Source: Isoetes taiwanensis
Lineage: Eukaryota > Streptophyta > Lycopodiopsida > Isoetales > Isoetaceae
Length of the DNA stretch: 64,000 nucleotides
Direction of reading: 5' to 3'
Assembly: GCA_021234155.1 (NCBI GenBank)
Contig: JAJEKV010000104.1
Location: 434,001-498,000, forward strand
A program made the position numbers and the translations under genes. How positions within the stretch are numbered: the stretch's first letter is position 1; every line of letters begins with the position of its first letter. The notes beneath the pieces are model-generated. The model was not told where the DNA came from, searched no databases, and saw nothing but the letters and a program-made list of their open reading frames with translations. Shown here one piece after another: positions 1 through 64,000 of this stretch.

Positions 1-416
1 GATATTTTCTTTTGTTAGAGAAGGTCAGACAATTACCTAAATTAGTTCCCCTCTTCTATGTTGATGGGGTTATTAGTTGATCCTTTTTAGCACTTGCTAG
101 TTTCCTTTCAAAGACTTTTTTGTCCCATAGCAACCGACTCTTAGATTGCCATAAACTATTAGAATGCCATTGCAGAAACTTGGCAGAGACTACCCTTCCC
201 TTGTGGGTTCTGTTTGCAGGACTGAATTGAACTTGAACCCCATAAAATCGAAAAGCTTTCCCTGTAACAAAAGACAGTTACAATAACCACATGAGATCTG
301 CAAAATGTTCTATTTGCATTTGTTGGCACAGAAAAGAGTGCAAACATGCTGTTCCTGTGAGATATTATCAAAATCGTGAAGGCAGGAATCAAAGTAGTTA
401 AGATATCAAGAATCAC
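1..416. other. AT-rich stretch without recognised gene
   Basis: No coding or structural feature was recognised here. Similarity to the 6.8-kb region stops at the boundary of the inverted repeat arm that begins at about 417. Confidence 0.5.
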
Positions 417-599
417 CTGATCTTTCAGCAGTGCATGGCGAGATCCAAAGCCTACTCGAACTGCTGCTTCATCGAGAACTACAACCAAAATTTGCGAATT
501 GGGGACCGAAGTTTTTTCAGGCGATGACATGGCATACACATTCAGATAATGAATCATTAGACAACGTCGCGATTCGCCAAGACAGGCAGCTTCGCGTAA

Positions 600-905
600 C
601 CTCCCGAGGAGTCATATAGGGCGCAGAAAGAAATATACATGCACGCTGCCCAGGAATAGCATTTCTAAACTTGTTCAGATTTTGATTCCTAAAATGATAA
701 ATGCAAGTCAATATGTCAGAAAACACTCAATAGAACTTCCAAAGGTTACCGCATCAAATCTTATGTAGAATTACCGATCTTCCTTGAACCTCCCCATGAT
801 AATTGACAAAAGAGGGATGTTATTCTCCTGCAGATAATGATCAACAAAGACGACATGAACCTCATCAGATTAAAAGACCATCACACTCTCCTTGGCAATG
901 AGTGG
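600..905 (-). pseudogene. DEAD-box RNA helicase fragment, left copy (broken)
   Basis: This is the left-arm copy of the helicase fragment at 6380-6640. Read on the minus strand it keeps the stretch that encodes the start of helicase motif IV and the YHGEV region, but it has several extra bases. These put a stop right after MVF and shift the frame twice before the splice donor at about 776. The exon that follows the intron (NLNKFR-like) is also present. It is more decayed than the right copy, so it cannot encode a helicase domain. Family assignment comes from the better right copy. Confidence 0.6.
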
Positions 906-1204
906 CTCAAGGTACAAGTCTAGGGCCTTCCAACAGCATACAATGCTTATGAGGGTTAAACTTGGCCTTGAATTGGCAGGCCGATTTGCCCTGGACAATT
1001 TTCATTGAATTGGGAGGTTGATTCTTGGCGAAACCCTACTTGCATGTGTAAGCAGCGCTAAATGATCCATCCGCTATCTGCGAACAGAGCATATTCGCCA
1101 GAGCAAATCTATATAACCCGGCAAGGGCTAATCCGGCTGCACTGCGTTCTTCTAAATCTCTGTATCTATTTTTAGCACAATTTCTAATTTTCATGGCCGT
1201 AGGA

Positions 1205-1327
1205 TGAATAAAATAGGATCTAATGGTAGAACATGATACCAACAAAGATTTTGATGATGTGGAGGTGAATAAAATAGGGATCTAATGGTAGAACATGATG
1301 CCAACAAAATTTTGATGATGTGGAGGT
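1205..1327. repeat. Two-unit 61-62 bp tandem duplication
   Basis: The unit beginning TGAATAAAATAGG and ending GATGATGTGGAGG occurs twice back to back (1205-1265 and 1266-1327) with three or four differences. The right arm of the inverted repeat has only one unit, so the duplication arose after the arms separated. Confidence 0.85.
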
Positions 1328-1818
1328 GACACGTGGATAGGCTAGAATTTGAGGAAAGGTTGTAGGCCCGGTAGGGCTGGTGTGCTAAAAATCTATTTTT
1401 GGATTGAGATATTTACCCATGAGCATCTCGAACATTCTACAACACTCTCTTTTGGTTAGAGCACACTTTTTGCAATATGTTTCTGGCCTGGATACATAAC
1501 TGCCGGAGCCGGAGCTTCAAACCGACACTGTCACGAAGAAATAACGGCCTGAGGAGGTCGGAATCAGGACCAGAAGGGCCGATTTGCTGGCCAGGGACCT
1601 CTGCGAGGTTTGAAGAAGGAGAATCGATGGCATGCTATGCAGCCCACATTTCGGCCGTTCGATCGGTGAGCTATCAGGACATCATTCCTTTTTTTAATAA
1701 TTTTCAGTTATTTCTTAAGTACACGTGTCGTGCTCATGGTTTTTCCTGGGGCAAAAATATTAGCCTCAAACAAAAAATGAGACTGCCTTATATATGTATT
1801 GATAAGGCGAAAAAAAAA

Positions 1819-1960
1819 GTGAAATATTCTATGCTCAAAGAAAGACTACATTGTAATCAACATTAACTGAACACATTGTAATCAACATTAAGCTGCAAAA
1901 AAAAAACATAAAGTATTTCTTATTAATATTTATGATTTTTCCTAATCAAACATGTACAGC
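1819..1960. repeat. Dispersed repeat, copy 1 of 3
   Basis: The block starts with GTGAAATATTCTATGCTCAA and ends near CCTAATCAAACATGTA. It contains a short internal repeat of ACATTGTAATCAACATTAA. Direct copies lie at 2637-2790 and 9198-9335. The family is not identified. Confidence 0.75.
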
Positions 1961-2636
1961 CATGGCAGGAAATGAAGCAAGTAATAACCATTCACAATAA
2001 CCGGTAAGCAAGGTCTAAATATTTTTTATAGCAAAATGGCATTGTACAGATTTGATAAATGATCACCTTAAATAGCATGCAGATAAAATGTCGACGTCCT
2101 TAGAGCAATTTTCCTTGGGCTTCTCTGCCTTGCAAAAACCACAAGGCCAATAATGTGTAAAAATCTCATTCGCAGTAGCTTTCTCAAACAAAGATCTTAA
2201 CGTTTTTTTGTACAAATTTGGTAAATCATCACCTGGAATAGCACGCAGATAAGTTCCAAGATATCTATGCTAATGGCTCTCCTTGGACTTCTCTGCCTTG
2301 CAAAAGCAAGGGCAACAATATGTAAAAATGGCAGTCACAACAAAATGGCACTGTACAACCCTGCAAATCATACACTGGCAGAGTCTTGGTACATCATGAC
2401 GATGAGACAGCCTATCCAAATACACAGTCAATACAGAACAAAACTCTCGGGCTACAGGGAGACAATGTGGCAAAATCGGATCAAATAAATATAAAAACAA
2501 TGGAGATGGGCATTGCAGGGATCAAGAAAATCAGAAAATCGCGCACCAATTCGCCATAGCCTCCTTCGAGATCCACATTGGCTGGTCAGCAACATAATTG
2601 ACCCAAGAAGTGAGATTTTTAGGGGCAACCCAAAAA

Positions 2637-2790
2637 GTGAGATATTCTATGCTCAAAGAAAGACTACATTGTAATCAACATTAACTGAAGACATTGTAAT
2701 CAACATTAACTGAAGACATTGTAATCAACATTGAGTCGCTAAAAAAAACATAAGGTATTTCTTATAAATATTTATGATTTTTTCTAATCA
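2637..2790. repeat. Dispersed repeat, copy 2 of 3
   Basis: Same block as 1819-1960, with one extra internal unit of ACATTGTAATCAACATTAACT (three rather than two). The unit-number change suggests replication slippage in this family. Confidence 0.75.
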
Positions 2791-3420
2791 AACATATGAC
2801 TACATTGTAATCAACATCCCATCTCTATAATATAGTGCATGTTCTCTTGATTTGAAGGCCTTTATTGAAAATCATGTATAGAAACATTGTGCTTGAGTGA
2901 TGCATAGACGCCTAACAGAATATACTCTGCCGACCCCTACAAAAAGCTCCTACAGCTCTTCGATGGCTATCCGTTGTATGGGCCACATCTGACTCGTGTC
3001 TGGGATGGCCAGACAATTGAGTAGAGGACATGAAGGTGTCATTCCATCCTTTCCTCTAGGGGCACTTACATCAATAGAAGCAAAATACACATAATGAGGA
3101 CTAACATCATAACATAATTGAACTACGTCGAAGGGTAGCAATGATCTATCCAATTGTAACATTGATAAACACATCATCTAACACATGCTAACATCATATG
3201 GAGACCCCTACCTGGCTCAGACTCGAATGAAAGTTGATTGATAGTAAGGGCCTCCAGATAATTCAGACTGAGTTATCACAATGACGGCCTGGCAACAAAT
3301 CTTGGCTAGAATTGATCGTTCCATCTACCCCTCATGTGCACACTTTGCAGTATGTGGTGATTGTAGCCTACTGGAGACACAATCTCAGGGCATCACCAGA
3401 TGAGACTGATCCGTGTTTCA

Positions 3421-3872
3421 TCTCCTCGGTCCGATGGGGCAAGAGAGGGACAAGTCCCGCCTCGAAGCACAATGGTTCCGTGGGCAACTAGAGGAGCATG
3501 AAGACACACACATCCTTAACCAACTGAACTCTCCCATGCATGAGTATGGCTAACACCTAAACTCTACGAGTCAGGGCTGCATCTCAACCTAAGGAGTGAC
3601 AGACCCATACTCGGCCCACACAAAGTGAGTCTAGCATGCTATGAAGACTCTGGTAACCAGCTCAGAAGGATCCTCCCTCAACTTCTCCATAGTCCTCGTC
3701 GCCTGATGACCCCATAGCTTCCACAGCCCGATGGGTTCTATGCACATGCCGAAATAATAACGGGAATTATTGGGTCTAACTATCAGCGTCATCTAATAAT
3801 GGACTATTTGGTCTCCATCCCCTTCCCACATATATAAGAGGTGCAATCATGAGGTCAACCAACATCGTATAT
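3421..3872 (+). repeat. LTR-like direct repeat, first copy
   Basis: About 450 bp beginning TCTCCTCGGTCCGATG and ending CAACATCGTATAT, repeated in the same orientation at 4612-5040 with about 95 percent identity by eye, except for a deletion of about 45 bp in the second copy. A TATATAAG box at 3831-3838 lies about 35 bp from the end of the repeat, the arrangement of an LTR promoter. No primer site or purine tract was identified, and only 740 bp separate the copies, so this could be a decayed TRIM-like element or a simple duplication. Confidence 0.6.
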
Positions 3873-4449
3873 AGCACAATAACAGGGGTTGCATTCTCTA
3901 CATTTAGGTGAGCTCATTGCGAGGTATCATTGATGCTACATAGGCTATAGGCTATTGCTAATTAAAAAATATGATCCTTTGCAGGAAGCAAGTAACCTGG
4001 AGGCCTTTTATTGCTACTATATAGTGAAGCCCATATATCAAACCTTTCTTTGCTATTAAATATAGTGAAGCCCATATATCCCAATATATTCCAGTTAAAT
4101 TGTTTCCCAATTGTAACGTAAAGCTTTACTATCACATCAGATCATGGCATTACAATGGTAATGCATCATTTCCTTATAACAACTCCAATTGGTTATTTGT
4201 GTTACTAAGAATTACTACGTTGTAATATATGCCCTTGTAACAGCTGAGAATGCAGAAATGATGTTTTTGTTTTGAAGGCAGATGTTGGTTTTGTTTTTCA
4301 TTTCCATCCGCATGTGCAAAGGCTTGATTATTCCCTACAACATAAGTAGCCAAATAAATATATAAGACCATCTCGGGGTCAACTCGAGCTTCTTAGTAAT
4401 TAATATTTAGGCCCTTAAAGTTTATTTATACTTGCTTTTGTTTTGTTAC
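3873..4449. other. Interval between LTR-like copies
   Basis: Short internal duplications only: TATAGTGAAGCCCATATATC occurs twice near 4020 and 4060. No coding sequence recognised. Confidence 0.4.
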
Positions 4450-4600
4450 GACCTGAAGGGCCCAATTCTTTTTTTGATATAACTACCATTCATATTAACA
4501 AACACAAACCATTACATCCAACACTTTTAAATTAAAATCCCCATGAAATCCCTTTTCGTTTGGGTGCATATTCACATGGGGGTTACTCCGTGCAGCGAGA
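4450..4600. mobile_element. Fragment of the foldback element seen at 57.1-57.7 kb
   Basis: The run ACCTGAAGGGCCCAATTC, then CACAAACCATTACATCCAAC, TTAAATTAAAATCCCC and GGGTGCATATTCACATGGGG matches one arm of the foldback element at 57118-57330. Only one arm is present here and it joins directly to the second LTR-like copy at 4612. Confidence 0.65.
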
Positions 4601-4611
4601 GGGGGTAAAGG

Positions 4612-5040
4612 TCTCCTCGGTCCGATGAGGCAAGAGAGGGACAAGTCCCTTATCGAACGAAGCACAATGGTTCCGTGGGCAACTAGAGGAGCATGAAGAC
4701 ACACACATCCTTAACCAACTGAACTCTCCCATGCATGAGTATAGCTAACACCTCAACTCTATGAGTCAGGGCGGCATCTCAACCTAAGGAGTGTCAGACC
4801 CATACTCGGCCCACATAAAGTGAGTCTAGTCTTCTCCCTGAACTTCTCCATAGTCCTCGTCGCCTGATGCTCAATCACCCCATAGCTTCCACATCCCGAT
4901 GGGTTCTATGCACATGCCGAAATAATAACGGGAATTATTGGGTCTAACTATAAGCGTCATCTAATAATGGACTATTTGGTCTCTACCCCCTTCCCACATA
5001 TACAAGAGGTGCAATCATGAGATCAACCAACATCGTATAT
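4612..5040 (+). repeat. LTR-like direct repeat, second copy
   Basis: Second copy of 3421-3872. It lacks the segment around GCATGCTATGAAGACTCTGG and has a short insertion (GCTCAATC). In this copy the TATATAAG box reads TATACAAG, so its promoter motif is damaged. Confidence 0.6.
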
Positions 5041-5669
5041 CAACGTAACTCGATAAATAATAAGAATGTCAATTCGTCCTAATCACATGCATCTACTTAC
5101 AGTTAGGGTTCATTGATTAGAGTTCATGATCCGAATTGTAGGTTCTAGAATGGCTCTACTAGAGATACCACTTCCAAGTGAACTATCTACTTATTTACTC
5201 GAAATACCTATTCTTGAGGTATTGCCTCTGGCTCCTGGCATCTTCATCTCTTGCAAGTAGTTTGGGGTAGATGCACTCCAAGCCAATGTTGCACACTCTT
5301 CTATGGCTGCTATTGCACGTTGCTCGTTCGAAGACGATCCTCGAATTGGAAGTATTAGTGTGATTCAAGATAGCTAACAAAGGTGAGCTAGGTATACGGG
5401 TTGGCCTATCTTGCCTCACTTGGCACCAACGGGATGCATTCACATGGTATGGCACCTAGAGGATGAGTCCATGTGGAAAATAGGCTTTCATACCTTAAGG
5501 TAGCTAAGTTATATTAATAATTTGGCCTTTCCCACGCTAGGTACAGCCTATCTCGGCAAGTATAAGTCTATATTGCGAGACTTGTACAATGATTTGGCCA
5601 TAGAGTATACATATATATATAGAATATCATATAATCTAGGCCATAGATAGTATAGATACCATAGAGATC
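5041..5669. other. Interval without recognised gene
   Basis: No recognised coding region. An AT-rich run of alternating ATATAT sits near 5610. Confidence 0.4.
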
Positions 5670-5768
5670 AATAGATAGATAGATAGATAGTATTTTTATG
5701 TCATGCCACATTGGCAGCATCCATGAGGACATATGAAGGGTAATTGCTAACCCAATGGACTAGCCACT
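5670..5768 (-). mobile_element. tRNA-like SINE, copy S1
   Basis: On the minus strand the sequence reads from a box-A-like GTGGCTAGTCCATTGG through a body ending GCATGACATAAAAATA to a (CTAT)n tail (plus-strand 5670-5690). Related copies lie at 36836-36970 and, split by a Copia element, at 30412-30455 plus 36406-36445. The 36.9-kb copy has about 30 additional bases including GTTCAAGTC, which fits a box B; this copy has lost them. The SINE call rests on the A/B box order, short length and simple tail. Confidence 0.55.
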
Positions 5769-5845
5769 ATCTAGAATATTCTAGATGCCCTGGGTAGATG
5801 TTCATGGGTAGGCGGCCCACTCTAAAGATAGAACTTTTTTTAAAC

Positions 5846-6868
5846 ATATTGCAAAAAGTGTGCTCTAACCAAAAGAGAGTGTTGTAGAATGTTCGAGATG
5901 CTCATGGGTAAATATCTCAATCCAAAAATAGATTATTAGCACACCAGCCCTACCGGGCCTACAACCTTTCCTCAAATTCTAGCCTATCCACGTGTCACCT
6001 CCACATCATCAAAATCTTTGTTGGCATCATGTTCTACCATTAGATCCCTATTTTATTCATCCTACGACCATGAAAATGAGAAATTGTGCTAAAAATAGAT
6101 ACAGAGATTTAGAAGAACGTCTGTATTTCTTCCTCTTTCCGAAGAGTGCAGCCGGATTAGCCCTTGCCGGGCTATATAGATTTGCTCTGGCGAATATGCT
6201 CTGGTCGCAGATAGCGGATGGATCATTTAGCGCTGCTTACACATGCAAGTAGGGTTTCGCCAAGAATCGACCTCCCAATTCAATGAAAATTGTCCAGGGC
6301 AAATCGGCCTGCCAATTCAAGGCCAAGTTTAACCCTTATAAGCATTGTATGCTGTTGGAAGGCCCCAAACTTGCACCTTGAGCCACTCATTGCCAAGGAG
6401 AGTGTGATGGTCTTTTGTAATACAGTAGGTTCATGTCGTGCTGTTGATCATTATCTGCAGGAGAATAACATCCCTACTGTCAATTATCATGGGGAGGTTC
6501 CAGCAGAAGATCGGTAATTCTACATAAGATTTGATGCGGTAACCTTTGGAAGTTCTATTGAGTGTTTTCTGACATATTGACTTGCATTTATCATTTTAGG
6601 AATCAAAATCTGAACAAGTTTAGAAATGCTATTCCTGGGCAGCGTGCATGTATATTTCTTTCTGCGCCCTATATGACTCCTCAGGAGGTTCTGCAACTGC
6701 CTGTCTTGGCGAATGCGACGTTGTCTAATGATTCATTATCTGAATGTCTATGCCATGTCATCACTTGAAAAAACTTCGGTCCCCAATTCGCAAATTTCGG
6801 TTGTAGTTCTCGATGAAGCAGCAGTTCCAGTAGGCTTTGGATCTCGCCATGCATTGCTGAAAGATCAG
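5846..6868 (+). repeat. Right arm of the 1-kb inverted repeat
   Basis: Reverse-complement partner of 417-1483. It is the better preserved arm: the helicase exon can be read without stops, and the tandem duplication of the left arm is absent. Its outer part (5846-5990) belongs to a mosaic repeat also seen around 36490-37180. Confidence 0.8.
6380..6640 (+). pseudogene. DEAD-box RNA helicase fragment, right copy
   Basis: An exon reads [24 protein letters not shown] and [11 protein letters not shown], ending at a GTAATT splice donor at about 6516. This is the start of the second RecA-like domain (motif IV, VFCNT) of plant ATP-dependent DEAD-box helicases of the RH22/RH39 type, where NYHGEVPAE is characteristic. 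After an 80-base intron a second exon resumes with NQNLNKFRNA, as in the family (VENLNKF). The expected CTDLAARG motif V does not follow. The reading instead runs into unrelated sequence (GQRACIFLSAPYMTP). Upstream domains (Q motif, Walker A, DEAD) are absent, so this is a relic without function. Confidence 0.75.
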
Positions 6869-6879
6869 GTGACTTCGGA

Positions 6880-7490
6880 TCAGGTGATCTCCGGAGGCGA
6901 CTTCTCCACCAGCGTAGTGTAGGGCGGGGCCCCTGACTCATCCCGTCGAACCTCGTGCCTTGCCTCCTGTGGAGCCCCTGGCAAGGGGACGGGCCTGTAC
7001 TCGGGGAGCGAACCTGCAAAGACCTGGAGGGCGGGAAACATTCTCCGGATCTTGGCCCCATTCAACAATCTGAGGGGAAACCGAAAGTACCAATCACCGC
7101 TCTTAACCGTCACTGCAGGAGGCAATGGGCTATCCACGGGTAACGCAACGCAAATCTTCGGCTCCCGAACTATGGAGTGAGAAATATGCCCTCCGAGCCC
7201 ATTGGCAATCGCTATCATGAATTCCGGCAGGAGCATATATGCCGGGAGGTCCACCACCTGAAACCAGCAGGGGATCTTCAAGGCCGACAGAGACCGAGTA
7301 CTCACACGAGGTCAACCCCCCTCGCCACAATCCTCTCCACCACCGTGGGCGCATCGAACATGAGGAGGAAGAAATTGTTCCCCAGGAACTTCACGGACTG
7401 AAATGACGAGATTCCCAGCCGCTTAAAGTGAGCTTGCAGCCACCCACCGACTCTCCTTATGTCCAACACTCCCGTGTAATACACCAACAC
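6880..7490 (-). pseudogene. DUF4283-like retroelement protein fragment
   Basis: Two minus-strand frames (7490-7302 and 7305-6880) join by a frameshift near 7303. They read YTGVLDIRRVGGWLQAHFKR, SVKFLGNNFFLLMF, then WFQVVDLPAYMLLPEF and IAIANGLGGHI. The order, a FFLLMF strand followed by a W..V.DLP segment and an I.N.LG motif, is that of the DUF4283 domain found in plant non-LTR retrotransposon ORF1 proteins. The stretch is clearly GC-richer than its surroundings, which fits an inserted element. No CCHC knuckle is visible. It is a fragment. Confidence 0.5.
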
Positions 7491-7583
7491 CGCGCACGAA
7501 ACTAGATTGTAAATAGATTTGAGGTGCTGCTGGTGGTCTACCTCGACGACATTAGCAGGAGGACCAGTGGAGCTTCACCTGGA

Positions 7584-7749
7584 ACATTGTGTGATGGCAT
7601 TGTTGAGTTATCATTGGACGTATATATTTTATTCTGCCGATCAAAATTGTTTAATGCAGTTGTGGCACATTGTGTGATGGCATTGTTGAGTTATCATTGG
7701 ACGTATATATTTTATTCTGCCGATCAAAATTGTTTAATGCAGTTGTGGC
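7584..7749. repeat. Two-unit 83-bp tandem duplication
   Basis: The unit ACATTGTGTGATGGCATTG..TTTAATGCAGTTGTGGC occurs at 7584-7666 and 7667-7749 with no differences seen by eye, so it is recent. Confidence 0.9.
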
Positions 7750-8925
7750 GTGGTTTCAGCTTGTTCATCATGGAGACCCAGATCAACAAGTTGCATGAGG
7801 TACTAAAGTTCTCTGTGAATACTACATGCCCTCAGTGCTACATGGACATACAATTGCCACGAGTATACACTGTCTTATGCCTTTTTTTTGTCTCTGAACA
7901 CAACTATGGGCATAAGATAAAAACCATACTCAGTCGAATCACTTCAACCAAGCTAAGAGGTGAAACAACTTGAGCCCACAATGCAGCTAACTTAAATTGT
8001 TCGTGAACAAAGAACAACCATACTAGGGAACTTAAATGCTTGCACGAGCACCTGCTCTTCCAAGGACATACCAATCCATTACTTTTGCCAGCACCATGAA
8101 AAACATCCTTGAATTACACAAGGGGATGAGCATATGTTCTGTTCCAATGTTTCTTGTTCCATGAAAGACATTGAACATGAGCTTTAGAAGCTTTGTAAGA
8201 CAAAGGTAGCCAAGTGCAATCAGTACTCGAATATTGTAGTACAAGGAACATCGTGCTTATGTTCAACTCTTTTAAACAACACAAAGAAAATCATATAGAA
8301 CAAAGAACATAAATCATAAAAAGTTGTTACCTACAATTTTAAACCTTGACAAGAATTTTATAAACAAATTATTTCTTAAACGCTCAAAAGTTATCCTCGA
8401 AGAAATGCGGATTAACTTTCTAAAGCTCCTCCCATCAAAATTGGATACTTCACAAGCAAAATCCAATAGTGAGGTTGGAGCTGCAGTAGCTGATATACAA
8501 TCTGTCAATGATGTAGTGGTTTTGTGAAATGAATTTTGCATGTTGTATTATTCATATCTTTTGCTGTCCTTTTATAACATATTTGTCTCACGCAACTATG
8601 AGAACATTATACTTTTTTGCATGAATATGCTTGTAATGTGCTAAAAATAATTGTCGGACTCAGGTGTTCATGTAAGACATCCTACTGTATATGATTAAAA
8701 AATGCCTAACCTACAGCCTTTCTCGCAATTAAAGCATATCTGTTTGCACCTCCACTTCACCGAAATCTAAGATGCAACACCTCAGCAAAATCCGAGGTGG
8801 TATAGTAGAAGCTGTAAGATTTTCAGTTTTAAAATTCAATGGTAGTCTGACACCAGACCTAAATAAAAACCAAACAAATCTCACCTTGCTAAAGCCTTCT
8901 GGTGTGCTTTTTGCTAGTTTTTTAA
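7750..8925. other. Interval without recognised gene
   Basis: AT-rich sequence with short frames on both strands, none matching a known family by eye. Confidence 0.4.
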
Positions 8926-9140
8926 ACTGTTGCATAGAGGTTGCTTTAAGTGAATCAACTGTTAAATTCTAGAGTGTTCAAGATGCCAAAATAAAGTGTC
9001 GTAGAGCACTATTTAATGCCAGAGAAGGGGGAAAACATAGTAAATAGGGAAGTGAGAACTTGCGCCGCAAGAACATAAATTGGAACATACACCATAGGTA
9101 GGAACATATTATAATTAGAACATACACCATAGGATATGCT
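8926..9140. repeat. Dispersed 210-bp repeat (copy 1; partner at 37138-37350)
   Basis: From TTGCTTTAAGTGAAT to CATACACCATAGGATATGC this matches 37138-37350 in the same orientation at over 90 percent by eye. It includes the block GTAAATAGGGAAGTGAGAAC and a doubled AGAACATACACCATAG motif. Family unknown. Confidence 0.8.
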
Positions 9141-9197
9141 AAGTTTCTTGTATGTATATATGCACATTATCCGGACTATAAGGCCAAAAAAAAAGAG

Positions 9198-9335
9198 AGT
9201 GAAATATTCTATGCTCAAAGAAAGACTACATTGCAAGCAACATTAACTGAAGACATTGTAATCAACATTAAGTTGCTAAAAGAACATAAGGTATTTCTTA
9301 TTAATATTTATGATTTTCTAATCAAACATCTGCCT
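9198..9335. repeat. Dispersed repeat, copy 3 of 3
   Basis: Third copy of the block at 1819-1960 and 2637-2790, again beginning GTGAAATATTCTATGCTCAA. It lies just downstream of the proline-rich protein gene. Confidence 0.75.
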
Positions 9336-9437
9336 CGAGTCTTTTATACATTTGATGATTTGATGATGCTTCTAGAACGAGAGTAAAAAGGCACTCTCAC
9401 GACTACTGGTCCAGAGAGATGAAAAAAGTTACTCTCA

Positions 9438-9953
9438 CTAATAATTAGGAAGGCAAACGTATTTTAGAGTAGGTGGAGGTGGTGGATGAGGGGTAGGGTT
9501 TGTATGGATTGGGGATGGGGGAGGAGGTGAGGAATGCTTTGGAGGTGGAGGATGCATTACTTTTCGAGAATTCCTTGGAGGCGGAGGTGGAGAGGAAGGC
9601 GGAGGCGAGGAATGTCTTGGAGGTGGTGGATGCTTAGGAGATGGAGGTGATGACGGTGTTTTGTAGACACAAGGTGCAACAAAACCCTTTCCCACGGCCT
9701 TTGAAATGACTTTGACATAGTTGTCAAAGCAACTCTTGTCACATGTATCAGTAGAGGGTATGCATTGGCACCAAACATCTCCACCTTTAAATGCATTAAT
9801 GGTATTCTTACATGCATTCGAAAGCATGCTACTCCCTGCAAGCTCCTGAGAGCAATGGGATATGAAATCATGACATTGTGGCTTTGGAGAATCCGCTCTA
9901 CTAGAAACAACCAAGGCCAATAAGACAAACATACAAGCTGCTCTAAAAACCAT
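9438..9953 (-). CDS. Secreted cysteine-rich, proline-rich (extensin-like) protein
   Basis: A single-exon frame of 171 residues. It opens with a signal peptide (MVFRAACMFVLLALVVSS, then RADS). A domain of about 75 residues with eight cysteines follows (QCHDFISHC, NACKN, VWCQC, TCDKSC, VAPC). The tail of about 70 residues is rich in PPPP, SPPP and HPPPP repeats, ending KYVCLPNY. The tail resembles extensins and hybrid proline-rich cell-wall proteins, so an apoplastic or wall location is likely. The cysteine spacing lacks the CC pair of the classical eight-cysteine (LTP-like) motif, so the N domain is not assigned to a family. I chose the ATG at 9953 because the frame upstream has no other ATG and a TATA box sits 35 bases upstream. 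It has no stop or frameshift and is the best candidate for an intact host gene here. Confidence 0.65.
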   Translation of the reverse strand: MVFRAACMFVLLALVVSSRADSPKPQCHDFISHCSQELAGSSMLSNACKNTINAFKGGDVWCQCIPSTDTCDKSCFDNYVKVISKAVGKGFVAPCVYKTPSSPPSPKHPPPPRHSSPPPSSPPPPPRNSRKVMHPPPPKHSSPPPPSPIHTNPTPHPPPPPTLKYVCLPNY

Positions 9954-9987
9954 TGCTGATCGATGTGGTAGGCATGGGAAGAAAACC

Positions 9988-9995
9988 AATATATA
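9988..9995 (-). promoter_or_regulatory. TATA box of the proline-rich protein gene
   Basis: On the minus strand TATATATT lies 35 bases upstream of the chosen ATG. This implies a very short 5' leader. Confidence 0.4.
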
Positions 9996-10158
9996 CAGAT
10001 GTTAAGTGGGTAAAGGTCTCCAAAGGTAAAAGGCCGTTTGCCTTGTACCCTTTGCTCCAATTGTAAACAGTCAAATCTCGCCCGGAAAAATGTAACCAGG
10101 GTTAAATCCTAGTGTCTAGGGGTTTATCCTAGTGTCCAAACCATCAATTCCAAGAGCT

Positions 10159-10365
10159 ATGGAGGCCGGAGCCCCTTCTCCATCGCCCAAAAATCCTCAA
10201 GCTGCAGCCGAGGAAGCTACCCAACACGCTTTCGCAGTTCTTCACCAGCTCCACTGCTCCATTTCCGCCTTTTCCATGCCCTCCCAACTTCTTGTGCTCG
10301 AACGACTGAATAATCTAGTGAAGGATCTGCAGGCCATGTCTTCTGCAGCTGAAGATTGTACAGTG
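10159..10365 (+). pseudogene. MED10: Mediator subunit 10 gene, 5' part of split exon
   Basis: The frame starts MEAGAPSPSPKNPQ and continues FAVLHQLHCSISAF, QLLVLERLNNLVKDLQ and AEDCTV, the N-terminal half of plant MED10 (NUT2), a middle-module subunit of Mediator that links transcription factors to RNA polymerase II. Coding is broken after GTG at 10365 by the LTR of a retroelement. The reading resumes at 14383 with QVPIEVINL. The two parts together match the full length of the family (about 180 residues) with no other defect seen. With the element in place the frame ends two codons into the LTR. Whether this is the only MED10 copy cannot be told from the window. Confidence 0.85.
10361..10365. 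repeat. Target-site duplication, left (CAGTG)
   Basis: CAGTG before the left LTR pairs with CTGTG at 14378-14382, a 5-bp duplication with one change. Confidence 0.6.
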
Positions 10366-10611
10366 TATTAACAAACAGAAAATACAGCAGCAATTCAGCA
10401 GCAAGAGCTGCGTTTCTATTGATAATAGTCTCGCTTTATACATTTCAAGGTAATACCACAAATAGCAAGCTACCATATCTTCTGCCTTGATTAACGCCTA
10501 AACTGTAGAAAAACTAACAGCGAACATGTAACGGTCAAAAGATCCACCTAAAGCTAACATGTACATGACCATTGTCATATCTTGTCATACTAGCAAACTC
10601 AACTTCCAACA
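10366..10611 (-). repeat. 3' LTR of the gene-capturing element (246 bp)
   Basis: Direct copy of 14132-14377. On the element strand it begins TGTTGGAAGTTGAG and ends TTTGTTAATA. Confidence 0.85.
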
Positions 10612-10622
10612 CTCCCCCTCAA
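10612..10622 (-). other. Polypurine tract
   Basis: TTGAGGGGGAG on the element strand directly abuts the 3' LTR, where plus-strand priming is expected. The same ACTCCCCCTCAAGA string recurs at 10677-10690, an apparent local duplication of this zone. Confidence 0.7.
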
Positions 10623-10748
10623 GAATGACATGGTCATCTGTAGCACAACAAACAGTAAGTAAAATGAAGTTTTAACACTCCCCCTCAAGAAAAACACGGT
10701 CATTTGCATGACAACAAACTCAACACACAGTAAGCAATCTGGTCCCCT

Positions 10749-13712
10749 TTAATATTTCTGATTGCTCCAACTATATCTGATTCCTGTCTCAGCAAGATAC
10801 CCTGGTGAATGCATCGGCAAACTTCTCAACCAAATTCCCATAAACTCAGACTTACATGCACTGATTGCAATATTAATGGTCTTTTGCTTTCTGCTGGACC
10901 ACCCACCTGACCATTCCCCCTTGCAGCAAAAACAAAAGACTGTCTGCGACTTCTCATGTGCTACAAGTGTAGCAATACTCCGAACTTCCATAGTATTGAA
11001 AACATTCTCTGCCTTCATGAATGTAATAGAATCTGGCTTTATACCCTGATTTTCCATATTCAGTCCGCTTTGTGTGACCTTAGAATTCATTTCTCCCCCC
11101 CTATCTAGAACTTGTTTGTTCTTGCAAGCTTTCAAAACAGAAAGAAAGGTAAGAGTATTTGAAGATGTGCCAGCCACAAGATCCACAATTTCATGACCTT
11201 CGTGCCCTCTATGCTCCACGAAATATTTGCAAAATGATCTCCCTAATCGTGCTCTTTTTTCCATTTTCTCTGTTGAACCAAGGAACGGTACTTCCACAAA
11301 ACCTTCGGTCACTGGAGAAGGGGCATTGCTTGCTAGCATGTCTCGTTTCTCTCCTTTCTGACCTTCATACTTCTCTTCTCTTAAGTCAACAACCTTAGCA
11401 TGTACCAAATTGCCCTTTCCTGCGTTACTTTCCTCACGGTAAGAATCACCATGTCCATGACCCAATGTCGTAACACACCTTTTTTCCTTGGCAGTAGCAT
11501 CAACTTGCCCATAAATGAGTCCAGATTCACAGCCTAGTGTCAATGTCAAGAGCATTACCTTGATCCGCATCAGCAACCATCGAATCAGCAAGCACCGAAT
11601 CAGCATCAGCCAGCACTGAACTCTGGATATGAGCAAGCGCCGAATTCCAGACATCTCCATCGTCTTCATCTCTTGACACATGATGAACTGCCTCCCTTTA
11701 GCTTTTCCTGCTAGAGAAGACACAACATTTGTCGCACACCCAATGTAAGATCCACAAGATGCTCTATCATGTTTTCCTCGTGAAGGTTGAAACCCTTCAA
11801 CTCCTTTATTGTGCACGGCTTGATGCTGCTCAGGATGCGTATTATGCATTTGTCCCTCTGTGTCCCAGTAACACCATATCACTCCCTTAGTGACACAATC
11901 AATCGAGACAAGATCCTTGCCAGTCTCAACCCCCAAAGCTTCCAGCATTGGTGCCTTCTCAATGGCTACATCATCTGGAATGATAACATGGCATTTGCAC
12001 CCATTCTGGTCTGCTGCTAGTGCCATGCTGAATGCAGTACCTCTTGCACTTCCGTCCTTGCCAAATCCTTTACTAACATATTCTTCAATCAAAGCAGTCC
12101 AAGACATCACTTCCCGAATCATTGATTTATCAAAGACGTTCCTCACTTCCTTAAGCATCCAACACTTGCCTTTCATATTAATCAAACTGCTAGAAATAGC
12201 TATACTACTTTCAGATCCCATCTCCACATCTCTGCCATTCATATGCTTGTAGAGATCAACAAACCCAAATGACTCCATGGTCACCGGACTGCAGCGTGCA
12301 TTCTCCATGGCAAAGCGCTTCACTGCATGTCGACTCCCACATGCAAGAAACAGAACAAGCCATTTGAGGAAATGGGCTACCAGGTGAAAAATGTCTTTGT
12401 TATGTTTTTCTTGCTTCGCTGCCACAAAGGCTCTAGCATTATCCACAAAAGCCATTGAATCATTGCTGAGGCTGCCTTCCACTTGCATTTGTTCTAAACA
12501 TTTCAACGATTCCTCAGCAAGTCCATTTTCTGCATATCCTGCAATAAAAAAATTCCAGGACATAATATTGTGAACTGATAGCTTGTCAAATACTTTCTGC
12601 AGCTCAGAAAATGAGCCACACTTTGCATGTATATCAACTAATATATTCCCAACAAGGATGTGACTTTCTGAATCTTCTTTCACAACCATACTACATAACT
12701 GTTGACCCTTATCTATGGCTCCAATGCTGCTCCAAGCTTTTAACCTGCAAACAAATGTGAATGCATTTGGAGACATACCTTCCAACTGCATTTGCTCAAA
12801 TAATTGCAGTGCTTCCTGACCAAAACTTTGTTCACCATATCCTCCAAGTAGAGTGGTCCAAATCACAACATTTCTTGGTGGAGTCTCATCGAAAATTCCC
12901 TGGGCTTCTTTGAGATGTCCACATTTCACATACACATCAGCCAACATATTGCCAACAAAAATCTCCTGCTGCATTTCTTCATTCAAGTTGAAAGCTTGAT
13001 CTGCTTGTCCAGTTTCAGCATGTCCTATCCTATGTTTGGCAAATTGAGCATGTACCTTTCGACCATTATCCAAGTTCTCTATGCTGCAACAAGCCTTCAA
13101 TCCACACAAACAGGTTTCAATATCTGCTATGCATCTGGCCTTCTGTGCATGAAATTCGTAGATGAGCTGCTTAAGCTTCTCCGCATTGTCGTATTTTGAA
13201 ACATCTCCACGTCTGCGGAGCATGTAACCCTGCGGAGCAACGGAATGGCCCGGTGGTGGCAACCATACATCCGTCACTCCAGCTTTTGCCAAATCCTTTG
13301 GTACCTGTATAGCATCATGCCAGCATGGATTCCTCCACGATTCCCAGTTGAAACCCTGGAACATCACAACCATAAGTGCAAGTTCCCTGCTTTTCCACTT
13401 CCTCTTGTATTCTGTTTGCCAAATCCAGCAAGCTGAATGACAGCAGCTGAATTTATAAAATGGTCTCCATCTTGCTTGGTTACATCCGTCATTCACCCAT
13501 TTCTGGCTCATTACATTCATGCCTTGCAGCACCATAGCCACTCCGTCCATTCTGCTGCTATACAAGCTCTTTGCTAGCCCTCCATTGCCGCATGCTCCAT
13601 CGGATTCTCCATGCCACATTGCCCTTGCATGCTGCCAATCCTTATTGCAGATCACTGGTTCTAGCTGCTGGGCCAACGCTCTACAGCATATCATTACCAG
13701 CAAAACAAGCAT
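10749..13712 (-). CDS. 987-residue fusion ORF of captured gene pieces
   Basis: One uninterrupted frame inside the retroelement. Residues 1-100: a hydrophobic start (MLVLLVMICC) and a part loosely like expansin N-termini (ARAMWHGES, GACGNGGL). Residues 116-198: plant alpha-amylase (GH13) N-terminal barrel region, with FQGFNWESW, AGVTDVWLPPPGHSV and SKYDNAEKL, but no catalytic residues. Residues 201-423: PPR repeats (VGNMLADVYVKCG, VVIWTTLLGGYGE, SWNFFIAGYAENGL). Residues 500-550: more PPR. Residues 554-595: cysteine synthase-like PLP enzyme (GCKCHVIIPDDVAIEK, MLEALG). Residues 850-920: a final PPR-like piece (NTLTFLSVLKACKNKQ). The first ATG follows the gag frame by 21 bases. Each domain is partial, so enzymatic activity is unlikely; an open frame this long suggests recent assembly or selection. 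Whether it is translated is unknown. Confidence 0.7.
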   Translation of the reverse strand: MLVLLVMICCRALAQQLEPVICNKDWQHARAMWHGESDGACGNGGLAKSLYSSRMDGVAMVLQGMNVMSQKWVNDGCNQARWRPFYKFSCCHSACWIWQTEYKRKWKSRELALMVVMFQGFNWESWRNPCWHDAIQVPKDLAKAGVTDVWLPPPGHSVAPQGYMLRRRGDVSKYDNAEKLKQLIYEFHAQKARCIADIETCLCGLKACCSIENLDNGRKVHAQFAKHRIGHAETGQADQAFNLNEEMQQEIFVGNMLADVYVKCGHLKEAQGIFDETPPRNVVIWTTLLGGYGEQSFGQEALQLFEQMQLEGMSPNAFTFVCRLKAWSSIGAIDKGQQLCSMVVKEDSESHILVGNILVDIHAKCGSFSELQKVFDKLSVHNIMSWNFFIAGYAENGLAEESLKCLEQMQVEGSLSNDSMAFVDNARAFVAAKQEKHNKDIFHLVAHFLKWLVLFLACGSRHAVKRFAMENARCSPVTMESFGFVDLYKHMNGRDVEMGSESSIAISSSLINMKGKCWMLKEVRNVFDKSMIREVMSWTALIEEYVSKGFGKDGSARGTAFSMALAADQNGCKCHVIIPDDVAIEKAPMLEALGVETGKDLVSIDCVTKGVIWCYWDTEGQMHNTHPEQHQAVHNKGVEGFQPSRGKHDRASCGSYIGCATNVVSSLAGKAKGRQFIMCQEMKTMEMSGIRRLLISRVQCWLMLIRCLLIRWLLMRIKVMLLTLTLGCESGLIYGQVDATAKEKRCVTTLGHGHGDSYREESNAGKGNLVHAKVVDLREEKYEGQKGEKRDMLASNAPSPVTEGFVEVPFLGSTEKMEKRARLGRSFCKYFVEHRGHEGHEIVDLVAGTSSNTLTFLSVLKACKNKQVLDRGGEMNSKVTQSGLNMENQGIKPDSITFMKAENVFNTMEVRSIATLVAHEKSQTVFCFCCKGEWSGGWSSRKQKTINIAISACKSEFMGIWLRSLPMHSPGYLAETGIRYSWSNQKY

Positions 13713-13733
13713 TTGGTGGATTTCTATGACTAC

Positions 13734-14093
13734 CTACTGGAGAGAGTGCTTCCTTCGATACATGGTGCTCAACTGATCCCATGCATCCTTTGCACTGCCT
13801 GCCGCTTCTACCTGAGCAATCAGGTTATCATCAAGATACTTCATGATCTTATTCCTTGCCTCCCAGTCTCTTTGCATCCATCTAAGCATCACTTGCTTCT
13901 CTTCTTGACTTCCTTTCACACACGCATCAGTCGTATGTGCTCGTGGCATTGACGTCCAGATGACTGATGGTCTTGTCTCATCTCTAGATACGAGATCCCA
14001 TAGCCCCTTATCTGCTAGTTTTCTACGAACTTTGATAAACCAGTAGAAAGCATTCCTGTGGCTGAGTTTCTCGATCTTACCCATCTTATCCAT
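13734..14093 (-). CDS. gag-like protein fragment of the retroelement
   Basis: A 119-residue frame just inside the primer site. It reads KIEKLSHRNAFYWFIKVRRK, LADKGLWDLVS, WEARNKIMKYLDDNLI and AKDAWDQLSTMYRRK. This is the N-terminal (DUF4219/UBN2-like) pattern of Copia gag: a W in the loading segment, then a helix ending in AWDxLxxxY. It stops 21 bases before the fusion frame, and no CCHC zinc knuckle is present, so only the N-terminal half of gag survives. Confidence 0.65.
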   Translation of the reverse strand: MDKMGKIEKLSHRNAFYWFIKVRRKLADKGLWDLVSRDETRPSVIWTSMPRAHTTDACVKGSQEEKQVMLRWMQRDWEARNKIMKYLDDNLIAQVEAAGSAKDAWDQLSTMYRRKHSLQ

Positions 14094-14116
14094 CTCTGTT
14101 CACCAAAGAGGATCGT

Positions 14117-14131
14117 CCTGCTCTGATACCA
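14117..14131 (-). other. tRNA-Met primer-binding site
   Basis: TGGTATCAGAGCAGG on the element strand lies directly inside the 5' LTR. It is the sequence used by many plant Copia elements, complementary to the 3' end of initiator tRNA-Met. Confidence 0.85.
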
Positions 14132-14377
14132 TATTAACAAACAGAAAATACAGCAGCAATTCAGCAGCAAGAGCTGCGTTTCTATTGATAATAGTCTCTC
14201 CTTATACATTTCAAGGTAGTACCACAAATAGCAAGCTACCATATCTTCTGCCTTGATTAACGCCTAAACTGTAGGAAAACTAACAGCCAACATGTAACGG
14301 TCAAAAGATCCACCTAAAGCTAACATGTACATGACCATTGTCATATTTTGTCATACTAGCAAACTCAACTTCCAACA
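14132..14377 (-). repeat. 5' LTR of the gene-capturing element (246 bp)
   Basis: Partner of 10366-10611 with about seven substitutions. It is followed on the plus strand by CTGTG, the right target duplication. Confidence 0.85.
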
Positions 14378-14382
14378 CTGTG

Positions 14383-14724
14383 CAAGTACCAATTGAAGTA
14401 ATTAATTTGGTGGATGAAGGGAAAAATCCTGACGAATTTACAAAGGCCTTGTTGAATAACTGTGTCCAACGGAATCAAGCTACAAAGGGCAAAGTTGATG
14501 CGTTTAAGGAGATACGAAAACACTTACTAGAAGAGGTTGAAGATGCATTTCCAGAAGAAACAGAAGCATATAGACAACTTCGTACAGCATCAGCACTGGA
14601 ATCTCGACGAGCTCTACAGGCATCTGGTCTATTGTCAAATGGTGATATAAAAGTGAAACAGAGCACTAATGTACATATGTGCCCGCTTGTGATAGAAGAT
14701 ACAAATACATTGAAAACAATGTAA
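14383..14724 (+). pseudogene. MED10: Mediator subunit 10 gene, 3' part of split exon
   Basis: Continues the frame of 10159-10365 in register. It reads QVPIEVINLVDEGKNPDEF, NNCVQRNQATKGKVDAF, KEIRKHLLEEVE, AFPEETEAYRQLR and NGDIKVK. These are the most conserved MED10 segments (DDGKNPDEF and the LRKHLLEELE helix). After KVKQ the frame runs 22 more residues to a TAA at 14722. Family members usually end near KVK, so the tail may be read-through of a lost stop or splice site. No internal stop or frameshift is seen. Confidence 0.85.
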
Positions 14725-15521
14725 GTTATCAGGAACAGACAATCTTTTGGTCGGGTCGGGTTTGTTGCAGTTCCATGCAGATGACAAAAGAGAGGTGCCA
14801 TCTCTTATTTTGGGCATTGTGCAGCAGGACAACATATAGACTAAACAGTCCAAAAGACAGCATAAAAAGTTGAAAAGCTTGGAAGCTTGTTTATTCAGAC
14901 AGCATATAAATGGTTCACAACTCTGGAAGTTTTGCCAGAATGCTGGCTTTTCCTTTCGATATAACCTGGGCATAGGGACTTTTTTGGAAATAAAGTTATG
15001 AACAAGATAACTGTTTTAGTTCAGATTTTTCATCTTGATTACTATGTTTTGACCACAAGCATACAATTTCTATGGTTATTGCCATACATACAATTTTACC
15101 ACATCTGTATCCCGAAGCATGTTTCTGTTCCAGGTTTGTTCTTTGCCATACTCAAGCTCCGATCCTAAATGTGTCCATATTCTAAAAGAGTTAAAAGATA
15201 AGGATTGTTTCAGGTTCACTTTATGTAATGAAGCGATTTCGAATCACAGATTATCTGCATTCTGTTATAGATCTACAGGACGCTTGTGTTTAGCGCTTAT
15301 GGTTCTCTCCACTTCACCAAGTCATCCTTCCTGTAAATTATTATACCTTATCCTTAATTGTGACATTTAAGCTTAGGCAAGGTTTGGAAGAAGTAATGAA
15401 ATTCAACTATAATCTCGTCCATTCTGAAGTCATAATTTTGGGGACTATCGAATGCCATATAATCTTGATATATGTCCTGGTTATGGCTTTCGCATTTCTG
15501 ATATGAGACCATTTTTGTCAG
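14725..15521. other. Interval without recognised gene
   Basis: Nothing assignable. It may include 3' untranslated sequence of the MED10 locus and intron of the SDR pseudogene. Confidence 0.4.
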
Positions 15522-15925
15522 CGAACATGGCAAGAGGTTCAAGGAAGAAGACATGAAAGTTGATATGGTGGGGAAAACTTGCATTGTGACTGGATCAAAC
15601 ACAGGGATAGGCTTTGCGTCTGCCGAAGCCCTTGCATCAAGGTATGTTGCAATGGTATTGTGCAATCCTTGGCTTCACAAAAAGGGCAATTATACCATAT
15701 AATTAGGACACATAGAACTGTCTGCTTGTGAAACTTAGATGTGAACATGCTTCTTTCATATTACGAATTTCTGATGCTTAATGAGGTGCATGACAATTGT
15801 TCCAATTATGTTGTTCCAAAATACAGAGGTGCAAATGTGCATCTTGTGTGCCGTAATAAAAGAAAGGCGAACAAGCAGTTTCAATACTCAAGGAAAGGAC
15901 AGGAAATCCGAATATTGAGCTTGAG
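15522..15925 (+). pseudogene. Short-chain dehydrogenase (DHRS12-like) fragment
   Basis: Two exons with good splice sites. Exon one (15522-15641, after TTTTTGTCAG, before GTATGT) reads HGKRFKEEDMKVDMVGKTC and IVTGSNTGIGFASAEALASR; TGxxxGIG is the cofactor-binding motif of SDR oxidoreductases. Exon two (15827-15925) begins GANVHLVCRNK, the second Rossmann strand and its following CRN, as in plant DHRS12/WWOX-type SDRs. A single missing base near 15873 shifts the frame; the alternate frame gives SILKERTGNPNIELEV, as expected. The catalytic YxxxK region was not found. It is a truncated, frameshifted, unprocessed copy. Confidence 0.75.
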
Positions 15926-16420
15926 GTGCCACTTTCTTTTTTTCTTAAAACATTATGGTAACGTCTTATCTAGAAGCATCCATTATTCAGGTATGCGACC
16001 AGTCAAGAACCAGGTCAGGAACAAGAATTTCACAGTTCAGATTTTTCATCTTGATTCTTATGTACTCTAACATGCATATCAAATTCCCACATTTGGGGGC
16101 ATGGTAATGATGCTTGGCATTAGCAGACCAGCCAAATCCTCTTTTTTGCAGAGGCCTAAAGAAAGCATGACAGCCTGCAAGCCGGAAGAGTAGTGGAACA
16201 TGATGCCATCGTGAGCCATAATCCACTCTGTCACATACCTGTTCTTTGTTTCCAAAAAAATGCTTGAGGGAATAATATTGCAATTCTCATGCACAGGGTA
16301 TCAAATCTTGGATCAGTGACTATAAATGGAGCTTTTTTCGAAGATTGGCAAAAGGAAACATCTATCAGATGCTTGACTTGACAGAGGTAAACTATAATAG
16401 GAACTTCGTTCCAAAATGAC
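15926..16420. other. Interval without recognised gene
   Basis: No feature recognised. CAGATTTTTCATCTTGATT occurs at 15022 and again at 16036, a short local repeat. Confidence 0.4.
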
Positions 16421-16429
16421 AGAACCGTG

Positions 16430-17120
16430 AAACATTGCTATTAATGAATGATATGCTAGTCTGCTGCCAACACGTTATTCAAACCCCGTCTGTCCCGGCA
16501 TTGTTTATTCTCATCACCATCTCATGCCTATCTATGACATTGCTATATGATCTCAAAGGAAGAATCCCACTATTCCCTACTACAGCGCAAGTCCGGTATG
16601 GCTTTACTTCTCTTTCAGTATCATTATTATTAAGATGCTTATCTACTTTTCCCTTTACAAGTTCCAGCAGATCATTCATGACATGAGGTTCACTGTCCAC
16701 CATTGCAGAGCTTCTTCAAGTGCCTTCCAATGCAAATAATACTTAATTATTTCCAGATCTTTGAGCAATGGCTTGTCTGTTTCTTCCATATTCATGAATT
16801 TCTCAAGCAGGTCACCGTAAAAAGATCATGCCCTCTATATAGTGCATTAGAAATCTGACATGCTCTTGGATCATAGCAACCCTTTTTTCCTCTTAAAATC
16901 TGACCATACATCCTCTATAGAGTAATCAATCATAAATTGTACCTCCCATGCTTGCAAGATTCTGGGGTTCCAGAGGCAAGGCTTGCTTTGGCAAAATAAG
17001 GACTGGATGTTTCCAAGCGTTTTGAAGACTTTCAAGAGAAATAGCAGCAGCATTACAAACAACCACGAATGCGAACAAAGAAAACAAAAAGATCTGCTTA
17101 TGAAACATTTTGAAAGAGAA
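16430..17120 (-). pseudogene. Sialyltransferase-like (GT29) gene fragment
   Basis: The minus strand reads RTCAVVGNSGILPL, VIDRHEMVMRINNAGTDG (16482-16595), a clear sialylmotif L of glycosyltransferase family 29, Golgi enzymes. After INNAGT a one-base shift and an in-frame TAA interrupt the expected continuation GFE, RVGSRLAY. Upstream, MFHKQIFLFSLFAFVVVC (from 17108) could be the N-terminal signal-anchor of a type II Golgi protein, followed by decayed, frame-shifting sequence (KYYLHWKALEEALQWW). Sialylmotif S was not found. Plants are thought to lack sialic acid but keep GT29 homologues such as those in pollen. This copy is not functional. Confidence 0.7.
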
Positions 17121-17171
17121 TGGAAAATAACATTTTCATTCTTCCAACTTCACAGGGCCAGGTTCCTTTGA

Positions 17172-19526
17172 ATAGTCAGCATTAATTTTGGATGAAGCTT
17201 TATCGTTGATCTAGGGTAATACTTGATCCAGGATGACCCATTAAATTATGGGAACAACAGCGAATCAACACGTTAATCAAGAACACATCATAACAGATTA
17301 GCTGTTCGAGTTTGAAGTTGTAGAATTGCTATCTTCAATAGTATTAGAATTTAGATTTAGTCTTGAAACTGCACTCTTGCTTCTCTATAGATCTCTTATA
17401 ATTCTAATTCTTGGTTGCACTGTAAAGGTCTAACCAATGAATATACAATACTTGAACTGGCTGTGAGCAGGCATTATGTGATGAAATAATACACTCCAAG
17501 ATTCAATTAGACTTCTTGTATCCGCTACTTGCGTATAAACAAACTATTTCGAATTCATCCGACTTAGTTTAAGAACGTCCATTGCTGCCTCACATGTCTC
17601 ATACGTTTGTTGAAGTAGGCTCTAAGGTGGGACAATAGCACTTGCAGTGAATTTGAGATGGTACGCACATTTCCAATCCGCAGTCTGTATTTTCTTGAAT
17701 ATCTTAGTTTTCCTTTTTTAAGGTTCTGGTTGGATAAGTCTAACTTGCCACTGTTGGTATGAGCAGAATTAGGACAACTTTTTAAATTTTACTCATATTG
17801 AATCTGAATATGAGAACATATAGGTCTTTGGATTTTGTTCATGCAATGTCAACACAGCATACACAAGTCAGTTGAAGTTACATGCGTGATATACCGAGAT
17901 TTCTCTTTAGAGTACTTTTACACAGTCCTCTCTGGCTGATCTTAACAGCAGCAATGCGTTAAATCTTTAACTAATGTGTACTTCTGAATATATTGCCTCA
18001 AAATCACATCATGTCAATTAATTTGCCTTACAGTATTGTGTTGGCAGTTGAAGACCTTCCGAGAAATCAGAAAAGCCTCATACTGTGTCTTGTACTTTAA
18101 TAAGTTGCCGCTTTTGTTGTGCACAAATTAGCCATATCAATATGTTCATCGTGCGAGCAGGGATACATTCTCTGGCAAATCCGCAGTCTTTGTAACAAAC
18201 CCATAATGATCATTCTTAGACCATGCATGATCCATTTAACTGTTCATCCCTGTTTGTGTCCAATTTCTCCCCAGCGGCTTCTACAGACAGTTGGGTCCAA
18301 ATAAATCAGCATTTGCATGATAATTGCACAAGGTTATAACGTAACCAGACTGATCCTCAAACATTGAGAGGACATCTGCGTTTTTTTGGATAAGCATGTC
18401 TTATTCAGGCCTTGCTGTAGCACTCTTCAATTGTTAAGTTCTACCAGGGAGCATGACATTCTTTTGTGCATGTGAAGTTCTTAATTAAAGAGGCATAACG
18501 TGTTTTCTTCTTCCTCGTGATGTACGTTCTTCTTGCTGCAATATTTATACTTTCTTGCTGCAATATTTATACATGGTGTGGTCATGATGTTTGGGAAGGG
18601 CTTTATTGATTTTTGAAAGGAGTTAGAACTCATTCAAAGCTTGTGGATGGCACAACAATGCTTGATGCTCTTTGACGCTTATGGATTTATGCAGGCAAAA
18701 CAGTGCACTGACGTACCATGGACCTTAGCAAGTGTAAAGTATACGAATTATTCTATAACATCGGTCGTTCTCTATAATATGTGTGGTTGCAAAGATTTGG
18801 GTTCCACTAAATTCACTACATGCAAAGGTAAAAAGTTAGAACAACAAATGCATATTCCCGTTAGTCATGCTAGGAACCTGAAAAACTATGTGCATGCTGA
18901 TCTTTTTAGAAGAAGTGAGTTTGCTTTTGCAAGTTATGCCCAATTTTGTGTTGGTTATTACATTATCGTGCATGTACTGCGATGTACTATGAGGTTATGT
19001 AACATAAGTGCTAATATAGACTTTGTTTTCATGAGACAGTTGGAAAGGAATTTATCAAAGCTCTTGGAGCTAGTTAAGTGGATCCCTTCCAATCACAAAG
19101 ACTTGTGTGGATGAACCATCACAAAGACTTTGCTAAGTTAAAGAAGGTATTTTGTAATACAATAAACCCATAGCATCTAGCAAGGCATCTCGACATGGCA
19201 TTTGGCTTTAGGGGTATGATTCGGATCATAATATGTAGTATGCAAATCATGGATGTATTGGCAGCGACATCATATGTAGATAAACCTACGTCACTTATAT
19301 GACAATGTTTTATGCTTAAATGTATATAGGCCTAAGTTTATAGTAGAATTTAGACAATGGTTTTATTCCCTCTAAATGTATCTTTGGTTTTACAATGAAG
19401 ATAGCCATTGGAAAATTGGCTAATTTGCAAAAGATGTTAGGTGATTTTTTGCCAAATCTTGAATTGAGGAATGCCAAAATGACACAAAGAAATATGAAAG
19501 AAATATGATGTTCCAAGTTTACACTA
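17172..19526. other. 2.3-kb interval without recognised gene
   Basis: Mostly AT-rich non-coding sequence. One 157-codon plus frame (18641-19114) has no motif I recognise and codon content like its surroundings, so I do not call it a gene. Confidence 0.4.
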
Positions 19527-20555
19527 TAGAATAGAATAGAATATGATTTTATCGTCCACGGAGACCAACTGGCCTATGGCACCCAAGTACAAAGAGAGAG
19601 CAGCAGGCGTATTACTACCAGGATTAAAAAAACCCCCGCCCCGAAGGGTTTTCGGGGGAAAAACCTTAGTAGCAATAAGGATGCTGACATACTGCACAGT
19701 TATATACATAATCACAAGTACAGCTGAGGTTAATGTCGGACAGGGGGGCATAACTGAGTCCGCGTATCCATTACCTCCCGGAGGTACGATCCCAACAAGC
19801 CTACAGAGGCCGTGCTCAGTAGCTCATGCAAGGCCTGATGGGGCACAACTAACCGAAAGCATACCGAGCCCGGATATGCTCGTCTGGCCGGACAGCCCCG
19901 CGGGGCGGACTTTCATCCTTAATGGCGCTGGACAAAGATCGACAGACTCTCGTCCTCACGCTGCTCCCGAATCCATCTCCATGTCTCAATGCGGAGGTGG
20001 TGTGCACCAAGCGAATGGAAGCAATCACCGCGCTTTTTCATGGGTAGATGGGTGCGCAGGTAGTGGTGTGGGCCCCTCGTGAGCATGGGATTAACCTCGC
20101 CGTCGATAATTTGCCACCTTGACATGTGATGTGGCCTCTGCATCCCAAAGCTTGGCCATGAAGCAAGCATCCAAGCACGCTTCAAGGCAGCCGTTCCTTC
20201 TGTGTATGCACCGGTCCACATCTCGTGGTGCTCACATTCCACAAAACGAGAACCACTGGGCTTGCTTGTCTTTCCAAAGAAGCTTTGAGTCGGTCGCGGG
20301 CCCATCGCCACTTGCCAAAGCAAGGTTGGGCAGCCGGGCTTCATCCATAGCCACCACCTTCCGGAAGTAAATAGTGTGACGCTTCAAATAGCCCTCTATA
20401 ATGGAAGGAAGCCCCGTCTCCTGGAGCAAGATCCGATATGGGACCGTGGATTTCACTCCCGGTGCCCGCCAAGAAGGCCTTCAGCACCGCTCTAGATCGC
20501 TCCAAGTGGCGAGGGATATCACCGGCCCCCACACCCCATATAGAGGAGGACCGGT

Positions 20556-22140
20556 TCAACCAAGGCCCTCAACAAGTGTGCCCGGTGACCCCATGCATAT
20601 AGCTCGCCTTGTGATTTGTTGTTTTGCATTGCATACTGTGCCTTTCCAACCTGCAGTGACCCGTAACCCGATGGATGCATCCCAAAGGTGTGTCGTAGTA
20701 GAAAACTCAATGCCCAAATACTTATAAGATCGAGCCACCTCCACTACCGCCCCTCGGTAAGTGAATGAGGGAAGGCGTGGTGCCGGATGATGGGACCAGC
20801 AGACACCCTTGTCTTGGCCAAGTTAACTCTCATGTCGTTGAATTGGCGTAAAGTGTCCAAAGCATCCGTGTGGCGTTGCATGTCCTCACGGGGTATATGC
20901 GGCGGTGTCAACATCATCGGCATATATGAGTTGCCGGATTATGTGGTGCATCAACCGAAGCCCCCAAGTGCTTTCGGCTAGCCATTCTTCTAGCCGGTCA
21001 ATGTACAAAGCCGAAGAGCTGCCGGGGATAGAGGGCAGCCCCGGCGCACCCCAATGCTACTAACAACGGGCTCCCCGACAAATTATTGAGACGCATCGGA
21101 GCAAGCCTCGTATAGTCTCAGATATAGCATTCGCAAGTCGACGGGGTCCCTAGCCGCCTCTCAATCGTCCCACAACTTATCCCGAGGCCTTTGTGTCATA
21201 AGCCTTTGCGAAATCCACAAAGCAACAGGATGCATTCGGCCGATTCGGCTATCCTCTATGAGTGTTCGCAGAGTGAAGATATGGTCAATAGTAGAATGCC
21301 GGGGCGAAGCCCGCCACGGAGAGCCCCAAGACTTCTCCATCCTCCCGCCCAAAGTGTCAATCGCCGCCAAGAATCCCGGCAAAGCAACTTGGCAAAGACA
21401 GAATCACCATAATGGTAATGATATGGTTGGTCGGGCTATGGGGGTCCCCGCTTGTATATGGGCACAACTCTACCGGTAGTCCAAAGGCGGGGAAGCCTTC
21501 TTGCAATGCCCCGTTGAAGAGTGCCAGTGAGAACCCAAGACCATTGGGGCCCTACCCACTTGAGAAGCTCTCCTTCGCATACCATCCAAATCTGGCCGCC
21601 TTCCCTCAAGTTATGCGGCGCTGCAGCCCATTATGACATCCCCTTCAAGAATGACCGCTAGGCCCTGGTCATGGGTGTGGTATCGGTGCCCGGCTTCCCA
21701 TTGGGTCATACAAATTGCCGCAAAGTATCTCACCCATTGTTCCTGGGTAATATTTCCCTGTGGGTCAGGGGCTTACTCAAGACCTTTCTCCGTAAGGCCC
21801 TAGGGTGGCGGTCTAGAAGACCAAACATCTTCTTTGGAGTTCGCAAGGTACCGGATTTCTTGGTCTTGAGGAAGGAGCGGTATTGACAGACGGCCTCAAG
21901 GGCTTAATGGTGGGGTCCAGCACTTGGCGGAGCCATCGTTTCAGCCCCGACATTCGCCATCGAACCCGCGATTGCGGGGAAGGTGGTTGCAGCCCCCGTG
22001 GATCGCCGAGAGCTGCCTCTCCCAAAGCATCCGGCCCCTACCCTCAAAAGCGAGCCGGTTCACCGGGCCGCCTGCTGTTGAAGTGTGGGGAGTTGCAAAG
22101 ACTCCGTGACTCATGCTCAAGCATCCTCGCATAGACCGGC
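20556..22140 (-). pseudogene. LINE reverse transcriptase region (broken)
   Basis: Minus-strand pieces in several frames show reverse transcriptase landmarks. STIDHIFTLRTLIEDS (about 21255-21300) is followed by a shifted DFAKAYDTV-like stretch, then PRDKLWDD. The catalytic YADD box is at 20913-20924 (LIYADDVDTAAYTP). Then comes VARSYKYLGIEFSTTTHLWD (about 20685-20744), the usual segment after the catalytic core. Frame changes between these blocks are frequent, so no active enzyme can be made. Confidence 0.75.
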
Positions 22141-22447
22141 CGCATGATCATAGTCCAAACGCAAACCGTGGTACATGGGGTGTTGGGGCAATGGGTGCTC
22201 GGTTGGCTCCAATCTATCTGTAAGAAATGGGGCCGGATGGTCCGAGTCTACTTCCTCGCCCCTACCACTGTCCCCGGCTAATCGGGCGAGTGATCAAGTG
22301 TAGGCATTGCTCGTCTCGCTAGCACGTAATCCACCACACCGGGTGCCGCCCCCGGCTGGTTCTCTGTCTACAAGTGAAGCGGCTGGAGGACGGCCACTGT
22401 GCCAGCCCATTGCAAATGACCAGGTCAAAGATACTGCCCAGCAACAG

Positions 22448-23031
22448 CTAGCTGCCGCCATACCGTGTCACCTGGCTGTCATCTGATGCCCTTGGCCAAA
22501 CCATCTCTGCGGGGTCCATTTGCAACACATCCTCAGCTAGAGGTGCGAATTTTGGGATTTGCTCTGCCCCTGTGCGCGCATTGAAATCTCCAAGCAACAT
22601 GACCTTGCCCAATTGTCTGTACTGCTGTATGTCATCATATAGATCGACATAGGGCTCCTGCATTTCCACATCCAAGTGCGTGTGGTAAAAGTTGCTCTCA
22701 GCATGTGGGAAGTAGCAAGCCGCCACAAAGAGAGGGTCGCCATCGCCGTTTCGCACTTTCGCACTACACGTATCTCAAGTTGCCTCGTCATGCGCCTTGC
22801 ACGTGGAGACCGATTGGGCCAAGGCTGCCCGGTAGTAACACGCAATTCCTCGCGTCCTCGTTTCCCTGTGCACTCATTGAAGACGAGTAGCGGTATCCCG
22901 CAAATCGTAGCCTCGCGTGACCGGCGATGTTCCCATGTTTCCATGAGGAAGATAAGGTCCATGTCCATGGCGACGGAATTGAGATCGTCCCCCTTCTGCC
23001 ATGGAAAGCCACGGCAATTCCAGGATACCAC
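22448..23031 (-). pseudogene. LINE APE-type endonuclease domain (frameshifted)
   Basis: The N-terminal frame reads VSWNCRGFPWQKGDDLN and LIFLMETWEHR (WNCRG and E of the exonuclease-endonuclease-phosphatase fold). After a frameshift near 22750 the second frame reads YFPHAESNFY and LLGDFNARTG, the conserved GDFN motif. This is the nicking domain that starts target-primed reverse transcription in LINEs. Confidence 0.8.
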
Positions 23032-23393
23032 GCCGAGGCACGATCCCTATTTAGTGGCATGCATCGCCACTTCAGTCCGGTGGTAGTGGTGGTCCTGTGG
23101 GGAGCGTAAGATGTGGATGCTCAGGCCGGGGGCCCCCTCGAGGGGACTTGAGGGGCGGAGTGCCCGTGCATCCCCTGTTTGGTCGCACGAATTCCGCATC
23201 CTTCCCGGACCAGCCCCGCCGCCTCCATATCTGCGGCGGTCCCTCGACTTTGGCCAGCTCACGCCTTCGGGTCTCTTTGCTTTGCCGGGGTCAAGTCCCT
23301 CCAACGTCTGAGCCGCCCCTTCAACTTCCTACGGCCGCAGATGGCCACCCGCCTGGCACGCTCTCAACTGTGAAGATGACCACCCGGGGGCGA

Positions 23394-24616
23394 TCAGGGC
23401 GCTGAATTCCATGACGACTCGCCTTTCCAATGGTCACAGGTGCTGGGAACATCATCCGGTCCAAGATCTGTGGTCCGAGCTCCGAAGTGAGATGTTCTCC
23501 GACTCCTCCGCCGCCTCGCACTACCACATTGCGGCTCCCGCGTCTCTGTTCCTGGAGTTCGGCGGGGGCTGCACCAGGTGTTGGTTGAGGTGGGTGAGGC
23601 ATAGACTGTGGCCGGCGCCGGGGTGGTGGCGGCCCGGCGTGATCTGATGTGTCCGCAACATGTGTTCCAGGTTGACGTCCTGTAGGTTGGTGGGTTCGCG
23701 GGGTTGGTGTGTTTTTTTGGTTTGTGGTTTTCGTTCTCCCAGTCCGAGCTCAGCTCTTGCAGAACGTTGTCATGTCTTGCCATCTCCCTCGTGCAATGGA
23801 GGAGTTGCTCATGTGCCTCGGCATGGAGGCCCTTGCCTTGCTGGGCAACGGCCGCCCGAAGCTCCTGTAGCTCCCGATCTCGTGCTAAATCCTTACTCCG
23901 AAGAGCGCTCAGTTCTGCCTGGCTAGCTTCCAAAGCAACCTGGAATCCTTGTCTCACAGTGGCGGCCTCCGCAACCTCTGATAGGAGGGCGTCCTGTGCT
24001 CCTCGTGCCATGGCCTTAGCCTCCTCAACCTCGGCCTGGATCCGAGACAGGGTTACGAGTGTCTCCTGCTCTACCCGGTTCCTGTCCTGCGTCCCAGCTT
24101 CCATAGCTGCCAACACGGTGTCTACACGCCCCCTCATATCTGCAAGCTCCTGCTGGTATTGCTGTCTGTCAAATTGTAGCAAGTGGATGCTATCATCCGC
24201 CATGCAGCGATCCTCCAATTACGTGATTCGTCATTTTTTACCGCACCAACCGCCGCACAACATCCGAGATGTTATGTTCTCCACCTCTGTCGCCGAGGCT
24301 CGCAAAGGCGTGCACCGCTGGCCTCAACCCTCGCTTGATGCGGCTCCAAAGGTTCGGACCGGGCGGATTGCCTGTGGGGCCCGCCGGCCGTCGACCGGGC
24401 CTTGGCTCGGGCCTCCCTCTTCATGGAAGACGCCTCTCCCTCTGCCCGAGGCCTCTTCCTTGGTGGCCCCGCTTCATGGTCTTCCCCAGAGGGCTCTGCC
24501 TGCGTGGGGTCAACCGGTGGTTGGTGTGTTTGGGCCTTCCCAGGATGGGTTAGTGTGGTCTGAGGTAGCTCACCAACCAAGTGTGGGTCCACACACGGAC
24601 CGTGGTCTGTGGCCAT
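23394..24616 (-). pseudogene. LINE ORF1-type coiled-coil protein
   Basis: Two frames. The first (24616-24272) starts MATDHGPCVDPHLVGEL and holds a basic nuclear-localisation-like PPRKRPRAEGE. The second (24218-23394) is a long coiled coil (LQFDRQQYQQELADMRGRVD, RIQAEVEEAKAMARGAQDA, ALRSKDLARDRELQELRA). ORF1 proteins bind LINE RNA and often form coiled-coil multimers. The frames are separated by about 50 bases with a stop, so the protein is broken. No RRM or zinc knuckle was recognised. Confidence 0.6.
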
Positions 24617-24667
24617 GACTTGGGGTATGACTTGGGCTTACGACTCCCGGATATCCGGTGTGTACCG

Positions 24668-25020
24668 CCGCCACAAAACCCTAGCACACAGCCCGGAAAA
24701 GTGCAGATTTGAGCACTGAAATAAAGACAAGCATGCAGGTATCATACACCATTGGAAAGCTCTCTGAATCAGCTTTCCAACAAGCCCAAGCACATAAAAA
24801 TCTGACACAGGATGTGAGAGATACAGTCCGTCGAAGTGTCTACCGATTGCCACAGAAACCCTAGAAGACAGCCCGGAAAAGTGCCAATTTGAGCACAGAA
24901 ACAAAGCCAAGCATGCAGGTACCATAACTATTGGAAAGATCTCTGAACCAGCTTTCCAACAAGCCCAAGCACATGAAAATCTGACACCGGATGCGAGAGA
25001 TATGACCGATCAAAATTCTG
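24668..25020. repeat. Hairpin-bearing repeat, units 1 and 2
   Basis: Two head-to-tail units of about 170-185 bp, each running from CACAGCCCGGAAAAGTGC to GATGTGAGAGATA. Each has an internal inverted repeat TTGGAAAGCT..AGCTTTCCAA. Unit 1 has a perfect 10-bp stem with a 9-base loop; unit 2 has one mismatch (AAAGAT). Confidence 0.8.
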
Positions 25021-25237
25021 CCGCAAGACGAGACCAATCGAATACTTACTAAAACATACGCCAATCCCTATATTGGTGTCGGACTTTCATCAACAACACT
25101 ATCAGGAACTAGGGTATGAATTAGTAAAACATTCTCGTAACCTTCAATAAGAGTACAACACACACCTTTCAACACCGCGTGGCCAAGGCCAACAACGGCA
25201 TCAGGCGAGGGCTATACTTCTCAAAGAAGGAAGAAGA

Positions 25238-25597
25238 AGGGCTGCCACAAAAACCCTAGCACACAGCCCGGAAAACAGCAGATTTGAGCACTGAAACAAA
25301 GACAAGCATGCAGGTATCATACACCGTTGGAAAGCTCTCTGAACCAGCTTTCCAACAAGCCCAAGCACATGAAAATCTGACACCGGATGTGAGAGATACA
25401 GTCCGTCGAAGTGTCTACCAGTTGCCACAGAAACCCTAGCACACAGCCCGGAAACGTGCCAATTTGAGCACAGAAACAAAGCCAAGCATGCAGGTACCAT
25501 ACCCGGTTGGAAAGATCTCTGAACCAGCTTTCCAACAAGCCCAAACACATGAAAATCTGACACCGGATGTGAGAGATATGACCGATCAAAATTCTGC
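25238..25597. repeat. Hairpin-bearing repeat, units 3 and 4
   Basis: A second pair of the same units about 220 bp downstream. Unit 3 matches unit 1 (perfect stem) and unit 4 matches unit 2 (mismatch stem). So the two-unit block duplicated as a dimer. GATCAAAATTCTGCCGC follows both unit 2 and unit 4, and recurs in part at 25650. Confidence 0.8.
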
Positions 25598-27900
25598 CGC
25601 CTTCAGAGAGTAAGGATGGCGCCTACCAGAGAGGAAGGAGAGTGATGAAAATTCTGCCGCCTTCAGAGAGTAAGAAGAGCCACAACTATAATGATAGATC
25701 ATCGTTATCCTAGCTACAACAATTGGTGACCTTCATAAATTCATAGCCTGGATGAAACCTAGAGCTTTTGAATTTGATGCAGATCCTTCTGGCTCTTTTG
25801 TTGTGCAATTAGTGTTGTTGCCGGATGATCTCAATGTTCTCAGATGCTATAGAGTAGACATTCTTTGTTTTACGTTACAATATCCCTTGCACCCTTAGCT
25901 TTTTGGACAATATGCTACATTACGAGGATTTCTCTTAAAACTTGCCCAACGTGTGCACCTATTTGGTCGAGGTTGGTTACACCTAAACAATTGCTATATG
26001 TGATGATGCCAGTGTAGAGACACTGGCATCTTATCCCTACACTGGCATCTTATGTTCAGGAGGTATCATGCGAGCTCAATTGTGTCCCTGATCACTACAC
26101 TGACACTTACAAATGTATAGTTCATCAGCAAGCTTATTATTGCTAAGGATTTTTCCCTCAAAAACCCTTTGGGGTTTGTTTGTTTGGCCTATGGTGGGGT
26201 GGGGTTTGTTTGTTTGGGTCCCATAGGCCACCCTTTCTTCAATCCAATTTATGCAAATCAATTTTGATTTTCTATTATGATTGTGTTCTTTGCAATTTAA
26301 AGTTGGGCTGTTGTGAATGCAAGTTGTTGACTACTCACGTCTTGAGTTTACAGTGCTAGGGTGTCTTCATTGAAAAAGAGACTTATGTTTTGTGCAACCT
26401 GATCAAGCATATCCATTGTTGTAATGTTAGGAAACGGTCTTTTATCGTATCATGATGCAACAAGAGAGAGCAAGTTCTTTGGGCAACTGATGCAAATGTT
26501 AGAGCAAACATTCTAAATTTTTTGTTAGGTGAACCATTTGTCTAGTGTTGATCTTTGCTATCTATAATTACTTGGTAAGTTGAATACAAACCATCATCCC
26601 GCTAATAGTTATGATGCTATATTGATTGAACAAAAAAATAAATGTAATGCTTATTAAATGCCAACCAGAAACTTGTTGGATGGTTTACAATAGTGAAGAA
26701 GTTGATATGTCGTATCTAATGTGCTACACAATAGATTCCTGTAGCGTAAACTTACCCACAATATATCAGAAGAACAATACAAATAATTGGGCTATACAAG
26801 CATTATATTGAATGCCATAGCAGCACATATAAAGGAGACTGTGATGTGTAATGTGCAGACCTTATACGACATTCTACAATGCCCTAGAATGTGTCTCCAA
26901 TAGTAGAAAGTCCTAGACATTGTAGAATGTGCTATCATGTCTTAGAAAGTATCTAAAAATAACAACTTTGCGAGTAAGCACGCTTGGAACTGTCATGCAC
27001 CTAATAGAAGAGGAAGAAGAAAAAAACTAAAAAACTCGCCATTGTGGACAAAGCTCCTAACATAAGAAACCCTGCTCTTCAATTATCCTCCTTTATGCTA
27101 GCCCCATACTCTAAAAGCACCAGTCAAACTTGCACCATGGGATTGGCATAATTCCAACATCTTGAGGGTTGATTGTAGGAAACTATAACAAATTGAAAAC
27201 TCATTGTTGCATGGTCTTTCATGACACACGCCTGCCTTATTTTCATAGGAAGGTGGGCTACGGATAGATACAATTGAGGCAACGCATGTGCTAGACATAT
27301 ATGAGTGACAGTAAGCATGTAGTGACCTTACGTTATAAGAGCAAACATAAATGTAGTCAAGTTCCTTTTTTCCACTACAAATGCCTCACAAATTCATTTT
27401 CCAGCAAAGCATAAGTACTTTCTTCTACAAAAAATTGTGGGGGTCTTGGGATGATTCATTTTCTTCTACAAAAAGTAAGGTGAATATCTTTAAGTTTATA
27501 TCGATGATCTTTATCCTTACAGAGGTGCATTTCCGTTGGCTCTCCATCCTTTAAGGCTCTCTTTCAATGGGCTCTCTTCTCAGGGGACTACTTAGTGCAT
27601 TAGATATTGTGCATATTTTGTTCTATTTTCATCCTATTGTCCGCAAGAACCCTACATCTAGGTGTTGTTAGATTCCTTTAGATGATACTCTGACATAATC
27701 CACTGATGCCCTCTATCTATCCATTGACTATGACTTGCCCTCTCTGGATGCAGCAGGACGAGACAGTTGAGTATTATTTATTTTTTATGTTCGCATGTTA
27801 GACTGTTTGGCAGAAGCTTCTAGGCATCTTCAATTGTAATTTGGATAGTCAACATGTCTTACTGGCATTTTATCCAAGTTTTGGTCTAGGCTGGCAGAAA
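25598..27900. other. 2.3-kb interval without recognised gene
   Basis: One plus-strand stretch at about 25747-25895 reads MKPRAFEFDADPSGSFVV, QLVLLPDDLNVLRCY before a stop; it looks protein-like but I cannot assign it. TTTGTTTGTTTGG is doubled near 26185-26215. Otherwise nothing. Confidence 0.4.
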
Positions 27901-27929
27901 GAGCATTCCATTTGGCATCAACTTAGATT

Positions 27930-28110
27930 CCCTAGTCAATTTGAAAAACAAGGCATCACTTCATCTTCAAGGGGCTGGCATTCCAGATGCCTATGTCCTT
28001 CATGATGCTCATTATCATATTGTCAATAGATGCAACTCACTTGCTGTTGAAAGAGTGTCATCAGGGAACGTTCTGTTTAGATTCACACTTACTTATAGTA
28101 TTTATACTAT
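27930..28110 (+). pseudogene. Unassigned gene fragment
   Basis: A plus frame reads LKNKASLHLQGAGIPDAYVL, HDAHYHIVNRCNSLAVERVS and SGNVLFRF before turning into a hydrophobic, low-complexity run. The first 60 residues have the composition of a conserved exon, but I do not recognise the family. The frame upstream contains stops. It may be a captured exon. Confidence 0.3.
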
Positions 28111-28603
28111 CTATATATTTGTGCTCTCTATTGTCTTGCATGTGTGGTTGAGTGGTTTGCCTCTAGTGGACTTTTTCTCCACTAAGTTTTAATTCCCATG
28201 TACACTTTTCATTCTTTTGAGTAATGAAGGCTGGAAACATGTATTTTGTTAACCAAGCTTAAGAACCCGAGTAGCTTGTCAGGAATAAGAATTTGATAGC
28301 TCAACAAGTTAAGGAATTTGAGACTTGGATTTGATTCCTCCATGTATGGCGCCTGTAAAGATGCATCATCCACTAAAAAACTCTCTAAAACAACCCATAC
28401 AATTAAACGAACATGTGTATCTTACGGATCAGACGTGCTTGCAGGTCATACATGCTTGCAGGTCATACTAGTTGGCAGTTACAACATCTCATCCTTTATT
28501 TCCATGTTACGATGACTGCTTCTTCTGGATTCTCATGATGAAAACAGGTAGTCCATCATATTGAAATTATGGTGTCTTCAGTTGAGAAAATAGATCTCTT
28601 AAC

Positions 28604-29444
28604 CTTCAATAGCAGACACACACTTCACCAAGCTTCCTAGCAACTGCATCTGCCAAAGTTCAAACTGCATCATATGAAATACTATGATTCTCCTGCTGAA
28701 AATATAGCATGCAAATATGACAACAATTGTAGACAGAACATATGTTTAAAATAATAGTATTCCACGCATTAAGTCAATAAACATACCTAATATTTACTAG
28801 AACAAACATGAGATGCTGAAAAAAAGTTCCAAATGTGGCGCAAGTTCCTCAGCAGCTTCCTAAAGAAGGTGTTAAAATAAGACAATATTTTATTTTCACT
28901 CTCAGAGAACTTGATCTTGTTATACCTCTTCAAGAGTTGCAAATGCCGAGCATGCTGCCTTTTGCACATGTTTATTACTATCAACTATTTGACGAAGAAG
29001 ACCGTTTAAAAAGTCATCAGACTGGTTATGCCCATTTAAATGCCATGATGCCTTGTGATACTAGCAAGATGACTGAAGCATGACACTAAACAAAAATAAT
29101 CCATGTACTTGCAATAATCAATTATCTTTACAAGCAAGGGAACCAACCTGAACTATCCATCTACTGTAACGTGACAATATCCAGCATGTAATGCTGCACA
29201 CAAGAGGATGTTTATCACCCAACAAATCTAACAAACTGACATAGTCTGCCCCTTGCCCCCTTTGAGGGCATAATATGACAAACAAGAGATCAGCATGAGT
29301 ATTTATATGAAGCTTCCAGGGCTAGAAGGCAACCCAGGTCTGTTATGTACTCATTTATACACCCATCTGTAGCAGCACCTAAATCCAAAAGTGCAACTTC
29401 TCTTTCCTTCCATTGATCACTACTATATAGATAGCTAGTTTCCT
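28604..29444 (-). pseudogene. Transportin-1 (importin beta-2) gene fragment, introns kept
   Basis: Five minus-strand exons can be placed. 29444-29334 reads DQWKEREVALLDLGAATDGC. 29245-29148 reads [20 protein letters not shown]. 29060-28926 (45 codons) reads [25 protein letters not shown]. 28859-28787 reads EAAEELAPHLE. 28695-28604 reads YDAV, stop, TLADAV. These are consecutive HEAT repeats of plant transportin-1, the nuclear import receptor for PY-NLS cargo. Exon phases agree across the first three junctions. The fourth exon loses a T in a T7 run and one more base, and its final CAG is TAG; the fifth has TGA for a glycine codon. Both ends of the gene are missing. Confidence 0.85.
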
Positions 29445-30411
29445 CTGCAAAGAGCATTTCAACACTAAGTTCCTCAAACTATAAAGGTCCAACGTTAATT
29501 GCTAACTACAAATAAACCATTTCAGTACGAAAGGAACTCCAATTTTATGCAATGCATTCAACACAGAACCTTGTAACTTATCTTTTAAACGGCCATTATT
29601 ACATCATAAAAAATGCTATTTTTTCCGTTGCAAGTGGCAGCGACCAGCGACCACCTATAAGCAAGAAATTAATAAACTAGAACAACAAATCTTTTCTACA
29701 GCCCTTTAAACTAGAACACTAAGAGCAACTATACACTAAACTCTACCAATAGACAAGCAACATATGCAGCCACCTTCTAACCAAACCAGCAACAACTTAG
29801 CCACTTAAGCAACATCCTACAACTACTCTAATCCAAAGCAGCCAAACAAAAAGTCTATGAGCAAGCCTACCCTTAAGCAAACCTTCCACACAAATCATTA
29901 CATATATCCATAGAATAAAATTTGTATGAAATCATTTCATAAAGCAACTGAACATCACATATTGGCTTCTTTGCTTTGCATTATTGCTGTCGTCTTTTCT
30001 TCGACAGTTCAATTTTTTGGAGGTAGAAAGCTCTGAGGTATACGCCTATTGGGCTGACTTTGCAGAATTAAAGCCACAACCATAGATCTGAACAGGCTAA
30101 AATCTTGTCCTGCACCAGCATTCTTCGAAGAAAGAACCATAGTTGTGTTACATAGTCCATTGGACCTAAACCTCTATGAAAATGGCCCTAAATCATCGGG
30201 CCCAGCTTCTCCAAGTTTTAAATTGGCCACCCAATCCTTTGCTTTGTTTTTGTTTTCCACACAAGCATGAGAACTTTCCTTTGAACAAGCAGACAAACGA
30301 AGCCATAAAGGAGGTACTCTGCCTCTTGTGAGAAATCAACAACCCTGTTTTAAGGCCCAGTGGTCTTGTTCCCTGAAAAAATGACTAGTAGTCGCTAATC
30401 TGGTCTGACAA
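29445..30411. other. Interval without recognised gene
   Basis: AT-rich. No further transportin exon was found upstream of 29444. Confidence 0.4.
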
Positions 30412-30455
30412 CAAAGATAGATAGATAGATAGATAGTATTTTAACGTCACGCCAC
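30412..30455 (-). mobile_element. SINE copy S2, tail part (split by the Copia insertion)
   Basis: (TAGA)n followed by GTATTTTAACGTCACGCCAC, the 3' end of the SINE family seen at 5670 and 36836. The rest (GGCAGCATCCA) resumes at 36411 beyond the Copia element. Confidence 0.7.
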
Positions 30456-31308
30456 TGATCGTTTTTCAAGATAATGCACACAACAATAATGCACACTCAA
30501 ATGTCTAGCAAGATTTGCAACTATAATAGAGTTACAATAATGATCTAGAGAAAAGCCACAATATGGTCACTAATTTTCTCTAGAACATGTACTCAATATC
30601 TTTGTTCAAATTTCTAGAAATCATTCTAGAAACACCTATGGTCAATATAATGATTGTCAATAATAATAATGAACTATTCAACCATAGGAATACTGTAGCA
30701 ATAATTCACTGTTCCTCGGGTATTGACCAAGTAACTGTAGCATAGTTGACTCCGGCCATTTGCGGATCTTCGGTGCTAATACGATCTCCTCCTGCCGTCT
30801 ACGCCAGCCATTAAGCGTTCTCAAAGATATATACATCACTCCGACGGTTATGGGACTTCTAATCTAAGTTTTCCAATCCGTCCACAATATCCCACAGGAC
30901 AAGTTCATGAAATGAGCTGTGTTCCAATATCCCACAGGACAAACAGTGCAAACGAGCTTTTCGACCATTGAATCAAATTTTCCTTAATAGATAATGTTCA
31001 TATTAATATTTCAATCAATGTCTTACCCTTGGTGATGAACTTGAGTATCAAACAACTTGGTAAGCTCCTGTCTCATTTGCACATTTAGATTAGGTCATGG
31101 TCTGTAAGGTAACCTACTGCCACTGCTTCTCATAGGTACATTAGGCAGACAACTTGTGATCATGTTGATCTACACTACTGCCACTGCTTCTCATAGTTAG
31201 ATCATACAAATGATAGCCATCTTCACATGATAACCTTGTACTCAAATAACATTATTGTTTGTATGTACTGACCTGAATCTTGCAGGGTTATGAGATGAAT
31301 TTCCATCA
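30456..31308 (-). repeat. Copia 3' LTR (853 bp)
   Basis: Ends CCATCA at 31308 and starts TGATCG at 30456 on the plus strand. Direct partner of 35553-36405. Confidence 0.97.
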
Positions 31309-31698
31309 CTCCTCCTTCAACTCATAAGCCTGCATTCCTGGTTTTACCAATACCTTCAACTTTGCCTTAAATCCATTGAATTTACTTGTAGACAGAGCCT
31401 TGGTAAAAATATCCGCAACTTGATGATTAGTATCCAAATAAAGCATCTCTATTACTTTTCTTTCTGCCAAGTCCCTTATGAAATGGATGCTTAGTTCTAT
31501 GTGCTTGGTTCTATCATGCTGAACATGATTTTTCACTATGGCTGTGCAACTTTGGCTATCTGTCCATATTATTGTGGGACCTGTTTGTTCACAACCTAGT
31601 TCATCCATCAATCTTCTTAGCCATACGATTTCTTTTGCTACAAGTGAGGATGCAGCATACTCTGCTTCTACAGAACTCATTGCTATAGCTGTTTGCAT
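31306..31698 (-). CDS. Copia RNase H C-terminal part (frame-shifted)
   Basis: Reads AMSSVEAEYAASSLVAKEI, WTDSQSCTAIVKNHVQHDR, TKHIELSIHFIRDL and HQVADIFTKALS, the second half of Copia RNase H (catalytic E in SxEAEY, D in TDSQS). It overlaps the end of the main frame by a few bases in another frame. The TGA stop is the first three bases of the 3' LTR, directly after the purine tract GAAGGAGGAG. Confidence 0.9.
   Translation of the reverse strand: MQTAIAMSSVEAEYAASSLVAKEIVWLRRLMDELGCEQTGPTIIWTDSQSCTAIVKNHVQHDRTKHIELSIHFIRDLAERKVIEMLYLDTNHQVADIFTKALSTSKFNGFKAKLKVLVKPGMQAYELKEE
31309..31318 (-). other. Copia polypurine tract
   Basis: GAAGGAGGAG on the element strand, directly abutting the 3' LTR. 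Confidence 0.9.
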
Positions 31699-34600
31699 CT
31701 CCAGGTAATCACTCCTCCACCAAAGAAAATAGCATATCCCGAGGTTGATCTTCTAGTAGAGAGATCATCTCCCCAATCTGCATCATTGAAACATGACATA
31801 GTCAAGTCTCCTGAGTCATAGCATATTCCTTGATTTTGAGTACCCTTCAAATACTTCAACACACGTTTAGCAGCCTCCCAATGTTCATGTGTAGCATCAT
31901 GGTTTCTTCTACTCAAAATATTTACTGCATAAGCAATATCAGGTCGAGTGCTATTTGCTAAATAAAGTAAACAACCAATCAAAGCTCGATAGGGTACATT
32001 TTCCATCTTTGCAATATCCTCATCAGTGGTCTGCTGGATATCAGTCAATCTATGTCCTGGGATCATAGGTATTTTAGCAGGTTTGGCCTCAACCAAGTTA
32101 AACCTTTTAAGCATATTCTCTATATGCTTTGCTTGATGCAATTTGAGCCATTTTTCATCCTTATTTCTGACCACCTCGATCCCCAAAAATTTCCTTAGTT
32201 CCCCTAAGTCAGTCATTTGAAACCTGGACTTTAAAATGCCTTTGCATTTGTTTAGAATGTTCAGTGAGGTTGCCACCATGATACAATCATCTACATAAAG
32301 GGCAATGATACAATATTCTTTGTTTTGTTCCAATCTGTAAAGGTTACCATCATTATGTAGTTTGTTAAAGCCTTGTTCTTGCAAAAACTGATTTATGCAG
32401 AGGTACCATTCCCTTGGTGACTGCTTCAGTCCATACATTGCTTTATTTAGTTTCCAGATCATGTTTTTACCTTGTTCATAACCTGGGGGTTGCCTTAGAT
32501 ATGCTTCCTCTTCTAATGTTGCATTTAAAAATGCTGTTTTAACATCCATGTGATGTATGTCCAGTTTCATTGCATTAGCCATGGCCAACAATATTCTGAT
32601 GCTTGTCAATTTAACCAGTGGAGAATAAGTTTCATCATAATCTCTTCCCTTCTTCTGTGTATAGCCCTGTGCCACCAACCTAGCTTTAAATTTCTTTGTT
32701 CCATCTGGATTTAATTTAATTCTGAACAACCATTTGATGCCAATGATATTGTGCTTACCATTTGACTTTACAAGTTCATATGTTTTAGTGTCCTCAAACG
32801 ACTTGAGCTCATCATTCATAGCTGCTATCCACTTATCTCTATCACTGCTTTCTTGTACATCTTCATAACTTTGGGGAATTATCTCATCTTCTAGTATTGC
32901 CATGATGTATTCATGTTCAACTGTCTTTGCTTCAATTCTTCTACTTCTTCCCCTTTCATTTCTGCCATAATTGTGTTCTTCCAGTCTAGCTTCTTCTACA
33001 AGTCTTTCTGCCTGGGTTTTCCTTTTCTTCTTTTCATGATGTTCCTTGGGAGGCTCAACACTTGATTGACTTGCATCTGAAATGTCTTCAGAGCTTGGTG
33101 TTTCCATCTCACTAGTTTCTTTTGATATTTCTGGAATTTCTAATTCATCATAATCCTCTTCTTCAAATTCCACCTTTGGAGTTTGTTCAGGTTTATCTGG
33201 CTGGATTTTGGTGCCTTTCTTGAATTTATGTTTGTATAGCACTTCTTCATTAAATAATACATCCCTACTAATTCTGATTTCCTTGGTCTCAGGCAAATAG
33301 ATTCTGTACCCTTTAGATTCTTTGTCATATCCTACCAAAAACCCTCTTTCTGCCCTGTTATCTAATTTTTTTCTTAGTTCAGATGGCACATGCACATAGG
33401 CCAGACACCCATATACCTTGAACTTTTCATAGTTTAGCTTCTTTTCTGAATCCCATAGCAGCATAGGGATATTTCCTTGTAGGCTTACTGATGGAAGCAT
33501 ATTCTGGATTTCAACAGCAGTATACAGTGCTTCTTCCCATAGATAGTTAGGCAAGCCACTTTCTTTTAACATTGATCTAACAGCATCTAATAAGGTTCTA
33601 TTCTTTCTTTCTGACACTCCATTCTGCTGAGGTGAGTGTCTGCATGTTAATTGTCTCTTGATTCCATGTGATATGCAAAATGATTTGAATTGACCTGAAA
33701 GATATTCTCCTCCTCTATCTGATCTAATGCATTTTACTTTGACACCTGTTTCTCGTTCTTTTTCTGCAACATATTGCTTGAATGCATTTATGGCTTGTGA
33801 CTTCCTGGTTAAACAATATGTGGTGCACATTCTGCTGTAATCATCAGTGAAAGTAATGAAATATCTCTTATTTGTTCTGCTTTTGACATTTAAAGGGCCA
33901 CATAAATCTGAATGTATCAGCTCAAGTTTTTGTTGTGCTCTAGTTTTCCTTTTATGAAATGGCAGCCTGCTTAATTTACCCAAGGCACATCCCTCACATA
34001 TAAGATCTTGTCTAGTTTCATTTTCAAGGCTGATGTGACCTTGCTTGTATAGAGATTCTAATTTTTTATAATTGGTGTGGGCAAGTCTATTATGCCAAGT
34101 ATCGACCCCAACTTCCTGAACTGCATTAATAGAATGATGAACACTATTTTCCAATCCATACAAGTTTCCCACACGTTTGCCATAGAACTTTATTTCATTA
34201 TCCTTCATAATATTGCACTGATCTGTATCAAATACAACTTTATATCCCAAATCACACAACTGACTAACTGATATTAAATTTTTGATAATTCCAGGCACAC
34301 ACAAAACATTCTGGATATTTATAACATTTCCAGCCAAATCTGTTAACTGCAATAATCCTCTTCCTTGAACATCTTGGAGAGCTCCATTTCCCACTTGAAT
34401 TTTCCTTGAACTTGCACTGGTTATATTCTTCAAAAGATCAATATTTTGTACTATTGATCTTTCAGCTCCACTATCAACTATCAAGTGATCAGAATTGTTA
34501 GTTGGCATACTCTCATTAACAATTGCAAATTCATGAGATACCTCATCCTCATCTTCTTCATTTGCCTTGTCTTCTTGTTCTCTTGCCACATAGGCCTTTT

Positions 34601-35531
34601 CAGCACCACGTCCTCTGCCACCTCTTATATGCCTGGCTTCACCTCTGCCTCTTGTAGATCTACCATAGGTTTTAGGTGTAGGACATTTTGAGGCTGCATG
34701 TCCTCTGCCACCACATGTGTAGCAATTGAAATCCTTTTCAAATTTTGGGCATTCATTCTTATAATGACCTTTCTCATGGCAATTATAGCATATCACTTTA
34801 TCTTTTTTCTTAAGCAATAGAATTTCTGGAGTTTCATCTGATTGACTCTGCCTTAGTATCTTTTTCTGCTCCCACTCAGTTCTTAATATATTTTCTGCCT
34901 CTTCTCTTGATTTGCATGAATTTCTTATGAATAAGGCCAAGGTCTCATTTTCACCAATTGCCCTAGATATTTGCAACACTTGACTTCTTTCAGAAATGAC
35001 CACTCCTGCTCCATTTAGGTCAGCAATGAGATTATCAAACTTATTGAAGAATTCTGTTACATCCTCCTCTTCTTTAAGTTTCAAACCCCTTAATTCATTC
35101 TCAAGAAGATCAATTTGTGAGGATGTCTTTTCCTCATAGTGTTTCAGTAAAAACTTCCACATCTCTCTAGGACTTAATGACCTTAATTTCAAGCGTATAG
35201 TTGGACTAACCTTGCATGTGATGATGCCTTGTGCTTCCCTTGTTTTGGCGAGCAATGATTTGCCTCCTGTTCCAGATGCTCCAGCACCTGCTCCTGCATC
35301 TTTTGAAGCTTCAGTCCCTGCTGCAGCCTTCTCTGCTGCTCCAACAACAGAACTTGAGGAACCAGTTCTGGTAAGTACTCCTGTACCTACTGTTCCTGCT
35401 GGATCTACCAGCTCCCAAAGGTCCTCCACCTCAAGTATGTGTGCTATAGCATCTTTCCATACTTGGAAACCTGGACCTCCCTTGTATACATCCACAGTAT
35501 TCAACAGTGATGCACCAAATCTGCTAGACAT
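31683..35531 (-). CDS. Copia gag-pol polyprotein
   Basis: I start at the ATG at 35531 (MSSRFGASLLNTVDVYKG) because the longer frame begins inside the LTR and crosses the primer site. About 1,282 residues. Gag with an UBN2-like core, then two zinc knuckles (CYNCHEKGHYKNEC and CYTCGGRGHAASKC, about 34690-34790). Protease LIVDSGAERS (about 34460-34485). Integrase HHCC finger (HNRLAH, CEGCALGK) and DDE core (FTDDYSR, SDRGGEY, QQNGVSERKNR). Reverse transcriptase (YSPLVKLTSIRILLA, YGLKQSPREWY, YVDD at 32287-32298). RNase H starts with DADWGDDLSTRRSTSGYA and stops after ITWRCKQL because the frame shifts. All catalytic residues looked for are present. Confidence 0.95.
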   Translation of the reverse strand: MSSRFGASLLNTVDVYKGGPGFQVWKDAIAHILEVEDLWELVDPAGTVGTGVLTRTGSSSSVVGAAEKAAAGTEASKDAGAGAGASGTGGKSLLAKTREAQGIITCKVSPTIRLKLRSLSPREMWKFLLKHYEEKTSSQIDLLENELRGLKLKEEEDVTEFFNKFDNLIADLNGAGVVISERSQVLQISRAIGENETLALFIRNSCKSREEAENILRTEWEQKKILRQSQSDETPEILLLKKKDKVICYNCHEKGHYKNECPKFEKDFNCYTCGGRGHAASKCPTPKTYGRSTRGRGEARHIRGGRGRGAEKAYVAREQEDKANEEDEDEVSHEFAIVNESMPTNNSDHLIVDSGAERSIVQNIDLLKNITSASSRKIQVGNGALQDVQGRGLLQLTDLAGNVINIQNVLCVPGIIKNLISVSQLCDLGYKVVFDTDQCNIMKDNEIKFYGKRVGNLYGLENSVHHSINAVQEVGVDTWHNRLAHTNYKKLESLYKQGHISLENETRQDLICEGCALGKLSRLPFHKRKTRAQQKLELIHSDLCGPLNVKSRTNKRYFITFTDDYSRMCTTYCLTRKSQAINAFKQYVAEKERETGVKVKCIRSDRGGEYLSGQFKSFCISHGIKRQLTCRHSPQQNGVSERKNRTLLDAVRSMLKESGLPNYLWEEALYTAVEIQNMLPSVSLQGNIPMLLWDSEKKLNYEKFKVYGCLAYVHVPSELRKKLDNRAERGFLVGYDKESKGYRIYLPETKEIRISRDVLFNEEVLYKHKFKKGTKIQPDKPEQTPKVEFEEEDYDELEIPEISKETSEMETPSSEDISDASQSSVEPPKEHHEKKKRKTQAERLVEEARLEEHNYGRNERGRSRRIEAKTVEHEYIMAILEDEIIPQSYEDVQESSDRDKWIAAMNDELKSFEDTKTYELVKSNGKHNIIGIKWLFRIKLNPDGTKKFKARLVAQGYTQKKGRDYDETYSPLVKLTSIRILLAMANAMKLDIHHMDVKTAFLNATLEEEAYLRQPPGYEQGKNMIWKLNKAMYGLKQSPREWYLCINQFLQEQGFNKLHNDGNLYRLEQNKEYCIIALYVDDCIMVATSLNILNKCKGILKSRFQMTDLGELRKFLGIEVVRNKDEKWLKLHQAKHIENMLKRFNLVEAKPAKIPMIPGHRLTDIQQTTDEDIAKMENVPYRALIGCLLYLANSTRPDIAYAVNILSRRNHDATHEHWEAAKRVLKYLKGTQNQGICYDSGDLTMSCFNDADWGDDLSTRRSTSGYAIFFGGGVITWRCKQL

Positions 35532-35539
35532 GTTGAATA

Positions 35540-35551
35540 GCTCTGATACCA
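35540..35551 (-). other. Copia primer-binding site
   Basis: TGGTATCAGAGC on the element strand, one base inside the 5' LTR, complementary to the end of initiator tRNA-Met. Confidence 0.9.
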
Positions 35552-35552
35552 C

Positions 35553-36405
35553 TGATGGTTTTTCAAGATAATGCACACAACAATAATGCACACTCAAATG
35601 TCTAGCAAGATTTGCAACTATAATAGAGTTACAATAATGGTCTAGAGAAAAGCCACAATATGGTCACTAATTTTCTCTAGAACATGTACTCAATATCTTT
35701 GTTCAAATTTCTAGAAATCATTCTAGAAACACCTATGGTCAATATAATGATTGTCAATAATAATAATGAACTATTCAACCATAGGAATACTGTAGCAATA
35801 ATTCACTGTTCCTCGGGTATTGACCAAGTAACTGTAGCATAGTTGACTCCGGCCATTTGCGGATCTTCGGTGCTAATACGATCTCCTCCTGCCGTCTACG
35901 CCAGCCATTAAGCGTTCTCAAAGATATATACATCACTCCGACGGTTATGGGACTTCTAATCTAAGTTTTCCAATCCGTCCACAATATCCCACAGGACAAG
36001 TTCATGAAATGAGTTGTGTTCCAATATCCCACAGGACAAACAGTGCAAACGAGCTTTTCGACCATTGAATCAAATTTTCCTTAATAGATAATGTTCATAT
36101 TAATATTTCAATCAATGTCTTACCCTTGGTGATGAACTTGAGTATCAAACAACTTGGTAAGCTCCTGTCTCATTTGCACATTTAGATTAGGTCATGGTCT
36201 GTAAGGTAACCTACTGCCACTGCTTCTCATAGGTACATTAGGCAGACAACTTGTGATCATGTTGATCTACACTACTGCCACTGCTTCTCATAGTTAGATC
36301 ACACAAATGATAGCCATCTTCACATGATAACCTTGTACTCAAATAACATTATTGTTTGTATGTACTGACCTGAATCTTGCAGGGTTATGAGATGAATTTC
36401 CATCA
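35553..36405 (-). repeat. Copia 5' LTR (853 bp)
   Basis: Partner of 30456-31308. Differences seen by eye: GATGG for GATCG at the edge, AATGGTC for AATGATC, GAGTTG for GAGCTG, GATCACAC for GATCATAC. Confidence 0.97.
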
Positions 36406-36445
36406 GCCACTAGGCAGCATCCAACTGGATATGTGACCGAGGATA
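36406..36445 (-). mobile_element. SINE copy S2, body part (right of the Copia insertion)
   Basis: GCCAC (target duplication) then TAGGCAGCATCCA, which aligns with the SINE body at 5706-5724 (ACATTGGCAGCATCCATGAG). Similarity fades after about 20 bases. Confidence 0.55.
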
Positions 36446-36489
36446 GCTCAAGTAAATTTCTTTAGTTTTTTAATTTTTATGAACCATAG

Positions 36490-37137
36490 ATGTAGAAATT
36501 AATAGAGTAAAATAGGATTTGCTAAGGTGGAGTGAAATGTGGATAGGCTAGAATTCAAGAAATTGTTGTAAGAGGGGTTAGGCAAGCTGGCTAAAAATAT
36601 TGCAAATGTGTGCTCCAAACAAAAATAGAATGTTGTAGAGTGTTGCCTAGAATATGCTAGATGGTCATGGATTAAGCACTTCAATTTAAAGTAAAAAGTT
36701 TTCAAAAATATTGCAAAGAGGGCACTTCAAGCAGATTGTAGGATGTTCTAAGAATTTTCTTCTAATATTCTAGATCCATGAGTAAGCATCTCACTCTAAA
36801 TAGAGTGAGGTGCTCTAATCAAGATAGAGTGTTTTAGATAGATAGATCGATAGACAGACAATATTTTTACGTCATGCCATATTGGGAGCGTCCATGAGGA
36901 CATACGAAGGACTCCTAGAGACTTGAACACAAGATCTCTTAATTGCTAACCCAATGGACTATCTAGAATGTTCTAGATGCTCTTGGGTAGATGCTCCTGG
37001 GTAGGCACTCCACTCTAAAGATAGAAAATTTTTGAACATAATGTAAAAGCCGTGATCCAATCAAAAGAGAATGTTGTAGAATGTTCTAGATGCTCATGGG
37101 TAAACATCTCAATCCAAAAATAGATTTTTCTTAAATT
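36490..37137. repeat. Mosaic of degenerate short repeats with SINE copy S3
   Basis: The interval repeats variations of TATTGCAAAGAGG, GTGCTCTAA..AGAGTGTTGTAGA and GTTCTAGATGCTCATGGGTAA several times. The same modules appear at 1380-1483 and 5770-5990. A SINE copy (36836-36970) sits inside. It contains both GTTCAAGTC (box B on the minus strand) and the TCCATTGGGTTAGCAATTA block. Confidence 0.6.
36836..36970 (-). mobile_element. tRNA-like SINE, copy S3 (most complete)
   Basis: On the minus strand: AGTCCATTGGGTTAGCAATT, AAGAGATCTTGTGTTCAAGT, a body, then GCATGACGTAAAAATATTG and a (CTAT)n-type tail. GTTCAAGTC fits an internal RNA polymerase III box B. Confidence 0.55.
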
Positions 37138-37350
37138 GTTGCAAAGAGGGTGCTTTAAGTGAATAGACTGTTGGTTCTAGAGTGTTCAAGATGCAAAATA
37201 AAGTGTCATAGAGCACTACTTAACAGCAGAGAAGGGGGAAAACATAGTAAATAGGGAAGTGAGAACTTGCGTCGCAAGAACATAAATTGGAACATACACC
37301 ATAGGTAGGAACATATTCAAATTAGAACATACACCATAGAACATGCTAAA
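37138..37350. repeat. Dispersed 210-bp repeat (copy 2)
   Basis: Same-orientation partner of 8926-9140. The divergence is small, with a few substitutions. Confidence 0.8.
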
Positions 37351-37737
37351 CAACACAAACAACCCTTTCTAGGTTATGATTGATAGAACTTTAGAACAGG
37401 GGAAATAATACAGACGAAAGACTGCATATATAGCCTTGGAAAATGGCTAAGTCGTTTGTGATCGCCTTCAAACCACACAGGTATAGAGGAGATTGACTTA
37501 TTTTACTATGGATTGTAACTGTGGCCTATACTATATTGTATAATATGCAGAGATCCGCCAGGGCAATAGAGGATAAATAATCCCCAAAGAGAGCACTGTT
37601 TAAGAAGCTTGGATGCTCGCGGCCCTGGCCGTCATAGCTGTAGCTTCTAGGGAAACCAGCTACTCTGCTAGGCATCAAGCTTTTTAGAAGAAATGACATA
37701 TTTAACAAAATTTGGACTTACTCAAATCTAATAAATA

Positions 37738-37950
37738 CTAGTAAACGTGTGCCCGGCGTTGCCGGGCTAATGTCCTGGTATGTGTTTTTACTTGGCTTTA
37801 ATGTCTATCTGTGCAATTTTCGACAATAGCACATGCTGATACTATGCTGATACTCGCAAATAATGGACATTCTTTGCTTTTGTAACTATTTGTGTTATTG
37901 AAATTGTGATCATCGATATATTTTGGGTTTAAGGGTTGGATTTCATTAGG
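37738..37950 (-). mobile_element. Helitron 3' end, family 1
   Basis: On the minus strand the sequence ends with hairpin GCCCGGC AAC GCCGGGC (37751-37767), then ACACGTTTA and CTAG, followed by T. A short GC hairpin just before CTRR, with insertion between A and T, is the hallmark of a plant Helitron 3' terminus. The first 40 bases match the end at 62355. No Rep/helicase coding sequence was seen. The 5' TC end was not located. Confidence 0.75.
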
Positions 37951-40900
37951 AAAATAGTGCTTTCTAAGGAACGTGGGGGCTTCCACCCATACACGTCATC
38001 AAGGATGTGATTTCTTTTAGGAACGACTCCAAAACTTGTACGCACTTAGCCTTCAAAAGCTTCCATTGTTCTGTTCAAGTTGTTTTCCAGTTTAAGTGTT
38101 TTTTCAATTTCCTAAATGCTACACAACAGAGCTAACAAATGGTGCAAGGGCCCATTTCTTCTTTTGTTGCTTTGAAATATTATGAAGACGAATACTGGAC
38201 ATCCCATTTAAATGTTGGGAAAACAGTATATCCCTAGATAAGTCTTAAGGGACAAAAGCAGAATTTGCAGAAATTATCAACTTTCGCTTATATGGGGTAC
38301 ATAGATTAGAGTTGTTCTGGTAGTAAAGGTATCTACACAGTAAAGTTCGGAATTTTAATAAAATTTGATGGTACTTTCTGAGTAAATAAGCAAGCCTCCG
38401 CAACATTGTTACTATCTATTGTAATATTGCCATCAACACCTTCTGCACCGTTTCAGCACAATTTACTGGCTGCATTTTTGCATTAGGCTTTCTTCTTCTC
38501 ATCTTCAATCTTTTACTGCCATATTGAGGCCTTGTATCTTCGTTGGCATAGCTTTAGAGCTTTGAAATACTCCTTCAGTTAAGAATTCATACGCATCGCT
38601 AGTCCCTATAGTTTGCACCATTTGCCCTCAATGGGTTGACAGCATGTAGTATGGCTGAAAATTTTAATGGCTTGCATCGGGCCTGCTTCTTCTGTCCAAC
38701 CAGAACTATATACAGTAGAAAGGAGAAAATAGGCTGGCCATGTCAATCTTTGAAGCAACACCTGTGAAAACAGATGCTGGATCACAGCTTTCTGGAAAAG
38801 AAAATTAGAAGAACTTAATGTAAATCATGCCACAACAACAGAGATCCTATGTACATGTAGATTCAAAATATTAATTCAATGATGTATTTGTGAGGTGTTG
38901 AACCCCAACCCTGGAAATAGTGAATATGCTAACAACGGTGGGCAGGGCCTTTTGGGGCACATCTTGATTCTAGAATTGGTGGATAACTTAACCCAAATAT
39001 AGGATACATTTAGCAGTAAAAATTCCTAAGCAAATCCCCTAAATTGATTTCAACAATACAAATGGTGGAGTCCCAACTGCTCTGAAGTTCTTCTTTAAAG
39101 TAGAAAACCATATGCATGACAATAAATTACAAAAGAATGAAGGATCTACCTAACAGAAGAAGGAGGATCTACCTGCTGTGGCAATTCCAAGCTATGTATC
39201 GAAACCAAATTCGGATCATTTTGTCCTTTCCCCTTGCCTAAAACTTATCCAACCCTGTTGGACCAGAGAAAATATAATGCTATATAATTTGTAGATTCTT
39301 TACCACAATCCGCTTGATAGTTCTATCCCCTTCTAATTCATTTTTTTTTTTTGAGGGGTAAAAAATAGACTTTATTTACTAACCCCTTCTAATTCATAGT
39401 TCTATCCCTTCTAATGATCCGCAAGACTTCAAGAAAACACACCTGCATGTTACAAAGGAAAGAGGAAAGAAGACCAAAGGCATATGTGACAAACAGATGA
39501 AATAAACTCATTCAAATCACATATAAACACCAAGTGCAAATCCAGATCTTACTTAGCATTTTCTTTACAAAACACATAATACCATACACAACATGTTAGA
39601 TAAGATACCTGCTCTGCCATATTGTATCTGATGCTTCAATCTTCAAAATAAAATAATCCCTCTACAACATCAGAGCAAGTATGATGCTCTTTCAGACTCA
39701 TTCAATAATAAGAAGCCTGCAACATAATGTCGGAACCAGTAATACCTTAAAAAAGGAGGAATCACTATATTCTCAATAATGTCCAGCTACTTGCTCCAGC
39801 CTTGTGTCCCAAAATGCTGGAATTGCCTGAGCCCAGCTCCTGCTCACAATTAAACTATTGGATTTTTGGCAAAGCAGAATCACGTAATTCAGGAAGGAAG
39901 CAAGAAGCAAGAAGCATTCCCATTTCCAAATTCAAGCTCCCAATGATTTGCCAAAAAAACCTCTCAGAAGGATCCGTTTGCTTCTGCATCAGAGGAAAAC
40001 ATTAGCCTTCTTTCTTTCTCCGAAAATACAACAAATAAAGAAGAAAAATTACATAAGGAAAGTGCAGCGATTTTTCCATCTCCAAAGACCGTTCTCTCTT
40101 TCTCGTCTTCGGATTTTCAAAGCCCAAATCCCGCAAAAAAATGCAAATGCAACTGAAATCGTCCTCCCTAAAATCCTACTAAACCATGATCTGCCATCTC
40201 CTTCTAATGATATACAAAACGCCTCTGCCATCACCGCCCTGTAGTGTAAAATGTGCCTCAAAACGATTTTGAAAGATTTACCTGGAAAGCAAACGATTTT
40301 AGGAGAAAAAACTTAATGCATGCTTGAAAGACAATAAAACAATGGTGACCTCTGCCTTTGGAGAGAAAGAGCTGATGCATGCTTCATTTGCCCTGTTGTA
40401 AGAACAGATCAGATCAACAAAACCCATTTTACATAAATCCAAAGAGTTACCCAGGCACATCTAAGCAAAACCAAACCTCATTGCCGAGACATCACTAAAA
40501 ACCGAGCCATGAAGACTTTCAAACGATGAAAACGGTTAGAGGTCTTTGAACCAGCATCTCTGCGATCTGCTCCTGTAAATTCCATCCCAAAATACAGAGT
40601 TAGATAATCCAGCAGAGTTAGATATAAGCTACTTTAGAAGTTACATTACCTGTAAAATGGCTCGATGCTCCTTAAATCCGGCAGCAAGGATGCTGTTGCA
40701 CCAACAATCGCCTCCAATTAAAGGGAACGTCTAAAGGAAGATGAAAAAAGCTAGTGCCGAACATCGTTTGAAGCTGAAGGAGGCAACTACATGAAATATT
40801 TCTGTGAAAATCATTGCAAGTAACACCCGTCCGCCCATAATCATATCAGCATATTGCGGGAAGGACTAAAACGGTCCCTAAAGAGGAAGAAAAAAAACGT

Positions 40901-41060
40901 TGTTAGGGTTCCAGGAAAAAAAACCATAAACGGGTACCCATTTCTTGTTGCCGGATTATGATTTTCTGATCACAAAATTTCGCTTTTTGGCTGGATTCCG
41001 ATGTCCACAGGCCGCCGGAAAAAGGAGGACACACCCCCCAAACACAATTTAAGTGAGTAG
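37951..41060. other. 3.1-kb interval without recognised gene
   Basis: Probably the body of the Helitron plus host sequence. No frame has a recognisable motif. The end at 41020-41060 (CCGCCGGAAAAAGGAGG, TTTAAGTGAGTAG) is like the right end of the MITE family at 62 kb. Confidence 0.4.
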
Positions 41061-43117
41061 ATACTTCAAGAATGTCATGATAAGATTATATATATTTTTA
41101 ACTCCTATTGATTTTAATAATTTGTTGTGCTTATGTTTAGATCAAAAGTATGATGGTTACTAAAGTGTAAAATTTACTTTCTAAATTAATTTTTATTTTA
41201 ATCCATTTAGGATTAATTCTTTATCTAAGATAAGCTCTGTATAATTAAATGTTATTTCTTAAAATATTTAATGAAAGTTTTAGATTGAAATTAATTAAAT
41301 GAGTACGTTTATGTTTTAATAAGAAAAAATTGAATACTTTATTATTGATTAACTTCCAATATTTTTTTTTTGAAGAACGTGTTTTACTTTATATTATACA
41401 CTCAATATATTATAATATATTTCAATATATTTGATTTCATTGATAATAAATTATTACTATTTATAATTAAAATGTTAACTTTATCATTTAATTAATTTCA
41501 AGCTAAAACTTTCTATAAAGTTTTTTTTAAAGTGTTAAAATTTGTAAATTGTGAATTCTCATAATAGTTTTAAGTCATCACTTATCAAACCATCAAATTT
41601 AATTTAGAAATTATCATGATTACCAAATATTAAATTTGTTAAGTTATAAAAAATTTAAATTATATATTCTTGAAATGTGTAATTCTAAATAGATTCAAGT
41701 GGAACTTAGTCTGAAAAGCAATTTTATGCTTCTCAGAAAAATATGGAAGACTAATAATAAAAAATCAGAGATTAAATGATGCTCATCTTATGATCTCCTA
41801 AAGAGCAGGAAGAAGCCCAATGATTCTTGGAAAGGATACCAACAGATTGCCGCCAAAGGAGCTCTAAGATGAAGATAAAAGAGAGTAATAAACTAAAACT
41901 CTTTCTTATGAATGAAACCCTCCAGCAGGCTGATGATACGAATTCTGCTAATGTTGATGCTGCCATTGCTAAAACTAGTTAAAAAAATGTACTTAGCAAA
42001 CTCTAACTTGATTTGGAGGGGAGCCCCCTATAGCCTGTTGTTCTGCCATGCGACTGCCTGCCTCTCTTCGAGGGCGCCCCTATGAATCCCTATGAATCGA
42101 TCTCTGAATCCCTATACAGTATACACGATTCTTCTTCCTCCCTGAATAAATCCCTATGAATCGATCTCTCTCCCTTCCTGGACGGTTCCCGCCCGCCGCT
42201 CCTCTGGTTGCTCACGTTTAGGTTCAATTTTTTTTTAGGGCTTTCATTTAGGTTATATTCTTTAGGTTTTCTTTTTAGGTCCTCAACGTGTATAATTAGA
42301 ATAAGATATTTATTTAACATAATTTATATAACTATACATAAGATTACTAGGAAAAAAAAAATTTGGAATTATCTATGTCTTTTGGAATGTTTTTTCTGGC
42401 TAAAATTACTAGCAAAAAGACCAAAAATCATTTTGGAAGGCTCATTCCGACGAGCCTATTCTGGCTGCGATGCGAGCCAAGAGCCGTTGCCCATTCCTTG
42501 TGCACCTCAGCATTGCACAACTAGGATGTCTTTAGGCGACGTTTCCAATATAGCAACTATTTTGCAAAAGGAATGCTATGCCTTCTGAAGGAAGCTTTCC
42601 AAAGCTTCCACCAAATTCCTAACTCTGCTTTTATTTCATGATCTATTATAGTTGCAGCTTATTCTCTACAGATTCACCTTGAAGAGGCATGGAAATTGTT
42701 TCAGCAAATGTCTGGCTATTTGAACAGGTAAGAATTTCAGTTGTAAAAATATAAAATCAAGTATGGATAATAAAAATCCCCGTCACTTTTAAAGTTCCAC
42801 CAGATATTCCCTAGTATTGTAAATTTGTATCATGCAATTTGCCACTTTTGGATTTTTTTTGTTTGAACTAACTTCCGGCACATTCACACGTCAACTGGAA
42901 ATTTATGCTGCAAAACGGAAATTTGGGAGACTAACTCCGTGTTTTGCGAAGCCTGGCTCCACTAAATTGATATGGCGATTTATAAGAGCATGAAAATGGC
43001 TGACAGAGAGATCGATGTGCTCCCCAAAATCGTTGTAGCGATTCTTTTGAGCATAAATATGCTTAATTTTTTAAGGTTGTATTATTGTATTAATAATTAA
43101 TATTACTAAAGAATCAC
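41061..43117. other. AT-rich interval, no gene
   Basis: 41061-41760 is extremely AT-rich with poly-T runs. 42070-42170 repeats CCCTATGAATCGATCTCT and related strings three times. A short stretch near 42690 reads EEAWKLFQQMSG and could be a PPR scrap. Confidence 0.4.
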
Positions 43118-43880
43118 AAATAAACAAGTTAATTTAACTGTCAGTGTGTGGTAGGGTCTCAATTTCAGTTTCAATAAATCGCAGTGGTGATCTTTGCGAG
43201 CCCAGCATGTCTAAATTTGTCACAATTCTTACACTATATTTTTTAAAAATTGCCTAAAAAAAATCTATATACTGGTCCTTCATGATAAAGAAGAACGCAA
43301 TGGCAATTTGTCCAACTATTGCTGCATGTTTTTTCTTGACCAATGAGGTCCGCGTGGAGGACTTTTAGTGATTCATATGGGCACTGCAACCTATTTCAAG
43401 TCAAACGAGAATTTCAAATTTCTCTAACTAATGAATTCTTGCTTTATGAGCTAGGCATAAGAATCATAAAGGCAGATAAATTTTAAAATGTAAATGAATT
43501 ATGCAATGGACCATGGGAATCCTAGAATGTCTACAAGCAAGGCTATAATCACAAGGGCAGCTATGAGCAAGGTAAGAGCTTTAATGACAAGACACTAGAG
43601 GCGCTATGAATTGCTTAGGAGAAATTGTATAAATGATAAATTGCACTAAGTTATCTCTTGGGTTTTTATTAATGTTTTTTGTTGTTGTTATGTATAGTTG
43701 GAGAAATAAGTTAGTGCAGCCCCTTATATGGTTCCTCCAAAGCAATTTATAGCGCTTCCAGTGTCGTGTCATCAAAACTTTTACCCTGCTCATAGCCGCC
43801 CTTGTGATTATAGCCCGACTTAGGCAGTTTATGATTTCCATGGTCCATGACCTTCAACCAAAAATCAGTGCAAGCATTGA
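43118..43880. repeat. Foldback-containing repeat, copy 1
   Basis: Matches 61454-62055 in the same orientation, apart from a deletion of about 75 bp in the second copy (between ACAATTCTTACACT and the GACCAA block). Inside it, 43508-43615 and 43739-43842 are inverted copies of each other (starting and ending GGACCATGG) separated by about 125 bp, so a transcript would fold into a stem of about 100 bp. Confidence 0.8.
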
Positions 43881-44025
43881 TATTACTAAGAACCTCAGCA
43901 AGTTGTGAAACAAATGTAGGGAACCTACCACATAACCCATCTATATTTAGAAATTTATTCGCCTCGATGATTCTTATGTCTGACTCCTGGGAAATGTGTA
44001 AAGACAGGTCTGGATTCTGATTCAA
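43747..44025 (-). pseudogene. Unassigned 92-residue frame including one foldback arm
   Basis: Reads RFPTFVSQLAEVLSNINACT, DFWLKVMDHGNHKLPKSGYN and HKGGYEQGKSFDDTTLEAL, with no stop inside. The arm at 43508-43615 is a more diverged copy of the GHGNHK..DDTTLEAL part in the other orientation, so this frame may be the source from which the foldback arose. I do not recognise the family. Confidence 0.3.
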
Positions 44026-44296
44026 GGGATGAACACCCTTTTTGTTAGATGGACGTTTGTGTTAAATGGACGCATGCCGTCTTTCTAACCTGAGTCACTA
44101 GATCGGGGTCAAGTCAAGTTCATCTAAGAATTAAGGCCAAGGTCCATGCCTCCATTGTGACCTGAGCCACTTTATTGGGAATTGAACAAACATGCTCTAT
44201 AGGTATTTAATCGTTATATATTACAAGAAATTTATCGCGGCGGCCAAGGCCGTCGCGAACATTTCTCTTCCCCGACTAACTCCTGCAAAGAGGGGT

Positions 44297-44397
44297 TTGT
44301 GTATCTGTGGAATGGTGTGAAAGATGTTCTTGGAACGCAAAAGGGATTTTATATCTTTGGAATGGTGCGAGAGATGTTCTTGAAATGCAAAGGTGGA
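44297..44397. repeat. Two-unit tandem duplication of about 50 bp
   Basis: GTATCTGTGGAATGGTGTGAAAGATGTTCTTGG and ATATCTTTGGAATGGTGCGAGAGATGTTCTTG are adjacent copies. Upstream at 44236-44258 a GC-rich palindrome (CGCGGCGGCCAAGGCCGTCG) follows TTACAAGAAATTT, which resembles a CACTA-type transposon end with its first bases altered. Confidence 0.5.
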
Positions 44398-44529
44398 TTT
44401 TTATATCTTTTGCCTGTGCCACAGGCTATGGAGCAGTGCTTCATTATCAAGTTGTTCTATAAAGGGACAATAAACATTTGGAGATGCAAGGTATATACCC
44501 CAACTTGACAATCATTAGAGACTAGAAGT

Positions 44530-44690
44530 AGGAGGGCAGCAGGGGATGTCAGATCTGAAATGATATGGTGCTCTGGGACCGATTTGGCTATTTTTTTAGC
44601 ATCAAGGCAGCTAATGTCATAGTACCCATAAGATAACTGAGCAGTAGAGTGATCAATGAGCAGAAGCAATGTATGTAACAGGCAAACCAA
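44530..44690 (-). pseudogene. Class III peroxidase exon 1 relic
   Basis: Reads MVCLLHTLLLLIDHSTAQLS, YGYYDISCLDAKKI and SPAALLLLVSNDCQVG. This aligns with the start of secreted plant peroxidases: signal peptide, QLSYGYYDxSCPxA, then AALLRLHFHDCFVxG. The distal histidine motif (FHDC) has become SNDC and the frame runs on into non-coding sequence, so the active site is lost. No further exon was found. Confidence 0.65.
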
Positions 44691-45027
44691 GATTTGCTAG
44701 TTTTTTTAAAATGGAAATAAGACTTTCACATCCATTTCCAAAGCTCAGCTTAGCTCCCTTTAGGCAGATGCCAGAGTGCCAAAAGATCTGCTCATGCACC
44801 AAGCTAGTGCAGAATTTCCTAACTAGCCATTTTAACCAGTACTCTGGAAGCTTTGACTTATACAAAGAATAGTAAATTCACGGAAATTGTTTGGAAGCAC
44901 TAGAGTGGACTTCATGTAAGTTATTGAATCAAAATTTTACTTGATAACTCAAACGAACTCATGGAGTGGAACTTTGAGAGTAGAAAATGGATTATATCAA
45001 ACTATGGAGGTTTGGCGTGCATGCCAT

Positions 45028-45167
45028 TTTTTCTCATTGTTGCTTTGTGATTTTCTAGTTGAAATCGGAGGGCAAGTCTTTGCGCAGAACACCTTGTTTT
45101 TTCTCGTTGTTGCTTTGTGATTTTCTAGTTGAAATCGGAGGGCAAGTCTTTGCGCAGAACACCTTGT
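45028..45167. repeat. Two-unit 70-bp tandem duplication
   Basis: TTCTCATTGTTGCTTTGTGA..GCGCAGAACACCTTGTTT repeats with a period of exactly 70 and one or two changes. Confidence 0.9.
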
Positions 45168-45169
45168 GT

Positions 45170-46048
45170 ATAAGGCACTGGCATCTGCCAAAATATGCAT
45201 AAATATATACTCATAGTTCTACTACATAATTCACCCATGGTTCTTCTAATACATAGTTTTAGCAATGGCCAATATTTCGTGCACTTGATCAATATTTAAG
45301 ACATTCCTGCACTTGTGCATGCTATTCATATAAACTATCCAAAAATATATTGGAAAGTGGATTGAAGTTTGATTTTCCTTCTCCAATGCACACGGCTCAG
45401 AAGTACTAAAATTGGCTATGGTGGTTCTCATTTTTTTTGCCTTTTTCCTTGGCATGCAGGCTTTTTCCTTGGCCATGAAACCGAGTCTCTGCGCCAGAGA
45501 TTACAGTGGGTTTGCACATACAACGAAATGATTAAAATGCAAAATCAAGCTCATATCCTTGCAAAAATTGTAAAACATGCATGGTAAAGTGATCTGTTTG
45601 TTTCCTCCCTATTCAGTCTATGTGGCTAAAACAATAACAGTGCATCATTAAGAGTTGACTTTCAATGCTCATCTTTCTTAAACTATGCACAAAATGGTGT
45701 ACCTGAAAAGCCTTAGGTTGCACTGCTTGCGAACCGCAGTGGTCTGGCTTAAATTCTGCTAGCATAACATGTGCAGTGTGCAGATTTTGTTGCCTTTGAT
45801 AGGAAACTTGATTTTATGGGGTTGCTTGCTTTTAAGAAACATTCAGTGGGGCCCATAGTAATATGCATGTTGCTTATACCGCAATATTTATGAATGCCAC
45901 AGCTTCAAAATTTGACCTTGCTATAGTAAAGTTGAGACTGCATATCCTGCTGCAAAGATCAAACAGGAACATCTGCAAGCCATTCACCTATTTCCCTAAA
46001 TTTGGAGCACCGTCTCCATGGATTTGATCTAATGGGATTTGTATTTCC
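45170..46048. other. Interval without recognised gene
   Basis: No recognisable feature beyond short frames. Confidence 0.4.
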
Positions 46049-46140
46049 AGATTTGATTTCAGAAGTATTATTGCATGCCAAACTAACAGGGAAACTAACA
46101 GATTCGATTTCAGAAGTATTATTGCATGCCAAACTAATGG
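46049..46140. repeat. Two-unit 51-bp tandem duplication
   Basis: AGATTTGATTTCAGAAGTATT and its near copy AGATTCGATTTCAGAAGTATT are 51 bases apart, both followed by ATTGCATGCCAAACTAA. Confidence 0.85.
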
Positions 46141-46940
46141 GTTCTCCAAAATATTTTTTTCCGATGTGTGGAGACAGCATAGCCATGGGCGGAGTATTTG
46201 AGGCAGATTTGGGGCCAAGCAAGCTTCAGAAATCGATCCAACAAGCAGGTAGAAGAGAAGATCTGCAGAGGTATTTGAACAGGCCCAACGATCTAGTATT
46301 TTGAAAATCGTCAAAACAAAAGCTTCAACAGGACTTCTAGAAGCAGGCTGCTGAGATTGGCACAAAAAAAAGGTGTTCGACATCTTACTGAGATGCTATT
46401 CCTCTGCCGCAACACAAGAAACTGAACAGTATTTGACATCGCTTCCCAAATCCGGCAATGGCGGTGCAATCTATCTAGCTCCAGACCTCGAACTTCCCTT
46501 GATGATTGATCATGCTGGGATAGCTACACATGGCACACTCCGCTGCATTTAGATTGCGGCGCAGAACCAAGAAAATAAAAAAATAAAAAATAAAAAAGAA
46601 AAATTTGAAACACAATTACATATGAGTTGATGGTTGTTAGACATGAGGCAAGGGGTCTAGTTGGAGTCAAAAGTGCAAACCATACCCAATGACACTAGAT
46701 TCTATGCGTCAAAACCATGAACAACCAATGATTAAGGAATAATATGCGTGCAAACATTGAAACATGGTCCTCAAAATAAAAGAACTCAGTGCATATGGAA
46801 TATGTAGCATAATAACAGGGGGTTTTCTTTGTGTTTTTGTACGCTTTTCACTAAGGTTTTCCTATGATTTCGTGATGTATTCAAATGGATGTACTAATGC
46901 GTACATCTAGAGTGCACCATTTCTGAGCCATTGATTTTAG
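46141..46940. other. Interval without recognised gene
   Basis: Nothing recognised; an A-rich low-complexity run lies at 46570-46605. Confidence 0.4.
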
Positions 46941-47103
46941 CCTTTTTTTTTCAATGATCAACAACCAATGGCTCACAACAAAAGCCCTTTTTTTTGTGCG
47001 TGTGTGCATAATGGTCAACAACTAATGGCTCATAACAAAAGCCCTCTTTTTGTGTGTGTGGTGCATAATGGGCACATGAAGGGCTTGAAAACCAATGGCT
47101 CAC
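46941..47103. repeat. Minisatellite array, left of the large transposon
   Basis: Repeated modules of CCAATGGCTCACAACAAAAG, CCCTTTTTTTGTGTGTG and GTGCATAATGGGCACATGAA in a short array. It breaks off after GGCTCAC at 47103 and resumes with TCACAACAAAAG at 56360. Confidence 0.8.
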
Positions 47104-47125
47104 GGGTAAAAGCATGAAAGGGTGT
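47104..47125 (+). repeat. Left terminal inverted repeat
   Basis: Begins GGGTAAAAGCATGAAAGG; identical over 22 bases to the reverse complement of 56338-56359. Confidence 0.9.
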
Positions 47126-48639
47126 CTATAAATGTAGCCCTTTTTGTACATATACATATGTACCGAATGCACATTTTTGGAATAACTGTCATCATGACCA
47201 GCTAGTAACTGCCATGATTAATGGCTATCCACTACTCTGAACCCGCAATTATCGGATTTTGAAATTCTTTCCCAAATTCTTTCTTGGTTTGCCTCTCGTT
47301 CACTATCCCGCCCCTGCCTTCTCTGGCTTGATTCCGATCACGAATTCTTCATCTAGCTATGGCCCCAAAACGCCCCCGGATGAGTGCTTGCTCATCACCA
47401 CGTTAAAGCAAGATGCCGTGCTTCCGGCGGTGGAATTTTACCTCCAAGGAGTTTACGTTTGGGTTACGAGGTGATCCAAGCCAAAGACCTCCGTGAGAAA
47501 CATCACATGAGGCCCACATACCCAACCTAGAGATGGTTATGAACGAGGTATGGGGTGAAGCTCCAAAAACGTGCAGGCGAGGATTCAAGGAAGGAGAATC
47601 CGAACGCATGGAAAGATGATTTTTTTAAATATTATGAATTGGTTTATGGCAAGAAACGTGTTACAAACCATTATATTTCAACCTATTTTGCCGAGCATTT
47701 GCTCTTCACTTGAAGGGACGGCTTGTTGATTGGATGGACGTGGCTAGGACCGCCAAAGATCTTGCCAAAACCCTCGGTTCGGGGCGTTACGGAGGACCCT
47801 ACAAATGGTAAATCCTCAACTATCAAACAGGACATCGTATTGCGGCCAGAATATTAGAGCCACAGGTTATTCTAGATCGATGTTGACACAATAAAGCGCT
47901 TACTTAAGCATGGGTTGGAGGAGAAAACTAACCTATTGAATGAAGTAGAAGCCTTTGAAGAAAAAGGAGGGATGCATTGAAGGTCATCAGCCGGATTGAG
48001 GGTAGAAAGGATATGCTATCCAAGATCTGCAGCGGATCTGCCAGAAAAATAGATGAGACAAAAACAGAATTTGACAAATTGTCCCGTGATCCTGCTGGAA
48101 ATGTTTGTTATGTTCGGAGTGTTGAAGTACAAGTTGGAAGACTTGGTTATGAGTAGACATGATAAAGAACAACACTCTTCTAAGCTAGAAATTGGTTTGC
48201 GGAAGCAACTAAAGACATTGAAAGGCATGAAATCTCAATTGAACAAGCAAAGGAAAAACTTAATTGCATTGAATTGGTTCGGAAAGGCATTCCACAGATT
48301 TTGGATTTCATGGGGAGAGCAGGACCTATTGTTCTCGCACCCGAGGCCCCACCCCTCGTAGGAGCTACTTCTATAGAGCAGTTCATCACATTCGGTTCAT
48401 GTACTGTTGTGGCCAAGGCTTTGGCAAAACGGTTTGTTGTTGCTAGCTCCATGCGAGATGCTTATTGCCTCTTACGCTTGTGTTATCTGGTCCATGAAAG
48501 ACAAATTGCATAAAGGTTGCATCCGGGATGAGGGCATTCAATTCACTTGGTTTCCCTGGCAGGAAAGGTATGCATTGCTCTCAACTAATTTAAACTTATA
48601 TTTCTCTTCATTCATATTTGTTATTGTAATCTGCATAGT

Positions 48640-49090
48640 TCTACATGTATGGCTTTCAGTGCATTGCTATTCCTTGTACATGTATAACTTTTAGTGTACA
48701 TCTGTAAGCAGAGGTACATAGGCATATATTTGCTTGTTTATTGATGCTTTTATTTTTGAGCTTGGACTGCAGTTGTATCAGTTGTACATGTCTCTAATGG
48801 AGTCTACATCTGCAAATAGATGTACATGCATTTATCTTTAGAGTGCATCTGTAGATGGATTCATAAGTATGTGCATTTTTTACATATATGTGCTTTTTTT
48901 TGGCATAGATCTACATTCCCTAACTGGATACCTGGGTACATCTGGGTACATCAGTGTACATCTGGGTACATTGATGTACCTTTATGTACATTGAGGAACA
49001 TGTACATGTACATTTGGCTATAGTTAAATGTAGTTACTTACATTTGGTACATTCTATGTACATGAAATGTACATGCTTGGCAGGATGTAC
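48640..49090. repeat. TGTACAT cluster 1 (intronic)
   Basis: More than a dozen copies of TGTACAT or GTACATCTG in 450 bp, including CTGGGTACATCTGGGTACAT. It lies in an apparent intron of the plus-strand gene. Similar clusters occur only within the transposon and near its right end. Confidence 0.75.
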
Positions 49091-51297
49091 CATATATTTC
49101 TCATTAGTTCTTTTTCATGTTCTTTTTATGTCTATTGAAATTTAGATCATTTGTTTGTTTGCGATGAGGTCGTTCCTATCCCGTAGCGGCTTTAATGGTG
49201 ATGTTCTTGAGCCATCTGCATCGACTCTCTTTACTGATTTTACTTGAGCATAATAAGCAAACCGAATCAGAGACCCTCTACCTTCCAGCTCCGGATCACC
49301 AATGACATTTTCGGTGCGGTAATAGAACAATGCGGTGTGATGCTTTCGAACATGGCAAAGTGAAGTTGAGGAAATTGAGAGGATGGCACTTGAGAAAGCT
49401 AAAGCGGTGCGGTCTGCAGAGCCTTCAATGATGGCCGCAATGAGAAAATCTTTCATCACCAAGTGCTAAATTAGTAATTGGAGAAGCTAAGAAAGATTCG
49501 ACACGCCTCGGCATCATCTGCGGGTCCCGTTCGGGACCTCAATTATGAAGCTACAAAGGACCGCAGATCCAGATTTTAACCCAGGAGATACCAGGGAAGA
49601 GGAAGCTGAGTTGGTAGTTGAGTCCACTCCAAAGAGGAGGCAAAAGAATGCTGGTGATGGCACTCCAAAAGGAAAAAAACAGGCAAAATCTCCAGCAACA
49701 AAAAAATGTCCTCCGAAAAGAAAATCTCCAGGCAAAAAAGTGCCACCACCACCTAGAAAGAGGTATGTCCAAGATGAACTAATTTTGTTAAACATCTCAG
49801 ATTTATGGTAATTAACCACATTTTTTTTGTACATAGGACACGATCACAGGCCGTGAAGGAAGCTGATCCTGATCCTTCTGAGTCGGAACCGGAAGAGGAA
49901 GAGGATCTACAAGCAAATATTGATGTGATAACAAATAAGGTGCAGCAGTCCTCAGAAGATGCTGAAACAGGTGATGAATTTACAAGGTGAGTAATATACA
50001 ATTGATTACAATAGATATATTCTTTTGCTAATGCTGTTGTTTCCTTGTACAGTTTAGTGAACCGACTGAAAAGGTTGGTTCCATTCACTCCTTATAGGGA
50101 CTGTCCTCCTAAGCCTGCACCCTCTATCTTTCAAAGTGATGTTGACGAGTTCTTCTGGAAGCTGGACTTGACCTCTAAGATGGTAGATGTCTATGGGAGG
50201 TAGGCTAGCATTTCAACATATTTATGTTATTTCATTCCCTAAGTCACTCATCTTATGTATTAATATGTAATCTGGATTTGTGTGCAGGTACCTTTGTAGC
50301 GGTCTTCCATCTGATTGGAAACACAAGTTTTTTATGGTTCGACCGACACCTTCGAATTTTGTGAATTCCCTCAAGAACAGGGGGGGGATGCACAGAACAC
50401 TAACATAAAGGAAGGGCTGGATGGCATTTTGATTGCAAGATGCCAATACATATTTGTTCCAATTCTGCAAGGCCCAAATGTGGCATTGGCAATACTTGTG
50501 CTTGCTGGTCCAATGAAAAGCTCTTTTCCATCTATAGCTAGCCCAAGTATCTGAGATCCTCTCTCTGTCAAAGGCTATGTACCCGATGCTAAAGTGGTCC
50601 GTAAAGTATGAGTTTCGTTTTGTTTTTATGATTTGATTATTCTCATATTGCAATTTCTTATGCTTGATTTATTCTCACATTGCAATTTTGCGGGTTTCAT
50701 AAGCTTGTGATCAATAACATGATGCTCGGATCCAACGGCTTAAACCATGGTAGGAAGAACTTTGATGCTCCCCGTGTTACGTCCTAAAATGCGAGGAAAC
50801 TAGTACCGGCAACCCTTGCATGTACATTGTGGCTTACATGCACAAATTCATAGATGCCGTGGTTGATGCACACCAAGCTCCATTTTTGTAAGTAGAACAT
50901 GTTATTTTCCTATTAGTTATTTGTTGGTATAGTCCTCTAATACTTGTGCACCATGCGGATGACACCCGGTTGGTTCACATCATGCCTATGCCAAGTCACG
51001 GAGGATCATCTAATGGAGGCATTAATTGTAGAAGGCGAGATGAATATACAAGCGGTTGTTCCTACGGGGTAGATAGTTCCTTTGACTTGTTTGTAAATTA
51101 CAGTTTTTATATGAGCCATGCTCCGAGCTTCTTTGTACTCAATAAGTAATGAAAAATTAATTTATTTGTCTCACTTACACACCGTGCAAATAACAATCGT
51201 GTAATTATCAATGTGTTTTCTCAATTGTGTGTCCGAAATGTAATTATAAATTGTGAATCTCAAGTGTTTTCTTGCTGACAGTGAATCATCTAATTCA

Positions 51298-51823
51298 GGA
51301 GAAAGCTCGTTATCTTTGACTTAAATTACGTGTTGGGCAAGAGTGTGCACAAGAATGAAAATATTAACTCAAGATACCAACAGATCGAGAAAGATGAGCT
51401 TCAATTTAATATAGGAAACGGGTTTTTTTTTTTGCGCAGGCCGGGGTTAGCATCACTTTGTTAGCATTTGTAAGAGAAGGGTTTGATGTTGTCATCTGGT
51501 CTTCACTCACTTCTAAAAATCTTCAACCAATTGTGGAACATATTTGTGATGCTTTTTCCATAAAGTCAAGTTTGTTTACAGCCCGAGAGCGGTGTTGGAC
51601 TCTGCCACACAAACACCCTCTTGAACCTCAAAAGGGGTTGTTTGTGAAACCATTAAACGTGGTATGGAAAGAGTACCCCAGTACTATGGACATACTGATT
51701 CGATCGACGACGAAAAGATACAAATCCACTTTGAATCACGTAGGAAGCTACATATGTCCTTTCTCTTGGACACCGATATTAGCTAGTGACATTGCTTGTC
51801 ATGGAGCTCATTCCATGGCTTAA
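51298..51823 (+). pseudogene. FCP1/TIM50-like HAD phosphatase region
   Basis: Within the plus-strand transposon gene. KLVIFDLNYVLGKSV aligns with the nucleophile segment of the family (DLDxTL), here DLNYVL. A further exon from about 51440 reads LLAFVREGFDVVIWSSLTSK, NLQPIVEH, CWTLPHKHPLEPQKGLFVK and PLNVVWKEYP, as in plant FCP1-domain proteins (VVWTS, K.LFLKDLxKVW). The segment expected to hold the LIDDSP acidic motif is out of frame. These enzymes dephosphorylate serine in RNA polymerase II tails or act in protein import; this copy should be inactive. Confidence 0.6.
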
Positions 51824-52080
51824 TGGATTCAAAATGGCGAAGATGGTATAGTTTATGTGAAAGAGCATCCAATGACTAATGCGGCAGATGGCATATCGTC
51901 GAAAGGTGGAACAGATTTTGGCGGCAAACTATGGCAAAGAATTTGGGTGCTTTCACGCCTAAATTTAGTCAATATACGGAGCAAGGAATGGAGAAACTGC
52001 CATCATGTTATTGGCCTCTCGACTGGCCCATTGTTGGTACAGACTTTGACTGATGTACAAATTCAAATGTTATGAATATA

Positions 52081-53312
52081 TGTATCAAAGTTTTTGTTCA
52101 TTGCACTTGAGTACTCTATTCTTACTGTCTTTCTTATTGGTACAATTATGAGTGTGTATACATAATTAAGTGATCTTCATTTGCTTTGTAGATGAATGGA
52201 CCAAAACACAAAAGACTATTAAGAAACTAAGAGATAGAGTTCTGCTGCACCCGGAGAGGTAATACAAACCAACACAAGCCGCAAGTACATAGGGTTGGGG
52301 ACCGATTATCGCCTCTATCTTTCTTGTTCTCGAACTTTGGGAAAAGGTTGAGCAAATTGAAAATTATGAGGAACGAGCAACCATGAAAGGTATATTGGCA
52401 AAGAAATCACTTGTTGCACAACCCTTGGGGAAGGCACGTGTCCCGGAAGATGCAAAGGTGTAGGATGGAAAGGTTTGCCGCTGGCACGTGCTATAGAAAC
52501 CGCATGGACTATTTGCTTTAGAGGATATCTCTTCACCTCTCTGGGGCCGGAAGACATGATGCAATAGTCATAAGATATCGGGCTCCTACCGACATTTTGA
52601 AGCTTGGTCATGAATTATGAGCCATGCTCATTTTTGGGTGTGTTATATTTATGTCCACAATATAAATATATCAACCATTTGTACATGAAAACCTGCCCAT
52701 TTCTTATCTTTGCCATGACCGAAACCATTTTAGTGTTTATGCAATTCAACTTTCTTGTGTTCAATTCTAATCAACTTACACTTAACAAATTTTTATAAGA
52801 TTTCTGAATGTACAAATGGATGTACATAAGATGTACATCTGTTGTACATCTTATGTACATTGATGTACATAATGCACTTCTTAGTCGAGTAGTCCAGTTC
52901 TTTCTTTATAACAAAGTATTACAATATTTCAGAAAGTACTACAGATCGACTTAGTCCATGTCATCTACAATTCTTTGGAAGTTGTGATAACAATGTCTCA
53001 TGGACTTCATCCGCAAGTGAAATGTCTGTGGCTTGCCCCTTCACTTGTGTTTTACTTTCTTGAATGGGATTCAACCCCAATCACAGATTCTGCAGTACCA
53101 AAACATTCTTAGTAGGAAGCGGTTTATACTTATTGTGGCAGCCCGATTAGTTCATAATATTGTCCTTCAATGACACTAGTGCCAGCCAGAGTATTCATTT
53201 CCATAGTCATCAATTGAATCTTCTTCCAATGCATGCTTTTCCCTCGGTGCACATGAGAACATAGTATGAAACACCTTCCACATTGTGCGTGCTTAAAAGA
53301 CACAAATACATC
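52081..53312. other. Region between the two convergent transposon genes
   Basis: Includes a decayed plus-strand coding stretch (52190-52260, DEWTKTQKTIKKLRDR), a second TGTACAT cluster (52806-52872) and nothing else assignable. Confidence 0.4.
52806..52872. repeat. TGTACAT cluster 2
   Basis: Six TGTACAT-type motifs in 67 bp, partly palindromic (GATGTACATCTGTTGTACATC). Confidence 0.7.
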
Positions 53313-56042
53313 CTAAAAGCATTTCGGATTGTCATCTAAACCAGCCTCGTCCTCTGCATACAAAACTTCCACATCATTTTCAGCTTCAACACGAGAGGCA
53401 ATATGATCTGTGGGCTCCAAACTTTTTAGAGACCATTCTCCACAATGTTTAATGTTCTCACAATTCAACCAATTGAAGTTAATGCAAGCATCACAAAAGC
53501 ACGAGAGTGGTCTGCATAGCAACTTTGTTGGATCTGCTGGGTTTATAGTTGACCACGTAATGTATCTCTTGAGTACCGGGTAAAGTCTTGCAATTGAATG
53601 CTTGCTGCCTGTTCACATCTGTTTTTCCAACCTCCCAAAACACCCTTTCACAATCCGATTCCTTGGCCCTTAAAACTGCACAAGCTGTTTCTGCACCTGT
53701 CACTGGCATGCCATTTTGTTTTCTCTGCTCGCTCTCAAGCCACAACTTTGCTATACCAGCCTCGCCATCATGTGTGCCTTTCCCATGGCCAGATCCAAAG
53801 AAATTCCATATCACTCGAATTTTATTTTCAACATGGTATCTACAGATTCCATACCATGTACGTGCAGATTTGAATTGAGATGCACAACCATCCGACCACA
53901 CATAATGAAGGTTTATGTGTCCACCTCCATTATTCTTAAGCCACCCCAAATGTAATTTAAAACCATGTTGCACAAAATGAGTGTCATGCTTCCTCATCAT
54001 CCAAACATAGAAATGCACTGTTTTTTTAAGCTTACCTTCTATTTTCATCATTGAAATATGGACCAAAATACTAATTTGATCAGGATTCCAATGCTCGGAT
54101 TGCACTTCTGTCCCTGGTTTCAATGTGTAGTTCTCTGCAAAGTCAACAACAGACAACACACTATTATCCGGGAGTTTCTCAACACATCTTTTAAACTGTT
54201 TGCTCTGCCCGATTAGGTGTCTTTGTAAAGTTATGATCTCAGAACTTAGCAAGCTGATTTTTCATGTTCTTTAACAAAAAACAGTGCTTTGTCATTCTGA
54301 TCAACTAATCTAAGCCTTCGGATGTACCTTTTTGGATGGCTCATTGACATATGCATATACTTGCCACCACATTCTCAATTCCATCTTCCTCGTTTGGACA
54401 GGATGTCTAATTTCTTCACTCCACATTCATCACATTAAGCCTTTGATGCATTTTAGTTTATGCCATTCATCCGTCACATATTTCTCGCAAAACTGTTGAC
54501 CTCCACAAGATACTAACATTATCAAAAGTTTTCTTGTTTGCTTGACATACTCCATTGTTTTGCTTTGGGATGCATGACACTTCTGACCGCAAGTGCAATT
54601 AACATGTAGGGATCTCCTCATATCATTGAAGGCCTTTTAATACAGATGACCGCTTGCTCATGTTTGACACAACAACATGTGTTTCTCTCCTTCAATTTCC
54701 TTATGCAATCGGGTTTTGGATACTTTAACCGTCGGCGAATTTTGGTATCAGGATTCTGATATACAAACTGTTGATAAAGCTCAGACTGCAATAACAAAAG
54801 CATTAAAGACCATGTTAGCAAAATGATGTCGGCAACCAGATGCCAAAAGAGTATTGAACTATACTATTGTACAATTAATGTATGTTCTATGTACATAAAA
54901 TGTCCATCCAACAGTTCCAATCGATGCATTCTCGTACATCTAATGTACATCTAATGTACAGCAGTACATCTAATGTACAGCCAACAGTTCCACTGAACAT
55001 CCAATGTACATCCAATGTACATCTAATTAATGTTCCAATATTAGTACATCACATTAATGTTACAATATTAGTACAACTAATGTACATATGTCTGATTTGT
55101 TTGGCTTCATTACCTGAAAGTACACTAAAATGTAGAATGATGTAATTTTGATATTCAAGTACATGTAAATGCAAAATGCATGGACATGTAATCATAATGG
55201 ATGTACATCTAAAAAGTACCTAATAGCACATCACCGCAAGATTTCTGCTACTATGTAAACAATGTAAAATGCAATACATTTCATGAGAACCATGTGTATT
55301 CATTAACGTGTCACTTTCGAACGTAACTAGAATGTCTGAGAATAAAGTCATGAAAGAATTTTGGAAGAAAACATAAACTCCAAGACCTGAATTGATTCAA
55401 TTACAAGAGCAAACCTGTGAGATATCAAGGTATTGTATTGCTTGTGTTCTCCTCTTCATGACATCTCTAACCTTTGGTGAAACTTTGGTATTGTCAAGCC
55501 AAAATTCACGAAACGACATTTTGATTGAATCATCGATTCTATTTGATCTTGGCATCCTTCCCGCCAAAGCCCATACATTTGCTCCACTTAATGACATTAT
55601 CTTCCTTCTTCTTTGCAGCTTTGGATAAATTTCTTGGTCGTGTATCTTTAGCAATTTTGAAGAAACATTCTTGTTTATATCTCCTTTTTTCCAACAATCA
55701 TTGATAACGGTGAATGTTTTGCGACCAATTTATCTTTGCTATTAGCGGACTTTACTTCTTGAAGTCCATCTTTCAAGTTTTTTTATCATTGATTTCATAA
55801 CAATAACTTCGGAAGGATTTCCAATTACAGTTCGAAAACGAGAAAAAAGCCCGTCATCTTGCAACAAACGAATCACAAAAACTAATCTTTGATCACGGAC
55901 CAAGCGTTTGCCCGAAGAATCGAGGATGCAATCCACCGACATCAACCAACACGCTTCTTTATTTGTTTTGTGGCATAACACCGCCAATGTCGGCATACTT
56001 GCGCTTAGAACCATCACTTCCATTGGAATTCTCACCCTCCAT
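53313..56042 (-). pseudogene. DFAENY-type transposase-like gene
   Basis: A start reads MEGENSNGSDGSKRKYADIG at 56042. Decayed N-terminal exons follow, including KIAKDTRPRNLSKAAKKK (about 55600-55660). A cysteine-rich part (54821-54430: CCCVKHEQA, CTCGQKCHASQ) precedes the long intact frame 54252-53491. That frame has VVDFAENYTLKPGTEVQSEH (D at 54144), VWSDGCASQFKSA (D at 53892) and FFGSGHGKGTHDGEAG (D/E near 53765). This D, D, D/E order with conserved surroundings fits an RNase H-fold transposase core; similar hypothetical proteins are widespread in eukaryotes. After a frameshift near 53515 the C-terminus continues RPLSCFCDACINFNW. Several frameshifts make it inactive. The superfamily name is left open. 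Confidence 0.7.
54870..55215. repeat. TGTACAT cluster 3
   Basis: About ten copies of AATGTACATC and related strings, with CTAATGTACATCTAATGTAC, in an apparent intron of the minus-strand gene. Confidence 0.75.
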
Positions 56043-56337
56043 GAACAGATTGAAATTGATTTGTATTTCTTGTAGATTCAATTGGCATGTGTTTGCTTCT
56101 GGAATTCCTTCGGTGTTCGTCCTGTGAAAGGGGGGAATTTCGGAAAGGGAGGGACGGATCCATTCAATTTGGTTCGGTGGTTCGGTGGTTAACCAAGAAT
56201 TTCGGGGGGAATGTCAGGGATGATCTTGCAATCATTGCATATCTGACACAAAACGACAAACCATAGTATCTTGATGTACATCTAAAATGTACCCCAAAAA
56301 AGCACAAATTCGTCCTTCAATTCAGTACGATGTACGT

Positions 56338-56359
56338 ACACCCTTTCATGCTTTTACCC
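56338..56359 (-). repeat. Right terminal inverted repeat
   Basis: Reverse complement begins GGGTAAAAGCATGAAAGG; the next bases (ACGTACATCGTAC) add further GTAC motifs. TCAC follows. Confidence 0.9.
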
Positions 56360-56500
56360 TCACAACAAAAGCCCTATTTTTGTGTGTGTGGTGCATAATG
56401 GTCAACAACCAATGGCTCACAACAAAAGTCCTCTTTTTTTGTGTGTGGTGCATAATGGGCACATGAAGGGCTTGAAGGGCGCATGTAGTGCAGTTTCCCC
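56360..56500. repeat. Minisatellite array, right of the large transposon
   Basis: Continues the array of 46941-47103: CACAACAAAAGCCC, TTTTGTGTGTGTGGTGCATA, ACCAATGGCTCAC, ending GGGCACATGAAGGGCTTGAA. Confidence 0.8.
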
Positions 56501-57117
56501 GCCGGCAACACATTTCTTATCATAACTTTTGATCCAGAGCTCTGTTTGAGATAATTTTTATTGCGTTGGAAAGCTCTCTCCGAGATCTTTTTGATAGTGT
56601 ATGATATGGATATGTTTGGTTAAGTTATCTACGCTAAAACAGCAATTTTTCGGCCGGGTCTGGTAGGCTTTCACATCCTACCAGCTGATTAATACAGGAT
56701 TGCGTTATTGGATATTGTTTTATGGCTCATTCCGAATGAAGCTTGCAAAAGATTACCATGTATTTTTAGATTTTGAGGCAGTTATTAAGCAAATTCCAAG
56801 GCTTTTAGATCCTTGTGCGAACAAGCAGAGAAGTTTCCCACTTTGGTTTCTCACCACAAGAATCCATGGAGGCCAAAGGCTGCTGTTAAATTCCAGTTGA
56901 AAAATGTTTGTGTATGGGTGTTGCAAACTTTATGACTTTCAGAATAATGGGATCAATCTGCTCTATCTTTATGGTAACTTTTACTTATGTTCTATTTGTT
57001 TTATTGTGATGAAATTCAAAAGCTACAGGTGATGAAAGCCTCAAATGAATTAAAATTTTTGTCACACCGGGGGGGAGGGGGGGTGACGTCCCTAAGGCCC
57101 TGAAGGGGCCAAAATTT
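56501..57117. other. Interval without recognised gene
   Basis: GCGTTGGAAAGCTCTCTCC at 56563 recalls the hairpin repeat at 24.7 kb but lacks its second arm. No gene recognised. Confidence 0.4.
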
Positions 57118-57718
57118 TTTTTTTGCAACACAAACCATTAACATCCAACATATAAAAATTAAATCCCCCAACACATAACAACCATTGACATTAACAACCA
57201 ACACATAACTACCATTGACATTAATTAACACAACCATTGGGTCCAACACATTTAAATTAAAATCCCCCTTAAACCCCCTTTGATTTGGGTGCATATTCAC
57301 ACGGGGGGTGACACCGGGCAACGAGAGCTGTTGGATAGGCATATTCACCCCTTATTCCTTAATCTAAACCGTACGTAAAGTTCCTCGTTTGTGGGGTATG
57401 CAAGTACAAAAATTGCTATACTGTATAACAAGATTCGCAAAATACTATAAGATTTCAAGCGGAATACTATATGATGTTGATTTCGTACGTGCAAAATACA
57501 ATTATGAGGGCTCTCGCTGCCCTACGTCATCCCCCGTGTGAATATGCACCCAAATCAAAGGGGGTTTAAGGGGGATTTTAATTTAAATGTGTTGGACCCA
57601 ATGGTTGTGTTAATTAATGTCAATGGTAGTTATGTGTTGGTTGTTAATGTCAATGGTTGTTATGTGTTGGGGGATTTAATTTTTATATGTTGGATGTTAA
57701 TGGTTTGTGTTGGGGGAT
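57118..57718. mobile_element. Foldback element with about 200-bp inverted arms
   Basis: 57118-57330 and 57507-57718 are near-perfect inverted copies: CAACACAAACCATTAACATC..GGGTGCATATTCACACGGGG against its complement. A loop of about 175 bp separates them. One arm of the same family is present at 4450-4600. Either arm can be read as a short frame (HPNQRGFKGDFNLNVLD), but the mirrored frames simply reflect the inversion. Confidence 0.85.
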
Positions 57719-58392
57719 AAGGGCTGCTCAGGTCCAACTTGGAAGTCCAAAACTTCGAAGTCCAAAAATCTCATGCCTTGAGCTTTAGATATGAAAGCTC
57801 CACTATGGTGCCTCGCTTGGAAGTCCGGTTGCTCAAGGCTATGATTGCCGACTTTGTTTTGTCTTGTAGTGAGTTTTAGAGCCAAAACGTACCGTGAGCC
57901 AGGACTTGCGTCTAGCCTCTCGCATTCTAGATATCCAATCACATTGCATTGCTTTACAGCCAATGGAAACGTACCATGAGCCAAGACTTGCATCTCGCCT
58001 CGCGTTCTAGATTCCCAACCACATTGCATAACCTTAAATACCTTCTAGGAGGGTATTATAGAACAAAGGTGATGGTCAAGAGGAATTGTTCAATGGACAT
58101 TTCAATGTAATTATTGAAGCTGACACATAATAAGGATATTGTCATTCTTATTGTAATTAGTAACAAACATGTAACATAGATTACATCACATTATTATTGA
58201 ACTAGAAAATCTTAGTAACATATATATGGGGTTAATACAAATTGGCATTCTTAAGATGTTCAATGGAGAAAGATGTAATTGGTACCCAATATAGGGTATA
58301 GAAGGTGGCCTTCAGAATAAACTTTTGCTTACAACATTTTCAAAGCTTTGTAATTTATTAGTTTCTAGATTTGTTTTGCCTGTTTAAAATAA
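57719..58392. other. Interval with a local tandem duplication
   Basis: 57880-57950 and 57962-58030 are diverged copies (AACGTACCATGAGCCAAGAC, CTCGCGTTCTAGATTCCCAA). The TCGCATTCTAGATTCCCAAT string recurs at 62055. No gene recognised. Confidence 0.5.
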
Positions 58393-58466
58393 TGAATAGA
58401 ATAGAATAGAATAGTTTTTTTAACGTCCACGGAGACCAATAGGTCATGGGACCCATACAAAATTCA
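58393..58466 (-). mobile_element. 5'-truncated LINE 3' end
   Basis: (GAATA)n then TTTTTTTAACGTCCACGGAG and ACCAATAGGTCATGGGACCC, matching the 3' terminus of the LINE at 19527-19600. Only about 55 unique bases were inserted, a typical outcome of abortive reverse transcription. Confidence 0.8.
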
Positions 58467-59269
58467 ATCTTTACTACAAAATTCAATGGTCTTTGTGAAA
58501 AATTCGCCTCGAGTACTATGTATTAACTTCAATAAAACAAAATATGCGCCATCTTAGCTAACTTCTAAATTGTGAAATTCGCCAAGTACGAAACTTACCA
58601 ACTTCCAATTTTTCCATAAGGGAAACCCTAGTTACAAACATCCAATTTAGCCCAATAAAATTATCAGTCCACCTAGAGATATGTAGTCCTCTTTAAATTG
58701 AACTGGGGTATATCTAGATAGGTTTATGTGCATATCATAAGCATTGGTGCCAAGGATTCTTCCAAAGCATTTTTCTTTTGCATGTGCAAGACTTAGATGT
58801 AGGAGCACAATCTGATGATGAGTTAATAAGTGCAGAAGATGATGGCTTGGTTGAGGACATCAGAGATGCAACCTCGACACATGGAAATGAAAAGGATGTA
58901 GATGCATCAGAAGGCATCAATAACATCACAGATATGAGCTTAGAATGGAGGCAAGTGTCCAATGTGGCTAGCGTGCATACGTGTACTTAGAGGGTTAGAA
59001 CATTGCCTGCAGAGCAGTTTTGCAAGCGTGGATTTGTATTTGCAAGAGCACAACATGATGAATTTGGCAATGAAATGTATAAGGTTCTAAATGCAACTGG
59101 TTTAAGAGTTGCCTTGAATTGATTGTTGATAATAGGAGAACAAAGGTACTTACTATTCATTTTAATAAGCATGCATAGGGAAACTTTTAGGACTATTTAT
59201 GTAGCCTATTTTTACCACTTAATGTGTCTGTTGGTCTATCATTTTGACAGGTCTAGCGATGAATCTTGT
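58467..59269 (+). other. Region with unassigned decayed coding stretches
   Basis: 58778-58990 gives an acidic frame (AQSDDELISAEDDGLVEDIR) and 59000-59120 reads LPAEQFCKRGFVFARAQHDE, FGNEMYKVLNATGLR before a stop. These look like exon remnants of an unknown gene and are not typical of the bHLH family that follows. Confidence 0.35.
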
Positions 59270-59960
59270 AGTGGGATTGGAAACAAAGCATGACGTGAAA
59301 AAATGCGCAGGGATAGGTTAAATATAAGCAAGTTGTATAAAGACTATTCTCATGCTATTATACATTCTATATTTAATTAGGAATTATTTCAACCCACACT
59401 TCTACAACTATCTACTAAATTGGAGCCACGACAACCACCAAAAGCAGACAAAAACACAATATTCAACATGCAGTTCATGTGTTGATGCGACTTCATGCGA
59501 GAACCTCAAAGATTAAAAGAGTTGAACAAAGATTCCACAAAAGAATTCAAGGTACCATCTCATTATTAGCTTAACAAGATCTTTGTTATAACTGCACTAT
59601 TTGTTTATTATCCATGTTGTGCCTTGATGCAGACTGAGAAGAACGAACTTCACAATGAGAAAATTAGTTTGAAGGCAGAGAAGGAACGATTGGAACAACA
59701 ACTTAAGACTGTTTCTATCCCACCAACCTTTATGCATCACGCTGCAGCAATGCGGTTGCTCATGTTTTCTTGATCGGCCGCATTTCATGCTCAAAATACA
59801 AGCTCAATCGGGCAAGCCAAATCCTTTACCCGGTTATCCGGGCATGGCCATGTGGTAATGGATGCCACCGGTTACAATACACTTCTCAAGATCATGTCTT
59901 AAGGTCTCCCATTTGCATAAGGATTTTTATGTTTTTTAGCGAGAACCTAGCAGCTTAACC
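59270..59960 (+). pseudogene. ILR3-like bHLH transcription factor (subgroup IVc) pseudogene
   Basis: Remnants in order. 59282-59330 reads KA, stop, REKMRRDRLN: the basic region with TGA for its cysteine. 59395-59560 reads ELEPRQPPKADKN-like sequence and PQRLKELNKDSTKEFK: the loop and second helix, decayed. A good intron border pair follows (AAG/GTACC and GATGCAG/ACTG). 59633-59700 reads TEKNELHNEKISLKAEKERL and EQQLKT: the leucine zipper-like helix. 59790-59930 reads GKPNPLPGYPGMAMW, stop, WMPP and, after a shift, TSQDHVLRSPI: the conserved C-terminus of ILR3/bHLH105/bHLH115 proteins. These factors control iron-deficiency responses in angiosperms. Three disabling changes mark it as a pseudogene that kept at least one intron. 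Confidence 0.85.
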
Positions 59961-61430
59961 CATTCATTGTATGCCAATCCATCTAACTTGATGTTGTGAA
60001 GAAGGATGACTACTATGTCAAATAAGCTGAAAACATTGTTTATCAATTACTTTATATCAAATTAAAGTTTTCTTCGATCTAGGTCAATGTGCGCTTCAAG
60101 ATATTAAAATTCTTTGATAGTGTTTGCATATGATAAATAACTTAATTATGAAAAAGCTTCTCAAAATGCATTGCAATCTTCTTTATTCATAAACCTGCAA
60201 TATTTGCGTTTTGTATTTGCTGGAGGTTACGTTATGCTTATAAGCTTACCGGGATGGATTGAGCGAAGAAGGGAGCTTGTTCCTTTGGGTTCTGATGAGG
60301 TTGGCTTGGCCAGGAGTTTCAAATCCTTCAAGCCCTGACCTGTTTCTCTCTGTTCTAGAAGAGTTTAGACGCAGCTTGTTGCATTCCGCATCTTCAATTT
60401 GGTTCAACTATCCACTGTATTGCATTCCGGCAGTCTGCTGTATTGCCCATTTGCTGCCATTGTGTTCAATTTTTGTTGGCCTTACTTTTTTTTCCAACGG
60501 GCCACATGTTCGTTTTGAACTATTGACTTTGGCTTGTATTTATTTTCTCAAAATTCTGATGGCCTTTGATCTGGCATAAAGCACGAAATATCCGCCAGAT
60601 CGATGGTCAGAAATGCAAGATGAATATGAGACCCATAAAGATGAATAAACTGATATAGGAAAAAACTATTTCTACATTGTTCACAAGAATGTAATTTTCA
60701 TGAAATTGCATTTTCACAAAAGCAATGCATTTTTTTATTTTATTTTTTTTTGTGAAAAGCAAAGAGCTCATTGTAGATCAAACTCATGTGTCCAATTGCA
60801 TTCGCCCAAGGTTCTTCAAGGAACTATCTGCCCAACACGAAGCATGCCATCGCAATGCATGATGTTGCATTTTCAAGAATGATAAGGCAAAAGACTAAGG
60901 GGGATATCTTTTGTGAAACACAACGAGCTCATTGTGGATCAAAATCATTTGTCCAATTGCATAAGGTGACGTCATCGACAAAAATAATGAAGTTTAGAAT
61001 GTTTGAATAAACACTAGGATTGCTCGGATGATCGAAAACTCAATAAGGAATAGAGATGCAAGATTACGTCATCAAAATAAATAATCACTTTTAGGGTGTT
61101 TGAATAAACACTAGGATTGCTCGGGTGATCGAATTCATCTCAATTTCTGCTCAGGAATAGAAATGCACAGTTGCATGCGAGAGCTTTTTTTGGTCAAGCG
61201 TGAACTGATGTGTTCGTTGGCATACTTCCAACCTGTTATTTTCAAACTGTTTTGTTGTTTGTCAGCCCATTCACGACAATCAAGATGATCCTATTCTTAA
61301 ATATATCTACTATATGCAAAATAACCCTAACCATCAAAAGTAAAGGAGGAAAAACCCAATGTCATCAACCTTTTCTTATCTTATCTTATCTTTATATTAA
61401 TTTTTTAATTTAATCCTGACAAAAGCCCAG
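59961..61430. other. Interval with short local repeats, no gene recognised
   Basis: GAGCTCATTGTAGATCAAA.. at 60769 recurs with changes at 60927 (GAGCTCATTGTGGATCAAAA), and GTTTGAATAAACACTAGGAT occurs at 61000 and 61100. A 106-codon frame at 60259-60579 has no recognised motif. This may be the body of the Helitron ending at 61452. Confidence 0.45.
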
Positions 61431-61452
61431 CAACGTTGGGCACTTTTTCTAG
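61425..61452 (+). mobile_element. Helitron 3' end, family 2
   Basis: On the plus strand GCCCAGC AAC GTTGGGC forms a 7-bp stem with one G-T pair, followed by ACTTTTT and CTAG, then T. The next bases (TCATAAATAAACAAGTTAAT) match 43117 (TCACAAATAAACAAGTTAAT) at the start of the shared repeat, so the Helitron sits at the edge of that repeat. The 5' end was not found. Confidence 0.7.
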
Positions 61453-61453
61453 T

Positions 61454-62055
61454 CATAAATAAACAAGTTAATTTAACTGTCGGTGTGTGATAGGATCTCA
61501 ATTTCAGTTTCAATAAATCGCAGTGGCGATCTTTGTGAGCCCAGCATGTCTAAATTTGTCACAATTCTTACACTTTGACCAACGAGGTCCGCGTGGAGGA
61601 CTTTTGGTGATTTATATGGGCACTGCAACCTATTTCAAGTCAAACGAGAATTTCAAATTTCTCTAACTAATGAATTCTTGCTTTATGAGCTAGACATAAG
61701 AATCATAAAGGCAGATAAATTTTAAAATGTAAATGAATTATGCAATGGACCATGGGAATCCTAGACTGTCTACAAACAAGGCTATAATCACAAGGGCGGC
61801 TATGAGCAAGGTAAGAGCTTTAATGACAAGACACTAGAGGCACTATGAATTGCTTAGGAGAAATTGTATAAACGATAAACTGCACTAAGTTATCTCCTGG
61901 GTTTTTATTAATGTTTTTCGTTGTTGTTACGTATAGTTTGGCTAATAACTTAGTGCAGCCCCTTATATGGTTTCTCCAAAGCAATTTATAGCGCTTCTAG
62001 TGTCTTGTCATCAAAACTCTTACCCTGCTCATAGCCGCCCTTGTGATTATAGCCT
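61454..62055. repeat. Foldback-containing repeat, copy 2
   Basis: Same-orientation copy of 43118-43830 with a deletion of about 75 bp. The inverted arms (about 61746-61855 and 61977-62055) are kept, but the second arm is truncated at GATTATAGCC and joined to TCGCATTCTAGATTCCCAAT, sequence like that at 58000. Confidence 0.8.
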
Positions 62056-62079
62056 CGCATTCTAGATTCCCAATCACAT

Positions 62080-62353
62080 CTACTTACTTAAAAAGTTTTT
62101 TTCCGGCAGTGCTAACGCCGGCGCTAACGCTTTTTCCGGCAAATGTTACGCTTTTTCCGGCATAATTCCTTCATCTTTCATTTTCTCGGTTATCATATTT
62201 CTTTTCCGGCTGAGGAGGATGGGTTTAGAAAACTGAAAGAGAGAGAAAATAGCCGGAAAAAGCGTTACATGGCCGGAAAAAGCGTAACATCCGGCGGCCG
62301 GAAAGGGCACACCGGCATCAGCAAAAACCCCCAAAAACTTTTTAAGTAAGTAG
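62080..62353. mobile_element. CCGG-rich MITE, complete copy (274 bp)
   Basis: Perfect terminal inverted repeats of 21 bp beginning CTACTTACTTAAAAAG. The inside has palindromic modules CCGGAAAAAGCGTTAC and TTTTTCCGGCAAATG arranged symmetrically. It has no coding capacity. It ends one base before the CTAG of a Helitron terminus. Confidence 0.85.
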
Positions 62354-62354
62354 A

Positions 62355-62400
62355 CTAGTAAACGTGTGCCCGGCGTTGCCGGGCTAATGTCCTGGGCATG
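62355..62400 (-). mobile_element. Helitron 3' end, family 1, second copy
   Basis: CTAGTAAACGTGTGCCCGGC followed by GTTGCCGGGCTAATGTCCTG, identical to 37738-37777. On the minus strand this is hairpin plus ACACGTTTA plus CTAG. The rest diverges from the 37.7-kb copy after about 40-70 bases. Confidence 0.75.
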
Positions 62401-62604
62401 TGTTTTTCCTCGCCTTTAACGTCCATATGCATGATATAGGCAAGATTAGACAATATTTCCCTTTGTAAATATTTTTGTTATTGAAATTGTCTAATGACAG
62501 TATCATCAATGTATTAACTTTGCATTTTTCAATTTCAACAGAAAATAATGCTTTATAACAAACGTGTTAAATCTACCTCTGAAAACAAAAATTTGGAAAG
62601 ATGG

Positions 62605-62885
62605 ATCATTTTCATCTTTCATTTTCTCGGTTATCATATTTCTTTTGAGGAGGACGGGTTTAGAAAACTGAAAGAGAGAGAAAATAGCCAGAAAAAGCGT
62701 TACATGGCCGGAAAAAGCGTAACATCCGGCGGCCGGAAAGGGCACACCGGCATCAGCAAAAACCCCCCAAAAACTTTTTAAGTAAGTAGATCTACTTAAA
62801 AAGTTTTTTTCCGGCAGTGCTAACGCCGGCGCTAACGCTTTTTCCGGCATAATTCCTTATCTTTCATTTTCTCGGTTATCATATT
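62605..62885. mobile_element. MITE of the same family with its ends joined in the middle
   Basis: 62605-62791 is the right three-fifths of the MITE, ending TTTTTAAGTAAGTAG. After the two bases AT, 62794-62885 is the left part, starting CTACTTAAAAAG and ending GGCTGAGGAGG. So right end and left end face each other across 2 bp. Compared with 62080-62353 this is a circular permutation, or two truncated copies inserted side by side. Confidence 0.75.
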
Positions 62886-64000
62886 TCTTTTCCGGCTGAG
62901 GAGGGTTTTCACTTCCATTCTGCTCATGCATGTTGCTCCATTAAGCTGCCGTTGCAAGGATGGAGCGAATCGTGCAAGGAATTGCTGAGGGTGCTTTCCC
63001 ATGGACGGCCGGACCTGGATGAGGTCAGGCCCAGGTCCAAAAGTATTCCTCGCGATTATTTTCTAGACGAGGTTCTTAACCTCAGCCACTCCGGTTTTCA
63101 GCTCATGGGAACATCGGACAAACAGACCTGACCTTCAAGAAGCCTGGAGGTTTTCTGCCCATGGGAAAGCACCCTGAGAAAGCCCTGCAGCCCCTATTTT
63201 TTATTAGCTTGGAGTAAATCGTGCAAGGCATCGTCGAGCTTAGAAACACCATAGCCCTTCTTTTTATCTATTGTTATCCATCTGTTTCTGGTCTGCTCAA
63301 GATGGAAGCGAAATCAGATTATTTGGTGGAAAAGTCAGCTAAAATCAGCAGGTAGAACCGAAAACCATTGAAGTTATTTTTTCACTGATCAAAACTTGAA
63401 GATATCTATTAGAGAACGATTGTTGAAGATATCTGTTCTTTCCAAAAGCGTTGATCTCTTACGAAGATGTTTTTTCTTTCATAGACAGGAGACTCCAGCA
63501 TCAAAACGTTCTTTCACAATCGACTTCCTTTGCCCAGTCCGGCACCAAAGCGTTGCTTTGCCAGACACTAGGTTTTACCAGAGCAATCCTTCCTAGATTC
63601 AGAGGGAGCCGTTGAAGGAGAGGGCATTCTGGCGCCCAGATTGCTATGCTGATTTAGGTGAAGATATTCTGAATCCATTCTTACCTATTTTTTCCAAGCA
63701 AAGGCGACCAGACCTCTTATGCAGATGTGTTTTTTTCCAGAAACAGGAGCACTTCATTTTTTTTCCAGCATTGTAGCTCGACTTGCATGCTTACATATGA
63801 ACGATTTTTTGGTGCAGGCTCATTGCAGGACATCCAAAGCGGAAAGCTTTCTGGTTGCTGGTTGTATCAGGTAACTGCCAGGAATGAAAATAAATGCCTC
63901 TCATTTTCACACTCGATTTGCAATCTTCTCCAGTTCTAAATTCAGTCGGTGCAGTAATCCATGCAAAGCTGAGTTTTTCTTGGGCTATTCGGCTGTGGAA
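62886..64000. other. Interval without recognised gene, with one long-range hairpin
   Basis: 62985-63004 (CTGAGGGTGCTTTCCCATGG) and 63159-63178 (CCATGGGAAAGCACCCTGAG) are inverted, about 155 bases apart. Several short T-rich plus frames follow; none is recognised. Confidence 0.5.

Follow-up and report, generated by a model that had tools for sequence, protein, structure and literature searches.

A probably Sola-like DNA transposon family of Isoetes taiwanensis with a convergent NIF-domain gene

The element and its target site

The window, that is, the whole 64,000-nucleotide stretch of Isoetes taiwanensis DNA analysed here, holds a complete element of 9,256 bp (47104-56359) that carries two genes. 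The features are listed below from left to right.

46947..47103, no strand: left part of a 57-bp minisatellite target, resuming at 56360-56476
47100..47103, no strand: left TSD copy, TCAC, next to the left end
47104..47125, plus: left 22-bp TIR, a perfect inverted pair with the right end
47359..52620, plus: second gene, approximate extent, with exons and frames placed by eye
48380..48540 (approximate), plus: weak RING-like cysteine region, from copy L040 against the finger of lineage C623
50040..50890, plus: putative Ulp1/SENP-like stretch, SENP7 at E=0.36, no Pfam family
51300..52050, plus: NIF (NLI-interacting-factor/FCP1-like) phosphatase domain, Pfam PF03031, with a D-L-N motif
53316..56042, minus: transposase gene in several frames, drawn from segments and homologues
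53491..54261, minus: catalytic-core open frame of 256 aa, with D40 at 54142-54144, D124 at 53890-53892 and D165 at 53767-53769
55414-54786, minus: likely single intron of the transposase gene, GT...AG, placed by eye
56338..56359, minus: right 22-bp TIR, a perfect inverted pair with the left end
56360..56363, no strand: right TSD copy, TCAC, next to the right end

The TIR GGGTAAAAGCATGAAAGGGTGT is present at both ends, identical at 22 of 22 positions. When up to three mismatches are allowed, the pattern matches twice in the window and never in 100 shuffles. Both flanks of the element are copies of one 57-bp minisatellite. The original prediction had described exact 22-bp TIRs, TCAC on either side, an interrupted minisatellite and two convergent genes, and each of these stands: the TIRs form a perfect pair, the duplication lies directly outside them, each flank is the same 57-bp unit, and the plus-strand second gene faces the minus-strand transposase.

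The transposase gene

The series DFAENY / SDGCASQFK / HGKGTHDGE, from which a transposase had been proposed, falls entirely within the 256-aa minus-strand frame. In an alignment of 28 rows, D124 and D165 are conserved in all and D40 in 27. This conservation points to a transposase of the DDD type, in which the three Asp residues would be catalytic and the core would adopt an RNase H-type fold. Related proteins number 42, or 57 with a profile, and those named come from Klebsormidium, Ceratodon, Calypogeia, Taxus, Rotaria, Mytilus, Myxine and Callosobruchus; the family occurs in streptophytes and animals. At L085 a frame of 631 aa is open.

A comparison with Pfam transposase models, proposed in the original prediction, returned no family. 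At E<=10, neither the 256-aa core nor a 702-aa transposase reading matches any Pfam entry, the models for MULE, hAT, CACTA, PIF/Harbinger and Tc1/mariner transposases included. A PDB search with the transposase profile gave 14 rows (best E=0.013), none of them by name a transposase or RNase H, and 12 pattern stretches in viral contigs yielded no relative by tblastn. Elsewhere in the window, a copia frame matches Pfam rve.

A recently amplified family in the host genome

The exact 22-mer TIR occurs 796 times (388 + 408) in the 1,658,258,908 bp of the I. taiwanensis genome, while a reversed-pattern control gives 0 + 0, so the search for other copies that had been suggested does find them. At least 25 facing TIR pairs, counted by eye, are present among the first 100 matches listed; 13 span 9.1-9.8 kb, 10 span 252-265 bp and 2 are longer. 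Alignment of the flanks of other copies, likewise suggested, covered a sample of 33: the window copy, 10 MITEs and 22 full-size copies. An identical 4-bp flank is found in 30 of the 33 and a 5-bp one in none, the exceptions being L049, L079/L080 and L045. The first position of the duplication is A or T in 26 of 30 cases and positions 2-4 are mixed.

The MITEs, about 260 bp long, have the same ends as the full-size element; ten of them share 37-49 bp of its left end and 45-76 bp of its right end. This identity of ends suggests that they are mobilised by the element's transposase. Pairwise divergence of copies is 1.5% outside CG/CHG sites. The window element is one copy of a recently amplified DNA transposon family.

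A second gene with a modified NIF domain

The second gene encodes, in order, a coiled-coil-like part, a RING-like region, a basic linker, the Ulp1-like stretch, the NIF domain and a C-terminal exon. The phosphatase-like region that had been predicted is confirmed as a significant NIF domain. On the window's own frame the match has E=1.5e-4 and 21.9 bits against a curated cut-off of 21.8 for PF03031; on a merged reading of the gene it reaches E=7.9e-11 and 42.3 bits, and in the related lineage C623 E=3.6e-12 and 46.7 bits. The closest solved chain is UBLCP1 (3shq), with E=3.7e-4 for the C623 gene and E=0.058 for the window gene. The NCBIfam model HAD_IIID1 gives E=6.6e-7 with the C623 gene, far below the model's cut-off.

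Active NIF/HAD phosphatases carry D-x-D as motif I. The transposon's domain differs in this respect, as D-x-D is absent from both lineages: motif I is D-L-N in all 11 window-family copies and D-V-N in C623. With D-x-N in place of D-x-D, the domain may have no phosphatase activity. The transposon version also differs from other NIF/FCP1-like phosphatases in its neighbours, a coiled-coil-like part and a RING-like region. The latter, in copy L040, matches the C623 finger at E=0.003 when 27 sequences are compared. Pfam RING models reach E=0.0014 and 0.0045 in lineages C623 and C1026, below their cut-offs, and RLIM matches the fingers of related loci at E=0.013; in the window family, a merged reading of the N-terminal part matches none of the Pfam RING models.

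The protease-like region of the original prediction fared less well. Ulp1/C48 proteases use a His-Asp-Cys triad. Two motif-like stretches stand in the same order as in SENP7 (Ulp1/SENP, C48), but the second gene has N-V where SENP7 has its His-Trp pair. Pfam Peptidase_C48 is not matched, and the similarity to SENP7 in the PDB is non-significant (E=0.36), which leaves an assignment to the Ulp1/C48 proteases unsupported. A protein search with the whole second gene, a hand-merged query that may be faulty, returned 6,112 candidates and none at E<=0.01.

Conservation of the second gene in related lineages

Lineage C623, whose transposase is 36% identical to that of the window family, also has a convergent NIF gene. 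Because the NIF domain lies convergent to the transposase in this second lineage too, the second gene is probably more than a chance passenger. Among the matches listed, 15 of 147 NIF places have a transposase no more than 15 kb away, where 0.26 would be expected, and 13 of these 15 listed pairs are convergent. Stop-free NIF frames of 227-249 aa persist at five paired places (C623, C919, C1103, C1087 and C1035), and others of 255-276 aa at three places in window-family copies. In a third Isoetes lineage of 138 places, a single, divergent NIF lies within 15 kb among the matches listed; without the usual pairing there, the accessory gene is not universal. Searches for TIRs and TSDs gave no convincing ends in 15.2 kb around C623 or in stretches of about 3.7 kb at twelve further related loci.

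DNA transposons can capture host genes, and the second gene could be such a capture, carried passively with no part in transposition. NIF is a host-type domain, and, among the matches listed, the third lineage does without it apart from the one divergent case. A passive role nevertheless seems rather unlikely given the sharing of the gene across 36% transposase identity, the prevailing convergent layout and the frames kept free of stops.

Placement among the superfamilies

The suggestion that the element fits no common plant superfamily holds as far as Pfam transposase models go, but Sola is already listed as a plant superfamily and reported from moss and ferns. Published Sola traits are a DDD transposase, a 4-bp TSD, TIRs of 11-1124 bp and a length mostly of 2-9 kb, with some over 15 kb (PMC10741241). 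The Isoetes family agrees in its DDD pattern, as judged by sequence conservation, and in its duplication of 4 bp, seen in 30 of the 33 copies sampled; the 22-bp TIR and 9,256-bp length fall within the ranges given. Genes beyond the transposase are known in Sola2 of dictyostelids, which carry Fanzor1, and whose TSDs in the portion consulted are AT-rich (AWWT, ATAT, AAAT, ATTT; PMC3627910), while those of Isoetes are A/T-biased at position 1 only. An AT-rich TSD may not necessarily define all Sola2. The NIF- or RING-like second gene, in turn, finds no mention in the portions of the Sola literature consulted.

The Sola-like guess of the original prediction is thus supported in its traits, the likeness being drawn from those published for the group. 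Sola-like is the best available label for the superfamily. That the element is a Sola-like cut-and-paste transposon, of which some lineages carry a conserved accessory gene, is given a probability of about 0.7, with Sola compared by published traits only.

Ginger and Chapaev also have 4-bp TSDs. The element might instead belong with them, as Ginger or a Chapaev-type EnSpm/CACTA, or form a superfamily of its own, a placement favoured by the lack of Pfam matches at E<=10 for both the core and the 702-aa reading and by a Sola likeness drawn from published traits. It is considered improbable, as DDD together with a 4-bp TSD are published Sola traits (PMC10741241). Ginger in particular, with its gypsy-integrase-like transposase, should match Pfam rve, which the 256-aa core does not.

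Frame breaks: decay or assembly error

Among 11 full-size copies (L041 being truncated at one end) no open frame exceeds 285 aa, and a full-length transposase frame is therefore missing from all of them, as would be expected if the window copy and its family were decayed fossils. Several observations make such decay rather unlikely. Within 5 bp of CG/CHG, substitutions reach 5.2% and indels 40/kb, against 0.93% and 8.9/kb elsewhere. Transversions per site and copy amount to 0.033-0.035 at CG/CHG versus 0.005-0.007 elsewhere, and this excess is no product of deamination. The assembly was built from nanopore R9.4.1 reads with racon and pilon, and the crowded substitutions and indels look like nanopore errors; the window copy may therefore be less broken than it seems. 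Frame breaks of high-copy, methylated elements in nanopore assemblies can be errors rather than decay.

Proposed mechanism and significance

In the Sola-like reading, the DDD transposase, with its cysteine clusters, would bind the 22-bp TIRs, excise the element and then join it to the target with a 4-bp stagger; the same enzyme would also act on the ~260-bp MITEs. Most likely, though at somewhat less than even odds, the second gene encodes a nuclear accessory protein, whose RING-like region and probably modified NIF domain would target host factors of transcription, ubiquitin or silencing to the element's benefit. More broadly, and somewhat short of even odds, the family may belong to an undescribed Sola-like clade of seed-free plants. 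Here a DDD transposase gene would face the gene of a coiled-coil/RING-like/D-x-N NIF protein, retained through deep divergence as a dedicated factor linked to anti-silencing, to ubiquitin or to the Pol II CTD, and the family would be active now or very recently in the quillwort, driving its own MITEs.

Among the titles found in literature on Sola in plants, lycophytes or Isoetes, and on accessory phosphatase, Ulp1 or RING genes or NIF with a transposase, none describes such an element; a review of giant transposons (PMC6431247) mentions neither Sola nor phosphatase, Ulp1 or C48. The family offers a well-bounded, young, multi-copy plant representative of a superfamily little described in plants. 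Its second gene is a candidate new accessory protein, and its MITEs are usable in assays.

Ends and family of the element

A two-gene DNA transposon of 9,256 bp carries a transposase gene and a second gene convergent with it:

47104-56359, the whole element
56042-53316, minus strand, transposase gene, read through in nine pieces
about 47359-52620, plus strand, second gene, exons inferred by eye

Its 22-bp TIRs are perfect, with two matches in the window at up to 3 mismatches (none in 100 shuffles) and, at the same tolerance, none outside the element's two ends. TCAC adjoins the element on both sides, and the flanking sequences are parts of a single 57-bp minisatellite, so that an intact repeat unit displays the empty site; the exact ends claimed in the original prediction therefore stand. 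GTACAT-rich short tandem repeats lie within the element at 54934-55087, 48926-48994 and 52808-52871, in intron-like and intergenic parts.

Searching the host genome (1,658,258,908 bp, 1,110 contigs) with the left 497 bp and the right 500 bp returned 586 and 581 first-look candidates, respectively, and the 40 scored for each end were 95-100% identical. The exact TIR, suggested earlier as a probe for further copies, found them: it occurs 796 times, and a control pattern 0 times. Within the first 100 listed places, 25 facing TIR pairs were counted by eye, 13 of them 9.1-9.8 kb in size, ten of 252-265 bp and two longer. The ten short copies (L049-L058), all of which were read, contain 37-49 bp of the element's left end and 45-76 bp of its right end at 80-97% identity, and are MITEs with the element's ends. 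Two members of this family of about 260 bp, L053 and L058, are oppositely oriented.

Flanks were compared in 33 copies, comprising the window copy, the ten MITEs, 13 full-size copies recovered via both ends and nine whole copies; a further copy, L041, was excluded because its sequence is cut short at one end. An identical 4-bp flank is present in 30 of the 33 (the exceptions being L049, L079/L080 and L045) and an identical 5-bp flank in none, bearing out the predicted 4-bp duplication, whose first position is A or T in 26/30.

Age and state of the copies

In an alignment of eleven full-size copies, each copy shows 2.9-4.0% divergence from the column majority and carries 94-144 indel events. 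Transition and transversion rates per site and copy are 0.033-0.043 at CG/CHG versus 0.005-0.009 elsewhere. Within 5 bp of these sites, substitutions reach 5.2% and indels 40 per kb, compared with 0.93% and 8.9 per kb elsewhere, the substitution counts being inflated partly by misalignment beside indels. Deamination yields transitions only, and since transversions also crowd at CG/CHG, the excess would be better explained by nanopore reads being miscalled at methylated sites of a high-copy repeat. The Isoetes taiwanensis assembly is described as built from nanopore R9.4.1 reads polished with racon and pilon, and totals 1,658.30 Mb in 1,113 sequences, of which 204 are scaffolds and 909 are contigs left unplaced (PMC8566536). 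Away from CG/CHG, mean pairwise divergence is 1.5% (0.9-2.0%; 55 pairs), which indicates that the spread of the family is recent. The longest open frame across the 11 copies is 285 aa, so none holds a full-length transposase frame as assembled.

The transposase and its placement

As the original prediction had proposed, the transposase was compared with Pfam profiles; no family matched its 256-aa catalytic frame at E<=10 or the 702-aa reading. Of 2,188 candidates in a protein search, 42 are relatives at E<=0.001; a profile search that scored 7,999 yielded 57. Named relatives include Klebsormidium nitens, Ceratodon purpureus, Calypogeia fissa and Taxus chinensis, with more distant ones in Rotaria, Mytilus, Myxine and Callosobruchus. 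The tree of 28 aligned rows splits a 19-row group, holding all streptophyte rows and nine others, from the animal rows with support 100/100. Three Asp residues are conserved in 27, 28 and 28 of the 28 rows; the Glu of HGKGTHDGE is common to few, so the third acid is more likely the Asp. The element's ends and its duplication are established, as are the family's spread, the MITEs and the genes carried; such a DDD enzyme would act by cut-and-paste transposition.

Sola elements are described in PMC10741241 as having DDD transposases, 4-bp TSDs, TIRs of 11-1124 bp and sizes of mostly 2-9 kb, and as present in moss and uncommon in flowering plants. Sola1 in Physcomitrella and Sola in Azolla and Ceratopteris are already on record. 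Compared by description, the element agrees with these traits. It fits the label "Sola-like", which we keep at that level because the placement comes from traits and not from homology to a named Sola protein.

The second gene and its pairing with the transposase

The second gene was predicted to contain protease-like and phosphatase-like regions. The latter is upheld by the NLI-interacting-factor/FCP1-like phosphatase domain (NIF, PF03031), which Pfam finds in the window's own frame with a score of 21.9 bits against a cut-off of 21.8 (E=1.5e-4) and in a merged reading at E=7.9e-11. For the protease-like stretch Pfam gives no family, and the alignment with SENP7, in two short motif-like segments, reaches only E=0.36. 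Motif I of the NIF domain is D-L-N in 11/11 copies. A coiled-coil-like part, seen by eye, lies upstream of both regions.

Two further transposase lineages occur in the same genome. One is the C623/C570 type, whose open frames, 631 and 612 aa long, are 36% and 34% identical to the window's; the other is the C1026 type. At C623, an open 249-aa frame 3.7 kb past the transposase and facing it matches NIF at E=3.6e-12, with motif I D-V-N. As a genome query, this frame drew 4,698 candidates, and the 150 matches scored among them reduce to 147 places after removal of three secondary rows; the transposase list, treated likewise, has 97. Both are top-scoring subsets, and the pairing counts among these listed matches are not a census. 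Fifteen of these 147 have a listed transposase no more than 15 kb away (0.26 expected at random placement, a figure that transposon clustering could raise without affecting orientation bias). Thirteen of these pairs are convergent, 12 within 5.4 kb and one at 14.6 kb; one is divergent and one same-strand. The other 132 places, with no listed transposase within 15 kb, may be element parts or host genes. Of the 97 transposase places, 57 were seen by eye to be in the C1026-type list as well, and all 13 convergent pairs fall among the remaining 40. The window's family adds a further three NIF places, each less than 10 kb from one of its right ends and with a stop-free open frame of 255-276 aa.

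Counting against the pairing, the C1026-type list (138 places scored; query lineage of loci L087 and L099), also a top-scoring subset, has one listed NIF within 15 kb, in divergent orientation. At one such locus, tblastn of its sequence pieces found no NIF, and a RING-like frame is present in facing orientation. The RING-like fingers of C623 and C1026 match each other at E about 1e-4 and RING models below cut-off only. The upstream cysteine region of the second gene in copy L040 aligns weakly with the C623 finger (E=0.003, small set), and no RING model matched the N-terminal reading of the window family's second gene.

We tentatively favour, at a probability of roughly 0.4, a second protein that may serve as a nuclear accessory acting on host transcription, ubiquitin or silencing; the main rival is that the gene is carried passively. 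An extra gene, Fanzor1, is known from a Sola2 element (PMC3627910). A title-level literature search found no NIF or RING-like partner gene of such transposons.

Other features of the window

An open Ty1/copia polyprotein of 1,326 aa at 31683-35663 (minus strand) contains gag, integrase and reverse transcriptase domains. The 994-aa open frame at 10749-13733 (minus strand) has PPR repeats, together with amylase-like and cysteine-synthase-like pieces seen by eye and not given by Pfam, and is possibly a chimeric gene. A GC-rich island at 20001-26000 (0.50-0.59, versus 0.38-0.40 in adjoining 2-kb steps) includes a 180-bp tandem repeat in two arrays, at 24670 and 25243.
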